Source of the DNA: Diplocarpon mali
Lineage: Eukaryota > Ascomycota > Leotiomycetes > Helotiales > Drepanopezizaceae
Assembly: GCA_024741835.1 (NCBI GenBank)
Contig: JAENRP010000194.1
Span: forward strand, 17,318-81,317
DNA: 64,000 nucleotides
Reading direction: 5' to 3'
This document shows, one piece after another, positions 1 to 64,000 of the stretch. A program made the position numbers and the translations under genes. Position 1 is the stretch's first letter. Every line of letters starts with the position of its first letter. The notes below the pieces were generated by a model that made no database searches, was not told where the DNA came from, and was given only the letters and a program-made list of their open reading frames with translations.

Positions 1-675
1 TCGAGGTGTGAGCCTGATGGGTGTGGAAATAGACACGTAGAGTGAGTGACACCACTTAGCCGATCAATAATAGCATGCGAGGAATAAGAATACCAAAACC
101 AGAGTATCAGACACTGTTCTCTCTCTGTAACAATAATCTGCAATCGAAATCGACTGCGCTAAAGTTCAAGATTACTCGCGCATGCTCTAATATCTTTTTC
201 AGGACCTCCATCCTGCTGAGGCGGAGTATGGAAGCGCTTCGCTAGGGTGTATCATTAGTACAATGTTGAAGGTATTTCGAAGCACCATAACTTTAATTTC
301 GTGCCTTTGATGGGCGTTTTTTGACGTAGTGTGCAAGTCTAAGCTGTTGATCAGTCAGTGACTTCAGCAGAAAGGAAAAACGAAGTATGACACTACCATC
401 AGAATGCAGAAACTCGCATGCAGAAAGACTTAGTTGCATATTATGCGGACCTACATCTAAGCAGAAACCCCGCATATGGTATCATATTTTCCCTTGCACG
501 GCCAATCCCTAAACGCCTATATGTGCAAAATCTCAGGATCATACCATTACTTCTTTCCCACCTCAGTACTCCAGACCCCATCCTGTGCAATGCAATGTAA
601 AAACCCCCGAGTCCGCTATGCCTCTCTAGGTACAGCAAAAGTAGCGCAAAGACAGCGTTCACAAGGAAGCCATGG
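1..675. other. Intergenic flank, no gene seen
   Basis: No reading frame here has a recognisable product. The right part is presumably the 3' untranslated region and terminator zone of the minus-strand RING gene that ends at 676. Confidence 0.5.
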
Positions 676-1799
676 TCATAGAAACACGCCAACCCATTTT
701 TCCTTGGCCTTGACATCGCAATTGCAGTCTTCGACGGCACATGCAAGAGCCTTGGTCTTCCTAGAATTGGTCGATTTGGCTTGCTCGGCAAAACCCTTCT
801 TAGCACGATTCTGGAAGCAATTGTTGCAGTAAACCTGTCTTTGATTAGTTGCTGTATGGAAATGTCGCTGAATTGAACACTTACGTGACCACACTCTCTG
901 ACGACCCAGAAAGGATGCTCCTCCCGTTCCTTCTTCGTTGGGGCTCTGCCAGATTTCTTCACTACAGGTTCTTCGATCTCTTTGTTTTGAATGAGTTCCT
1001 CCTCGCAGCTGGGACATATGATTACTTCATCTTCGACAGGAGATCGTGTGTAACCAGGCCTGGCGGGTGGCGGGGCGACATGCTCTGGCTTTCTTTCTGC
1101 AAAAGCTGCATGTTGATAGTCCATGATATTGGGCATGACCTGTAGATGCTCATGGCGTGCGATGTGATGATCCATCATGTTCTGCATTGCCCGAAGCTCT
1201 GCTCCAAGCCCACGCCCAGGTCCAGCCCTACCAAATCCTCCACCACTCAGCATAGCACCAATCCTAGTATGGGCGGCCGCAAGAACACTAGGGAGCGCAG
1301 GCCGGTGTTCATTATGGGCTGGCATGAAAAAAGATGGAGATTCTGCTCGAGAGCCAGCAGCAGGAGCCTGACGTGGATGGGGGAGGGGAAGTTGCCGTTG
1401 TCTTTGTCCAGTTATGATGACATCCTGCTCAGAAGAATCAAGTGTGAGATCTATCAAGGCGCCCATATTTTCTGCATCGCTCCGGCCAAGGTGAGGAGGT
1501 CGTGAAAATGTATTCCGGGTCTGTCCACTCCGTGACGGACCCAGCAATTCTTCGGCGTCGTCTGTGAGATCAATTATTGTTTGGGAAGCGCGATGCTCCA
1601 GCCGTGGCCGATGTTGAGATTGTGATCTTTCTGCCATCTGTTCCGAGGCTCGCATGTACGGGTCGTTGTGAGGGTGGGAGATGCGTCGTGGTCGCTCGGG
1701 GCCGTCGTTTGAGGGAGCGGGGGGATATCGAGGCGAAAAGATGCTGGAGCCTCCTATTAAGCCCAAAGGTGATGGCGAGAGGGTTGCAGAAGGGGACAT
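676..1799 (-). CDS. RING-type zinc-finger protein with SUMO-interaction-like motifs
   Basis: Two exons, 885-1799 and 676-834, joined across a 50-bp intron (835-884, GTAAGTG donor, ACAG acceptor), give 357 residues. The first three-quarters is disordered and rich in Pro/Arg/Ser. It carries acidic hydrophobic patches IIDLTDD (about 75-81), LIDLTLD (115-121) and DVIIT (126-130), which resemble SUMO-interacting motifs. The C-terminus is a RING-like zinc domain: CPSC at 262/265, ECGH at 302-305, YCNNC at 307-311 and a distal C337/C342/C344 set; the intron falls inside it, between His305 and Val306. The close spacing of tandem SIM-like motifs and a C-terminal RING suggests a SUMO-targeted ubiquitin ligase or related nuclear regulator. 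Zinc-domain homologues are often labelled cell cycle control proteins in fungal annotation; the ligase role is inference. It is convergent with nothing and lies tail-out at the left edge. Confidence 0.87.
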
Positions 1800-2595
1800 C
1801 TCAGTAAAGTTTCTCTGAAGTGATCAGATTAGTATCAATCGAAGTTCCGATCTTGGGTCGGTCTTGTTCCGGTGGCTTTGTACCTTATGGCGATGAGGCT
1901 CTGACTCCCATGGGTCCATCACTATCAAGACTCGCAAGGTATCTGCCGACCCTTGAACACTGTGTAGGAACTCCTTGAAAAAATGACTCCCAAGCTAACC
2001 GCGAGGTGGAAGGAAATAGGGCGCTTTGTGTATTATGCTGTGATGTTGCTACTAAATCATAGTCCGCGGTAGAAGTAGACCTAACTTAGCGGCCTATGCT
2101 TGCCTTTTGTCATGAAGTAATCCAATACAACAGCGCTCAGAAAGCTAGTGAATGCCAACGGCCTGTAACTGACAGCGCCGATTTTTTTGTGAATGACATG
2201 CCCACAGTGTTGTTTATTTCTGCCATAATTTATGGAGTGGCAATACCTACCATAGAAGTCCCACACAAGTACTTCACCCCTGTAGCAGCTCTATGAGTAA
2301 ATCAAGGCGGGCATTTCTGTTCCTGTCAGAGACAATCATAACATATAGGACTGCTTTGTTAATTGATATTCGTCCATATGCATTATTCCCCGTCCTTCCT
2401 TTCTTGGCAAGCAAATAGAACAGAAAAGCCAAATCCATCTATGCAGACTGATCTGCTAATGGATAAATATATCCATTTGTTTTAGTTCGGCGCCTGCCTT
2501 TGGCATGAGAGCTTTTAGAATTACATGCAAGAAAGACGTCCAGATCCTTTTGCCGCAGGCCATAAATCAAAGTCCGAACTCCGTAGCCCAGTCTC
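1800..2595. other. Intergenic, no gene seen
   Basis: Upstream region of the RING gene and downstream region of Prp19, both on the minus strand. It should hold the RING gene promoter. Only short frames without recognisable domains are present. Confidence 0.5.
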
Positions 2596-4230
2596 TTATC
2601 CAAGCACTGTTATGACCCCATCACCATTCACTGTGATCAAGGTCTTGGCATCTAGCCCCCATTGAAGAGCTGTTGCTGGAACAGCAATGCTCATGACATC
2701 TGACCACGACTTCGACGACTTGGTGTATTGCGAAATGGTGAGGCCTCCAGGTCCCGAGGCGGCCAGGAATTGACCAGTGTAATCCCATCTAATACTATCG
2801 ACTTGCCCTGCAATCTCCAACGTCTTAGTCTTCGCAGCTTCGCCTTCTTTACGAAGATCAAAGATAACAACACTATTAGATCCCTTCGCAACGGCCGCAA
2901 ACCAGATCCCGTTCTCAGAGAAAACAAGGTCTTGAACGGGGCCTCCCAGCTCGAAGTTGGCAGCACTTTCACCAGTTTTCACATGGAACAGCTTGATCTG
3001 GCCATCAAAACCACCAGCCGCAAATAGGTGACCATCGGGGTGGAAGGAAGCAACAGTTAGACCTATTTTGATATTAGTATCGAGGTACTCAAATGCCGTT
3101 CAGAGTAGGCGCTCTTACCTGAATCTGTGTAGACTTGAGCCACAGCCTTGCCGGCAGGCAAGTCGTAGAAGACGAAGCTCTTATCAATACCAACGGAAGC
3201 TAGGATATCGCCACATGGGTGCAAAGCCAGTCCATTAGCAGTCCCTGCATGCGATGTGAAGGTTAATTCGTTCTCTCCAAATACCTTCACGGCTCCCGAC
3301 GAGGTCGAGACAACGGGTTGGCTCCCGTACCAGACAGCATCCGTAACAGCACCCCCAGCCTTGAAGGATTGCTGGACCCTTTTCTCTGAAGTAGAGTAGA
3401 CACCAGCTATACCTTCAGATCCGCCAGTTATGACCAGTTGTCCAGCCTCATCCACTGCAAGAGAAGAAGCACCAGCGTAGAGAGGCTCTGAAGCAGTCGC
3501 GACACCGAATTTTTCGATGGTCTCCGCGTCCACCCATTCTTTTGGTACAGGACGCTTCCGACGGCTCTTGGAGAGTCTAATTCCAAATCAGTAAGATGCA
3601 TTTGGGGAAACATGCGCAAGGTATACCTCTCTTGTGTAGCAGAAACCTTCGCCGCGAGCTCCTCTGGAAGCCCTTGCCTGTCTATCTGCATGGCATCTCC
3701 GCCCCCGGTACTTCCAGCTTCAACCGTGACCTTCGATAACGCATCACGCGCCTCGTCGCGCTCTCTGCTCAGGCGGGCAATAACTCGCACAGCAGCATCG
3801 TGCTGGTAAAGCGCCGTAGCCAACTCTTGTCTAGTCTGCTGAAGTTGCCTTCTCAAGGTAAAGGATTCAAGAGCCAGCGCATCCCATTCGTTTTGGAAGG
3901 TCGAGAGGAGAGAGGGAACTGAGGTCAAGGTGGGAGGCCGAGGGGTGACAATTTTGGCGGACTTGAGGTCGATGAGGTCCTCCACTTCCAAATCTTCTCC
4001 ATTGATAGGGTCTTTATGGTTTTCTGAGATGTATGCCTCGATTAAGCGCTTCTCATAGACATTTCCTACAGCTGGTCAGTCGCGCATTCCCCTTATGCCT
4101 TGTCTAGCTGTCTTACCTGATTTCGCTGAAGCAACAGGGTGCTGAGGAGCTTCTCCAGAGACTAAAACTGTCAGTCGCGTCACACATAAACTGTGAGAGC
4201 TGCGCAAAGACACCTACTTGAGCACAACAT
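2596..4230 (-). CDS. PRP19: Pre-mRNA-processing factor 19, U-box/WD40 ubiquitin ligase
   Basis: Five exons (4218-4230, 4117-4161, 3627-4065, 3119-3576, 2596-3062) give 473 residues, the usual fungal length. The 13-bp first exon encodes only MLCS plus one base, and the reading MLCSISGEAPQHPVAS matches the canonical Prp19 start. Residues 1 to about 70 are the U-box (a RING fold without zinc), followed by a coiled-coil tetramerisation segment with LRRQLQQTRQELATALYQHD, and a C-terminal WD40 propeller ending DGVITVLG. Prp19 is the core of the NineTeen complex, which ubiquitinates spliceosome components to stabilise U4/U6-U5 and also acts in DNA repair. Introns are 43-57 bp with GTAGGT, GTAAGA, GTATAC and GTAAGA donors. 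The gene is divergent from the OHCU gene. Confidence 0.97.
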
Positions 4231-4432
4231 TTTGAATCACTCCGTAAGTCAAGTTCTGGGCTTTGGCGCAACAGCACCAGGCAAGCTGCGACTCTTGCTT
4301 CTGAAAATATATGAGCTAAGCTTATTCCGGCGTTAGCGTGATTGGGAGCCTTCTCTTATCAATTTCACATCCTCTCGGATAACATATGCCTCGACACGGA
4401 TGTAAATATTCACCAAGCGGCCCTTTCTCAAC
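4231..4432. promoter_or_regulatory. Shared divergent promoter, PRP19 / OHCU gene
   Basis: Only 202 bp separate the two divergent start codons, so the 5' untranslated regions and promoter elements of both genes must lie here. No TATA box is obvious. Confidence 0.6.
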
Positions 4433-5077
4433 ATGACTAGCTTCCAGCTTCCACCTATTGAAGATGTTCCCTCTCTGCCTGTAAGCGAGCGAGCGTCGAT
4501 CCTTGATGCACTCTTTGAGCCTTGTGACGCTTTACATACACTTTCGCTTGACCTCCTCAATACCGAGACATTTGCATCTTATAATGATCTCATTGCTAGC
4601 GTCGGAGTTCAGTTGTCAAATTTGGCAGAGAGCTCATGTATGAGTGACGCCAAATGGCTCGACAAGATCCTTGGAGCTCATCCCAGACTCGGAGCAAAAA
4701 AAGTTGATAGTGCGCAGTCACAGGCAGAGCAGGCCCAGCTGAACACTGGTGGCGAAAAGGAGGCGGAGAAACTTCAAGACCTGAACGAGGAATATGAGAA
4801 AGCCTTCCCCGGAATGACATATGTGTATGGGATGGATTCAATTGCCAGCACAGAGCAACACTAATGGTCCACAGTGTTTTCGTCAATGGGCGGTCACGTC
4901 CTGTTATTATGGAGAACATGAGATCAAGAATCGACAGAGGAGACATCAAACTCGAGAGAGACGAAGCCATCAGAGTAAAGGCTTGTAAATTACCTACTTT
5001 TTGCACCCATGCTAACACATTTCAAGGCAATGTGTGACATTGCAGCAGATCGTGCGGCCAAACTCCAGCAAGCATAA
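4433..5077 (+). CDS. OHCU decarboxylase-like protein (ureide pathway)
   Basis: Three exons (4433-4824, 4875-4974, 5027-5077) give 180 residues. The GTATGG donor at 4825 is chosen because it restores YVVFVNGRSRP, the signature of 2-oxo-4-hydroxy-4-carboxy-5-ureidoimidazoline decarboxylase; reading through instead stops at 4864. The catalytic-type motif GAHPRLGAKK lies at 81-90 with His83, and the C-terminal helix reads AMCDIAADRAAKLQQA. The family converts OHCU to S-allantoin after uricase and hydroxyisourate hydrolase. There is no C-terminal SKL-type peroxisomal signal, and fungal members are often annotated only by domain, so the exact substrate is inferred. Introns are 50 and 52 bp. Confidence 0.93.
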
Positions 5078-5324
5078 GATGTGCCACAGTTCGCCGCAAG
5101 AAAAGCCTCCGATCATGCCTGACTCGAAGAATGTTGTGGATGCCGATCCGAACCATGTCGTGCCCACCCCAATGCAGAACTACAAATACCCCAAGCAGAT
5201 CCCAAGCTAGAGAGCTTTCGATTCCACGCTTTCTCTTGCTCTCCCCTTCTCCCCCCTTCTCCCTCAAGCTTTGGTCTGAACGATGAAGCCTTCTCCTTGC
5301 TGGTCCTCTCTCAATTTCAGATTC

Positions 5325-6041
5325 TCAACGATCTCCTCGGGTGGTGCCCGGTAGTGTTTCGGGCATGTCTTGTGGACGAATCCCATCCAAGGCAGCGAGG
5401 TAATCGTCCATGTCCTCATTCCCTTCTCTGAAAGGATTCATGATGCGGAAGTCACTGTAGATTGCGCTGTCTCGATCGACATCAACATTCCAGTCCTCTG
5501 AAGCCTCTTCGTCCTCCGAGTCGAAGGCTTCGTAAACCGACAGACCAAGTGGGGACGGCGGGAGTGGTACATCGAGACATCGAGGCTTCTGGATGAGAAC
5601 TTCCCGCAAGGGCAGCCTCTCTCTTATGTTCTCTTGCTCTTCCCGCAAGAACTCTTGTGCAGCATCCATCCGTCTTCGAGCTCGATTCATGATAGCAGCC
5701 TTCCTGATAAGATTTCTGCCCCGTGCTATATTCTTCGTTCCCCAGACGGGGATCTTGTTCACGCCACGATTGGCAATATTGGAAGCTGGTTGCGAGAACG
5801 GACGACTGAAGCGCGAAGTAATGAGATGTAGACGCAAGCGTCGCTTCTTCCGCCCCTCGTTTCCTTCTCCGTCGACATCAGATAGAGCTCGACGACGTTT
5901 GTAAGGCCTGTTGCATGGAGCTGGAGCTGGAGCTGGAGCTGATGCTGGCCGGTCGCACGAGAACTGGAGAGGGGGAATTGCGGAAAATCTAAAATCAAAA
6001 GTATCCCTATGGAACTCTCTGGCGAGGAAACGGCGTACCAT
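5325..6041 (-). CDS. Conserved fungal protein of unknown function, basic and probably nuclear
   Basis: The frame is open to 6221, but the codon there is TTG, so the first good ATG, at 6041, is used: 238 residues starting MVRRFLAREFHRDTFDF. The opening HRDTFDFRFSAIPPLQF is typical of a poorly characterised family in filamentous ascomycetes. An Ala-Pro run (from a hexamer GAGCTG-like repeat near 5921-5942) follows, then basic stretches KRRR and KKRRLRLHLITSRFSRPFS that could be nuclear localisation signals, an amphipathic helix with RKAAIMNRARRRMDAAQEF, and an acidic tail. No catalytic motif is visible. An upstream exon ending near 6205-6210 cannot be excluded because AG acceptors precede the open frame. 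Confidence 0.7.
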   Translation of the reverse strand: MVRRFLAREFHRDTFDFRFSAIPPLQFSCDRPASAPAPAPAPCNRPYKRRRALSDVDGEGNEGRKKRRLRLHLITSRFSRPFSQPASNIANRGVNKIPVWGTKNIARGRNLIRKAAIMNRARRRMDAAQEFLREEQENIRERLPLREVLIQKPRCLDVPLPPSPLGLSVYEAFDSEDEEASEDWNVDVDRDSAIYSDFRIMNPFREGNEDMDDYLAALDGIRPQDMPETLPGTTRGDR

Positions 6042-7265
6042 GCTCACGCACCGGCGTGCCGAGTCTGTAGTCGAATATATATTCCTCCCTGTTACAAAGA
6101 CGTTTTCACCCCCTCCACGAAGACCCAGACTTGGCTGCACTCGCCCATTGGGGAGGTTGGGGGTGAAAAGATGCAGCTCTGGCAGCAGTGTCTGTAGAAG
6201 TCCTACTATGCCACCAAACAAGACGAGAGTAAGGTAAGCATGACTAGGACGAGTGACGAGAGCCTATGGAGCGAGGAGTTGGACAAGACTTTACACCCAA
6301 CGCCAACGGGACTGGCTCTGTGTTGCCCATCCGCAACCCGCGACCGGCTGCCGGCTACCCGCTGCTGTGGTGCGGGGCGGTGCTGCCACAGCTGTGAAAA
6401 GGATGTAAGAATTTGCGGGGAAACAGGGGCAAATTCTACACAGGACCGAGGTCTGCAGGTCCATCGTACGAACAGTATTTTGAACATTTCCGCCCCGGGA
6501 GCTGCAGGCTCTGCTGGATCCGAAGAAACACATTTTCCGAGCAGGCTTTGACTGACTGTGTTTTGCACTCGTACGGCACCTGACCTGACGAGTCCCTTTC
6601 CGTGCGACTTGAGCCTGACGTGACACCCCCGCCCGATGAGCGATACGAAAATAGCTGGCTGGCTGGGTCGAGGAAGGATGCGCAAGAGATCCTTGGCTGC
6701 TACCATCCGAACGGGAGAGAAACCCGGCGTCCGGAGCCATGATCTGGGCATCTAATGCGTATTCGAGCAGCTGATCCTGGAGCTGGGGGAAAGCCCTTCT
6801 CGACCTCTAGAGTTTTCGGAGCCGACCTCCGCAGGGATTAGAAAACGCCGCGCGCAGGCCTTGGAGCATGCTATTGATCGTTTGGCGGGTTTCGTTTTTC
6901 TCAATAGCCTCCCAACCGCGACAGAGTGTACGGTATCTTAGGCGCTCTCCGTTCCATGCGCTTAGCTTAGTAACATGTCCGACGACTACCACATTCCATA
7001 TAACCCAGGAAGTGCAAAGGACAGAAATAGCGACTGGCAGAGCATATTTCTGCTAGACGCACAAGCCAACCGATTCGACCAGGTATCACAAGCCAACCGA
7101 TTCGACCAGGTATCAGACACCCATTGCCTGGGGGCTGTCAGCAACGCACTCTGGAATGCTAGAAACAACGCTCAAGGGCTACCGGCGACACGATCTTTTG
7201 TGGAATGAAGGAGCAAAACCAGAAGACAAGATCCTGAAGGTGGCATTGTCATTTGGTGGTCGAGT
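6042..7265. other. Intergenic, GC-rich part then tandem repeat, no firm gene
   Basis: Frames on both strands between 6200 and 6750 are simple-sequence and unrecognised. A 77-codon plus-strand frame at 6975-7208 starts MSDDYHIPYNPGSAKD and contains the 27-bp tandem duplication in frame (9 residues each). It lacks a signal peptide or known domain and is not called as a gene. The right end is the 3' flank of Rrb1. Confidence 0.45.
7060..7113. repeat. Perfect 27-bp tandem duplication
   Basis: Two identical adjacent 27-bp units, 7060-7086 and 7087-7113, each starting CACAAGCC and ending CAGGTAT. No third copy is present. Confidence 0.95.
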
Positions 7266-8802
7266 CTATACACTTATCGTCTTGAACACGTTGAAAGCCT
7301 CACCAGTACCTACTAAGCATCCGGGTATCTGCGGGTGGAAATGCAGCTCCTTGACCTTCTCCATGTAGTGGACGAAGAGCAATTGCGGAGGAACTTCACT
7401 CACACCGCCGGTGTCCTTGCTCTCTTCGTCATCTAGCTCCACCGCCAAGTCCCACAAGGTCAAGGTATCGTCGCCAGCAGCAACTGCTACGATACTGTCA
7501 TCGGTAGGATGCCACTCCACACTGGTAATCTGCTCCTTGTGGAAGTTAAAACTCGCCACTGGCGTTGGCTTGGGGGATGCAGAGAAGGTATTCGGCTTCC
7601 ATTGACGCAGGTCCCAGACTCCCCAGACTCCGTCATCTGCGCCCGAAGCGAGTAGATGCGAAGTCTGATGAGACCAGGACATGACGTTGACATCCGTGTC
7701 ACTGACTTGGACGCTTAAAGCTGCAGTCTTACTCTTGCTTCGGACATCCCATACTTTGATTGTGCCGTCACTTGATGCGGAAGCAAAGACATTTCGCTCC
7801 GAGGGACTCCATTGCAGCTCCTCGACACTACCAGTATGGCCAGTAAAGGGGCGCGAATCCGTTTCCCAGCGCTCCCCATCTGTTCTTGTTGTGACATAGA
7901 TCTTCCCATCGTTATCACCAGTAATGAGTTTTCCGGTCGAGAAAAGAGGAGACCAGTCGACACCGTAGCCTTCGGTCTTGTGCATTTTGAGAGTCGATAG
8001 GGGTTTATTTTGTTGCGGGGTAATAACGGTTCCAGGTGTATCGAAGGAGGCGAGATGTGGAGTCACATCATGGATCAGCACCTGGCCAGCCTCGGTCATA
8101 GAAGCCGTCATGGTCGTAGGAGGTTTTGAGGAATTTGCCGCAGGTACTTGGTGGGCTCGAATCCGGTTCGTGGCAGATGTAAATGGTATCGAGGCAGACT
8201 CTAGAATTGGATCTGCATCCTCGTCTTCATCATCAGAGTCATCCTCTTCATCTTGGTTCCGATCCATTCTGCTGAGACCACTGAACTTCATAACCATCAA
8301 TTGATTCTCCTTCGATCTTTTGCCCTCAGCTTGTGTTCCTGCAACGGCATACATAGTGGCGGGGTATGTTTTTCGTTTGTCTCCCAGGTCGTCTTTGACA
8401 ATATCGAAGGAAAGGCAGGGCCATGGCGTACTTAATGCATGTAGCATTTCGTAAGCTGAGAGATCCGGGGACAAAGTTTGCCCAGGTTCAAGCTTATTTC
8501 TGCCAACAATGAAGGTCTGTTGGTCCATATCCATAGCTTCTATGAGAATGTCAGCACAGGTTTGTTCATAGCTTCGCGCCCAGGATCAGCCAGGCCGCAC
8601 CAGCTTTCTCTTCCGCTTCTCTCTCTTCGTCCGGTCTGCCATCGACTCCAGCTTCCAGGATCTCATCTTCGCTCTCGTATTCGTCCTCGAACTCATCCTC
8701 GAACTCTCCCACCTCATCCTCCAGACCCGACTTCTCTGGGCGTTCTCCTCCTTTCAAAGAGACGCCGCCGTTTTTGTTTTCTTCTGCTCGACGTTTTGAC
8801 AT
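7266..8802 (-). CDS. RRB1: Ribosome assembly WD40 chaperone Rrb1 (GRWD1)
   Basis: Two exons, 8601-8802 and 7266-8539, joined over a 61-bp intron (GTGCGG donor, TGCTGAC branch, ATAG acceptor), give 491 residues. The N-terminus MSKRRAEENKNGG is followed by an acidic tract (EFEDEFEDEYESEDEILEAG), then the family signature DQQTFIVGRNKLEPGQ and LSTPWPCLSFDIVKDDLGD. WD repeats are clear from TIKVWDVR, GVWGVWDLRQW and TLTLWDLAVE. Rrb1 binds nascent ribosomal protein uL3 (Rpl3) and escorts it into nucleolar pre-60S particles. A second acidic stretch (DEEDDSDDEDEDAD) sits between the first two blades. The gene is divergent from mitochondrial bS6m. Confidence 0.96.
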
Positions 8803-9003
8803 CTTCTAATTTAGTGAGTGGTCTGCTTGATGCGTGATGCGAAACTGTTTCGATATTTATTAGATAAATTCCTTATCGGGGTCGCAATCGTGCGGCGTGC
8901 ACAAAATATTCTCGGTCGGGAAAACGTTTATCCTCACACAAGTCATCCCTAATGCCTTGTCAGCACCGATGCTTGCCACAACAACACGAATGTTGCTGTC
9001 AAC
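8803..9003. promoter_or_regulatory. Shared divergent promoter, RRB1 / MRP17
   Basis: 201 bp between two divergent start codons, one for a cytosolic ribosome-assembly factor and one for a mitochondrial ribosomal protein. No TATA box is evident. Confidence 0.6.
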
Positions 9004-9454
9004 ATGTTATACGAGCTCATAGCAGTTGTAAGCAATCTATTCCACAGCCCGAGATCCAAACTAATCATTGGCAGGTCCGGCCCAACAATCTGTTGGAAGT
9101 TAAAGAGTGCGCTAAACTTCCCGCCTCGACAATACATACTGACTTAATGTCAGAATTGCCCGCACAGCCGGTTCTCTCATCATAAAAAATGGCGGTACTA
9201 TACGAGGCATTCGGAATTGGGGTGTTTGGAGTCTACCCAAGCGGACGCGGAAGCATCAAGCCCAATACATTGACGGCCATTACTTCATTATGAGATACGA
9301 TGCTTCGAGCAAGATACAAGACGATGTGAGGAAGACGCTGGGCCTAGATCCGCGCATGATAAAGTTCAGTTCAGTGAAGCTGGGAGACGGAACGTTGGAG
9401 AAATCAAGCAGGATAGGAGGAGAGATTCCTTGGCAGGAAAGGGAAGAGTTTTGA
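9004..9454 (+). CDS. MRP17: Mitochondrial small-subunit ribosomal protein bS6m
   Basis: A three-exon gene that simple frame searches split. Exons 9004-9027, 9075-9106 and 9154-9454 give 118 residues. Exon 1 is only 24 bp (MLYELIAV) and exon 2 only 32 bp; introns of 47 bp each have GTAAGC and GTGCGC donors. The joined protein reads MLYELIAVVRPNNLLEVKEI, then TAGSLIIKNGG, IRGIRNWGVWSLPKRTRKHQ and HYFIMRYDASSKIQDDVRKT, ending WQEREEF. This is the bS6 fold as in yeast Mrp17, a component of the mitochondrial 37S subunit. The end is convergent with DCN1. Confidence 0.95.
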
Positions 9455-9701
9455 TCGCGAGCTTGGAGGAGGCTATACATTAGGGCATTGCATGGCGGAA
9501 GTGATATCTGGTATGATAGCTTATACTCGCAAAAAGCATGTCAGAATATGCCTTCGAATCCTATGAAGCCTTTCATTGCCATCACTCGTAAATTTCTGGG
9601 TTGAGCCCCATAGGTTGTTCCATCCCAGAAGACGCCTTTGTGCAGCCCGCTGGAGCCATTATCAGAGGTCATGCCCATGAAGGTAAACAGAATATGTACA
9701 C

Positions 9702-11436
9702 CTAGTCCATCTCCATATTATCAACTGTGCTGCCCCGCCCAGCCTTTACATACTCTACAAACTGGTCAATAACCCCTGGCCAGGCACCGTCTTCACTCCA
9801 AAAACTCAATGTTTCATCCTCCAATGTCTTCTCAAAGAAATGTGCTGTTTGGTTCCACATATCCTTGTTGACGCTCTTAGTCCACTTCGTATCGAGGAAT
9901 TCAGTCCATAGCTGGATCCAGTTTGTAGAAGGGGTTGCCCATTTCATACCAGGAGGGCTAAAGAGCAGCTGCCAATAGATGATTGCGTTTTCGAGTGGTA
10001 ATGCCTTTTGTCCTTTTTCTTTAGCACAAATAAAGACATGCTTATAGACCTTCTTGAATAAAGCCTTGTCCGTTGAGAGCTGCTTAATTTGACCAGCCAC
10101 ATAGGACTTCTGCTTCAAAAGAGTGTCGGCCCTGTAATAAATATTAGTCAACAACGTTTAGCAAGGAAGCTCAGTATTACCCTATCTTTCTCCATCCATC
10201 GACGAACCCATCCTTCGACATCTCGCCCATAGCAGGTGCTTGAATGATCTCTAATGGGACCAAGTGTTCCACATTGCCCAGATTGACACCCAAATCGTTA
10301 AGGTATCTCATAGTACCCTCAACACTTGCTTGGCCATCTTCGTCATTTGCTTCTATGCACGGAAGTTAGCCAATGAAAATAAATCCGCGCCCTAACATAT
10401 ACAACCTCTGTAACTCTCGAAGAGCTTCGAAAGCCCGTCGTCAGATCTAGAAGTTGGCGTTGCGCCGCTGGAGGCGAAGAAGCTATCGTTTGGTTAGCAT
10501 TGCAGTTCATCAAAGCCAAGCAGTCTTCTTCTTGACGCGCTCCAAGCCTGGAGTAAAAGCTTTCAGAAAACAATAGAGAGAAAGGGATTTTCTCCCTCAA
10601 ATGTGCTCTGCCGGGGCAAAACGTAGATAGTGAACTCGAAATATAGAAATGAATAAGCTCTGGAAGTGATTAAAGACGATAAAAATGGATATGAACATGA
10701 TGATATCGGGTAAAAGATAATTTCCAACTTTGAGAGGTGCAACAATCACTTTCAGTATCTCAGACTCCTAGTATTCGTACAGATGCCGCCATGTGCGCAT
10801 TCCTTGTATCACAATCTCCTAGCACTCGCATCGAAAGTGTCCCAGGTCTCAGTGACTCAGCGACTCGGTGCATCTCTCCAATGTCTCTGTAAACTTGTGA
10901 CGAGTCTACCTTGTAGGCCGGTCCGGTGCGTGGGCTTCTTAATCTGCCCATACTGCCACATAATATTAAAAATAGGCCGAATGAAAGCCACTTCATTCGT
11001 CATTTGTACACTAGATTCCATCCTCAACCAGTGCAGTATACACCAGCACTGGGCAGTCTACCATGGATCTAGCCGGTAGATATAGTTTCAACCACCCTGC
11101 AAATTTAGAATATAGATTCGAAGTGTCTCCATTCCTTCGAGTGAGTCATTGTTCGTAGGAGGGTTTCGAAGGGTGATCTCGACTTTCTTCCTGTTTCATG
11201 AAGTGCCTGTTCGCGCTCTCGTGCAAGGAAACTAAACCATCCTTACCTGTCGCAAGCCTGATCCAACTTCCAGTTTGTAGCTTTTAGTGACTTTTAGGCA
11301 AACAAAAGTCAGCTCCATTATTCTTGCTTCTTAGGTGTTCTGCCAGCAAACTTACCCTCGAGGCTATCTTCTCACTTGCACCAGTGAACTGGATAAACTG
11401 GGCTATCAAGGTCCTCTGCGTGGTCTTTGATGTCAT
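9702..11436 (-). CDS. DCN1: Dcn1, cullin neddylation E3 (UBA + PONY domains)
   Basis: Five exons, 11356-11436, 11247-11290, 10406-10482, 10181-10352 and 9702-10131, give 267 residues. Exons 1-2 encode a UBA-like helix bundle (LIAQFIQFTGASEKIASR, LKATNWKLDQACDSFF). The rest is the PONY domain, with LFESYREANDEDGQASVEGT, QAPAMGEMSKDGFVDGW and a C-terminal LSFWSEDGAWPGVIDQFVEY. Dcn1 binds N-acetylated Ubc12 and the cullin WHB domain, promoting Nedd8 transfer that activates SCF ligases. Three introns are 49-65 bp, but the one at 10483-11246 is 764 bp, far longer than any other in the window; its acceptor (GATAG after TGCTAAC) and donor (ACAG/GTAAGG) are canonical and the frame is exact across it. 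The tail is convergent with MRP17. Confidence 0.93.
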
Positions 11437-12061
11437 GCTGTAGACTTCCTCTTGCTGTATGTAGGACGGATGTAGAGGTGTGAAAGGGAGAAATTTGTTC
11501 GAATGTCTCTCATATGGAATGGTATTCGGGACCGATAGGACTTAAGGTGAGGTACCGCCTTCTCTTATCATTAGCGAGATCGGCTGCTTGGTTTGATAGG
11601 GGGCGGGGCATTACCGCCACCAGTCAATATTGACTTACCTCTAAATCAAGTTGCAAGCCATTATCGAATATAAATGTTCCTATTGAATTATATTTCCTTC
11701 TTGTCACTGGTAAGCGTGAGGATATAATGTTCTTGTAGGCTAACTGCTGCATTTTTTCGCATATTTCTTTTCGAACCTATGTGGCAGCCAGCTGGAAAGG
11801 ACCAAAAGTGCAGCAATTCTAGATTTTCTTAAGTTCCTCGGCAAATGATATGGTTTCGGATTCCAACAGTTCTTTGATGGCCAAGGCCGCCAAACCAGAG
11901 CTGGCAGCAACCAGTGCAATATAATTACTTTCTCCTATGGATTTATACCGATACAAACGCTCATCAAATCAAGCAAGGTCAACTGACTGCCGCTACTATC
12001 ACGCATTAAGAAGCTAGAACTGTGCCAGCAGAAAGTCCAACCCCAAGCATTTATTTTCAGA
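11437..12061. other. Intergenic, DCN1 promoter / MVP1 3' flank
   Basis: A canonical minus-strand donor (GAG/GTAAGT at about 11636-11641) about 200 bp upstream of the DCN1 start could mark a 5'-UTR intron. No coding frame is recognisable. Confidence 0.4.
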
Positions 12062-14548
12062 CTAATCTCCCAGAGGCATGCTCTCCAACTCCTCGTGCAA
12101 TTGCTTCCAGTTATTAGCTTGCATCTCAGAGTATTTCACACGCTCTTGCGCCCAATCCTGACTCCATCGACTGACGTGATATTGCGACTGCTGGAAGAAC
12201 ATGAGCTCGTCACGTATACACTCCTTTATGAAAACTCCCCGGGCATGTTGGGCCACTATAGACTCCTTATCCTGTTGATAATTAGAAGCGGTCCTGCGAG
12301 TAATAGATGCCTGAGCTTACCCTAATTATGGCCTCCGTCACCTTCTCAATCTCTCCTGGCTTGACCAGTCCTTCTGGCTTTGACCGGATTGTAACCAGCT
12401 TAGTCTCATTGTTCTGAATTCGCCGCTCTAAGTATGGGATATTGTCCTTGTCATAACGGTCTCGACGATCGAACATGTCTCTCATACTAACCAATGCATC
12501 CCGTTGTCTTTTCAAATCCTCTAGCACACCTTGATCCCAAGCTCTCGCCTCATCTTCTAGAAGAGTCTGGCTGTTCGAAAGGTGCTTCGCAGTAGCGTTC
12601 AAACCCTCGTTCAACAGAGGCACGTCATTTGTATCAGTTGAATAAGTATCGTCAGATGAGTCCATCAATGATTGTAACGATAGAGATAATCTCAGATGAT
12701 CTGCTGCGAGACCTTCGTTGCGCTTTGACAGGCGGTCCATGAGATTACACAACTTAATATATATCTCTGCCGATCTTCGTACACCGCTTCTCGTCCTTTC
12801 AAAAAGACCGTCCAATGTTGGTGGAAGAGAGTCTTCTAGTCCTGGGGGAAGATGCCTCCCAGTGAATTCCTCTTGAACAGAGATTGTAGCTTGCTTACGC
12901 CATACAGTAAGCTCCTGGTACTAATTAGCTTGAACTTAGCTAGCGGATATTCGACCAGCGAGGACTAAGCTTACAGTTGGAACCGTCAAAAACATGATTA
13001 CCAGCTGTTCCTGAGATAATACTGGATGTCTGACTAGAGCGTTCGTGAAGCGTGCAAGACCTCTTCTTCTCTTCTCGATGAAGGTATGATCAGCAGCCAA
13101 ATGACTTCCATTGACTACTTTCTATTAGTATTGGCTCGGACCGAAAATTCAGCACGTTATCCTGGTTAATACATGCCCTACGTCAATGCCCGCGATCAGT
13201 ATCCCGAGCTACTAAGCCTTCGGTGGCATTTGGGGGCATATAATACAGCACTACAATCTAAGAAAGGCGTATTGACGTACCTCCTACCCTCTTTGGTGGT
13301 AGCAATGGTAATTGCCGGAAGGGGAACCGCTTTAGTAGGCAATCTAGAAGCCAAACAAAATCGCTATATCTTCTAACAACTTGGCTGCCTCGACGAAGAC
13401 TCGCAACCTTGTAATTGTGATGCTGGAACATAAACATCCCTTCTTTCTCGGGAAGCAAAGTTATGATCACGTTCTCTTCCACACCCCCGCCTGTTACACG
13501 GCCACCGCCAAAAGACCGTGTCGGGGCATTTGAGGGAGGATTATCTCTTCCACCACCAGATGGCTCGAAACCATCTCCACCAATTGTTGAATCGTTCGAA
13601 GCTCGGTGGGAATTTCGGGGAGGACCATCGTAGGAGCCCCAAATTCCAGCAGTAGGAGTAGTAGATACGTCTTCCGCAGGTGGATTGGAGACACCATTAG
13701 AAACATCTGTTGATGCGGTTGTAAAATTGCTTGTTGTTCGGACCGGCTGATAGCCTCCGTTGCTTGCCGCTCTCGATATTTCGTTTCGTTGCAGATTCCC
13801 TTCATGATTGTGACCTTTGTGCATATCAGGACTGGCCCATGGATCTGCTTCTGGGAATCCGATCGAGTTTTTCCTCATTATCCGCGGTGTAGGAGCCGGT
13901 AATGAGTTGGGCGCTGGAGGTGTAACAGGTCGCTGCGGAGGCTTCGCGGCAAGCTCTTCGACTCCAGGGACCGGAGTAGAGAAGCTGGGAATGTTGGGTT
14001 CTGGTAAGTCTGGTCCAAGATCAGCACGAATTTAGCGAATTCCAAGGATGAAAGCACCGACTTCTTCTTCTCTCATCGACGCTGTCTAGCGTTATTTCTT
14101 CGTGTTCTTGCGCCAACCCGACCAATGCTAGTAAAACATTGAATTCGTTTCTAGTAATATCCGAGAGCTGCCCTCCAGACGTAATAGTGCTGACGATACG
14201 ACTTTGCTCATCTGCCCCAATCTTGCCAGAACTCAAAACTCTTGTTATACCAGCCACAGTAAGCTTTCCCTCATAGCCATCCCCGCCTCTGATTAAGTTG
14301 TCGAACGTATCGATGTAACTGTCAGGAACTTCTCCGGCTGGGAGCAGGTGTTTCACCAGTTCGCCTCGCCCAGCCTTCTTTGGAGTCGCCACACCCCATG
14401 GCGATGCGCCAGAAGCACTGTCGTCGTCTGCAAATAGGGAGGACTTCGATCCGGGAGCCGGACTTGGCTCATCATCGAACAGAGAGAGTCGGGACTTAGA
14501 GGCTTGCGCTGGGTTAGATTCGTCTGGTGAAGTTCCGAAGAGCGACAT
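12062..14548 (-). CDS. MVP1: Sorting nexin Mvp1 (SNX8-type PX-BAR)
   Basis: Five exons, 14062-14548, 13281-14009, 12975-13114, 12321-12914 and 12062-12271, give 719 residues, a normal fungal Mvp1 length. The N-terminus MSLFGTSPDESNP leads into an EH-like segment (LVKHLLPAGEVPDSYIDTFD), a disordered Pro/Ser/Gly region, then a PX domain with the phosphoinositide-binding core RRGSQVVRRYSDFVWLLDCL and PLLPPKRVGVNG. The C-terminal third is the helical BAR region (RTSRSGVRRSAEIYIKLCNL-like, ending ELESMPLGD). Mvp1 assembles on endosomes and drives retromer-independent membrane scission and vacuolar sorting. Introns are 49-60 bp apart from one of 166 bp (13115-13280). The first intron uses a weak GTCGGT donor, chosen because it restores RRRNLPEPNIP. 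Confidence 0.95.
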
Positions 14549-16355
14549 AATATCGGTATCGCAATCTTGACGGCAATCTACCTGATTATTCGCAGATAAG
14601 ATACAGGTAATGCGACAGTCGCGAAGATGTTTTCTAGTGTCTGTATTGTGGTCGAAATGGTGATGGTCAGCTTGGGAGGTCGAAGCTCTAGACTAGCGTG
14701 AAGCAGATCCCTGCACGCTAATTGAGCTTTGCCGAACGTCACCAACCAAATTCAAATTATAGCTATCTCCCAACTGAGATTCTCTGATAAGCGTATATTT
14801 ATACTCACCGTATAGTTAAGTTCATATGTCGATATTTGCAGCTGAACAAATTCTGCCATCTTTTACGACCTAGCAAATCGTCGTTGATGTCTCAAGAGGT
14901 CTTACCTGCATGTGTGACACATGGCCAGTTAATGTGTTTGCATTTGTACCTTTAATATAGAATTCCAGTTTGATCTGGGATCTGGCATACACATGTAATT
15001 GCTTTTTCTTAGCAGGAACATTTACAGGGAGCGAGATGCCTCCAATCAAGAGCAGAATTCTTTGCAAAATATGAAAACGATATAAATATACATTCATGTC
15101 AATATCTATCTGCTCACAGAACAAATAACTTCCAACCCTTAGTTGAAATAGGTAGGCAGTATGAAACAAGTTGCCAGATACAACTTCGGTTTCTTTCTGA
15201 TTGTGAGGCCAGATAATATGAACAGAAGTCTATCACAAGAGTCGACGCAACCACCTTTGCCAAAGAATGATACCACACTGGAACGCTTCTTTGCTTGATC
15301 ATTGAAGCGGCAATGTCGGAGTATGGTGGTAATGATGATAATAATGGTGCGATATCTGTTCTTAGTCAAGGTAAGACAAGGGTAGTAATCGTAACTCTTA
15401 AATCCGCGTGTACTCCGATAGGGCACTTAGACAAAGAATACTAGCAACCAACTGTTGAGTAGAACTGATAAGTTGGTCTGGAGATTGTGCCTGGAATCAT
15501 GTGAAGTGACAGAAGGCCCGGCCTGTCAGTCAGAACAGATTGTATCTGGGCCGTGGTGATTGACAAAGAATCGAAGCAAATAATGAATTTTACAGACAAT
15601 GTTGTATTAGGATTTTGATACCTAATTTCCACCTTCGAAGTTCCAGCTTACCATGAAAGTAAACAGAAAAGCACAGCAGAGCATGTTGTCCGATCGTATT
15701 GTCCATCGCATTATCCCAGGGCAGATGCGGCCTTATCTATTTATTTGGCAAGCCACTAAATCGCAGTCTTCGGCGAGGCAACCTTTCAAGGTCTATGCAG
15801 TGCATATCGGCTTCGAAGATGATGGATTGAGAACGGGAAAGCGCAGAGGGCGTGGGCTACCAATGAATCTTTAGGCCCCTTAAGCCAGAAATAGTAGAGA
15901 TTGATAAATGTGTTCAATGTTCGAGGGCCTCTGAGCTTACTGAGAAGAACCAAAGCTGGTAGAGGTCGCCGGAATGTACACATCAACGAAGTTCAGAACT
16001 GACGCGAAGACCTATTTAAACCGGTAATTTGAGAGAATGATGAAGACTAATGTTTCCATGCTCATAATTGTGCCTAGTTCTCATTCCAACCAGTAACTTA
16101 AATATCTCGTTTCGTACACTGGAAACTATTTATCATGATATGGAGAGGGCGGGGCGCGGACGGAGAGTAGACTCAGTAATTGCGGATAATACTTTTACCG
16201 ACTTCCGGGGAATACTAGCTCGTCTCGGCTCAGTAACCAATGATACCCTCGTGCTTTCTAGGCCGCACACATTACCATAAATCATCTAACGACAAAACGA
16301 ACCACAGCACAAAATCCGTAATCTTCGCCAACCAGACGACAAATTTCGCATTCCG
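14549..16355. other. Long intergenic region, no firm gene
   Basis: About 1.8 kb between the MVP1 start and the RPS29 leader. Scattered splice-like sites (for example a minus-strand CAG/GTAAGA at about 14905) occur, but no chain of exons reads as a known protein. The right end must hold the RPS29 promoter. Confidence 0.4.
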
Positions 16356-16359
16356 AGCA

Positions 16360-16440
16360 GTAAGTACTCCATACTTTTTAACCCGTGATCCCGTGCGAAA
16401 TGTGAGCCAGTTTCTCATCAAAACTCTCCCAGATCCCCAG
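16360..16440 (+). other. Candidate 5'-UTR intron of RPS29
   Basis: A strong donor (GCA/GTAAGTACT at 16360) and an acceptor CCCCAG ending 16440, 15 bp before the RPS29 start codon, frame an 81-bp candidate leader intron. Leader introns are common in ribosomal protein genes; no transcript evidence is available here. Confidence 0.4.
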
Positions 16441-16455
16441 GAAAAAGTCGACAAA

Positions 16456-16823
16456 ATGTCCCACGAATCCGTCTGGAACTCGCGCCCCCGCACCTACGGT
16501 AAGGGAGCTCGTGCGTGGTACGTTATATGCCTTTCCCTTAGAATATACAGATGGTGGTGAGAAAGGAGATCGGCGATTGGAGCTCGAGTCTGAGATGGAT
16601 CGGAGGCATACAGCGAGAGAATGCGGTAGCTGACACCCTCGCAGCCGTGTCTGCACTCACAAGGCTGGTTTGATCAGAAAGTACGGACTCAACATCTGCA
16701 GACAATGCTTCCGTGAGAAGGCATACGATATCGGCTTTGTCAAGGTATGCGAATTAGAGCCCGTCTTAAGTGGCAGGAATTTATTCCAGTAAACAAAACT
16801 AATACTTTTGTAAGCACCGTTAA
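16456..16823 (+). CDS. RPS29: 40S ribosomal protein uS14 (Rps29)
   Basis: Three exons, 16456-16517, 16645-16744 and 16815-16823, give exactly 56 residues, starting [20 protein letters not shown] and ending FVKHR. The zinc ribbon is complete: Cys21, Cys24, Cys39 and Cys42 (CRVC, ICRQC). The last exon holds only CAC CGT TAA. Introns are 127 bp (GTACGT) and 70 bp (GTATGC). uS14 sits in the head of the small subunit near the mRNA entry channel. It is the only plus-strand gene between MRP17 and the secreted-protein pair. Confidence 0.98.
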
Positions 16824-17022
16824 AGCACTACCATGGCAAGGAGCCCGTCGATCGATTTGCGCGAGTGGGCAGTAGCGCTTGTATTGGGGCTTTACTCATG
16901 GCACGGAGTTTGGGATGGATGATCAGACGTTTTGATGGTAGAGGGCATTTCGGATGGATGGGACGACTTCGAATGTCTTTTCGATGGATTACCGGACAAT
17001 GGAATGCTTCTCGATTCAGAAG

Positions 17023-17460
17023 TCATTTTCTACAATTGATTTGGGCCACACCTCGCTCTTGATCTGGGGGTAAATTTCCGGTCGATATTCTCATCATTAC
17101 CTCAATAAAAGCCCGTCCAAAAGCATCAGCTGCATATAGCAAAAGTAGAAGGTCAGTGGAAAATTTATAATTTGAGCCAGTGTTCCATTGGGCTAGAGCA
17201 TGGCAGCGAAGGGTCTTCAGAAGTTCTTGGTTGATTTGACGTACTCCTCTGCCTATGTGCGGGGATGCCAGGCACTCTTCACAGTTTGTTTTTATTCCTT
17301 GAACTTCAGTAGTACGGAGAAACGCCATTGCCTAGATTTAAGGACGGCAAGTGCTTACCTCACGTATGCTTTGGCCATCAGGCTGGAAATAGTGCTGGAC
17401 TGTTAAGTAACTTCTGCTTTCTCCGATCCGCTTTCTGGACAGCGCATTCCAGTCTCTCAA
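17023..17460 (-). pseudogene. Possible gene remnant, unrecognised
   Basis: A minus-strand frame (17023-17328) reads MAFLRTTEVQGIKTNCEECL, and an adjacent open stretch upstream ends YLTVQHYFQPDGQSIRE exactly at a GTAAGC donor near 17358. The only nearby acceptor would make a 27-bp intron, too short to be normal, and reading through meets TAA. It may be a decayed or frame-broken gene, or a gene with longer unseen introns. No domain is recognised. Confidence 0.3.
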
Positions 17461-18327
17461 TTTTAGAGACGCAATGAATGCTGCAACTCAGTTTCGACTC
17501 CGATCTGGCACGTATCGAACATTTTCTTGAAAATTCTTCTTACTATGCCCCTTCATGCGGCTTTCACGTTGCTTCAGCGTACCGCACCCTTTTGTGCCAG
17601 ATATCTCGGGGCCGATAAAACGCTAGGTCAGGCGTTGCACTTATGGGACTTGGTCTTCCTTGATAGATAGGCCTTCAGGCTGATAAGCTCAAGCGTATTT
17701 AAGGGGCTTTAGAAAGGTCAACAAATGCCGGTCACTAGAATAAGTCTGCACGATCATCTGCATTAACAATAACCAAAGGCCGGATTTTGCAGTTCTGACA
17801 TCCCGTGTACCATTGCAGGTAGTATACCTCGAATTTCGAATAAAGTGCCATTAATGATATTATGTGAGATGTCGTATCACGTGCAGTTCAGATTCCGAAG
17901 TCGTATTTCAGAAGGTGCTCGTCGTTACTAGTCAATTCTAGCTAGAACGCAATGTCCTGCAAAAACATCTCGCGGAATTATATTCTTACACGTCTGCTTA
18001 TTACAAGCAAATAAAAGCCACGGCAAGAATGCGCATCGGAGTAAGCGAACCTATTCTAGACGATCCCTCCATTCAATCCGTGCCACATCTAGTGTCATAT
18101 CCAAAATCGATAGCTCAAAGGGCACCCAATTGCCCCTATCTGTATACACCATGCAGCTGAAACCCGAAAAAACGAATTTGGCATACATCATTAGCTGCCT
18201 GGTTCATTATGACGTTCAACCTTGCATAGCGAACTCGTCTTGTCTTTCTCCATTGCCTCGGTGCAAGCTGGGGCCAGCCTCGAAGTTGTCGTTGTTGTGG
18301 AAGCAGGAAGTTGGCTTGAGATATTCC
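17461..18327. other. Intergenic, no gene seen
   Basis: Only short, unrecognised frames. The right end is the 3' flank of the RING gene ending at 18328. Confidence 0.45.
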
Positions 18328-20016
18328 TTATGTCTGGACATCAAATCCGCCAAAATTGAGAGGAGGACCAATACGTCGGCGCTGAGCATCTAGTCCCCAT
18401 CTTACCACCATTGGTACCTCAGTCTCTCTTATGACTGGTAGCTCGGCTGAGACTGGAGGTGGAGGAGCGCGTCGTCGGCGCCGCTGAACGGCTATACCTG
18501 CCTGGATTGTTAATCCCACTGCAGCTGCGTGTGCCAATTCTAGGGACCGGGGGTCGCCTTGCTGGAAGTCAGCGGGAATAGGAGCATTGGTTTCTTCATT
18601 TGCAACACCTATGCTCTGCTGGATTTCGTCTCCACCAACCTCAATCTTCGAACCATCCGACTGGCTGCCGTTAGCATCGTCGATTGGGGCCAGCAACTTT
18701 CTCGAGAACGATTCTGGGAGTTTGAATCTGCACATGGGGCAGGTAGGAACTCTTGCGGGTTGGGCATTGACAGCTTCGGCCACCCACGCTTTCAGACATA
18801 TGAGTCCAAAAATCTGTCCACAGCAGATTGTCATCTGAACTGGCACCTCAGTGATACCCTCTGGATTAACGACTGCCAGCTCATCCTACTTTCCGAATTA
18901 GTATATGAGCAGACTGAAGGCTGCAAATTCTCTACATCATATGCGCCAACGATTGCGGAGCCTGTACTGACCTGGCAAATGGAGCAGCTCCTGCAGTCTT
19001 TCTCCAAATACTCGACAGGTAAGAACTGAAATCCAATATTTTCACTCAGTACTTTGCGCTTGATCTCGATGACTTGAACCCGATCAACCATCAATAGACC
19101 CGCCAGAATCTTTGTTCCATATCCAGTGCTTGTAATGTGAACAACAGTCCCAGTGGGATCGAGTCCTAGCCCAGGCTGAACTGTCTCCTCAATCAAACCG
19201 AACATCTCCTGCCACTCATTCATAAAGGTAGCCAAGAATTCCATTATCACGGTAGATTGGTCACTTTCATTAATTGGGCGGTATAGAGGTATGCGACTCA
19301 TATCCTCTCGCATCTTGCGGGCCCAGAGCTTGAGAACACTCTTGACCAAATACTCGGCGGTGATGCCAAAGGCAGCGACGATGGGTCTTTCGACAGGCGT
19401 GAGGTGGTCAATAGATCTAGGGTTTGCGTTTTGTAGGAGGAATGATTTACTTCTCTCGCGAGCGTCGCGGTTATAGTCGAGACAGAGGGGAATATCTTCA
19501 AGGTCCTCGGCCTAGAAAATTCGTCAGGATATTTCTTGCAAACATTGCTGGTAAGGAGCATTCACATTAGGGTACCAGTTCTCGAGGAATGCGACAGTGA
19601 CCTTTTTGTTTTTTCAATCAGCGACTCCTGGAAGAGTTAAGAAAACTCTGGAAGCTTACCGGCTGGATCGTTCTGCTCAAAGGTTTGCCTTCCTGGCCAA
19701 CCTCAATATAAATGCCCACTTCTCTAAGCACGGATCGCATGATTTCTACCTCCTCATTTGAAATAGAGTATTGAGATCGTGGCTCATGATTCAAAACCCA
19801 TCTCCAGTAGAAGCCCCAAACATCTTCTGCTGAGGTGACACCATACCCTAGATTTGCAGTGCAGAGTGCCACTCGCTCTGCAGACCAACCGCTCATATGT
19901 GCAAGAGAGATGATAATAGCTGTTCCAAGTACGCTCAAGTGGTGGAGTACTTGGTTGAAGACCAAGCGCTCAACAGACAGTGGAGAACAGTGATGATCTG
20001 GCACAACACTTGACAT
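18328..20016 (-). CDS. RING-like E3 ligase candidate, fungal-specific
   Basis: Four exons, 19660-20016, 19566-19601, 18972-19511 and 18328-18885, give 496 residues. Exon 2 is only 36 bp (VTVAFLENWYPN). The RING-like motif spans the last intron: CRSCSIC at 304-310, then ICCGQIFGLICLKAWV at 331-346 and CPMC at 360-363. The usual CGH histidine is replaced by Gln335, so zinc site two may be altered or use another ligand. N-terminal 300 residues are mostly helical and unrecognised. The C-terminus is basic then Pro-rich (QRRRRRAPPPPVSAELP). All exon junctions are phase 0. The family is common in filamentous fungi but has no established substrate; ubiquitin ligase activity is inferred. Confidence 0.86.
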
Positions 20017-20400
20017 CTTTGTTTTAAAGGAGAGACAGGAGTGATGTGAGATGACGTGATGATTTATTGTGAAGGCTTATTGACTGACAAAGCGTCTCGC
20101 AGATGTAGTGAAGCTGAAATAGTATCCAGAGGCTCAGTGAGTCAAGAGTCCAGGGAGCGTAGATTGCAGAACGCGCAACGAGCCGTCAGTCAAGTGCAGG
20201 TGTGAACAGAACAAGAGATACCTGGTAGCCCAAAGTATGAACAGGGAGATGACTCCCCCATATGTGGTTGGGCAAAAAGAGCTCTGCGGCAGAAGGGCAG
20301 TGTTGCGTTGAGGTAGGGAATAGCAAAAAGGCATATGAGGAAGCGATCTTGTAGCCTGCACTAAGCTAGTGAATACAATATATTCGTTAGCCTTGGGGCA
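20017..20400. other. RING gene promoter region, edge of the gene island
   Basis: No coding frame is recognised. Base composition falls sharply to AT-rich immediately to the right. Confidence 0.45.
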
Positions 20401-23400
20401 CGACAGCCTTAAGAATAAAGAAGAAAGAGCTAAAAGATAATAGAAGGGTTTATTATACCATCTTGCAAGGTACTTTCTGATTAATTAGGATCTAGAATAG
20501 TAAAACAGTGGTTTGTTCATGATCTAGTTTCTAAGGGTTCGAAAGTAGAACTATAGCTACACTCCTGCGGTCCAAATAGTCTAATGACCTACAATTCAAC
20601 TACAAAGATACTAATGCAGAACCTCTAGGTCGATAGTACATAAGAATACTAGATAAGATAGAAGAAAGATTTCAACAACTTAATGTAGGACTAGGAAATT
20701 CGAAACCATAGAGTTATCGACAAAGCAAGTACTTAGACTATTGCTACAACTAGATGAGCCAGTCGAAAGTTGTGATAATCCTGGCCTTTCAAATGAACAA
20801 GGCTTTTCGCCTAATATTCCTATCTAAGCAGTTCAAGGTTGTTATGAAAACCTGTATAATGCAAAAGAGCAGGTGCTATTATAGTACTTAATTGATACTT
20901 TATGCATATCCAATTATTATAAAAGCTTCTAGCAAGTGTGCTTTCTTCAATATACTTATATATTTGTCTAGAAGAGAATATTTGCTTTTGGAAAGGACAC
21001 AAGCTTTTTTCTATATAAGCATAAGTTTATCATAACAGATGAATGACCCGTTATTATAAGTATCTGATAGATATTCTGTACATAAATAACCATAAATCTA
21101 TCAATAATACTTCAATAATATACTATAATTTTTGAAGATCCAGATCCAATCAAGAAGAATTTATACTTTGCCTGGTTCTATCTTATAGTCAATTCATTCA
21201 TGAAAATTAAGAGCTTTATTTATGATCTGTCTCAGTAGGCTGTCTGAAGGATAAAATTCAAGAAACTATTATATTAGTTCTTTAAAACTAGAGTCGCTAG
21301 ACTTAGTAATTTCCATGTGAGGGCAATAATACCAAAAATACTTCATCGTATAGGATTTCAAGATGTAAAGGACAAAAATAGATTATTATATTTCTTACTA
21401 CATTCATCATATGTACTTGATAGGAAACTGCTAGGTAAATTTATCAGTCGAAATAGCATATCTAAATGATACAAATGAAAATGTTCAAGGTTTTCAATCC
21501 ATTGAGCTCTTTGACCATGGAATAAAGCAGCGTATAAGTTGGACAAAGAAGGATCAGGGTTGCTATTGTAATTGGAATATTGATGTGGTATTTCTTTAAG
21601 TAGAATATCAGCATGAAACCGAGAGACCCTAGGTATGAAATGTCGCTTGACAAGCAGTACTGTGACCTAGAACATTACTGCCACTATCACAAATTGGCCA
21701 CCGCACTTCTCCTTGGCTACGAGTTGCAATGTAGGTGCAAAAGAGCTTTTCTATAGAGTATTCCAGGCAATTGAGAGGTATAATATACAGAGGATTTAAT
21801 TTGTAGTAATAATAGTTGCAAGAGCGCTTGAATCGCTGCAGCCGATGGCTTACTTTCAATCAGTAAAACCTGTGTCGATAAAAGATTAAAATCAAATATT
21901 TATGTAATAAAGAGGCAAATCCCAGACATGTATCTTGCTATGACCTATAATGCAACATGGGAGCAAACTTAATTGTGAAGAACCAAATTTGATCCTGCAG
22001 AATATACTATGCAATGATAAAAAAATTCAATGAAAAAACAACAAGAAAGCGAAACCAAGGTGAGCTATTCTGAGTAGGAACCTATTGAAATTGTCGAGGT
22101 GAAGAACTATCCCCAAAGGAGGTGAGCCATATAAAATGTAGTAATTGTTAAGTCTGGAGGCAGTATAGTGAAAGTTTGACAACTAGCTAGCATCTCTTTT
22201 ATCTTGCTGATAAATATGATATGACTCACTAATCAGTCACCTGAGATTTAACTCTGGGTTGCTAGCAGCCTGGGTTTAAAGAAAGGTGAATAGAAAATCA
22301 AAATGCAAGCAATGCAGTATTAACAAAACCGCAACAAAACTTTCAATATATTTGCTCAAGTCCAAGGAAAGCTATGGAGTATGAATTTACTAAGCTATCT
22401 GAAAGAAGAGCTCAAGCTAAGATGCAAAAGATAATAAATACGTATAACATGCGCTCTACTTGTATGTGTAAAGACAAAAACAGATGAGTAACTGTGTTGG
22501 GATAGCAGGATGGCATAGCGAAGAGAGTGAAACTCCTTCAGCCATATACGTCAGATCTTCCCGGCTCCATCTCAGTAACGACCCGCGCGTGGAGGCGTGA
22601 AGTATGACACGCGTTATTAGAACAACGTCTTTGGCTTTCAAGTTGGCTGCTTCTCATTATTCATAAAAATATATTATATTTTAATCGCCTTGCGGGGAGA
22701 GGGAGCACTGCAGTTCCTTCCTTCTTTATATATGACGTTGCACGACTCTTAGATCACCTCCAGGGCTGATTTATATAGGCTTGCATTTTCTCTCTCCACA
22801 GCCACAGCTGCCAAAAGCAGCGCAATAGCCAATTTTGCCGCCATAGGTATTGAGGATGAAGCGCAAATGCTTGAAGGCCATTGTAACTTAGCTGGTGCAA
22901 AGAAGAGTCACCTCAGAGCTCTCTGGATAAAGAGCCGTCTCCTGCGAGGAATGTATCCACGTTGGCCTTGTAAAGAATGTGCTCAGGGATGTGTTCATCA
23001 AGACTAGTTAGTAATCTGGATAAGGCACTTGAGGTGCCTGAGGCTGCTAGTGCCAACCGCACTAGCATGTTACTTTGCTTGTTATTAAAGTTGGTAGGTT
23101 AAAAGAGTCTGCAAAGCCGAGATTAAGTCCCTTCGACTACGAAATAATCAAACTCTGAGTCGAATAAAGGAAGAACTTTGGAAAACTTGGGGAAAAAAAA
23201 CCCCCCTTTCTACCACACTACTTCATTTATAAGTAGCCTTTGCTTTCGACCTCGATTTGCGTACTCTAGATTTTTTTAAATATAAACTTATATGTAAAGG
23301 AAACGCTTAACGAAGGATACGAAGGGGGAAAAGGCAGGTTATAGTATATAAGCATTAGAAGGAGAAGAGGAAGGAAAAGAATATATTTCGAAAGTTTCAT

Positions 23401-24392
23401 ATAAGTTAATATGAAGGGTTATAATCGAGAGCTGCAGCCGACTAGTAAGACGCTTAATATAATCAAATAAATAGCCGCGATTAGCATTAAGGGTTTATCT
23501 TAGAATAAAGAACCTATAGCGACTCTACTTATCAAATCACCTTTTGAATACATACTCGCCTAAGACCTAGAAGTAACAACTATCAACTAGGGTATAGTTT
23601 AGACCCTTATCTAGGGAATTGGGAATCATAGATGTAATAGGATAAATAGTCAAGATATAAAGAGTTTTTAACCTAGTTTCTCCTTATGTAAAAATCATCT
23701 ATAGCGTTTTTCGCTTATATTATACAGTTTAGAACTAATATAGCATACTAAAATGGAAAGAAAGAGTCCGTAGGTACCTATAGGAACTAGCCACAGGTTC
23801 GAGGACGGTTATACTAAAGACAACATTAGTAAAGTATAAGAGATGAAAGTTGACTCAGGGAAAGCCAGGGTCTGGACAAAGAAACTTGCTCTGGACTACA
23901 TGATATGCTCATACCTCAATGTACTTAAGCATACGTTTTACACTCCTCGCTTGTAGTTTTGGATCTCGATATATATAATGCGTTAAATAATATGTTAAGC
24001 ATTTGTCAAAACAGCGGCAGTTACCTATGTGAGGCAAGTGCTTGTGAGTAAATTACTACATACAAATGTACTAAAGAATAGGTTCTGCAAGGAAGCTCCA
24101 GTTATGACTGCGTCTGCTCCTAGGGTGTATCCCTGGACTACACAAATTGGGGCTGCTGGATTCGTAGCTAATTCATCACATCTTCAAGTTTTGGGAAATT
24201 CTAGGCTAGAGAAAAGACACTTTGGAACATATACTATAGAACCTTGAGATATAAAAACAAGGAGAAACTATAGGGTAGGACAACCACCATAGAGACTGGA
24301 CTGGCGAATTCAATAGCTAGGAACCTTTCTACTTGCGGGCATTCTTATACTAGTATATCCTATTTATATACAGCAGAAGACCGTCGCTATTT
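20401..24392. repeat. AT-rich relic block
   Basis: Strongly AT-rich and TA-dinucleotide-rich, with stops in all frames, interrupted by a short more GC-rich patch near 22450-22640. It looks like RIP-degraded repeat DNA, but apart from the dispersed repeat at 23101-23770 no family is recognised. A 72-codon frame at 24029-24247 has no known domain. Confidence 0.65.
23101..23770 (+). repeat. Dispersed relic repeat, copy 1 of 3
   Basis: Shares a long ordered series of words with 27560-28275 and 49940-50585: AGAGTCTGCA-like start, GGCAGGTTATAGTATATAA, GTTTAGAACTAATATAGCAT near the end. The first 60 bp or so of the other copies is missing. All three are in the same orientation. It could be a solo LTR or a non-autonomous element; no coding capacity is visible. 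Confidence 0.8.
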
Positions 24393-26282
24393 CTATTTCG
24401 ACCACTCCTTATAGCCTTTCTGCCTTTGTCTCGTATTCCAGCCGAGCTTACCGCTAATGCTCTTCACCCAGTCTTCGGACCTTCGCCCTTGTGGCATGAC
24501 ATTTGCAAACGGGTATCGACTAGCACTGATAGTCACATAATCCCCTGGTCTCAATTCGACTCTTTCCCTGCCGTCGAAGCTCGCCCAGCTGCTAGTCCGA
24601 GCGTCGTAAGGAACACCTACCCGGAGAACAATGGTGTCGGGGAGAATGATGGGACGAAATGAAAGTGTGTGCGCGCAGATCGCTGTTACGAGGATGACTG
24701 GGTTTTCAGGATGGCACAGAGAGCCACCAGCGGCGAGGTTGTAGGCTGTAGAGCCGGTTGGAGTAGCCACGCAGACGCCATCTGCTTGTACGGAGGTAAA
24801 GTGCTCGTCATCACCGAAGATTTCTGTGGAAGACATTGCTGCAAAGGTTAGACTTGCTGCCAAGTCAATGCACAAGAGTACTTACTTGGATTTGGTCCAC
24901 GGTCAACCACGATGTCGTTGAGGATCTCGTAGGTCCCATCGGGTCGATGTGTTCTCTCATCCTCTTTCTCTTCTCCTATCAACTCCTCCACGAGATCTCG
25001 AATCTGGTTCGAATCGTCCTCTTCCACCCCATCTTTCTTCTGACCATCTTTAAGACTTTCTCTACTCCTCTTTTGGCTCCTCATAACCGTCCCTTCAAAC
25101 CTCAGCCGTAGGCTGATCGTAACGCCATCCCTGAAAGCTTTCGTCAAAGTTTCTGCAAACTCGTCGTAGTCAAACTTGGTCAAGAATCCCAAACTGCCCA
25201 GTGCAAAGCTCAAAACAGGCGGGACAATACGTTGGAAGAGCCAACTAGCATAGAGCACTGTGCCATCTCCGCCGAGAGTTACCACAAAGTCGAATGCATG
25301 TGGCCGCGTCCTACACATCTCATTTGACCAGTATTGTAAACGTTTCGCGATCTTTACTTGGTCTTCTTGATGCGATTCATACTGCTCTTGCATCTCCTCT
25401 AGCAGACCTTTCGAGTTGAACTTTTTGTTGTCTCGTAGGTTATCTTCTACCCAGACAGTGTATCTGACTTCCCGCTCTGGACTCAATAGCCATTTGACTA
25501 CTTCTCTTGTGTTCTCAATCAAAGTCTCGTCATGCGCTTTCGTGAGCAGGAATACCGTTCGAACCTTCAGCTTCAATTTGATACTTCCAAGACGTTTAGA
25601 GAGTTCCCTTACTCCCCAAGCCATGTCTGACAGCTGCTTCTTCGTGAGAAGTCGACTATGCATAGCATTTGGCTCCTCCCCAGTCTGTACCTCCACTTGG
25701 TCCCATCGTGAATTTTTGCCTTCAATTTGTTTTTTCCAGGCTAGTTCATCTTGTTGGCCAGAGACGTTCGTATCTTCTCCGTTGCTACCGCCTTTCCTCT
25801 CCACAGGAGATTCGTCGTCAGGATTGACGTCATCCGCCGCGCTCCCTGTTCTCTTTTTGGCCAACGTCTCTGTGATCCCATTAAGTACTCCGCCTTGGGA
25901 GCTGCTGTCTTTCCTCTGGCTCTCAAGTAGTCCATGTACGAAGCACTCTGTGTTCTGCCGCCTTTGGAAGATTTGCGCAGGGCTCTCAGAGGAGACCAGA
26001 GATGACTTTCGGCGGTGGTCATTTTGCTGTTGGAAGACTACCTTCGTCGCATGTTAGCTATTGTAACATGTGACAAAGAGTATATGAGCTGGAGATTATT
26101 ACCTCGAGAGCACGATTATATTCGTCTGAAGCGCTGGAAAGAACCTGGCACTGAGGTTAATAGCCTTTCACAAGCATGCGCCTTTCCCTCTTACCTACTT
26201 CTTCTTGCGGAGTAACGGGACCTGGACCATTGAACTGGTGGCGCTCTGGCAGCTCGATTTGAGGAAGAGTAGACTGCGGCAT
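24393..26282 (-). CDS. NAD kinase (ATP-NAD kinase, Utr1-type)
   Basis: Three exons, 26195-26282, 24886-26037 and 24393-24838, give 561 residues. The start is the ATG at 26280-26282 (MPQSTLPQIELPERHQF); the 157-bp first intron ends after a GCTAAC branch and restores VVFQQQNDHRRKSS. Catalytic signatures are intact: VVTLGGDGTVLYASWLFQ with GGDGT at about 285-289, SFALGSLGFLTKFDYDEF, the exon-junction PNPTMSSTEIFGDD, and ATPTGSTAYNLAAGGSL. The enzyme phosphorylates NAD (or NADH) to make NADP for biosynthesis and oxidative defence. An extended N-terminus and an acidic insert (KKDGVEEDDSNQ) are typical of fungal cytosolic forms. The gene is an uncorrupted island with AT-rich repeat DNA on both sides. 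Confidence 0.95.
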
Positions 26283-28630
26283 AAGTGGTGTCGTGGAAGC
26301 ATTCTTGTTGCCTCCTTGTATTTGCTATTCAGATACTACGTGCACTGGCGGCATGATGACGTTGATTACCAGACTATGGACTGGAGTACCACATTCCAGA
26401 CACGCACTTTCGACCATTAATCCTTGGTGAGCCTGAGTTCAGACTCGTGCTACAGACATAACTACAATGGCTCTACTGCAGGATCTAATCATCGTTTAAT
26501 GATTCACCTCGCAGAACAGGGCAATATAATTAAAGGATATCTCAGTGCTGCTACTTCACTTATCGATAAACCTGCCTAATTTTCTCGATAGGAAAACTCG
26601 TATTCTAACCGAAGAATATTATGTAATAATTGGTTCAGAGCTCTTATTGAGGCATATTTATCTGAATCAATAGGAATTAGTCAAACTCGTAATTCAAATT
26701 ATTTTTATAGTATTATCAACTCGAGTTAGCAAGAGCCCATCGCTTGGGGCAATTGCTTTGGAAGATGTTAGGCATGAAGTGGAGTAAGCAAATGCACTGA
26801 AAGAGGAAAGCTTTAATACCACCTGCGATTATGTGTTGCATCGAATTAAGGGGATCTACAATTCATAGGAATTGCTTTAGTTTCTTCATAATTCTTGATC
26901 TTAAACATAGGATTTTTCTTCTTGATCTGTATTCAGTTCTCCCAACCCTCAACTTCATAGATACAGTCGTTTCACACTTTCCCCCTTTAACTATTTTTAA
27001 ATCAGTCAAGGTGGCAAAGACTTACGAATTACAATTTAAGCCGGAGGGTAACCTATGGTACTCGAATCTGCGAGATAGAAAACAGTCAAGAGTACGATGT
27101 ATGTAGTAGCAATATACTCATCTTTTATTTTACTTCAAAGACATTATTGGTGGAAAACCCACAGATTTACACTTTGCTACGAGCATACAAGGGAATCAAC
27201 TATCCCACCTAAAAATCACGTTTATTCCTACCTGCCCTAGCGTGATGGCTATGAGAATTTCATTCGCGTTTGTTGATGCCCAAATTTTAATATTAGGAGG
27301 AGGAGAAGGGGGAGGGTGGAGAGAAGGGTAATATTTAGAATTGAAGTTGTGTTCACAAAAGTACATTTTACTTAATTGATATGTACTTTCGAGATCTTGA
27401 AAATAAATCTATTGTTAAAATAGCCTTAACAGCAGCTTAGCCTTTGTGTTGGCTAACCAGCGTTTGAGATTTTACTGTTGTTTTTTGTTTCCCACAGATA
27501 GTACACATCAAAACCTACTCATCAGTCTCTACTACCAAGGGTAGTAGAGAGACGACAACTTAGCACCTATACGCCATGTCTCCTACGAACCTACAGATTC
27601 TTTAGATTTTCTCTAAAGAGTCTGCAGAGCTGAGGTTAAGTCTTCTTGACTATGAAATAACTAACCCTAAAGTTGAACTAAGCTAGAACTTTTCAAAAGC
27701 TTTAAAACGCTTTTATAAACGCCTTGCAAATTTGACCTTTACCTATGTACTCTAAGATAATATATAATATAAACTTATAACTAGAGAAACAACTTGATAA
27801 TAGTTATAAGGAAGAATAAGGCAGGTTATAGTATATAAAGAAAGAGTAAAGGAAAAGGGTGTATTATAGGACTGGTATGAGTTGATGGGAAGGGCTAGGG
27901 TAAATTAGCTGCCAATAATTAAAAAGATGCCTAGTAAACAAAGGAGTAAATAGTCGCAATTATATAAGGAGGTGTTTATATCCTCGGATAGGAGAGCTAT
28001 GTTAAACTTAAGGCGATTCCTTAAACCAGCTATTAATCTAAGGCACTCTTTCAAGACAAAGTTTAAGCTCAAGAGTTAGAGCCTCTTTTTCAATTTAGGT
28101 ATAAAAGGGGACTTTTATCTAAGGAATCGAATAGGACTAGGGACCAGATAGTAAATCGTAAGGAGTTTTTCAAGCTAGCTTTCTCCTTATATATAAAATA
28201 CAACTATATTATTTCTCGGCTATGCTATATAATTTAGAACTACTATAGTATATTAAAAGAGATAGAAAAACTACTGGCAGTAATGACTCGGCGTATAACT
28301 TAATATCCTAGGCTCTGAAATAGTTCATATTCTGAATGCTGAATAGCTTATACAAAAAGCTAGGCTTTTATATGAAAGATATCTTTGCTACATCTCTATT
28401 CTCAAGTGATCAGAACGCGGTTTATCTTATAGTTTTCAAGTACAGATTGAAGTTGATCTCTAGTAAAAATAATTTTCTTCTAAGCAGTTGAGCCCCCTTA
28501 GAGTAAAGTGTAGATCAGTCGGTTTGGCCCTCAGTATCTGCGAATACTTTATTACCAGTTAAACAAAAATTATATAAAACCGTATATAACCTTATAGATA
28601 TATTATAAACTAAACTTGGCAATATGCTAG
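26283..28630. repeat. AT-rich relic block left of the nested transposons
   Basis: After the NAD kinase promoter, composition turns AT-rich by about 26500. It contains a purine-rich GGAGGAG tract near 27297-27330 and the second copy of the dispersed relic repeat. No gene is seen. Confidence 0.6.
27560..28275 (+). repeat. Dispersed relic repeat, copy 2 of 3
   Basis: Same family as 23101-23770 and 49940-50585; starts around ACCTATACGCCATGTCTCC and ends near TATAGTATATTAA. Lies about 355 bp left of the outer Copia element. Confidence 0.8.
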
Positions 28631-28872
28631 TATTGCAAGTATGCCCGTCACATATTTATCATATGATCTATTATATGATATATTATATATATAATATATC
28701 ATATGACTTGCCATATGACTTAGTGGCAGCCCTTGTTAAATAGCTCGTAGTTAGAGAGCTCTTATAAATCAAGATATAAGACACCTAACATCATTGTTTG
28801 TACCTTATACTTCTTTGTACCCTCTCTTCTAGTTTACTATTAAGTTTACTATTAGAGAACCTCCTTGCTATA
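28631..28872 (+). repeat. Left LTR of Copia A
   Basis: 242 bp, starting TATTGCAAGTATGCCC and ending CTCCTTGCTATA, followed by GGTTATAAGCCCCG, a plausible primer-binding site. Confidence 0.92.
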
Positions 28873-30315
28873 GGTTATAAGCCCCGCATGCCTATAAATA
28901 GCATTCGACAAATTCCATCGATTAGAGTCTTCTTTACAAACGAAAAGGCTGATCGATATTTTGAGTTTTACTTAATTAACAATATATAATAAGCGTTATT
29001 TCAATAATAAAATAGTAGCTACTCCCCTTTTAAAGCGCTACGTAATAATCTAAGCTTATATAAGATTCGTTACTATAGCTGAATCATTAGGACTAATAGC
29101 TGAGATTACTAGCTTAATTGCTAAAAGTACTCTACTACTTAAATCACCTATTTTTAAAGGGACTAATATATAGTACCTTAAACTCGAATTCAATAGTTTA
29201 TCTCCTCCTCTTCCTCCTTCTCCTCCTTTCGATAACTCTATATATATATATACAAATAAGATATTATTATTATCTTTAGCTACCCTTAGCCTCCTTAAGT
29301 CTTAAAAGCTTAAAGGCGCAAAGGACTATAGCTAATAGAGGAATAAGGTTTTAAACCTTGCAAAGTCAAACGCCTTAACTATGCATTTCTATATAAAAGC
29401 TAGAATATATACTCCACCTAAGGTTGACTTATAGGACCGTTCTATTATACTTAAGGAAAGGGACAATTAGATTAAATAAGAAGCTAAGGAATCTTAAATA
29501 AAGTTTGCTATTATACTTAATTATAAACCAGGCCTACTAGCTTATATAAAAGGCGATAAATCTACCTTAGATATATAGAAAGCTCTTTAAAAATAGTACA
29601 AAGGATCTGGAATAGTGCTTAAATATAATGCTATCCAGACCTATATTACTATTAAATATAATAACTTTAATTCACTTAAAGCTTATATTATCGCCTTTAG
29701 ACTTTCAATTACTAAATTAGAAGCTTTCGACTTTGCCCCTCCCTCTTACTAGCACCCTATTATATTTATTACTAGCTGTTCTAATAGATGGCCTATTTAG
29801 GCAGATTGATAACGTTCTAACCTTCGCTTAGCTATAGCAGCTAGACGAAAATCAAAGATTACGCTTAAAGCTCTTATTAAAGATATTACTAATAAAGCTT
29901 AAGCCTTATAAAGTTTAAAAATAAATAGAACTATCTTATATAGTAATAAATCGGCTAGCAAGCCGTATTCCTTTAACTATAAGAAGTTAGAAAATAAAGA
30001 AGGTTTCAAAGACTTAAAGAAGAGCACCTTTAGGAATACTATTACCTTTCCTAACTCCTCCTATCCTTATTGCAAGCAACCAGAGCTATATCATAAGGCA
30101 GAAGATTGCTTTGCAATTAATAAATCGAAAAGAGAGACTTAAAAGAAGGATTCAAGGAAGAAGTACGTATTCTATTACCTTAAAGGTAAGGACGATAAGT
30201 CTTTGCTATTATTATTACCAAAAGGTAAGAAGCCTTTTAAGAAGATTCAAAAGGAAGACGAAGAGTCAGATAATGATCTCTTTAGGCATACTATGCTATT
30301 ACTAACCCTAGGGCC

Positions 30316-30417
30316 AATTCTCACTCGCGAGCCAGGCCTAGGAGTCAATTCCTTACTAAGAGGCGATTCTTCTTTAAGACCGATTTCCACTCGCAGGCCA
30401 GGACCAGGAGTCAGTTC
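30316..30417. repeat. Palindromic 35-bp units, copies 1-2 (reverse orientation)
   Basis: Units at 30316-30350 and 30382-30417 within the Gag-protease region of Copia A. Both carry the core in the orientation ACTCGCGAGCCAGGCCTAGG or similar. They are translated in frame as TREPGLGV and TRRPGPGV, inside an open frame (30203-30457). Confidence 0.85.
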
Positions 30418-31795
30418 TTTTACCTCTTGCTTCTTATTAAAATTAAGGAATCGTTAGCTATATAATATAAGTGCTAATAAGCATATTTCCAATAATCTCT
30501 TTAAGTTCACTTCTTATACTACTTAAGACAATCTACCCTCTTTAAGTACAGTTAATAGATCTATTCAACCTCTTAGCGTTAGTACTTGCAAAGTTAATAC
30601 ACTTAAATCTAATAGAAAGGTATATATTCTTAAGTTAATTAATACTTTCTATATACCTTAATCATCTATCTGCCTATACTTAAATAGTAAACTTAATAAA
30701 ATCAAAGGTTTCTATCGAAATAGTAAGCTATTCCTATCTAATAAAAAGGAAATTTGCACTATCGATAATAATATATATATTAATAAGGAATAGCCTTTTA
30801 CTAATTCCTTTAATTATATAAGTGGATATGCTCTCTTAGCTGCAATCGAGAATGGACCTCTTAATATTAAGCTCTAGTACTATCGATTAGGCTATGCTAG
30901 CTTATAAATAGTTAAAAAGACCCAATTTGCTATTACTAATATGCAAATCAAGGAAACGAAATTAAGGAAGATGCGAATTTACGCTCCTTGCGAGAAAGGC
31001 AGACCTCTTTAATATATTAATAAACGTTTAGCTCGCCCTCGACCTACAAAGGCACTTAACGAATTATATATTAATATAGTTCATCTAAAGCCAATTAGCC
31101 TTAACGGTTATAAATACGCTTCCATCTTTACTTGCGTAGCTATAATAGCTAAGTAGGGATAGACTTATATAAATAAATCTAATACCTTTAAAGCAAATAA
31201 GAAGATAATCAGCCTCTTATAAACTTAGTATAATTGTATAATCAAGCGTTAGAGAACTAATAAAGGCAAGGAGTACTCTCCTATATAAATGTAAATACTT
31301 ATAGAAAACCTTAGCATAATTTTAAAGGAATCTACTCTATATACGCCAGAATAAGATAGCAGATCGGAATAATCAATTTGCATACTAATAGAAAATTTAC
31401 AAATAGCTATAATTAACTAAAATATCCCCTCCTTTCTTTAGCCTTACCTCTTTCTTTCGATAATATATATCACTAATCTTACTGCCTTTAATATTCTTAA
31501 TAGCAAGACTCCATATAAGGTCTTTTAGGATAATATCGAGCCTAATAAGCCTTATACTCCTTTAGTTAAGTATCTTCGAGTACTAGGCTATCGCGTCTAT
31601 ATATTAATTAAGAAAGAAAGGCAAACTAAAAGTAATAAACTCACTTTAAGAGCAAAGGTAGGTACTCTTATTAGATTTAATAGTAGAAGTATCTATCAAA
31701 TCTATATATTATTATAAATAAGTGAAAAGATTATTCGATTATCTTACGTTCGATTTGATAAAGACGGCCTAATTATAGAGCCGCAATTAAAAGGT

Positions 31796-31929
31796 GATTT
31801 CACTCTTAGGCTAGGACCGCGAGTCAATTCTGACTCTTATGATTTCACTCCTAGGCCGGGACCGTAAGTCAATTCTGACTCTTATAATAATAATAATTTT
31901 ACTCCTAGGCTAGGACCGCGAGTCGATTC
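31796..31929. repeat. Palindromic 35-bp units, copies 3-5 (forward)
   Basis: Units 31796-31830, 31841-31875 and 31895-31929, with starts 45 and 54 bp apart (multiples of three). They sit in the linker between the integrase and reverse transcriptase regions of Copia A and translate as FTLRLGPRV, FTPRPGP-stop-V and FTPRLGPRV. Confidence 0.9.
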
Positions 31930-33104
31930 AAAAGAAGCTAATAAAGTTAAGCTTCTAACTCTAAGAAAGAGAGGAAGACCTCTTAGTTTAAAGAACAAGG
32001 CTTACCCTTAGCCTTTTAAGAAGAGAGCTACTCGCTTTACTGCTTTTAGATTCAAAGCTAATAACTCTAATAATAAGGAAGCCTATTTAAGCGCCTTCCA
32101 TATAGTCTTACTTAACTCTCTATACCTAAATGACCTAAAAACAGTCGAATAAGCCCTCTCTTATACTAATGCTAATAAATGGCAATCTATAATCAACTTT
32201 AAGTACAATTCCCTTGCTTATAAGAACATATAGGTAGTAGTAAAACGCTTAGAACTCTTTAAAGACGATAGAGTACTTAGATCAAGGCTTATCTTTAAAA
32301 TTAAAAGAGACTAAAATAGGGAAATCTCCTAATAGAAGGTCAGATTCGTTATATAAGGCTATATGCAATAATAAGGTCGAGATTATAACTAGACTTTTGC
32401 TAAAGTATGCAAATCTGCGGTTTAAAAGATCGCAATTGCGCTTGCAGCGCTATATAACTTTAAGCTAGATCAGTTCGATATTAAAATAGCTTTCCTTAAT
32501 TCAAAAGCTGACTTTAATATCTATATCAAATTACCTCTTAAATACACTTAAGATAAGGTTGTTCTTTTACCTTAAGAATACTATCTTAAGCTTCTTAAGG
32601 CCTTATATAGCTTAAAGCAATCTTTATAACTATAGTAATAAAAGCTATAGTTTAAGTTGCAAAAGCTCGATTTTCAACCTCTCGATACTAATAATTGCAT
32701 ATATATCAACTGCGCCTCTTAGATTCTTATTGTCACCTATATCGACAACTTCCTTATAGTAGCTAAGAAAGGTAATATATATAATAAGTTCAAAAGAGAT
32801 CTTTGCAACCTCTTTAAGATTATAGGTAGCGAACCGGCTAACTACTTCTTAAGAGTACGTATAGTCAGAGATCGATAAAATAGAACAATCTTACTTTATT
32901 AAGATGCTTATATTAATAAGGTTCTTAAACGTTTTCATATAACTAATTGCAAGAGCGTACTAACTCCTTTTACTAATAGCTATAAAGTTCATATAATCAA
33001 ATTTAAAGGCTAAGCCACTCTATAGGAAGTAAAGCTATATTAAAAGATCTATAGTTCTTTATAGTACCTTACGCATTATACGCGTTAGGATATACTATAC
33101 TACT

Positions 33105-33358
33105 TATTACGGCCGCATTACGTACACGGTTATGTCACGTGTTAGTCAGGTGTACGAAGTCAGGTGCCCGCTAAGGTAGCAAGGTGGCTAGATCATATGC
33201 ACGCTAGTAAAGCACCTGTACTTATTCTAAAAGAGCTCTACTAGAGACCTCTCTTCTTCTTTATCTTTTCTTCTTAATTATATAGCGTACCTCTTAAGGT
33301 AATACAATTAGCATTATTCGATTCTCGCCTTTTATACGCTTAAGAGCGAGTTATAATA
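33105..33358 (+). repeat. Left LTR of Gypsy B
   Basis: 254 bp starting TATTACGGCCGCATTACG and ending GAGTTATAATA; pairs with 40003-40256. Confidence 0.92.
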
Positions 33359-34411
33359 TAAGAAAAGATCAATTCAACCTTTATTAAGAAGCTTAATATC
33401 TACTACCTTTAGAATCATTATTTCAAACTACCTTAAGTAACTTGATCTTTCGATCTCAACTTCTATTACAAATTGCCTTAAGCAACTTATACGTAGCGCC
33501 TAGATCTTACTAATTTAGTTTTTAAAGAAAGCTGAAAAACGACCTTCAAATATAAGATCAGCTCATTTTTTCGACCTCTTACCTCTTCTATTTGGCAAAT
33601 AGAGATTTACCTTTAATTTCAATTCGAAAAAATTTTATTTACTATACCTTTGCTTTGCTAGCGTAGGCTGCTACCTAAAGCGGTATAATAGCTTTTCTCT
33701 TCTTAACTTTCTCCCTCCCTTATAAATAACTCTATACCACTCTTTTTTTTTTATTAACCTTATACTTGTTGACAACTCTCCTTATACTCTTCGAAGCTCC
33801 TTACTCCTTCTTTCGAAACCCTTGAATATAACTCGACTCTTTAAAGACACCTCCTTGCGAATATATTATCGACCTTCTCTATACTTCCCGTCGACTTATA
33901 CTTGTCGACCTATACTTATCAACTCTTCCTTATACTCTTTGAAGCTCTTTACTCTTTCCTTCGAATACTTAGGTACGAAACTAAAGGACCTATACCTATA
34001 TATATATATAAAGACTTAGTTAGCCTTAGTAGGTTATACTATACTATTAGAGACTAGGTTAACTTTAGTAAAGTAATAAGCTTTAGATTCCTAGACCTTA
34101 CTTTCCCAGATTTGCACTATACCCTTAAGCAACCTTATTATAATTCCTAATTAGTAAAGAGAAGTGATCCTAAAGTAAAACCTTCTTTTTTAAGATCTAT
34201 AAACCTACAATACTTTAATATATACTTTATTAAAAGGCTTTAAGAATATATATAGCTCTGCCTATACTAATCTTCCCCCTTTTAAATAAGTTACTATTTA
34301 GCATTAGGTCCTTTTAGATTAAACTAGATAATATAGAAAGAGTTAGTACTTATAACCTCTAATCTTATACTACTTAAGAGAAGTAAAAGGTTAACCGCAC
34401 CTCTACTACTG

Positions 34412-34474
34412 GGCCTTACTGCCACCAGTTCTATAGGCCTTACTGCCACTAGTTCTATAGGCCTTACTGCCAAC
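34412..34474 (+). repeat. 24-bp tandem repeat in Gypsy B Gag
   Basis: Two near-identical 24-bp units and part of a third, beginning GGCCTTACTGCCACCAGTTC. Each encodes eight residues (GLTATSSI). Confidence 0.85.
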
Positions 34475-34534
34475 CCTAGTCCTAGAGATATTCCCTCTCC
34501 TAAGCCTACTTAGGAAGAAACCTCCCTTAGTACC

Positions 34535-34569
34535 GATTTCACTCCTAGGCCTAGACTATAAGTGGATTC
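34535..34569 (+). repeat. Palindromic 35-bp unit, copy 6 (forward)
   Basis: Single unit in the Gag region of Gypsy B with core ACTCCTAGGCCTAGACTATA. In-frame translation FTPRPRL, then a RIP-type stop. Confidence 0.85.
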
Positions 34570-36309
34570 TTAAAATACTCCCCTTCTATCGATTAAAGTT
34601 AAGGAAGAATTGACATCTACTCTTACTATATCGGCCCCTCTCTTTTTAGCTACTTAATAGGCTAAAATCGCAAACCTCGTTAGCGCTGCTATAGCCGCTG
34701 CTCTTTAAAATAATACTACTGCCCCTTCTTCCTTAAGTGCTAGCCCTTAGAATACTCAGTCCTTTACCGCCGACTTACTACCTTCCTTAGACTACTACCT
34801 CTTAATTATTAGACCTTTAGTCCTAGCTATCGACCCTTATTAAATCAAGTACCCTTAAACCCATTTTAATAACCACTAGGGCAAAATTACCTATAATACT
34901 TAAAAGATAGCTATAAAGGTATTTATTTAAAAGTACTTAAGTAACTTCACTTTAAAAAAGGACTAAATCACTGCCTACTTTAAGTATATAATAAGTAAAG
35001 CTTAGAACCTAATCTTATAATATATAGATCCTATCTTTACTAATAAGTTTATATACGCTACTAATATCCTTAAGGTCTTAGATTAAAGGTTCTTTAACTA
35101 TAATTATATTTAATCCGCTAAGCTTAAATATAGCAGGCTAACTATAGGTTTATTATTATATAATAAGTTCTAATCCAAGTTCATTACCCTTGCTATAATT
35201 AGAAAGATCGATTAGTCTTACTAGTTTGATAACATTTATAAAAAGGTCTCCTTAGCCTTAAAGAACAACCTTTAAGTAGAAAAGTATAAAATGAATAATA
35301 ATTATATTACTTTAAATAAGTTCTTAGCTATTACAGACCGCAAGGCCTATAATATTAAGTAAAAAGAGGCTTATAATGCTTAACAAGTCGCTCCTACTAT
35401 TATATTCTCTCCTTTAAAGGACCGCGTCCTTAGCATATTAAAAAGGGAGTTATAAAGACCTACTGCTATAGCTACCTCCTTAGCTTCTTATACTTATTCC
35501 CCCTTACCAGCGACTTATTAAGAAAGGTCTACTAGCCTAAAGCTGTTATCTAATCTCTGCTATAACTATAGAGCCCTTAGTCACTATACGATAAACTACC
35601 TAAAGCTAAAGAAGCAAGGCAAGTTTATAATAGCTAAAGTTAAGATAGAAAACAACCTACTATTAGGAAACTGCTAAGCTATAGCAAAGACTCCTATTAT
35701 AGTATAAGTTATAATTTGTAAAAAGACTTAGATTTTGATTCCTACCTATTAATAGGCGGCTGCCAATTCTTAATTCCTATAGAACTAGCTTAAAATAGAT
35801 CATTTATTAAAATAGTTACTTATATTAATAATAGAGCTAATATTTTCAATATTATTAAGACATCTTTAGCATACTAGCTCTCTTAAAGACTTAAGGTAAA
35901 GTTTATTAAACTACCTAAATTAATTACTCCTATTAGCTATAATAGCCTTAAAGGAGAAACTATTCGATTTGCTATCTTACTTACCCTTATAATCAATAGG
36001 CGATAAATAAACTTCCCTTTCTTAATCATAAGCTTAAGAGCAACCGACATTTTAATTAATAGGAAGTTCCTAAAGTACTATAACCTTAAATAGTCCTATA
36101 AAAGGGGAAAAAACAGCATCTCTTAGCTTAAGGATATGCCTATTATCTTCTACTTTAATTAATACGTATTAATCGATCTCTTATAACTAATAAAACCCTT
36201 AATAGCCTAGTAAGACATCGATTATTAAGCAGCTATAATAGACGCTAAGGACAAAGACCTTAGAATAGCCTAAGCCTAGCTCTTAGTGCTAGCAAGCACT
36301 AACGCCTCG

Positions 36310-36389
36310 AATTCCACTCCTAGTCCTGGCCTATAAGTGAAATCTGCGAACTCGAATTCTACTCCTAGTCCTAGCCCGCGAGTAAAATC
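36310..36389 (+). repeat. Palindromic 35-bp units, copies 7-8 (forward)
   Basis: Units 36310-36344 and 36355-36389, 45 bp apart, in the protease-reverse transcriptase linker of Gypsy B. They translate as NSTPSPGL-stop-V and NSTPSPSPRV. A truncated third start (CGATTCCTACTCCTA) follows at about 36398-36412. Confidence 0.9.
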
Positions 36390-38271
36390 TACTAATTCGA
36401 TTCCTACTCCTATAGCCTTTTATAAACCTAAGGATAGTAGTTTCTTTAAAGATTTAAAAAGAGATCTGAACTATATAAAGAAGGCTTTGCTAAGAGTATT
36501 AGACCCCTTGCTCCCTCTCTTAATAAAGAAGAACGCTACTTTAAAGCTAGCTTACTAGATTAGCCTAATCTTAGCTTTAATAATCAGCGCCCTTTACTAC
36601 CGCTTTATAACTAAGGTAAGATAAGCTATATAAACTTAAGAACTAGCGCTTAAAGAGTTTATATTCGTAAGCTCTATTTATAATCTAGACTAAGAAATCA
36701 ATTGCTAAGAATCGGTTAGATAAGCTAAAATTAGCTCTCTTAGCCTTAGTTCGGCGCTATAAGCTAAGTATAAAAGTAATAATAAGCTAATAGACTAAAA
36801 GCTCCTGCCTTAGTATACTAAGTTTAAGAATATCTTTAATCGCTAAGCCTTTAATCAATTGCTAGAACTTAAGCTAAGGGTAGATTATAAAATCGAGCTA
36901 ATAAGCGAGAACAATTTAATAATCGAACCCTTTTGCCGCTTTACTAATAAATAGCTCTTAAAGGTCAAGAGCTATATTCTTAAGAACCTATATAAAGGAT
37001 TTATCGAAGCTTTAAGTTCCCCTTAGGTAGCCCTAATCCTCTTTATTAAAAAAGCTAATAGCTCCTTACGTCTATATATTAACTACTAGAAACTAAACGC
37101 CTTAATAAAGAAAGACCCCTACCCGATTCCCCTTATTAATAAGATAATAGCATATATATTAAAAGCTTGTGTTTTTATAAAAATCGATATATAATAAGCC
37201 TTCTACTATATCCGCATATTAGCTGATACTAAGGACCTAACTACCTTTTACACACGCTATAGGACCTATAAGTATAAGGTTTTACTATTTAAGCTGATAA
37301 ATAAGCCTATTACCTTTTAAAGGTTTATTAATAATATTCTCCTTAAGCACCTTAACGATTTCTACTCTGCTTACTTAAATGATATTCTAATTTACTTAGA
37401 AAACTCCTTTAATTATAAGATTTATATTAAGAAGATCTTAGGAATTCTTTAATACTATAGCCTTTAAGTAGATATTAAGAAAAGCGAGTTTAAGGTTATT
37501 AAGACTAAGTTCTTAAGGTTTATTATTAGAGTTTATAGAATTAAAGTAGACCTTAATAAGGTCTTAGTCATTTAGGAGTAGAAATATACTAAGAATGTAC
37601 ACAGTATATAAAGCTTCTTAAGGTTCTGTAACTTCTATTAAAGGTTTATTTAAAGCTATAGTTATATCTGCCGACCCTTAATAGCTTTTATAAGAAATAT
37701 TCCTTTTGATTTTAATAACGCTTATAAGGAAGCTTAAGAAGCTCTGCGCTTAAAGCTCTAAACGACCCTGATTTTATACTACTATTACCCTTAGAAGTAG
37801 ATAAGGCTTAAGACCAACGCCTCCGATAGCATAGTCGCTAGCGTACTCTCTTAACTCTAGGAAGACGAGAACTACCACCTAATTAGGTACTTCTTAAAGA
37901 TAATAAATAACACTAAGCTAAATTACCCTATTTATAATAAAGAGCTCTTAGCAATTTTTAAATCGTTCTACTAGTATAAGGCAAAGCTACTTAAGGCCTA
38001 GAAAATAGTATATATATATATAGATCATAAGGCCCTTAAGTACTTTATAACAACTAAGGACTTAATAGCTTAGTAGGCTTGCTAGGCAGAGTTCTTTGCT
38101 AATTTCAACTTCCTTATTATATACTAAATAAGTATAATAAATACGCTAGCTAATACACTCTTACATCAAGACTAAGAGCTAACCCCTCTTAAGGCCAGGA
38201 AACAAGCTTTACGCCACTAGTAGCTCTTACCTAATAATAAGCTCTCTATAGAAGTACTCGCCACTAGAGGC

Positions 38272-38351
38272 GATTCTACTCCTAGGCCCGGCCTACGAGT
38301 AACTTTAGCGCAGATCGATTCTACTCTTAGGCCTAGCCTACGAGTAACAAC
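38272..38351 (+). repeat. Palindromic 35-bp units, copies 10-11 (forward)
   Basis: Units 38272-38306 and 38317-38351, 45 bp apart, between RNase H and integrase of Gypsy B. The first is the best palindrome: arms ACTCCTAGGCC and GGCCTACGAGT around one base, with a single mismatched pair. They translate as DSTPRPGLRV and DSTLRPSLRV. Confidence 0.92.
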
Positions 38352-40002
38352 TGTACCAATCGCGCTAATAAAGGCACTTGCCGACCTAACGTCTAAGGTC
38401 GAGTACGATATAGCAAGCTACTATATTATTAATAAGGTCATTTAAGCTAATAAGACCTCCTTTAAGCTATAGAAGTTCTAAGATAAGGCGCAGAGCTATA
38501 GCCTCGATTATAAACTCAGCTAAGGCAAACTTTTCTTTTAAAGTAGACTTATCGTACTATCTTAACCTCCCGAATTGCAAATAGCCTTAATTTATTATAT
38601 ATATAAGCAACCTTGCGTCGCATATACTAGAATCGGGAAAACAAGGCTTCTAATAGGAAGAAAATACTATTAGAAAAGTCTTAGTAGCAATATTAGCACT
38701 TATATTTAAAACTATTATTATTTGAAAATGAAAGCTTATTATAATAAGACCCTAGGTTTCTTATAACCCTTGCCAATTCCTAAATAAGCTTACTAACACT
38801 TGATAATGGATTTTATAAAGCTTCTACTTAATAAACTCAGTTATAATTTTACCTTTATAATTATCGATAGGTTATTAAAGAAGGCAGTTTCGATTCTATA
38901 CTATAATTCGATCGATGCAAAAGGCCTTATAAAGTTGTTTTTAGTTCATTAGATATACTATTTTAGCATACCCGACTCGATTCTATTAGATAGAGGCGCC
39001 TAATTCGTCTCTTCCTTTTAAAAAGAATTCTATCAGATACTAAGTATAAAGGTCAAGCTAATTATAGCTTATAACCCTAATATCAATAGCTAAACTAAGA
39101 TTATAAACCAATACTTAAAATAACGCCTTAGACTATTCTACTTATACTATTAAGACAATTGGAGTCGTCTCTTGCCTTTAATAGATATTGCCTAATTGAC
39201 TTTACCTTATAAATCCCTAGGGCAAATTTCCCCTTTCTAAGTGCTAAACAGCTATAAAGCTCGCTCCTCTTAGAATTTAATTAACCTAAAACCTTTATAA
39301 ATAGCAAATAAAAGAGTAAATCGTAAAACAGCGCTTTATATAGCTATTAGAGCTTAAAAAGTAGTCTAATTCGCTTAATTGTCTCTTTAAGTATAATAAG
39401 CTAAAATGAAACGGCTTGCAGATCTTTACTACTAGCTAATTAATTAGACTATAAGAGATAATATGCTAATTAGTATTAAAAATTAGAAACTGGACCGGCC
39501 GAGCCGAAAGCTCTCTAATAAGTAGTATAGCTTAATAAAAGTATTAGAAAAGCTAAGAGAAAGCTAAAAGCTATAATTGCTTAATTTACTTTATTCGATC
39601 TACCCTATATTCTACTCCTACTTATTGCGAAAATACGTTCTTAACCCTTTGCTAGGCTAAGCTTAGGAACCTCCTACTCTAATTAAAATATTACTAGAAT
39701 AAGAGAAATAGGAGATAGAAGAAATAATTGGATCTTATATTTAAGTTAGGAAGCTCGAATATCAGATTAAGTGGAAAGGAGCTAATAAAGACCTCGAATA
39801 ATACCTATACTCTAATGCTATAATAATGCCGCATGCTATTCGAGACTTCTATTTAAAAAACCCTTAAGCTAAGAGGCTACTAAGGGCGCTATTAAGCTGG
39901 CTTAGGTTATATAATAATAGAATTGACGATTATAGGGACCTAGAGGACAATACGCTTATAGATACAACTGCGCAGGCGTAGTTTTTTAAAGAGGAGGGGT
40001 AG

Positions 40003-40256
40003 TATTATAGCCGCATTATATATACGGTTATATTACGTATTAGTTAGGTATACGAAGTCAGGTGCCTGCTAAGGTAGCAAGGTGGCTGGATTATATATAT
40101 ACTAGTGAAGCACTTGTACTTATTCTAGAAGAGCTTTACTAAAGACCTCTCTTCTTCTTCATCTTTTCTTCTCAATTACATAGCGTACCTCTTAAGGCAA
40201 TATAGTCAGCGTCATTCGATTCTCGCCTTCTGTACGCTCGAGAGCGAGTCGTAACA
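40003..40256 (+). repeat. Right LTR of Gypsy B
   Basis: 254 bp starting TATTATAGCCGCATTATA and ending GAGTCGTAACA. It is less degraded in its right half than the left copy. Confidence 0.92.
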
Positions 40257-40367
40257 CTACTACTCCATTCTTAGCAAATTCCTTACTAACCCTTTGCTAT
40301 AATATATAGCAGCTTCAAAACGAGTTTTACAATACTTATAAGGAATGCGATTCTATTATACTACTTT

Positions 40368-40666
40368 TATAGGTTCTATACCGGTAATTGATATTTATAT
40401 GAATATAGTTAAGTACTTATTATTAAAAAGAATCTATTATAATGTCTATCTATCTTTATATAACTGAGATAGTACCTTTATACCTTTAAATGTCCTCCCT
40501 CTTATAGTCCCTCTTAGCTGCATATGAATATCCTTCTAAGGTCCTCCGGCTGAATAGCCGTTTGAAATGCATATAAAACCCCTTATATTATATATAGTAT
40601 AACTATATAGGATGACCTTAGGAACAAGGGCAAGTTGCCTCTTATATAGGAATCTGCGTACTAATA
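40368..40666 (-). repeat. 3' LTR of Copia C
   Basis: 299 bp; plus-strand ends TATAGGTTC and GCGTACTAATA. More heavily RIP-mutated than its partner. Confidence 0.92.
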
Positions 40667-42599
40667 CTAGTAGTACTCTCTTTTAAAAAGACCTTTTTAA
40701 CTTATATAAGGAAGTACGTAGAATAGGTATATAAAGGAGGTAGATTGGTAGCAAATAATTAAATGGTAATAAAGAATAAAATAGTAAAGATAAATAGCTT
40801 AATAGTAAAGGTAAATGTAATAGGTAGTAAGGATAGTATATAAAAAGTAGAATAGTAAAGATAAAGGCAAATAGTAAAGAGGGAAAGGAAAGGTATTTAA
40901 ATAATAGAAGTAATCTAAAGTCTTTATTTAAGCCTTATAGTAGTGCGATTATAGTCCGGTTGCATTCTAATAGGTTCGAGACTCTTTATTAAAGAGTCAT
41001 CTGGAGTTATAATCTACTATAGCTATAAATTATAATAATTTATAGAAGGGAAAAGAAGGGCCTTTAAGAAGGTATATATATTGAGCTTTCCTCCTCCTTT
41101 GATCTTTTAACTCTAACTCCTACTTTTTATAAGTAGGTCGATTCCTCCTCTTGCTTTTAAGTTAATTAACCTTATAGTAGATCTTATCTCATATTATTCT
41201 ATTAATACTATTATTATTATTAGTAAGTGTTTTAATTATTAGCTAACCCCTTCTAATATATATATCGCTAACTTAGATAGTACTTAAATGCAATCTAGAA
41301 GACCTGCCTAAGGCGTTTTAGGTGCTTTGCGTATATTATACGCAAGTGATATTAAGAAAGGAGGCTAGTAAGAATAATACTAGCTATATATATATATTTA
41401 ATACTCTTACTTTTAAGAAGTATGACTATTGTATTACGTAGTAGGTAAAGTATATTTTAGTAAGTGCCTTTTAATATCCTCTTACTTTAATAACCTCTAA
41501 TAGATGTCTATTTTAGATACTTATCTAGGCTTAGGATAAGTATATTATTCTTTAGGATGCTCGGGTTAGTAGTAATATTAAAGTAATCTAAGAGGCGGCC
41601 CAAATCCTATTTAAAAAGACTTAGATATAAATCTCTATAGTTTTAAAGACTTAGGATGCCCTTTAGCTAGCTTAGCTAAACGAAGCTTATGCCCTCTATT
41701 ATAGTATCAACCTTACGAATACCTAGTAGGCTATAAGTGCCCTTAAATCCATTTGATATTAATAATTAACTGTTTATAAGATCTATTACGCGCTATTTAA
41801 GGCGGTAATACTACCCTTAGGCATCTTAAGACTTAAGGCGCTAAGGTACTTAGCGCCCTTTAATATATAAAGGGGTTATTTAGCTCAGCTAAAGGCTATT
41901 CTTAGGCTCCCTTTAATAATATCTGCTGCTAAAAATGTAAGGGCAGATAGGTGCCTTTTAAGGGCTCTTTAAAGGGTAAGGATCTGGATCTCAATAATTT
42001 AAATAAGCTAAATCTAAAGGAGATCGCGGCCGCTCTTGCTTAAGTGCAAGCTTAAGAGGAGCGGGCCAACTTAGCCGCTGCTTTAAGTAGTAAGGCTTCT
42101 AGGCCTTAGGGGTTTAGAGATCTACGCTTTAGAAATCCTAGTGCTTAAGATAGGTGCTTATTAAGGGTAGAATTATTAGTAGATTATTATTTTTAATAAT
42201 ATAATAATTGCTGCTTTACTATAACCTCCTTCTTTAGTACTGCTTAAGTGATAAAAAAAATGCAAATATGCGCAGGTAAGTAAGAAAAGATAAAAAGAAG
42301 GTAGTAATAGCAAGTATAGGAATATAGTAAGAAAAGATAAAAAAGAAGGTAGTAATAGTAAGTGTAGGAATATATCTTATAGTAAAATAAAAAAATAAAA
42401 AAATTGCTAATAGCTTGCAATTAAAAATATCGGATATTATTAATCTAAGACCTTTTTAAGTCTAGTTATACCCTAATAAGCCTTTGTACCTATCTCTCCT
42501 TTCTAATAGTTATCGAATTAGTATCTACTAGTTGCTAAAGGGCCTGATTTGGATTGGCTTTTGTTATAGCGTTAGTAGGGTTGCTAGCGCTATCGATTT

Positions 42600-45500
42600 A
42601 ATATATCTTTATAAGCTTCTTATTCTTATATGATTATCGAATAGCCATTATATCGATTATCAATCGCTTCTCCTTTATAGTACCTAATTTGATAATACAC
42701 TTATATAAGGAGAGGGAATCTGTATATATAATAGTAGGGAGGTAGGGTAAACTTAGCTTAGCTGTTACTATATCGATTGTTATAGCTATAGAAACCAGCA
42801 TATTAATACCTGCTACTATAGTATACAATTCGGAGGCTAGTATAGCTCTTGTTACTCTCTTACACTTTGTTAAGCTATAGTATAGAATATTGCCTTTTAA
42901 AGTAAATTGCGATTCTCTTTCCTCTTTAGTAGCTAGTACGATAATATAGCCGATCTGCGAGCTTAAATCCTTATTATTAGTAAAAGATCCATCGATAAAT
43001 ATGAATAGTTTAGTATTTTACAAATTGATAGTAAGGTAGGTCAGGCCTCTTTCGAGGTTGTTTCAGATTCACTTAAGTCGCTTATTCAGATTCTTTGCAT
43101 CTTAAACTATTAGATCCTAGTATTAGACTATAGCTAATAAATCGAAGGAAGCTTCTGGCTAGTAGATTGTAGCTAAATAAGCTCCTTTTGCTCTTTGCTT
43201 TAGGTATTATTACTTATAGCCCTCTTAAGAAGTATCGACTAGTTCTAGCCTTTAGCCTTGGCCCTTTTATCGCATATATACTATATCCCCTTCTTAGGAA
43301 ATAATATACTTATTGAAAGCTAGTGATTTAGTGCTCGATAGGTATTATATTAGCTTTGTAAGGAATCCTACCCTTTTGATCTTATCCTCCTCCTTTTTTA
43401 AGAAGTCTACTTCTCCAAGTATTAAAGTGTTATCTATTTGTATTCCTATTATGCTAAAAAAGGGAGAAGTGCTTAAGGTTAATAATAGATAAGGGTCATA
43501 AGTTGAGTTGGCTATATTAAGATTGCTGCAATAGTGCTTATAGTAGGTATTAAACTAGTGATTTCCTAATTCGGGAATACTATAGAGTAGTAGTACCACT
43601 TTAAAGATTATACTTATAGGGAATAGCTTAGCGATATCTTATAAGGGAAATATAAATATATCGCGTAATAGCTTTAAAGCTACTTAGGTATATACTTATA
43701 TAATATCCTATAGGCTGAGAATGCCCTTCTTGCCTTATTCTTTAAAGTGTTCCTGGACTAATACTAAAAGGCATACTAAAAGGCGTTGGCTTACTTATTA
43801 GATCATTAGAGATTAGGTGATTATACCTTCCTCCTTCTTACTAGTATTATTCTAGGCTTATATAATTAGGTGTGATTTCTTAAATAGGTGATCTATCTCC
43901 TTTCCCTTTATCTTATCAACTATTCTTAATTTGAAGATCCTTTTGCCTTTTATAGTAAGGTTATTTTTATTTATTAATATAAATACCCCTTTGTTTATTA
44001 GCCTTTAGTACTCCTTTAAGCGAGATTGTTAGAAAGGGCGCCTAGGAGTAGTGATCTTGCCTTTTGCCTATAGCTTTTGCGACAGTTCTTGGTCCTTATT
44101 CTCCTTCTCTATTAGGAATACCTCTGATTTAGCCATATATAACTTATCATCTGCTTTAAAGGATATCTATATCTTAGCATTATAATTGTTATTAATTATA
44201 AGAAGACTGGAAATAGGCTTAACAAAGGGAACCTCTACTCTTGGCGATTGCTTGTAGCTATTAAGTTGCAGCTTAATTAAGTGAGAGGGCTCTACTTCTT
44301 TATTAATATTAGTTGCGTTCTACTCCCTTTTAGTAGTCGTTTGATCCTTAGGTTTAGTTCCTTTAGTTTCCTCTAAGTAGTTTTCTTTATTATCGATTTT
44401 AAATAGATGTACGCTTATCGATTTAAAGTACTTTATTCTGCCACCGATATTGACTATATAGGTTTCGTTCTCTAAGCCTAGGAACTCGAATAGGCCTATC
44501 TATCCTCCCTTCTCTTAATATACTAATATTAGGTCTTTTAGCCTTAAATCGTAGATATAAGTGGTTCTAGGGCCATTCCTTATACTTAAAGCGTTATTAA
44601 CCTTGCGAGTAGTATAGATCTTTCTAACTTCCTTTATAGCCTTTTTAATTATTACTATCCTTTATTCTACTAATGGATTTAATAGATCTAGTTTAGTTAG
44701 CTTTAGATATACTTTGAAAATGAGTAAGGTAGGAATTATCTTATTAGGTCCTATTATATTATTGACTGCTTTAATAGCTATTTGTAGCCTTTTATTATCG
44801 CTTAATCGGGGGTGTTTAACTATTATTATTTTAAAGGTATATCTTAAAGGGTAATAATACTATTCGACCTTGCTAATAGAGTGGTGCGCCTTTATAGGAA
44901 TTAGCTTAAGGGTTATTCCTATAGATCTTAGAGAGCTTTTGAACTCTACTAAGTTGAAGTTAGTGCTATAGTTGTATACTATAAAATTAGGAGGTCTAAT
45001 ATATATATTTAGCTAAGCTAATTTAAGGGCTTAAAATATTGCATTAGCCGAATATGCTCCTATTCCCTTCTATAAAAACCTTATAGCTTTAAATCCTATC
45101 GCTTTATCAACTATATAAAAGGCGTTCCTTCTACCGAATTAAGTAATATTGATATATATAGTATGATTGAAGTTAATATTATCTTATAGCTTAAATCGGA
45201 ATCTATAAGGGGCGTTGGCGTGGAGTTGGTAGTATTGGTATATTTTCCTTACTCTTGCTATAATACTGGAGTTTATATTATAACTAGCCTAGTTTAAGAG
45301 GTATTTAAGGTACTTTATCAAAAGATATCCGAATCTTTTATATAGCCTTTGGATCTCTATTTCTATTAAGTGGTATATATTAATTATACCTTTTAAAGTT
45401 ATTAGAAGTTGCTCTATTATATTAAGTAAGAGCTATAGGTACTTGTGTTTTTTAATAATTAAGTATTTCTCCTTACTAATGATAAGTAAATTATATAGAT

Positions 45501-47900
45501 TGTCATATTTAGCTCCTATTTTATTAAGTTATTATAAGCAGACTAAAAATAGTATATCTGCCTTTATAATTAAGAACTCTATAAGGCCTACTGGTATTCG
45601 AATAGTTGTTTTGCTGATTATATCTCACAAACCTACCCTAAAGGTAATTTTGTGCTTTTCAGCGCTAAGTGGAGTTAGAACTGCGTCTTATATATTTTGT
45701 AAGACTTTAAATTAGTTGATTTCTCTTATATTTTTATTTAAAGCGCTTATATTAATTAGGAATCCTTAAAAGAACTGATCCGTCTACTAGGTTATAAATA
45801 CCTTAGGGTCTATTTATATAGGTTTATTAACCCTTATTATTAAAAGGTATTTAGCCTTTTGCTTTTCAAGCTGGTTAAGCATAGTTCTTAAGCCATACTC
45901 CTTCTTAAAAGCTAGGAATACTATAGTGAAGTTGATATTACTATCCTTAGGGTTGCTAATTGCTTAGTCCTCCTCTTTTAAAGACATTTCCTATTTATCC
46001 TTATTGGTTCTATTGCCTTTTGAATATACTCTATTATCTTCTTAAGCTAGGTATGCCTTATATGTTTTATCTATTAGCTTATACCCTTCAGCTTATCGGC
46101 TTGCTATATAGCGAGACTTCTAGGCAGCTCTTTCTTCTTCTAAGTGCTTACTACTATAGCAGTCCTTTTTCTAATATATAATATACCTTATATAGCTTGG
46201 TTTCAGTTAGAAGGTTATTCCTCTCTTATTACCTTAGGTAAACTTTATCTTTCTATTTGAAAAGTGCGCTATAGATTGCCCTTACTCTTTAGCTAAATGA
46301 TATTAGGGTCTATTAGTAGCTAAACTAAGGTGCTAGGATCTAGATAGTCTATCCTAGGTAACTACTTTTGCGCAAGCTTATAAGCTATTCAATAGGGCTG
46401 GGAATATTGCTAATGGCTTAAAAAGTGCTATTTGGAAGAGCTGATTCTTAGAAATACCTTATATAAGTCTATCTTTAATCGATCGATCGTTCCTTATACT
46501 AGTATATAGGCCTAATTGCAAGTTCTATAGCTCTTTAGTATAGTTTTTAAGTTGGGTTAGGATTAGTTTCCCCTTCTAATAGTCTTCTTATTAGAATAGG
46601 TTAAATATTAGTTGAAACCACTTCCTTAAGAATTTGCTACTTCTCTCTTCGGTCTTGTAATTAGCCCGAATGGCCTCTACTAGCTTGGCAAACTTGAAGT
46701 TCTTATTTTATAAGTACTAATAATAGTATATTGAGGCCGAGTCTTATAGTATAAATAGAAAGGCTTTATATTATATGCTTTAGTCTATTAAGGCTCTTTA
46801 GTATAAATTGGTAAATATATAAAGCTTTTCATTAAGGTGATCTTTCCTGCTTAAGTATTAAGTCTCCTTAGTATATATCTTATTTAGATTTATAAGGGTT
46901 TTGGCCTAATTTGAAGTTAAAGGTTCTATAATATACTAGGATAGTTAAGCGTCGCTTTAGTTAAGGTTTAGAAGCGCTCTTAAACCCCTCTTTATAGTAA
47001 AGGGTAGTAATGATTTGTCTCTTAATTAGATCGGTAGTATTAGTATTGGATTTAAGATCTCCAGGTATTACAAGACTAAGGTTCGCCTTAATTAGGATTG
47101 ATAAGGTATTCTTTTAAAGTTATACTATTTGGTTATTTGTCTTAAAGTGTCCGCTTTATATAGGTTATCTTATAAAGTATTATTATTATATCTAAGGTAT
47201 CCTTGCTAAAGCGAGTCTTAGCGTACTATCTCTTATTTAGCTATAGTAACCCTTTAAGCGGGTGGCTTACTTATTCGTATAGATTTAGCAAATTCTAAGG
47301 TAGACCTTATTTTATATCTTAGAGATTGTACTATAACCGAGTTCGGTACTTCTTAGGTTTATGACTTTAGCTGGTCTTTTGGCCACTTATTTCCTTCTTA
47401 GTATACTATATTGAAAAGTGCTTAGCTAATTGAAACGCCCTTCTTATATTAAACGTATACTCTATAGTACTAAAGGTTGTCCTTTAGGTGTTATCGAATA
47501 TCCTTATTTAGCGATTTAAAGTCGCTAACTATCCAATCTTAGAACTCCTCTTAAAAGTCTTTAGCGAGATATAACCCTCTCCTTTTGCTATCTTATAATA
47601 TCTTTTGGAAGTTCTTTATATATTGATCTTTTAGTCTAAGGGCCTTTTCGCTAGGTTGATCCTTTTAAGGTCTTGTATCTCTTTCGAGGTCTTTTAATAT
47701 CTAGGGTTACCTTAGATTAAGTGGTATTAATAGTCCTCTTTTAATTATTTCTTAATATTATCTAGATATTGCTTTATGCTCTAATAGGGTTTGAAAGAAG
47801 TCTAATATAGTTGTATTTTACATATTATTATGCTATTATCTAGTTATAGTTAGGATACCGATTGCACTTCGGTTTTGCCTTAATTGTAATATATAATAGA
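42600..47900 (-). pseudogene. Copia C polyprotein remnant
   Basis: On the minus strand, the RNase H region is open for 64 codons at 42634-42828, reading YTIVAGINMLVSIAITIDIV and IYTDSLSLYKCIIKLGTIKE, a typical fungal Copia RNase H with its TDS active-site context. Upstream, near 43385-43460, the polymerase block reads IGIQIDNTLILGEVDF, the family's DD motif with one Asp changed to Asn. Around 43960-44040 an RT start reads ESRLKE-like then NKGVFILINKNNL. Stops of RIP type are frequent. The left limit of Gag is not resolved. Confidence 0.8.
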
Positions 47901-48122
47901 ACGTAGGTAGAAGAGGATAGTATCTACCTTTAAAGTAATAACTTTAGCTAGATTTGCGTACCTTTCGCCTTTTTCCCTTTGGTAGTAATTGATATTACTT
48001 TATATATTTAGATTAGTATTTAAAGTAAGCTGGAAATATAATTAAATACTTTTTAAAATTAAGAAAGAATTCTTTAGTTTAATAACTTTACTATCTATAG
48101 TAAAGGTGCTACTATTAATTAG

Positions 48123-48421
48123 TATAGGTTCTATACTAGTAATCGATATTTATATAAATATAGTTAAGTACTTATTATCAAAAAGAATCTATTATAATAT
48201 CTATCTATCTTTATATAATTGAGATAGTACCTTTATACCTTTAAATGTCCTTTCTCTTATAGTCCCTCTTAGCTATATATAGATATCCTTCTAAGGTCCT
48301 CCGGCTAAACAGCCGTCCGAAATGTATATAAAACCCCTTATATCGCATATGGTACAGCTATATGGGATGACCCCAGGAACGAGGGCAGGTTGCCTCTTGC
48401 ACAGGAATCTGCGTACCAACA
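48123..48421 (-). repeat. 5' LTR of Copia C
   Basis: 299 bp; plus-strand ends TATAGGTTC and GCGTACCAACA, retaining the original CA end. Confidence 0.92.
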
Positions 48422-48945
48422 ACTTTCAAAAGCAAAACAACTGACCTAGAGCTTTAGAAATTGCACAGCTACTGCGATTCTAATTAGGCAGGCGACAAAG
48501 GAACTAAGGCCTTTTATTCTAGGGCCGTCTTCTTCCTTAATAATAGCGTAATTACCGCCTCCTTTAAGCGATAGACTATTATCGCTCTCTTATCTATAGA
48601 AGCAGAGTATATTGCTATATGCAAATTCGCATAAGAGGCCTCTTAAATACGCTAAGTACTTAAGGAAATAGGCTATACTAGCGATAATACTACTAAAGTT
48701 AAGATGATCTATAATAACTAAAGAGCCCTTTATCTTATTAAAAACCCCAAATATCATTAAAGAACAAAGCATATTAATATCAAGTTCCATTATATTCGGC
48801 AAAAGCTTCGGAAAGGCCATTTGGACCTCTAGTATACTAATACTAAAGACAACGCCGCCGATAGACTTACCAAAAGCTTAAATAGCTCTAACTATACCGC
48901 CTTTATCAAATTATTAAATATAAAGGTTCTATACCTCGATTAAGG
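48422..48945 (+). pseudogene. Copia A RNase H remnant, 3' of nested elements
   Basis: Continues the Copia A frame after the two insertions: YCDSN-stop-AGDKGTKAFYS, IIALSSIEAEYIAICKFA, and NPKYHQRTKHINIKFHYIR near 48745-48805, then NTKDNAADRLTKSL. These are the hallmark Copia RNase H motifs (ALSSTEAEY, RTKHIDI). Confidence 0.9.
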
Positions 48946-49016
48946 GGTGATTTTTTTTATACCTCTATTATAAGGTGATTTTTTTTGCACTTCTATTAAG
49001 GGGTGATTTTTTTTAC
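48933..49016 (+). repeat. 28-bp tandem triplicate with poly-T
   Basis: Three consecutive 28-bp units (48933-48960, 48961-48988, 48989-49016), each ending in GGTGATTTTTTTT plus a few bases, at the 3' end of the Copia A polyprotein. The last unit runs into palindromic copy 12. Confidence 0.88.
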
Positions 49017-49044
49017 TCCTAGGCCAGGCCCGCGAGTTGATTTT
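49005..49044 (+). repeat. Palindromic unit, copy 12 (forward, expanded T tract)
   Basis: Core ACTCCTAGGCCAGGCCCGCG then AGT, with an eight-T tract in the left arm. It lies near the Copia A polyprotein end; one frame reads FFTPRPGPRVDF. Confidence 0.88.
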
Positions 49045-49214
49045 GACTTACTAAAGGGTGGATTTCCTACTCTAGAGTAGAGCGCGCTAGCGAACTCTAT
49101 TCTATTTCCTATATCTGCAGGTTGATTTTTCATACGAAACTATAGATTATAACAAAAGTTATAATATCATATATATTGCTAGCAAGTACCTTTAAAGGTC
49201 TCCCTAAAGGGGTA

Positions 49215-49456
49215 TATTGCAAGTATACCTATTATATATTTATCATATAATCTGTCATATAATATATCATATATATAATATATCATATGACTTGCCACAT
49301 GACTTAGTGGCAGCCCTTATTAAATAGCTCGTAGTTAGAGAGCTCTTATAAATCAAGACACAAGACACCTAACATCGTCGTTTGCACCTTATACTTCTTC
49401 GTGCCCTCTCTTCTAGTTTACTATCAAGTTCACTATTAGAGAACCTCCTTGCTACA
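49215..49456 (+). repeat. Right LTR of Copia A
   Basis: 242 bp, preceded by the purine run AAAGGGG; ends CTCCTTGCTACA then the GCTAG duplication. Confidence 0.92.
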
Positions 49457-49461
49457 GCTAG

Positions 49462-51265
49462 TATGAAGTTTATTTGGCCTACGACGACGTACAAATTAGA
49501 AAATCAAGGAGCGTGACCATATGCGAGTATGTTACCAGCTACCTAAAGATAAGCGCAGGGAAGTATCCAAATGCGCTATAAAAGAATAGGAGGGTCAGAT
49601 AATTATATAGTCCTCAGAGACGCGAATTTTGGATGCAATCATTAGGCAGGGAATGCGGGTTATGGCTCCAAGAGGGCTTTTATACGCTCTAGAGAACTTC
49701 ATAGGATTTCTACTAAAAGATACTGTCTCAAGGTCGAACGAATGCCTTGGATATTGAAGAATTGTTATATTACTAGTAACCATTTTTGAGAAGGCTGCCA
49801 ATCCACTATTGAATACTCTAATTAGCCTCTCCACATTAGGGGGCTTTAACCAATTAGAATACTAGACTTTAATATTGATTCTCAGATCGGAAGTCCGAAA
49901 TACGCGATTCAAAGTAAACTTTAACTTGATCTATCAAAAGACGACGACATAATACCTATACGCAGAATCTCCTACGAACTTGCAGACCCTTAAAGAGTCT
50001 TTAATGCCGAGATCAAGTCCTTTTGACTATAAACAACCAAATCCCAAGTTAGATAAAGCCAGAACTTTCGAAAATACTAAAGTGAAAAAAATTATATTTA
50101 CTATACTACCTCTTCTATAATTATCCTTGACTTTCGACCTCTACTTACGTACCCTAGGATTATCTAAATATATACTTATAGCTAAAGGAAAGGCTTAATA
50201 AGTGATATAAAAGGGAAAAGGGCAAGCTAAAGTACATAAGGAGAGGAAGGAGGAAGAGGAGAAGGGAAATGGTATATTTAAATAGTTTTATATATATTTG
50301 TTAAAAAGGGCTATAATTGCAAGCTGCCGCCGACTAGCAAATCGCTTGATATCATTAAATATAAAGCCGCTATAAGCGTAAAGGACTTATCCTAGAATAA
50401 TGAACCTAAGGCGACCCTATTTATCAAGGCACCTTCTAAGCACATACTCTCCTAGGACTTAAGGGAATAACTATCAGCCAAGGTGTAGGTCTCCTTCTAT
50501 GTAAATCAGATCATAGCGTTTCTCGCTTACGCTAAACAGTTTAGAAGTAATATAGCATGTTAATAGGAAAAAAAGGGAAAAAAGCCGCGTAAAGGTATTG
50601 ATTCGTCGTCTCCTGTATAGCATGGTATAGTACAATGGCCTAAACAGCGATCTAGCGAGCTCTAGACTCCTTGGTATGTAGGGTCTCTTGAAAAATCAGA
50701 AGAAATGAGGTAAAACCAATCTTTCGAAAGACAAGTCAGCTCAGGTTCCGAAATTCGAGTGGAAAACTCTTAGCATAGCGGTTTTACCCTTGTACGTAGT
50801 ACTATGAAGTGCATTTGCAGCCTATTCAAAACAGGAGCGAGTAAAGGTGTTAAGCCAAGGTGTCTCAAATTACAATGGACCTCTCAGCAATATATTCGAG
50901 GTAGGTATTACTCCAAAACCCGAAACTGCTATCTGAAAGCCTTAAAGGCTATATAATTCTCCGCCTCCGCGAGTGGATTTCGTACTGAATATTAGAGAGC
51001 TATTAAAGTTAGTGGGTTTTGAGGCATGGCGAAACACATAGTAAGTGAAGTCAGGCGTACGAGATCAATGGATATCGCTTGAAGAGCAAGGGTGTGTATA
51101 AACAAATGTGACTAAGACCAGGCAGTGAACAAGAGTATGCGTACTTTTCATTACTTTGCTATGTCGGATGTGAAACAAATACAGTATCAAAGTATAACTA
51201 ACCTTGTAAACACACATCACAGTGTATATCACCCATCTATGGTGTTTGTCTCGCCTATGGCGAAG
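49462..51265. repeat. AT-rich relic block right of the nested transposons
   Basis: Moderately AT-rich DNA carrying the third dispersed-repeat copy, then about 0.7 kb (50586-51265) of less biased sequence with no gene. It leads into the promoter of the first cysteine-rich gene. Confidence 0.55.
49940..50585 (+). repeat. Dispersed relic repeat, copy 3 of 3
   Basis: Same family and orientation as 27560-28275, starting near ACCTATACGCAGAATCTCC and ending GTAATATAGCATGTTAATAG. Lies about 480 bp right of Copia A. Confidence 0.8.
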
Positions 51266-51272
51266 TATATAA
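51266..51272 (+). promoter_or_regulatory. TATA box of first cysteine-rich gene
   Basis: TATATAA, 174 bp upstream of the start codon, in the context GTATATAACTACTC; the paralogue has GTATATAAACAAGCTC. Confidence 0.55.
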
Positions 51273-51439
51273 CTACTCTTGCTCCCATATTGTTTCCTAT
51301 CAATAAGCTACTTTCTCACTCGCATCGTACCATCTTTCGAATCGCTCTTATTTTATAACAGCCATCTCTTACTATCATCTATCATCTATCATATAATCGA
51401 TTCCAGCCTCATATCTACTCACTCTCGTCCTTTCTCAAT

Positions 51440-51706
51440 ATGCAATTCTTCAAGTTCTTAACTACGGCCACCCTTCTCACCATGGCATCAATGTCTACGG
51501 CATATGAATGTATATCAAGAGTAACGTCTACTGCCACTTGTGTGGATGGCAATGGGGGGGAAAACAAATGCAGATCAGATTGGCGTATCTGCAAACAAGG
51601 AGCCGAGTATGTGGATCAACAGACTAAAGACGAGAACATCGGCTCCTGCCAAAACAAGGCTGTTGGCGCTTCTTGCACATACCATATGTGCTGTATCGCA
51701 AATTAA
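51440..51706 (+). CDS. Small secreted cysteine-rich protein 1 (candidate effector)
   Basis: An intronless frame of 88 residues. Residues 1 to about 21 (MQFFKFLTTATLLTMASMSTA) form a signal peptide with an Ala cleavage site, leaving a mature chain of about 67 residues with eight cysteines spaced C-x9-C-x9-C-x6-C-x18-C-x8-C-x4-CC and ending CCIAN. There is no transmembrane segment, GPI signal or catalytic motif. Length, cysteine content, signal peptide and the position beside AT-rich repeat DNA match the profile of fungal apoplastic effectors or antimicrobial peptides, but no known family is recognised. Its neighbour at 53129 has the same length and cysteine order. ATG context is TCTCAATATGC. 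Confidence 0.82.
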   Translation: MQFFKFLTTATLLTMASMSTAYECISRVTSTATCVDGNGGENKCRSDWRICKQGAEYVDQQTKDENIGSCQNKAVGASCTYHMCCIAN

Positions 51707-52991
51707 GAAGGGCTGTATCGAAGATTCCTGGCTGTTTCTTTCAAGCCTTGCGCTGGCGGCAAGGTGACAGAATAACGGTTATCATGTCAATAAAGCGAGG
51801 GCAGTCGAATCTAGAAATGCGACTGTACACACAAACCCTGGTCCCTCTTATCAAGTGTAAATTTCCCTATTGCAATTGCCACAAGTGTATGGGCCAACTC
51901 TGTGCAGTCCTGCCTCCTAAAGCTGTGTTGAAACGCACAAAAACCAGACCGATTTCCTCAAACCCTCTTCGCTCCTCCGAGAGGTTGGCAGCATGTGCTA
52001 TAATATTTGTCAGCCTCGTGACGCAGAAATCAAAAATGGTCTGATGTACTCCGTAGAAAGCTCTAGAAAGCAGTAAAGATCATGCATATACGCTAGATAC
52101 CCTGCGAGAGAGTTTTGGCTGAGAGACTTGGCGGGCCAGTCACTGTGTATACTTGTAACTAAAAGTCTTGGGTCTGATGTAAATCGCGTGTATAAGGCGG
52201 TACGTGGGGCATGTATGTAGCTGCTGAGGCTCGAGTAGGTAAGTAATATTCATTCCCGAGCGATGTAAGCTTCGGTGAGAACAGTCTACTTTACAAGTTT
52301 ATAATTAGAAAACGTATAACGAGGGTCAATACCTTCTTAGATGATTAAAGACTTGACAATTTAGAATATGTAGTCGGGTTTGAACAAGAAGAAACGGCTG
52401 TACTAAGCGAGGGAAGTATATTACGTACCGTTCTAAGTTCTTAAGTCTTAAAGACCTGCTTGGCTACATTGAACTACGGGGCCAAATACGATACACGCCC
52501 CTTGATGATTGCACAGCAAGCTATAGTATAGCTGAGTTTGGAGGCCAGTTATTATTACAGAAATCGAGATGCCTCATCCGTCCACAGCACTCCCCATGTT
52601 TATAACTGCCGTTGCAAACCCTCTCCAAAGAGCTATCCACAAAAACACTTGTTTTTATCTAGTTTTCGTCCACAATTACTATATACGCAGGGGAAAGGGT
52701 TTCACTTCCCCCTCAGTTACGAAATGCTTTGCAGGATAGTCACATGAAAATGCTATTCCAAAAGTTAAATAAACAGGCTAGTGATCCGAGTGGCTATCGC
52801 CCTAGATAGTACGTTGTTATCAAGCTGTTTTTATTCAGCGGTTTCTGAAATAAGAAAACCAAGAGTAAGAGATCCATGAATACATATCACAGAAAACTTC
52901 AAGGCCAATCAAGTATACGAACACAAGAGACAGGAGTACACAGTATAGTAAACAAGAGAGCATGTATACTGCCGTGTTTGCCGTATAACAG
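51707..52991. other. Spacer between the two cysteine-rich genes
   Basis: The first 130 bp (to about 51835) resembles the 3' flank of the second gene (shared CAAGCCTTGCG/CCAGCCTTGCG and GGCAGTCG-TCTAGAAA words). The remainder has no recognisable gene. Confidence 0.5.
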
Positions 52992-52999
52992 TATATAAA
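52992..52999 (+). promoter_or_regulatory. TATA box of second cysteine-rich gene
   Basis: TATATAAA, 137 bp upstream of the start codon. Confidence 0.6.
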
Positions 53000-53128
53000 C
53001 AAGCTCTCTCACTACCGACAGTTAGACAACTCAAACCTTCGCACTTTCAAATCATCATCCGACGTTTATTATCCTATATAACCGGCAATACACAACAATC
53101 TCCCATCTACTCCACGCTATTGCTCAAG

Positions 53129-53395
53129 ATGCACTTCCCCCTCTTTATCACAGCCGCTGTCCTAGCTATAGCACCCTTTTGCATAGCAGATGTATGCAAA
53201 GGAGGTTACGCTTCTCAAGTGGATGGCTATTGCGGCCGGGGCGAAGATAATCTCTTCTGCACGTCACGTCTTCCTCCTGTCTGCGGGAAACTATATTCCG
53301 ACACTTTCGACTACGACGCTACTCGGATAAACGAAGCCAGCTGCGTGGACTTGGCATTCGAAAGCACATGCGTACAAGTCGTTTGCTGCAACTAA
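53129..53395 (+). CDS. Small secreted cysteine-rich protein 2 (candidate effector)
   Basis: The open frame extends to 53120, but the first ATG is 53129, giving 88 residues, exactly the length of protein 1. Residues 1 to about 20 (MHFPLFITAAVLAIAPFCIA) are a signal peptide. The mature chain has cysteines spaced C-x11-C-x8-C-x7-C-x19-C-x8-C-x4-CC and ends in CCN. Order and spacing match protein 1 closely (last three intervals 18/19, 8/8, 4/4), although other residues differ widely: a diverged duplicate under strong change, which is typical for secreted interaction proteins. Function is unknown; an effector or antifungal role is inference. Confidence 0.82.
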   Translation: MHFPLFITAAVLAIAPFCIADVCKGGYASQVDGYCGRGEDNLFCTSRLPPVCGKLYSDTFDYDATRINEASCVDLAFESTCVQVVCCN

Positions 53396-55800
53396 GAAGA
53401 GCATTGTTGACGGTGTTTGAGAGCGACCGGCCTATATTATTCCAGCCTTGCGCTTGCGACAAAGCGATTTAGGGAAGATCTCGAGTGTCAGTTTACTCAA
53501 CCAGCTCAGGACAGTCGGTTCTAGAAAATCTAGTGACTCGGAAAATGGGCAATGTGAAGGGCTTCGGGGAGCGACTGTCGCAACAGGGATGTCTAGCTGT
53601 ATCTTATTCTCCCGAGCAATGCACTAGGGGCATCGCTCAACTTTCAATTCAACAGCATTCCAAATAATCCGCTTGTTTCGGCAAAGTGTATTTCACCATT
53701 GCTGAAGCTTATGAGTCTGCTCTCCGAACAATAGGCCGAAACTTTGAAGAGTTGCGCTTACAGATTTGATGTGAAAAATTAGGAGCCACGGCTGGCACAA
53801 ATTCGCATTGAACCCTACAAGAGACCATGGCTGCTGAGCGTCGCCGACGACCGGCTATAAGGAGAATCAGGGGAGGGCCGGCTAGCTCGTAGGGAGGGAA
53901 AAAATGCCTTGTGAAAGATGTAAAGCCAGGACGAAGGTTTCAGATGATCACGGCTGTTGAGAGAGCGCCGCCACCCTATTCTCGCCTCGCTTCGATTTGG
54001 TTAGGTGGTACCTCAGTCAGGGACTCAGGGTGGACCTTTTCGTACCTCCCTGATGCACATCATCGCCTATCTCATAGCGTATTACGAGGTACATACTTCA
54101 TAGTACTTCTGTAGTCGCAGGAGGCCCATATGTTGGGTCTTGGAAACTGACTTGCATCGTATCAGCGCCAAAGCATAAACCGTCCGTGTGTTAAGCGTGA
54201 CCCTGGCTGTATTTACGGCCATGAAGCCGGACCAGTCTCGAAAGCCTTGACCGCAACAGTACCCGGGCCGTCACATGATCCCGGATTATTCATATCCCGC
54301 CAGGGTCATCCGAGACAGGCTGACTGGAAATATTCTTACTTCACTTGCACGGCATATTCGAGACACACCGATTCCAGAAAAAAGGCTTCAGCCCGTGCTT
54401 CCGGCTCAGACCTTGGCCCCCCCGCCCCCCAAATTAGATGGTTGGGCTGTTGGCGTTACCGCCGATCAGGCAGAGGGATGGGATCAGGGCGAAAACAACA
54501 CACCCTGCAGCATCGAGCAAGGATTGCCGAATGCCAGCGCACTGCAATGGACGCCGAGGAAAACACGAGATGTCTCGAGCGGCCAGGAGAGACAAAACAC
54601 AAGGCGCGTATTTGCTAATCCACCTTGGCGCATGTCTCATATTGGAATTTCTCGCGTTCTGTCCTGCAGGACCAGACCTTCTCGTGCCGACGCACAGCAT
54701 TCGGACATTATATTATGAGACCAGAGATATGGAGCATTTCGCCCTTGTGTCGTGAACTCGAACCGCCCACTCGTATGATACCGAGTCGAGAGCTACAACG
54801 TCGCGTGGTCTCGCAACGCTGCCCTGCCGTCAGATCTGAACATCCATGGTCGGTTAGAGCTACAGGCCCTTCGTAGCCAGATACATTACTCCATGATGTG
54901 TGTCTTGTACGAAGCAGCCAGGATGTCTGGTGTCTGATGGATCGAGGTCCAAAGCCCAGTCTTCTGAGATCGTCACCTGAGGACCTGAATCACATCTCGC
55001 TAAGCAGACCGAGCAGCAGTCAGAAACTAAAACGCCTCCTCATTTGCGAGGGACGGACCCAGCTCGAATTAGATTATAGGGAGGACAATGTACAGTACGC
55101 GTACGACGGCAACGACTCTCTGTACAGGACGGGTAGAGAGAAGCCTCGAGTCACCTCTGGGTCGCCGGCTATGGCATAGTATGGGATACCGTGTAGACGC
55201 GGCCACGAGCCAGACAGGATGGCTCATGGTTGCGCGCCATTGCGGGCAGCCAACCTGACCAGGATACGTTTGTCTGCTAATTCTACAATGTTATACGTAC
55301 TGCTGAGCCGCCCTGTTCAAGCTAGGCTCAGAACGATCATCTATCTCTCTCTTCTTCATCCCGAGGACAACATTGGTGGAGAACCCACTGATCTACACCC
55401 TATAACAGGGGAGAGTCCACCACTCGGAACACAACGATTCTCATCTGAATTTGAAGTCTCACTTGCAAAAGTACAAAGTACGTTTGAAACCACCGACTTG
55501 TGCTTCCGAGCATTTATGATCAAGTTCAGAGCTGGAATTGCTTCCATCTCCGCTATAATTACATTAGCTACACAGCCTTGAGCATTTGAGCGTTCGAATG
55601 TCTTAGTAACACTTCGACGGCTTTGGAGTACAGGATCATACTACTGAGGACTTATGGCCCTTGATAGCGGAGATTAAGGAGTAGGTTTCGACCCTTAATG
55701 TCTTTGAACTCAATCAACAGGGTGAGTACCATTCCCCAGGAGCACAGTTCAAGTCGCACGACTCGTAGATGGTTGCCCCACCTAGTCTCCAAGCACAGAC
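53396..55800. other. Long non-genic stretch with balanced composition
   Basis: The first 150 bp is the 3' flank shared with the other cysteine-rich gene. The remainder has several frames of 80-147 codons that overlap on different frames and strands (54247-54876) and show no domains, introns or codon pattern that would support a gene. Confidence 0.45.
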
Positions 55801-56085
55801 TACTTCGTATAGGCAATAATGATTCCGGATTTCTAGTCCGTGCGTAAGCCTATACTCTTTAGATACTTGGCAATGCTGCTTTATCAAATTTTCTTAGTAT
55901 TTTGTATACACTCTATATTGAGTCTATATTGAATTACTATGATCAAGTAGTAAAAGTGGCAAATTAACATTCAAATATCATTAGAGGTACCCCTAGCTTA
56001 GTATCCTTGTAAATAGAACCTTCTGCGATATACAAGAATCGTGCACGGACTAGAAATCCGGAATCATTAAGCCATGTACGAAGTA
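55801..56085. mobile_element. Miniature inverted-repeat element (285 bp)
   Basis: Inverted ends of 43 bp, 55801-55843 and 56043-56085. The inner 27 bp (from TAATGATTCCGG to CTAGTCCGTGC) is perfect, the outer 9 bp (TACTTCGTA) is perfect, and 7 bp between them differ. The 199-bp centre is AT-rich and non-coding. If the 27-bp part is the true terminus, flanking TA or TAA could be the target duplication, as in Tc1/mariner-pogo relatives; the family is not certain. Confidence 0.82.
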
Positions 56086-57222
56086 TGATTAGTACGAAGT
56101 AGAAGCTAGGGTCAAGCCGCAGAGAACAAATAGCAAGGGCTTGGACTGATCGATACTTGGTGTGACAGTTTTAGCTACGCCTCTTCGAAGACTACCTACC
56201 CGGTCTCTGCCACGGCACAGAGTAACCCGATATGCCCGTAGTCCTGGCCCGGCTTTCGCACCGATCAAAGCGAGGGCAGCCCTGGCACCGACGGCATGTC
56301 CCTCCCTGAGTGAAGATTCTCTGCCTCACGTCGGCCAATCCAAAAATCGACCCACGCTACCCAAGCCGATACACGCCAAACCTCCTTCGGCAGTATCTCG
56401 ACCAAGTCCTCCAGTCACGCCTCTGCGAACCTTAAGTCATGCGTAAGTTGAGTTCGAGTTAGACGGTATCGTGAGGGGTCGAGGCCAGGACCCCGAGCTT
56501 GCGAAGGGGCTCGGTACCCAAACGAGGTTAGATTCGAAAGGAACAGATGTGTTTTGTTTGCTCGGGCTGGCAGAGTATTCCTCGAAGAAGGTTGATCTGT
56601 TTTGGGGTTTGGATGCACGGGAGGAAAAAAAAAGCAGCAGGGCTACGAGGGTGAATCAGGTTGCGTATCGTGAGGATGTGTCGATGTACGGAGGTGGCCT
56701 CTGTATGCCCCCCTCCGACCGGTCAGGTAAGGTACTAGGGGTAGAATGTGTACGCCACCGCCTTTTTCTGCCCCCGCCAGCTCCACCGCCCCAGAATTCA
56801 GGTTGAGAGGGAGGCGGTAGCAGATCCGACCGTCGGGCGTGCTGGGCTCAGGCATATATCTATCCGCGAGAAACAAGCCGCCCTCCCCGATCCCAGGGCT
56901 GGACCCAAGCGCAGATTTGTTTCCAAGGGGGCGGCGTCGCGTGGGGTAGAAGGTTTTCCACGCTGGGTTTGCGCTACTGCACCTGGTGCTGAGCCAGGTG
57001 CCTCTTACGAAGCTGGGAGGAGGCGCAGAGAACGAGAAGCCGATCGACAAGGCCGGCGCCGAGAGAGGTCGCCCGACCACCAGGCGACGACGGGCTCAGC
57101 CAGCCTCTGCTGTACCGGACGCTTGTCACCTGCCTACCTGCCAGAGGCCACGGGGTTGGCCCAGCCCAGCCCAGCCCAGACACCGCCGCCGACTCTCCTC
57201 CCCCCCTTTCGCAGGGTCCGTC

Positions 57223-57261
57223 TCCTCGCTTCGCTTCGCCTCGCCTCGCCTCGCTTCGCTT
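57223..57261. repeat. Pentamer satellite (TCGCY)n
   Basis: About seven consecutive TCGCT/TCGCC units after CTCC. Confidence 0.8.
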
Positions 57262-59043
57262 GGCTCTCTTTGTTGATTTGTGTCGTGACGACGGGGACGG
57301 GCCCCATGGATCCGCTCGGGCCCGCGCCTGTTCGGCGGCGAACTTCCTTACTCCAAGCCGGCAGCGCCAGCGAGACTTCGGGGGTTGATGGGTTGCTGGG
57401 GTCCAGGACGCTTTCCAACCGGCTGCCAGCTCGTGCATCGAGTGCGCTGCTCTTACCCCGTCCCTGTACGGCTTCCAAGTCCTTCTTGTGACACTACTGA
57501 TCCCTTCGCCCGGTCCAAGCTACCCGCGTCCAGGCTGTACACCGACGGGATTATTTACTTCGTAGCAGAGTGACCCGCTCCACCCGACGCAGTATCCCGG
57601 GCGGGGATGGTCTCGTCTCGCTGGCCCGGGTGTGCGATCGGCATTCTGCATTTTTGCATGCGGTGCCTCGCGGCTGGGGCTCATGCTTTGCAGTGGTGGA
57701 CCGAGACCGGTGAGTCTTGCCGCGGGGAGAGGAGCTGCTGTCACTTGTCGTGGTGCTTCGTCGCAGGCCAAGCCAATCGCTACCCGCTCTCTTTCTCAGC
57801 CGGCTGCAAGTGTGGGCATCTCCATTACAGACGGGCCTTGTTCCATCTGGACCGTGGCCAGCCCGAAACTCACCTGTCCGCAGGAGCCCGAGGGTCACAT
57901 TTGCCGCCCAGCGGGAAAGAAAACGTGAGTGTATGGATCGGCGTGCAGCAAACCGGCGCTCCGAGTGGGCTTGCAAGCTTATATACATACTTCCAGGGGG
58001 TTGGGGGGCCTGCACCGAAGTCCGATCCTGTACTTCGTACCCTCCGTCAGGTGGGGCCATTTCGGCTGGCCCGAGTGAGCTGCCCCAAAGAGACGAGCCG
58101 CTGGCTGCGCGGCGATTGTTGTTATTATTATCAGAAACAAGATCGGCTGGCCACGGTGCCTATTCCTGGCGCGGCTCCCTCCCCATGGATTGTTCGTTCA
58201 CCTCCCCGGTCCCGTCACCCCCCCTTCCCCTGGGTGGGCCGACGGGGGTGTACTCTCCTCCAGCCAGGCTCTCTTGGAGCCGGGTGTTGACCTTCTTCGC
58301 TGGCTCAGCGTCATCAAAGGGAAACCAGCCGCGCGAGACCACGAGCAGATCTCCGCGCCAGAGTGCGTCGTAGTCCGCGGTATAATGCGGGGTCGCGTTA
58401 CGAGGAGTCCCCGCCTGCACGCCCTCGGGCTTCCGTGAGGCAAGCAAACTGCTCGTACTTATTCTCGGAGCAGGGGAGTAGAGTGTGTAAAGGGGGCCAA
58501 CTCAGTCCCCAGCCGAGCTAGGTCGAGGCGGCACCTGTTTCGCTCGGGCGCTCTGCTCTGAAGTCCCGTCTCTTGGTCGGTACACCACACTACTCTCCCG
58601 CCGATGGCCAGATGCTCGGTCGAGGAACTCGGTCGAGGAACTGGGAGTCTACCGCTCCCTTCCAATATGCAACACCCACAGGGTGTCAGGATCCAAGCGA
58701 AAGCCAAGCTTCGGCCGACGTTCCTCGTCCCCAGCCCTGTCCCCCCATTCCCCCCATCCTCATCCTCATTCCCCTGGAGGTTTTGGGTGCCATGCGAGTG
58801 CATGGGCGGCCGCGTCCGTTGAGTAATCTTGACGCCGCGAGTGCTGGTGGCACGTCGGCGACCCGACTCGTGCTTCAGTCGCGGGACGATCGTCATACCC
58901 ATCCTCTCCTCATCCTCTGCACTCAGACTCGTATCCATACTCGTGCGCGCACCCTGCAAATGCACCGACAGAGTTGGGCCTGGAGGAGATGGGATGGAGA
59001 TGCCAGCCCGCGAGACCCTCCACAAACACTTGGAAGTCCAAAG

Positions 59044-59099
59044 TCTCCTCCTCCTCCTCCTCCTCCTCCGCCGCCTCCTCCTCCTCCTTCTTCTTCTCC
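59044..59099. repeat. Trinucleotide CTC microsatellite
   Basis: Nearly continuous CTC/CCG/TTC triplets over 56 bp. Confidence 0.9.
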
Positions 59100-59612
59100 A
59101 GGGACTTGCCCGTCCGGGACGCGAGAGGGTGTCGATGTGGATGCCTCGGGGGAATCCTGCCAGGTGGGCGCTGGCGCCGTTGGGAATGTGGAGCGGGCAG
59201 CGAAATTCTAAAGCGGTCAGTCTCCCCTCCCCGGACTCTACTCATGTAGGGCACCGTCACCTCTCCCGTAATATCGTGCGCGCGTGTGTTCAGCTGCGTC
59301 TTCCGCGCTGCTCCTTGCCCTCCTCCCCCGCCTCGGTCTCGGTGTCTGGTTTCTGCTTCGTACAGGAGATTAATGAAGTGATGGATGGATCCTGGGGCAG
59401 CTTGGTGCAGGAGGACAGCAGAATCGAAACCGAAGCGAACCCGCCGATTGCGAGCCGGAGGTGGAGCCGTGCCTTGAGGATGAGAGTGGAATACAGAGGA
59501 AATGGGACAGACCGACGGGGGGATGTAAACAAGGGAGGCGAGGGGGGCATTTGGATGAGAGTGCGAATCCACAGTTCCATACCGTAGCAGAGCATTACCC
59601 ATAGCAGAGCAT

Positions 59613-59680
59613 ACCATCCATAGCAGACCACCATCCATAGCAGACCACCATCCATAGCAGACCACCATCCATAGCAGACC
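59613..59680. repeat. 17-bp minisatellite, four perfect copies
   Basis: Unit ACCATCCATAGCAGACC repeated exactly four times, with partial copies on each side. Confidence 0.95.
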
Positions 59681-59917
59681 ACCATCCATACCACCATCCA
59701 TACCAGGCATACCATGTCCGAGGCCAGGTAGGAGATGATGATGTGATGTGATGCGGCCACCCCCCGATCCCTGGCAAAACGGCTGACCGCTTTTCACATA
59801 CGGCCACACCACCACCACCACCACCGCACCACTCCCACCTCACATCCACACGGTCTGGACCTCCGAAACAAGCTCCGAGCTCTAACCACACACCCTGTCT
59901 GCCTAGATACACACCCT

Positions 59918-59957
59918 GCCACCCCGCCACCCCGCCACCCTGCCACCCTGCCACCTT
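59918..59957. repeat. 8-bp minisatellite (GCCACCCY)n
   Basis: Five consecutive octamers GCCACCCC/GCCACCCT, the last ending TT. Confidence 0.92.
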
Positions 59958-60809
59958 ACCCGGACAAGATGCGGTACGTCGTAGGTACGGGTACGTTGAC
60001 CGGACTCGGCTAGGTACGGGAACCCGACTTAGTACATAAACCTTGGGTCCAAGAATCGTGTGGTCTGTTTCCATTCCGCTTGATCGTCCCCCCCCCCCGT
60101 CTCTTCGCTCCATGATTAATGTGCGCCTCTCCGGCCGAAAGACTAAAACCTTCCCTCGCATCCAGCTACTGGCAAGGAGTACGAGTAGTATACCACCCTC
60201 TCCCGATCTATCATTACGCTTCCTGTCGCGGCATACTGCGCTTACTGTACTCTACGCCGCCGTCGAACTCGGCACGTTGCAGGCCCCCCCCCCCCCCNCA
60301 GGGCCTTTGGCTCGGTCTCTCCTTGTCGACTTGGACCGCGCCAACAAACTCCACCCATCCACCACCACCCTTCCACCTCCACCCTTCCACCTCCACCCTT
60401 CGACCACCACCCTTCCATCTAACCCCCGGAAGAAGCTCAGACCCGCTGGCCGACTCGAGCTATACTGTGCGTCAGCGCGATCCTGGTTTGTTCGTGGGAT
60501 CCATCACCAGCCAGATGACACAGACGACATACCGGAATTTCAACTCTCTTGCAAGGGAGTCTCGCTCATTTCTGTACCTCCCGCTGTCTAGCCTTCTTTC
60601 TGATGGAGAAGGCCATTTCTATTTCTTATTATACCACTCCCCACCTTCCCCCCGNCGCCCCTCCCTCCCCCTTCCTCTGAGACCATGATTTATTTATCAT
60701 TCATGATGCCCAGTGGCCATTGACCGCTACCCCTCTCCTCCCTTCGCCCTCATCTTCTCCATCGACGACCCGCACCTCTACCATCCGTACCCATCTCCCG
60801 ATAACAACG

Positions 60810-61967
60810 ATGCACACCGGTCACTGGGAAGGAAATCCAGCCGGATACACCACTGTCGAGATGCTGCTGGAAGACGTTTCGAATCAGATGGCGTCGTCCA
60901 AGCTTGCCCGGTTTGCTCGAAATTCAAACGCACAAAAAGTCGGCGGTTCCATGCGGGTGGTCAAACCCAACAGCGCCAGCAACAGCCCCAGAGGATCAAC
61001 GGGATTGGGACGCAGGAGAACTGTGATGAGTGACGGAGCATATCGACGGAGGCTTGCCTTGCTGGATCAGCAAGACAGTGTGCCCCGGGGACCGCTTATG
61101 TACAACGATGGTCTGACTGGATCTCCACCCCGATCGAGACCGGTGAGCTGGCATCCGGCCTCACACCCTGCCTCCCAGCAACAGTGTCAGTCAACATACA
61201 GTGTCGCGAGCAGCGACCTCAGGCAGCCACCGGCATTCGAAATGCCTGTGTATTCGGGTTACGCTTCACCCGACTCGAGCGTGTCGCCGATATCGATGCC
61301 GTTCAACGGTTACGGGCAGCCGCAACCCACACCCCAAGAACAGACGTCCTCCTTTCAACTCATGGGCTACGCTGCCGCTCCATTGCAACAACATCACCAA
61401 TTCCAAGTACAAGCACAGCATGCTCTTACCCCACTGGGGACAGACCCAACCATGTACTCTCACTTTGATTGGAACAGCTTGGCGGCCGACGACTTCGAAG
61501 ATTCATCAACAGCTCCACCTACCCCTGAAAATTTTCTACCTATACAACATCCAGAGCCTGTCTTCCCAGCCGCTGAAGAGATCCCGTACCATCCACTATC
61601 CCTCTCCGAGCCCGAATCTGATGGAGAAGAGCTTATCGGCATGGGGTTATACGACGCACCAGAGGCCGTGAAGACACCTTCATCGAATCCGGACCTCGAC
61701 TACTACCGAGGCTTAATGAGGAGTGGCTACCTCGGAACTGGCACTCGGAAGCTTGCAGCGACCGGAAAGGGCTTGAAGCTGGAGGAGAAGTATGTGCCAC
61801 CTCCGAGCGACGATGAGGATGAGGAGGAGCAGGACGGGGAAGGAGAGGATGATGACGAAGCTCCGATAGAGTCAGTGGGCGCTCCATTCTCACAGGGTAC
61901 TTGCCCGCCTACCCAGCCACACGTGACAATCCCTAGTCAGTGGTACGGAGGCTCAGGGTGGCTTTGA
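60810..61967 (+). CDS. Conserved ascomycete protein, disordered, acidic C-terminus
   Basis: The frame is open from 60720, but the first ATG is at 60810: 385 residues starting MHTGHWEGNPAGYTTVEMLL. An N-terminal helix (VEMLLEDVSNQMASSKLARF) is followed by a long Gln/Pro/Ser-rich disordered centre and a conserved-looking C-terminal part with PLSLSEPESDGEELIGMGLY, GLMRSGYLGTGTRKLAATGK and GLKLEEKYVPPPSDDEDEEE. The LSEPESDGEELIGMGLYD segment recurs in uncharacterised filamentous ascomycete proteins; no enzyme or DNA-binding domain is visible. A Gln-rich centre with an acidic tail could indicate transcriptional co-regulation, which is speculation. No intron is needed. The tail may be incomplete if an unseen 3' exon exists. 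Confidence 0.75.
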   Translation: MHTGHWEGNPAGYTTVEMLLEDVSNQMASSKLARFARNSNAQKVGGSMRVVKPNSASNSPRGSTGLGRRRTVMSDGAYRRRLALLDQQDSVPRGPLMYNDGLTGSPPRSRPVSWHPASHPASQQQCQSTYSVASSDLRQPPAFEMPVYSGYASPDSSVSPISMPFNGYGQPQPTPQEQTSSFQLMGYAAAPLQQHHQFQVQAQHALTPLGTDPTMYSHFDWNSLAADDFEDSSTAPPTPENFLPIQHPEPVFPAAEEIPYHPLSLSEPESDGEELIGMGLYDAPEAVKTPSSNPDLDYYRGLMRSGYLGTGTRKLAATGKGLKLEEKYVPPPSDDEDEEEQDGEGEDDDEAPIESVGAPFSQGTCPPTQPHVTIPSQWYGGSGWL

Positions 61968-62425
61968 AGTCGTCCCTCCCAAAGAGAAACCGGAACCTAT
62001 TTGCTTTAGCGCGGCGTCTGGGAGGGTACGTGGGCTTGGAAACTGCCGGTTCCGCCGGCGTCCGTGATGGCTACTTCACGTTCAGAAGTGAAGAAAGACA
62101 TCTACAAACATCTGTACATACATCACCATATCGAAGTAATTCAAACAAAATATCCAAACGAAAAACCAGACTCTGAAACTTACTGTGCTTTGCTATGGGT
62201 CAACTTTGTATACTCTAACCGCGTGCAACGAGAGCGAGCTGTCACGGCCGTTTTGCCTGTGTGATCTCATTTAAGGTTATTCGGTAATCTAGCGCAGTCC
62301 CAGAGCCGCTAGTGCTTGGCATTAGAACTACTCTCGACCGCACCACCACCCAGATATGCCCAACGCCCCACGACCGTCTTGTCATTCCTCTCCTTCGCAC
62401 AGCCACATTCTCCGAGTATCGAAGG
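61968..62425. other. Intergenic, promoter region of LAS1
   Basis: No gene seen. A small GC hairpin (CCGGTTCCGCCGG) lies near 62046-62060. Confidence 0.45.
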
Positions 62426-63567
62426 ATGGTGCAGTACGTCATAACGCCCTGGCGAAACGCACGCGAGCTCCTCCACGTCCGCGGAAACTTCTATCCGGGT
62501 CCTGGGCGACGCGCCCAAGACGAGGAGCGCCGACACGCGGTAGCGAAGGTGTCGGTATGGATGCAGAGGGGCAACTGTCCACACCTGGTGGAGAGCACGG
62601 CCATTCTGACGACTGCGGTGCTCAATGATGTCCAGGGGAATGCGACGTATTGTGTCCGGGCTGCCTATGCGGCAGCTTTTTGTCGGTGAGTGCGAGTTGC
62701 GAGTCGGCTGAAATAGGATAGGGGACTCGAGGAGGATCCTGAGACCGCTGGGATCGGGCTGGAAGGGACATCTACCCGTGAGCTTGTCGGTTCACAGCCC
62801 GGCTCGTCTGCCCGTGGTGCCAGTGGACCGGTGCCGCGCTCTGGATGGTCACAGTGAGGATTTGACGCTCACTCTGCACGATCAGTAGCACCCACTATCG
62901 ATCGCGAGCTAACGCAGATAGCTTTGTAACCGGTCTTCTCGACACCCATCAAGACAAGCGCCGCAAGCTGAGCATGTACTCGATAGCCAAAACCATTGGT
63001 CTCCCCGCGACATACGTGGAACTCCGCCACCAGGCCACACACGAAGAACTCCCCTCGCTCTCCAAACTCCGTACCGCAACTCAGAAGGCACTCCGCTGGA
63101 TCTGGGACTACTACTGGGCCAAGCTGCCGCCCGCGCCTACTACGCAGGAAGAATGCAATGTTTTCATGCAAAGGCTGTATAGTGCCAGGGGGACGCCATT
63201 CTATCCCGAACTGGAAAAGTCTCTGCAAGACTGGGGCGCGGAGCAGCTGCTGGAGGCTCTGTGGGCCGTTGACACTGGAGATGCGGCGCCGTTTGCCCAA
63301 GGATTCGCCGACTCCTGGGAGCTGAGAATGCAAAGACGTATCATGGGCGAGGATGCGTTGACGGATGGCGCACTGGGGAAAGTCAGCCCGGTCCGCAGAC
63401 CTGTCGGTAGCATTGAGGAGATCCGGGCCGAGATGGAGATGATGAACCGGCAGTTGGATGCTCAAGATGTGCAGAGGCCGAAGGAGACAACTGGAGATGC
63501 CGACCAGGGTACCGGATGGGCGATGTGGGAGGGTCCGTGGGTGCCGAAGCCGATTGGGGTTGTTTGA
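62426..63567 (+). CDS. LAS1: Las1, pre-rRNA processing HEPN endonuclease
   Basis: Two exons, 62426-62685 and 62922-63567, joined over a 236-bp intron (GTGAGT donor, GAGCTAAC branch, GATAG acceptor), give 301 residues. The start [39 protein letters not shown] and the junction [20 protein letters not shown] are diagnostic. The HEPN nuclease motif R-x4-H is present as RHQATH (Arg122, His127), followed by [19 protein letters not shown]. The C-terminus [13 protein letters not shown] is a common fungal ending. Las1 with Grc3 cleaves ITS2 to separate 5.8S and 25S rRNA precursors in the nucleolus. The upstream frame continues without a stop to 62312, but 62426 gives the conserved N-terminus. Confidence 0.94.
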
Positions 63568-64000
63568 GCCGCTACAGCCTCTCGAAACGACGAAAGCTTT
63601 GGACAAACATCTCCTGGGAACCTCAAAGGCCTTCCACCGAAAGGCATGCCGTTGGGTATCCAAGGGCCAAGATTGTTAGGGAACCCCCGCGCGCACCCGC
63701 AAGCTGCGAGACAGGCGTAACATTACTGCTGTCGCAGACGGCTCCTGGCGCCTCCGCAGGTCACTCTCGGGACTGGTCCGTATGACTGGTACCCGTCGGC
63801 TAGACTCACCCGGCTCCAACACGGGGATGGAAAACTCGACACCCAAAATAGAGAGAACCCATACCGTGAATGAAACACGTACCATAGCTCTCCCTCTCTG
63901 AACTGTTCCGAGCAGCACTCGACGGGACTGTGAACTCCCTCTGGTTTTCCGCTAAGCGAGCCGCTCTCCGACCCTCTCTCCCGTCTCCCCCCCCCCCTCT
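63568..64000. other. 3' flank of LAS1, window end
   Basis: No recognisable gene; pyrimidine-rich at the very end, possibly a promoter leading out of the window. Confidence 0.4.

What the first reader, a model, noticed from the sequence alone, without database searches (positions are those of the whole stretch)
30316..49044. A coding palindromic repeat shared in frame by unrelated Copia and Gypsy retrotransposons
Seen: at least eleven full copies of a 35-bp unit (30316, 30382, 31796, 31841, 31895, 34535, 36310, 36355, 38272, 38317, 49005) plus one truncated copy. The core is a hairpin: arms ACTCCTAGGCC / GGCCTACGAGT around one base with one mismatched pair in the best copy. Copies occur in both Copia A and Gypsy B, always at inter-domain linkers (Gag, protease-RT, integrase-RT, RNase H-integrase, polyprotein end). 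Most are in frame with the flanking pol motifs, giving TPRPGPRV in one orientation and TRRPGPGV in the other. Known: Rickettsia palindromic elements insert in frame into bacterial genes and tolerate both orientations. Inference: a small self-spreading or gene-conversion-propagated palindrome exploiting tolerant linkers in fungal retroelements, or a domesticated linker peptide with a shared function. I know of no description of such an element in fungi, but I cannot search.
Basis: partly seen in the sequence, partly recalled or inferred. Interest (0 to 1): 0.88.

Follow-up and report, generated by a model that had tools for sequence, protein, structure and literature searches.

The report
Coding palindrome spread among fungal transposons
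A short mirror-like DNA sequence has been copied thousands of times inside several unrelated mobile elements of an apple-leaf fungus, usually without breaking their proteins, which may make it a small parasite of other genomic parasites.

Summary
All 11 units are in the window; genome-wide there are 4,443+4,521 matches with up to 2 mismatches, against 25+18 for the reversed pattern. The genome is Diplocarpon coronariae or a very close relative. The unit is about 35 nt and nearly dyad-symmetric. It sits at about 24 sites in at least five repeat families: two Copia, two Gypsy, one unclassified. Of 18 coding sites with an assignable frame, 17 share one reading phase, although the un-RIPped core is open in all six frames in 37 of 37 slices. 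One site is in frame in another phase, and several copies are non-coding, among them the one at 49015, in the Copia A 3' UTR. So DNA was copied, with a peptide preference on top. I found no arm covariation, target duplication, empty site or host-gene copy in the samples examined. One metagenomic Gypsy relative has a unit-like peptide in the same linker, so the unit may be older than the species. Best reading: a DNA module passed between co-active transposons and kept where tolerated; the copying route is inferred. Nine literature searches found no description.

The parts
28631..49457 (+). Copia A retrotransposon, RIP-mutated, split by two nested elements; bounding direct repeats (LTRs) 28631-28873 and 49215-49457; Pol pieces at 29315-33103, 40255-40368 and 48419-48940
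   Evidence: tblastn of database protein P0121, direct repeats at 91% identity, Pfam RVT_2
33105..40254 (+). Gypsy B retrotransposon nested in Copia A; LTRs 33105-33356 and 40003-40254
   Evidence: tblastn of P0144 and P0001, repeats at 85%, Pfam RVT_1, RNase H and a below-cutoff rve
40368..48419 (.). element E nested in Copia A; direct repeats 40368-40664 and 48123-48419; carries no unit
   Evidence: best core match has 6 mismatches; no Pfam hit in six frames
30323..30345 (-). unit core, Copia A Gag-protease linker, in frame
30389..30411 (-). unit core, Copia A Gag-protease linker, in frame
31802..31824 (+). unit core, Copia A integrase-RT linker, first of an array, in frame
31847..31869 (+). 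unit core, Copia A integrase-RT linker, second of an array, in frame
31901..31923 (+). unit core, Copia A integrase-RT linker, third of an array, in frame
34541..34563 (+). unit core, Gypsy B N-terminal Gag region, in frame
36316..36338 (+). unit core, Gypsy B linker before RT, in frame
36361..36383 (+). unit core, Gypsy B linker before RT, in frame
38278..38300 (+). unit core, Gypsy B RNase H-integrase linker, in frame
38323..38345 (+). unit core, Gypsy B RNase H-integrase linker, in frame
49015..49037 (+). unit core, Copia A 3' UTR between the stop codon and the 3' LTR; non-coding

Best explanation
Shown: a roughly 35-nt, nearly dyad-symmetric DNA unit exists in thousands of copies in the repeats of a Diplocarpon coronariae genome. 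It was copied as DNA to about 24 sites in at least five unrelated repeat families, and at the sites tested it was there before the family multiplied and was RIP-mutated. The coding copies whose frame can be read are in frame, 17 of 18 sites in one phase, at linkers where the domains are known; others lie outside coding sequence, near 3' ends. Inferred: the unit is a hitchhiker on transposon replication. Copies pass between different transposon RNAs or cDNAs made in the same cell, for example by template switching of reverse transcriptase at the palindrome, or by gene conversion, and multiply when the receiving family transposes. Insertions that break the polyprotein are lost. That leaves linkers and 3' ends, and favours the phase that gives a flexible Pro/Gly peptide (T-P/R-G-P-G-P-R/G-V).
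For: Genome-wide excess over controls. At least five families with unrelated flanks. Gypsy B and Gypsy C both have a unit in the RNase H-integrase linker, but in different reading phases and with different flanks, so these are separate insertions, and the peptide is not what was transferred. Non-coding copies: Copia A 3' UTR, element D 3' end, three Copia C 3' units spaced 61 and 64-66 bases, hence in different frames. Silent positions fixed: with every third position open, 118 places matched, and all 50 listed have T at position 3 and A at position 21, while position 9 is only G or T and 15 only C or A. The same alternatives at 9 and 15 segregate within two unrelated sites, Copia A integrase-RT and Gypsy B gag, which fits exchange between units. 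Length changes in the Copia A linkers are nearly all multiples of three. All 77 slices lie in repeats (L059 by eye).
Against: No copying event was seen: no empty site and no target duplication. Arms do not covary, and only 2 of 6 natural units fold clearly better than shuffles as single-stranded DNA, so a hairpin role is unproven. Units are less polymorphic within sites than their flanks (15 of 552 against 55 of 1040 positions, P 0.02), which does not favour frequent exchange. Third-position variation and the phase bias also fit peptide selection. Element D is not shown to be a retroelement. Metagenomic relative P0003 carries a unit-like peptide in the same linker, so that site at least may be old and inherited.
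Confidence: 0.42

Rival explanations
1. A shared linker peptide. T-P-G-P-G-P-R-V between domains does something useful (flexible spacer, or a processing or binding site in the polyprotein), and the coding module spread by recombination between elements because of that.
For: 17 of 18 assignable coding sites use one phase although the un-RIPped core is open in six frames in 37 of 37 slices (P 9.6e-8). Purine/pyrimidine variation falls mainly on third positions. In LTR elements the units sit at domain boundaries. P0003, a metagenomic Gypsy at 60% identity, has ADLTREPGARVES in the RNase H-integrase linker, profile score 25.8 against at most 16.3 in 690 shuffled and 11.1 in 138 reversed proteins.
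Against: One coding site is in another phase and gives TRLAVLARES. Units occur in 3' UTRs. Third positions 3 and 21 are fixed, which peptide selection does not explain. The two orientations give different peptides.
Confidence: 0.33
2. A stand-alone miniature transposon in the manner of Rickettsia palindromic elements or MITEs, mobilised by an unknown enzyme, with insertions in host genes purged or missed.
For: Small, palindromic, dispersed, in frame in proteins, no preference for one family.
Against: No target duplication, no empty site, and none of 77 slices in a host gene. At 35 nt it is shorter than RPEs of about 150 bp (PMC10969869).
Confidence: 0.15
3. Vertical inheritance: the unit was part of a common ancestor of the families, or the resemblance is chance.
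For: Gypsy B and Gypsy C both carry a unit in the RNase H-integrase linker, and P0003 has a unit-like peptide there, so for that one site in the Gypsy B lineage descent is plausible.
Against: Those two Gypsy units are in different phases. Copia, Gypsy and element D units have unrelated flanks. In 29 of the 30 proteins from other sources aligned at that linker I see no convincing unit. Chance is excluded by controls.
Confidence: 0.05

Closest known systems
Rickettsia palindromic elements (RPE; seen through passages of the review PMC10969869)
   Same: One palindromic DNA unit inserted in frame into unrelated protein-coding genes, where it encodes a peptide.
   Different: RPEs are about 150 bp, of ten families, in bacterial metabolic genes; this unit is about 35 nt, in fungal nuclear transposons, and was not seen in host genes in the sample.
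Yeast mitochondrial GC clusters, such as GC42 (PMC4478555, passages)
   Same: Short GC-rich palindrome of similar size, dispersed in an AT-rich background, with merging and shuffling of copies.
   Different: Mitochondrial, with constrained stems and an AG target site; here nuclear, with no arm covariation and no target site found.
Palindromic repeats in Fusarium mitochondrial genomes (PMC7218506, passages)
   Same: Short putatively mobile palindromes in a filamentous ascomycete.
   Different: Mitochondrial; no link to transposon genes in what I read.
PARCEL repeats (PMC2996958, abstract and outline)
   Same: Palindromic DNA encoding repeated peptides, in some taxa in ORFs associated with mobile elements.
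   Different: 25-residue amphipathic domains in variable-number tandem arrays, often in proteins with membrane-targeting sequences.
Coding palindromes of nematomorph mitochondria (PMC6649704, start of abstract in a listing)
   Same: Inverted repeats inside protein-coding genes of a eukaryote.
   Different: Perfect, up to 284 bp, mitochondrial.

Membership tests
Rickettsia palindromic element | one palindromic DNA family dispersed in unrelated contexts | tested here: met
   about 24 sites in at least five repeat families
Rickettsia palindromic element | in-frame insertion into coding genes | tested here: met
   18 of 18 sites with an assignable frame are in frame, 17 in one phase; the genes are transposon genes
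Rickettsia palindromic element | presence in cellular (host) genes | tested here: inconclusive
   none in 77 slices, out of thousands of copies
Rickettsia palindromic element | length of about 150 bp | tested here: not met
   35 conserved positions
MITE | target-site duplication | tested here: not met
   no convincing direct repeat at any of 21 shifts; best z 2.4 exact, 1.3 at the same shift in purine/pyrimidine code
MITE | mobilised by a transposase of a related autonomous transposon | not testable with these tools
   no enzyme is linked to the unit; the whole genome could not be scanned with scripts
Mitochondrial GC cluster | short GC-rich dispersed palindrome | tested here: met
Mitochondrial GC cluster | lies in mitochondrial DNA | tested here: not met
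   lies in nuclear-type LTR retrotransposons on many contigs
Mitochondrial GC cluster | base-paired stem under constraint | tested here: inconclusive
   arms highly conserved, but pairing no better than with shuffled partners; 2 of 6 units fold with z below -3

The most novel reading that the evidence does not exclude
A hyperparasitic sequence of about 35 nt that lives only inside other transposons, moves between unrelated families during their reverse transcription, and has its dyad centred on a third codon position, so that it gives a Pro/Gly linker in either orientation and harms its carriers least.
Probability: 0.28. Interest if true: 0.9.

Novelty: new variant of a known kind. Interest (0 to 1): 0.74.

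Why it matters
If the hitchhiker reading is right, this is a further tier of genome parasitism: a sequence with no enzyme of its own that lives on the traffic between co-active transposons. Each unit would then mark a past transfer between Copia and Gypsy lineages, which would make such exchange measurable. It would also show how in-frame insertion is selected in mobile genes, a situation described so far, in what I found, for Rickettsia and for mitochondria.

Tried and rejected
Chance: rejected by Markov and reversed-pattern controls. Long intact ORFs: in the 200 kb of islands plus the window, none of 220 aa or more contained a unit, because of RIP-type stops. TGA-free stretches as a coding test do not discriminate, since RIP removes TG; frames were taken instead from Pfam hits, database proteins and stop counts. 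Hairpin covariation: no signal. Target duplication: not convincing (a first run failed). Unit more variable than its flanks: searches were spoiled by mixed orientation and ungapped flanks; the better test shows the unit to be less variable, 15 of 552 against 55 of 1040. Apparent unit-free copies were offset shifts or chance matches when printed. Classifying element D by Pfam and PDB: nothing. Automatic grouping merges neighbouring array sites (24 groups, 22; one search failed), so sites were assigned by hand from the representatives.
Full report
What is in the window. The stretch is one Copia element (A), bounded by direct repeats at 28631-28873 and 49215-49457, and split by a nested Gypsy element (B, 33105-40254) and by a nested element E (40368-48419) with 297-bp direct repeats. 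E has no unit (best match 6 mismatches) and no Pfam hit in six frames. Copia A holds two inverted units in the Gag-protease linker, three in the integrase-RT linker and one in its 3' UTR. Gypsy B holds one in Gag, two before RT and two between RNase H and integrase.

Organism. Against D. coronariae database proteins, amino-acid differences that cannot be C-to-T or G-to-A changes are 16 of 884 (L019 against P0001), 16 of 1088 (window Copia against P0121), 12 of 1192 (L021 against P0121) and 14 of 949 (window Gypsy against P0001). Against the Drepanopeziza brunnea homologue P0031 they are 224 of 805. So the genome is D. coronariae (Leotiomycetes, Drepanopezizaceae) or very near it. The assembly held here (49.37 Mb, 676 contigs) matches none of the contig counts I saw in PMC11527701. 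That paper (passages) gives about 34% repeats, with 20% Copia and 6% Ty3. Words beginning 'palindrom' do not occur in its main text, nor in that of the D. rosae genome paper PMC5628827 (passages).

How many copies. The exact pattern gave 710+698 matches, the reversed pattern 0+0. With two mismatches there were 4,443+4,521, control 25+18. Near-symmetric places can match on both strands, so the number of places is at least about 4,500. In 257 Gb of prokaryotic genomes a comparable, narrower pattern hit 14 single places, in viral contigs none.

Anatomy. From 32 hand-chosen representative units, one per site or array position, mostly the least mutated copy, the conserved stretch is 35 nt: RAWTY, a free base, 11 conserved bases, a free centre, 11 conserved bases, a free base, RAWTY. 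The arms are complementary except for a usual C.C at positions 5/19. In 291 sampled copies (286 distinct places), purine/pyrimidine variation is high at positions 0, 12, 15, 24 and 27, moderate at 5 and 9, and near zero at most core positions. The scan that found them left positions 12, 15 and 18 free, so variation at 12 and 15 was not selected against; position 18 nonetheless stayed purine in 290 of 291. Because the centre is a third codon position in the common phase, third positions fall on third positions under the dyad. Read in that phase, the un-RIPped core gives TPGPGPR in 30 and TRGPGPR in 7 of 37 slices; the other strand gives TRGPGPG in 30 and TRGPGPR in 7. Pairing across the arms is no better than with shuffled partners, apart from a weak excess at 9/15 (23 against 19.3, Fisher P 0.18). 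As single-stranded DNA, two of six natural units fold clearly better than shuffles (z -3.1 and -3.6), the other four do not.

Where it sits. Five host families were recognised. Copia A and Gypsy B are in the window. Copia C (P0143) has eight units between its Pol_BBD domain and a below-cutoff pre-integrase match. Gypsy C is seen at L010:508-4674 (RNase H and H2C2 domains). Element D (L056) is an unclassified repeat with two homologous long ORFs (28% identity), no Pfam or PDB match, seven units in its low-stop frame and one near its 3' A-rich end. A further context (L071, L073, L112) resembles the 5' part of Gypsy C. I examined 77 slices: all 37 places, and 40 slices around places listed, taken in listing order from C8 to C23:187172. 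In 76 of 77 the unit's flanks are shared with another genomic place; the last, L059, looks like the Copia A integrase-RT linker by eye. The 20 ten-kilobase islands were chosen because hits lie there. A few host-gene copies among thousands would be missed by this sampling.

Reading phase. I counted as assignable the sites whose frame is fixed by a domain hit, a database protein or a low stop count: Copia A 2, Gypsy B 3, Copia C 2, Gypsy C 4, element D 7, in all 18. Seventeen put the A of ACT at the first codon position, P 9.6e-8 under equal phases. The weakest of these is the Gypsy C gag unit (L013:4272), where two frames tie in one 600-base window but the chosen one is lowest or level on both sides. 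The exception is the Gypsy C RNase H-integrase linker: the un-RIPped slice L058 reads through 73 codons without a stop as ...LKGTRLAVLARESNKR.... Not counted, because the frame is unclear or there is none: the Copia A 3' UTR unit, three Copia C 3' units (spacing 61 and 64-66), the element D 3' unit, the Gypsy C 5' context (its best frame is not the common phase), the Gypsy C C-terminal unit, and L009:6109 (open in the common phase over a short stretch). The un-RIPped core is open in six frames in 37 of 37 slices, so avoiding stops does not explain the bias.

DNA or peptide. Against a peptide-only account stand one coding site in another phase, the non-coding copies, and the silent positions. 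When all third positions were left open, 118 places matched; in all 50 listed, position 3 is T and 21 is A, while 9 is only G or T and 15 only C or A. Against a DNA-only account stand the phase bias and the third-position pattern. Within-site variation uses the same positions as between-site variation: 12 of 15 events at positions 5, 9, 12 and 15. The Copia A integrase-RT unit 1 and the Gypsy B gag unit both vary at 9 and 15. I read this as exchange between units; shared constraint would look alike, and overall units are less polymorphic within sites than their flanks (15 of 552 against 55 of 1040, P 0.02).

Relatives. I aligned 33 of the 120 Gypsy proteins listed at the RNase H-integrase linker, 3 of them from D. 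coronariae. The other 30, among them D. brunnea P0031, have length-variable linkers. A profile of D. coronariae unit peptides run over the 138 other proteins gave one clear match: P0003, a metagenomic protein at 60% identity, has ADLTREPGARVES in that very linker (score 25.8; best of 690 shuffled 16.3, best of 138 reversed 11.1). P0053 (QKSTPEPGSRRIL, Gag region) scores 21.1; P0010 and P0006 (16.3, 15.7) are at the level of the shuffles, though both lie in linkers. I could not fetch the DNA behind P0003. So the unit, or its peptide, probably occurs outside D. coronariae, and that one site may be inherited. A Copia relative at 38% identity (P0122) has no unit. A search with three tandem units found D. 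coronariae proteins only: 3 hits among 133 candidates of 820-2609 aa.

Timing. At four sites the 40 best-scoring genomic copies (of 176 to 239 first-look candidates each) run through the queried unit with small length changes only; worse-scoring copies were not seen. Unit number does vary, for example one or two units at the Copia A Gag-protease site and two or three at integrase-RT. So at these sites units were gained before the families multiplied.

Mechanism. The sampled distribution (repeats only), few sites with many copies each, and shared variants between sites fit a sequence that passes between co-expressed elements and is amplified by them. Template switching or gene conversion are candidate routes; neither is shown. 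Insertions in linkers and 3' ends are what selection on working polyproteins would leave.

Literature. Nine searches of open-licence PMC papers listed no description of this unit or of an in-frame palindrome family in fungal nuclear transposons. Subscription papers are not covered. Closest: RPEs (PMC10969869, passages), yeast GC42 (PMC4478555, passages), Fusarium mitochondrial palindromic repeats (PMC7218506, passages), PARCELs (PMC2996958, abstract and outline), nematomorph coding palindromes (PMC6649704, start of abstract in a listing).

Noticed in passing
L056:1-7000 (G000 C12:236301-243300): Element D: an abundant repeat family (239 first-look candidates) with two homologous long ORFs at 28% identity, a 3' A-rich end and no Pfam or PDB match; unclassified.
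   Followed up: partly
window 40368-48419: Element E, nested in Copia A, bounded by 297-bp direct repeats, with no Pfam hit in six frames and no unit: not every repeat family carries it.
   Followed up: partly
window 48944-49014: The Copia A 3' UTR holds tandem copies of a CTATTAAGGGGTGATTTTTTT-like motif directly before the unit (sequence printed); it resembles a repeated polypurine tract.
   Followed up: no
window 1-20000 and 52000-64000 against 28000-50000: GC 0.44-0.61 in the flanks and 0.31-0.35 in the retroelement block: a sharp boundary between gene-like and RIP-mutated compartments.
   Followed up: no
P0003 residues 830-842, P0053 residues 175-187: Unit-like peptides in metagenomic Gypsy proteins, the first in the same linker as in Gypsy B.
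   Followed up: partly
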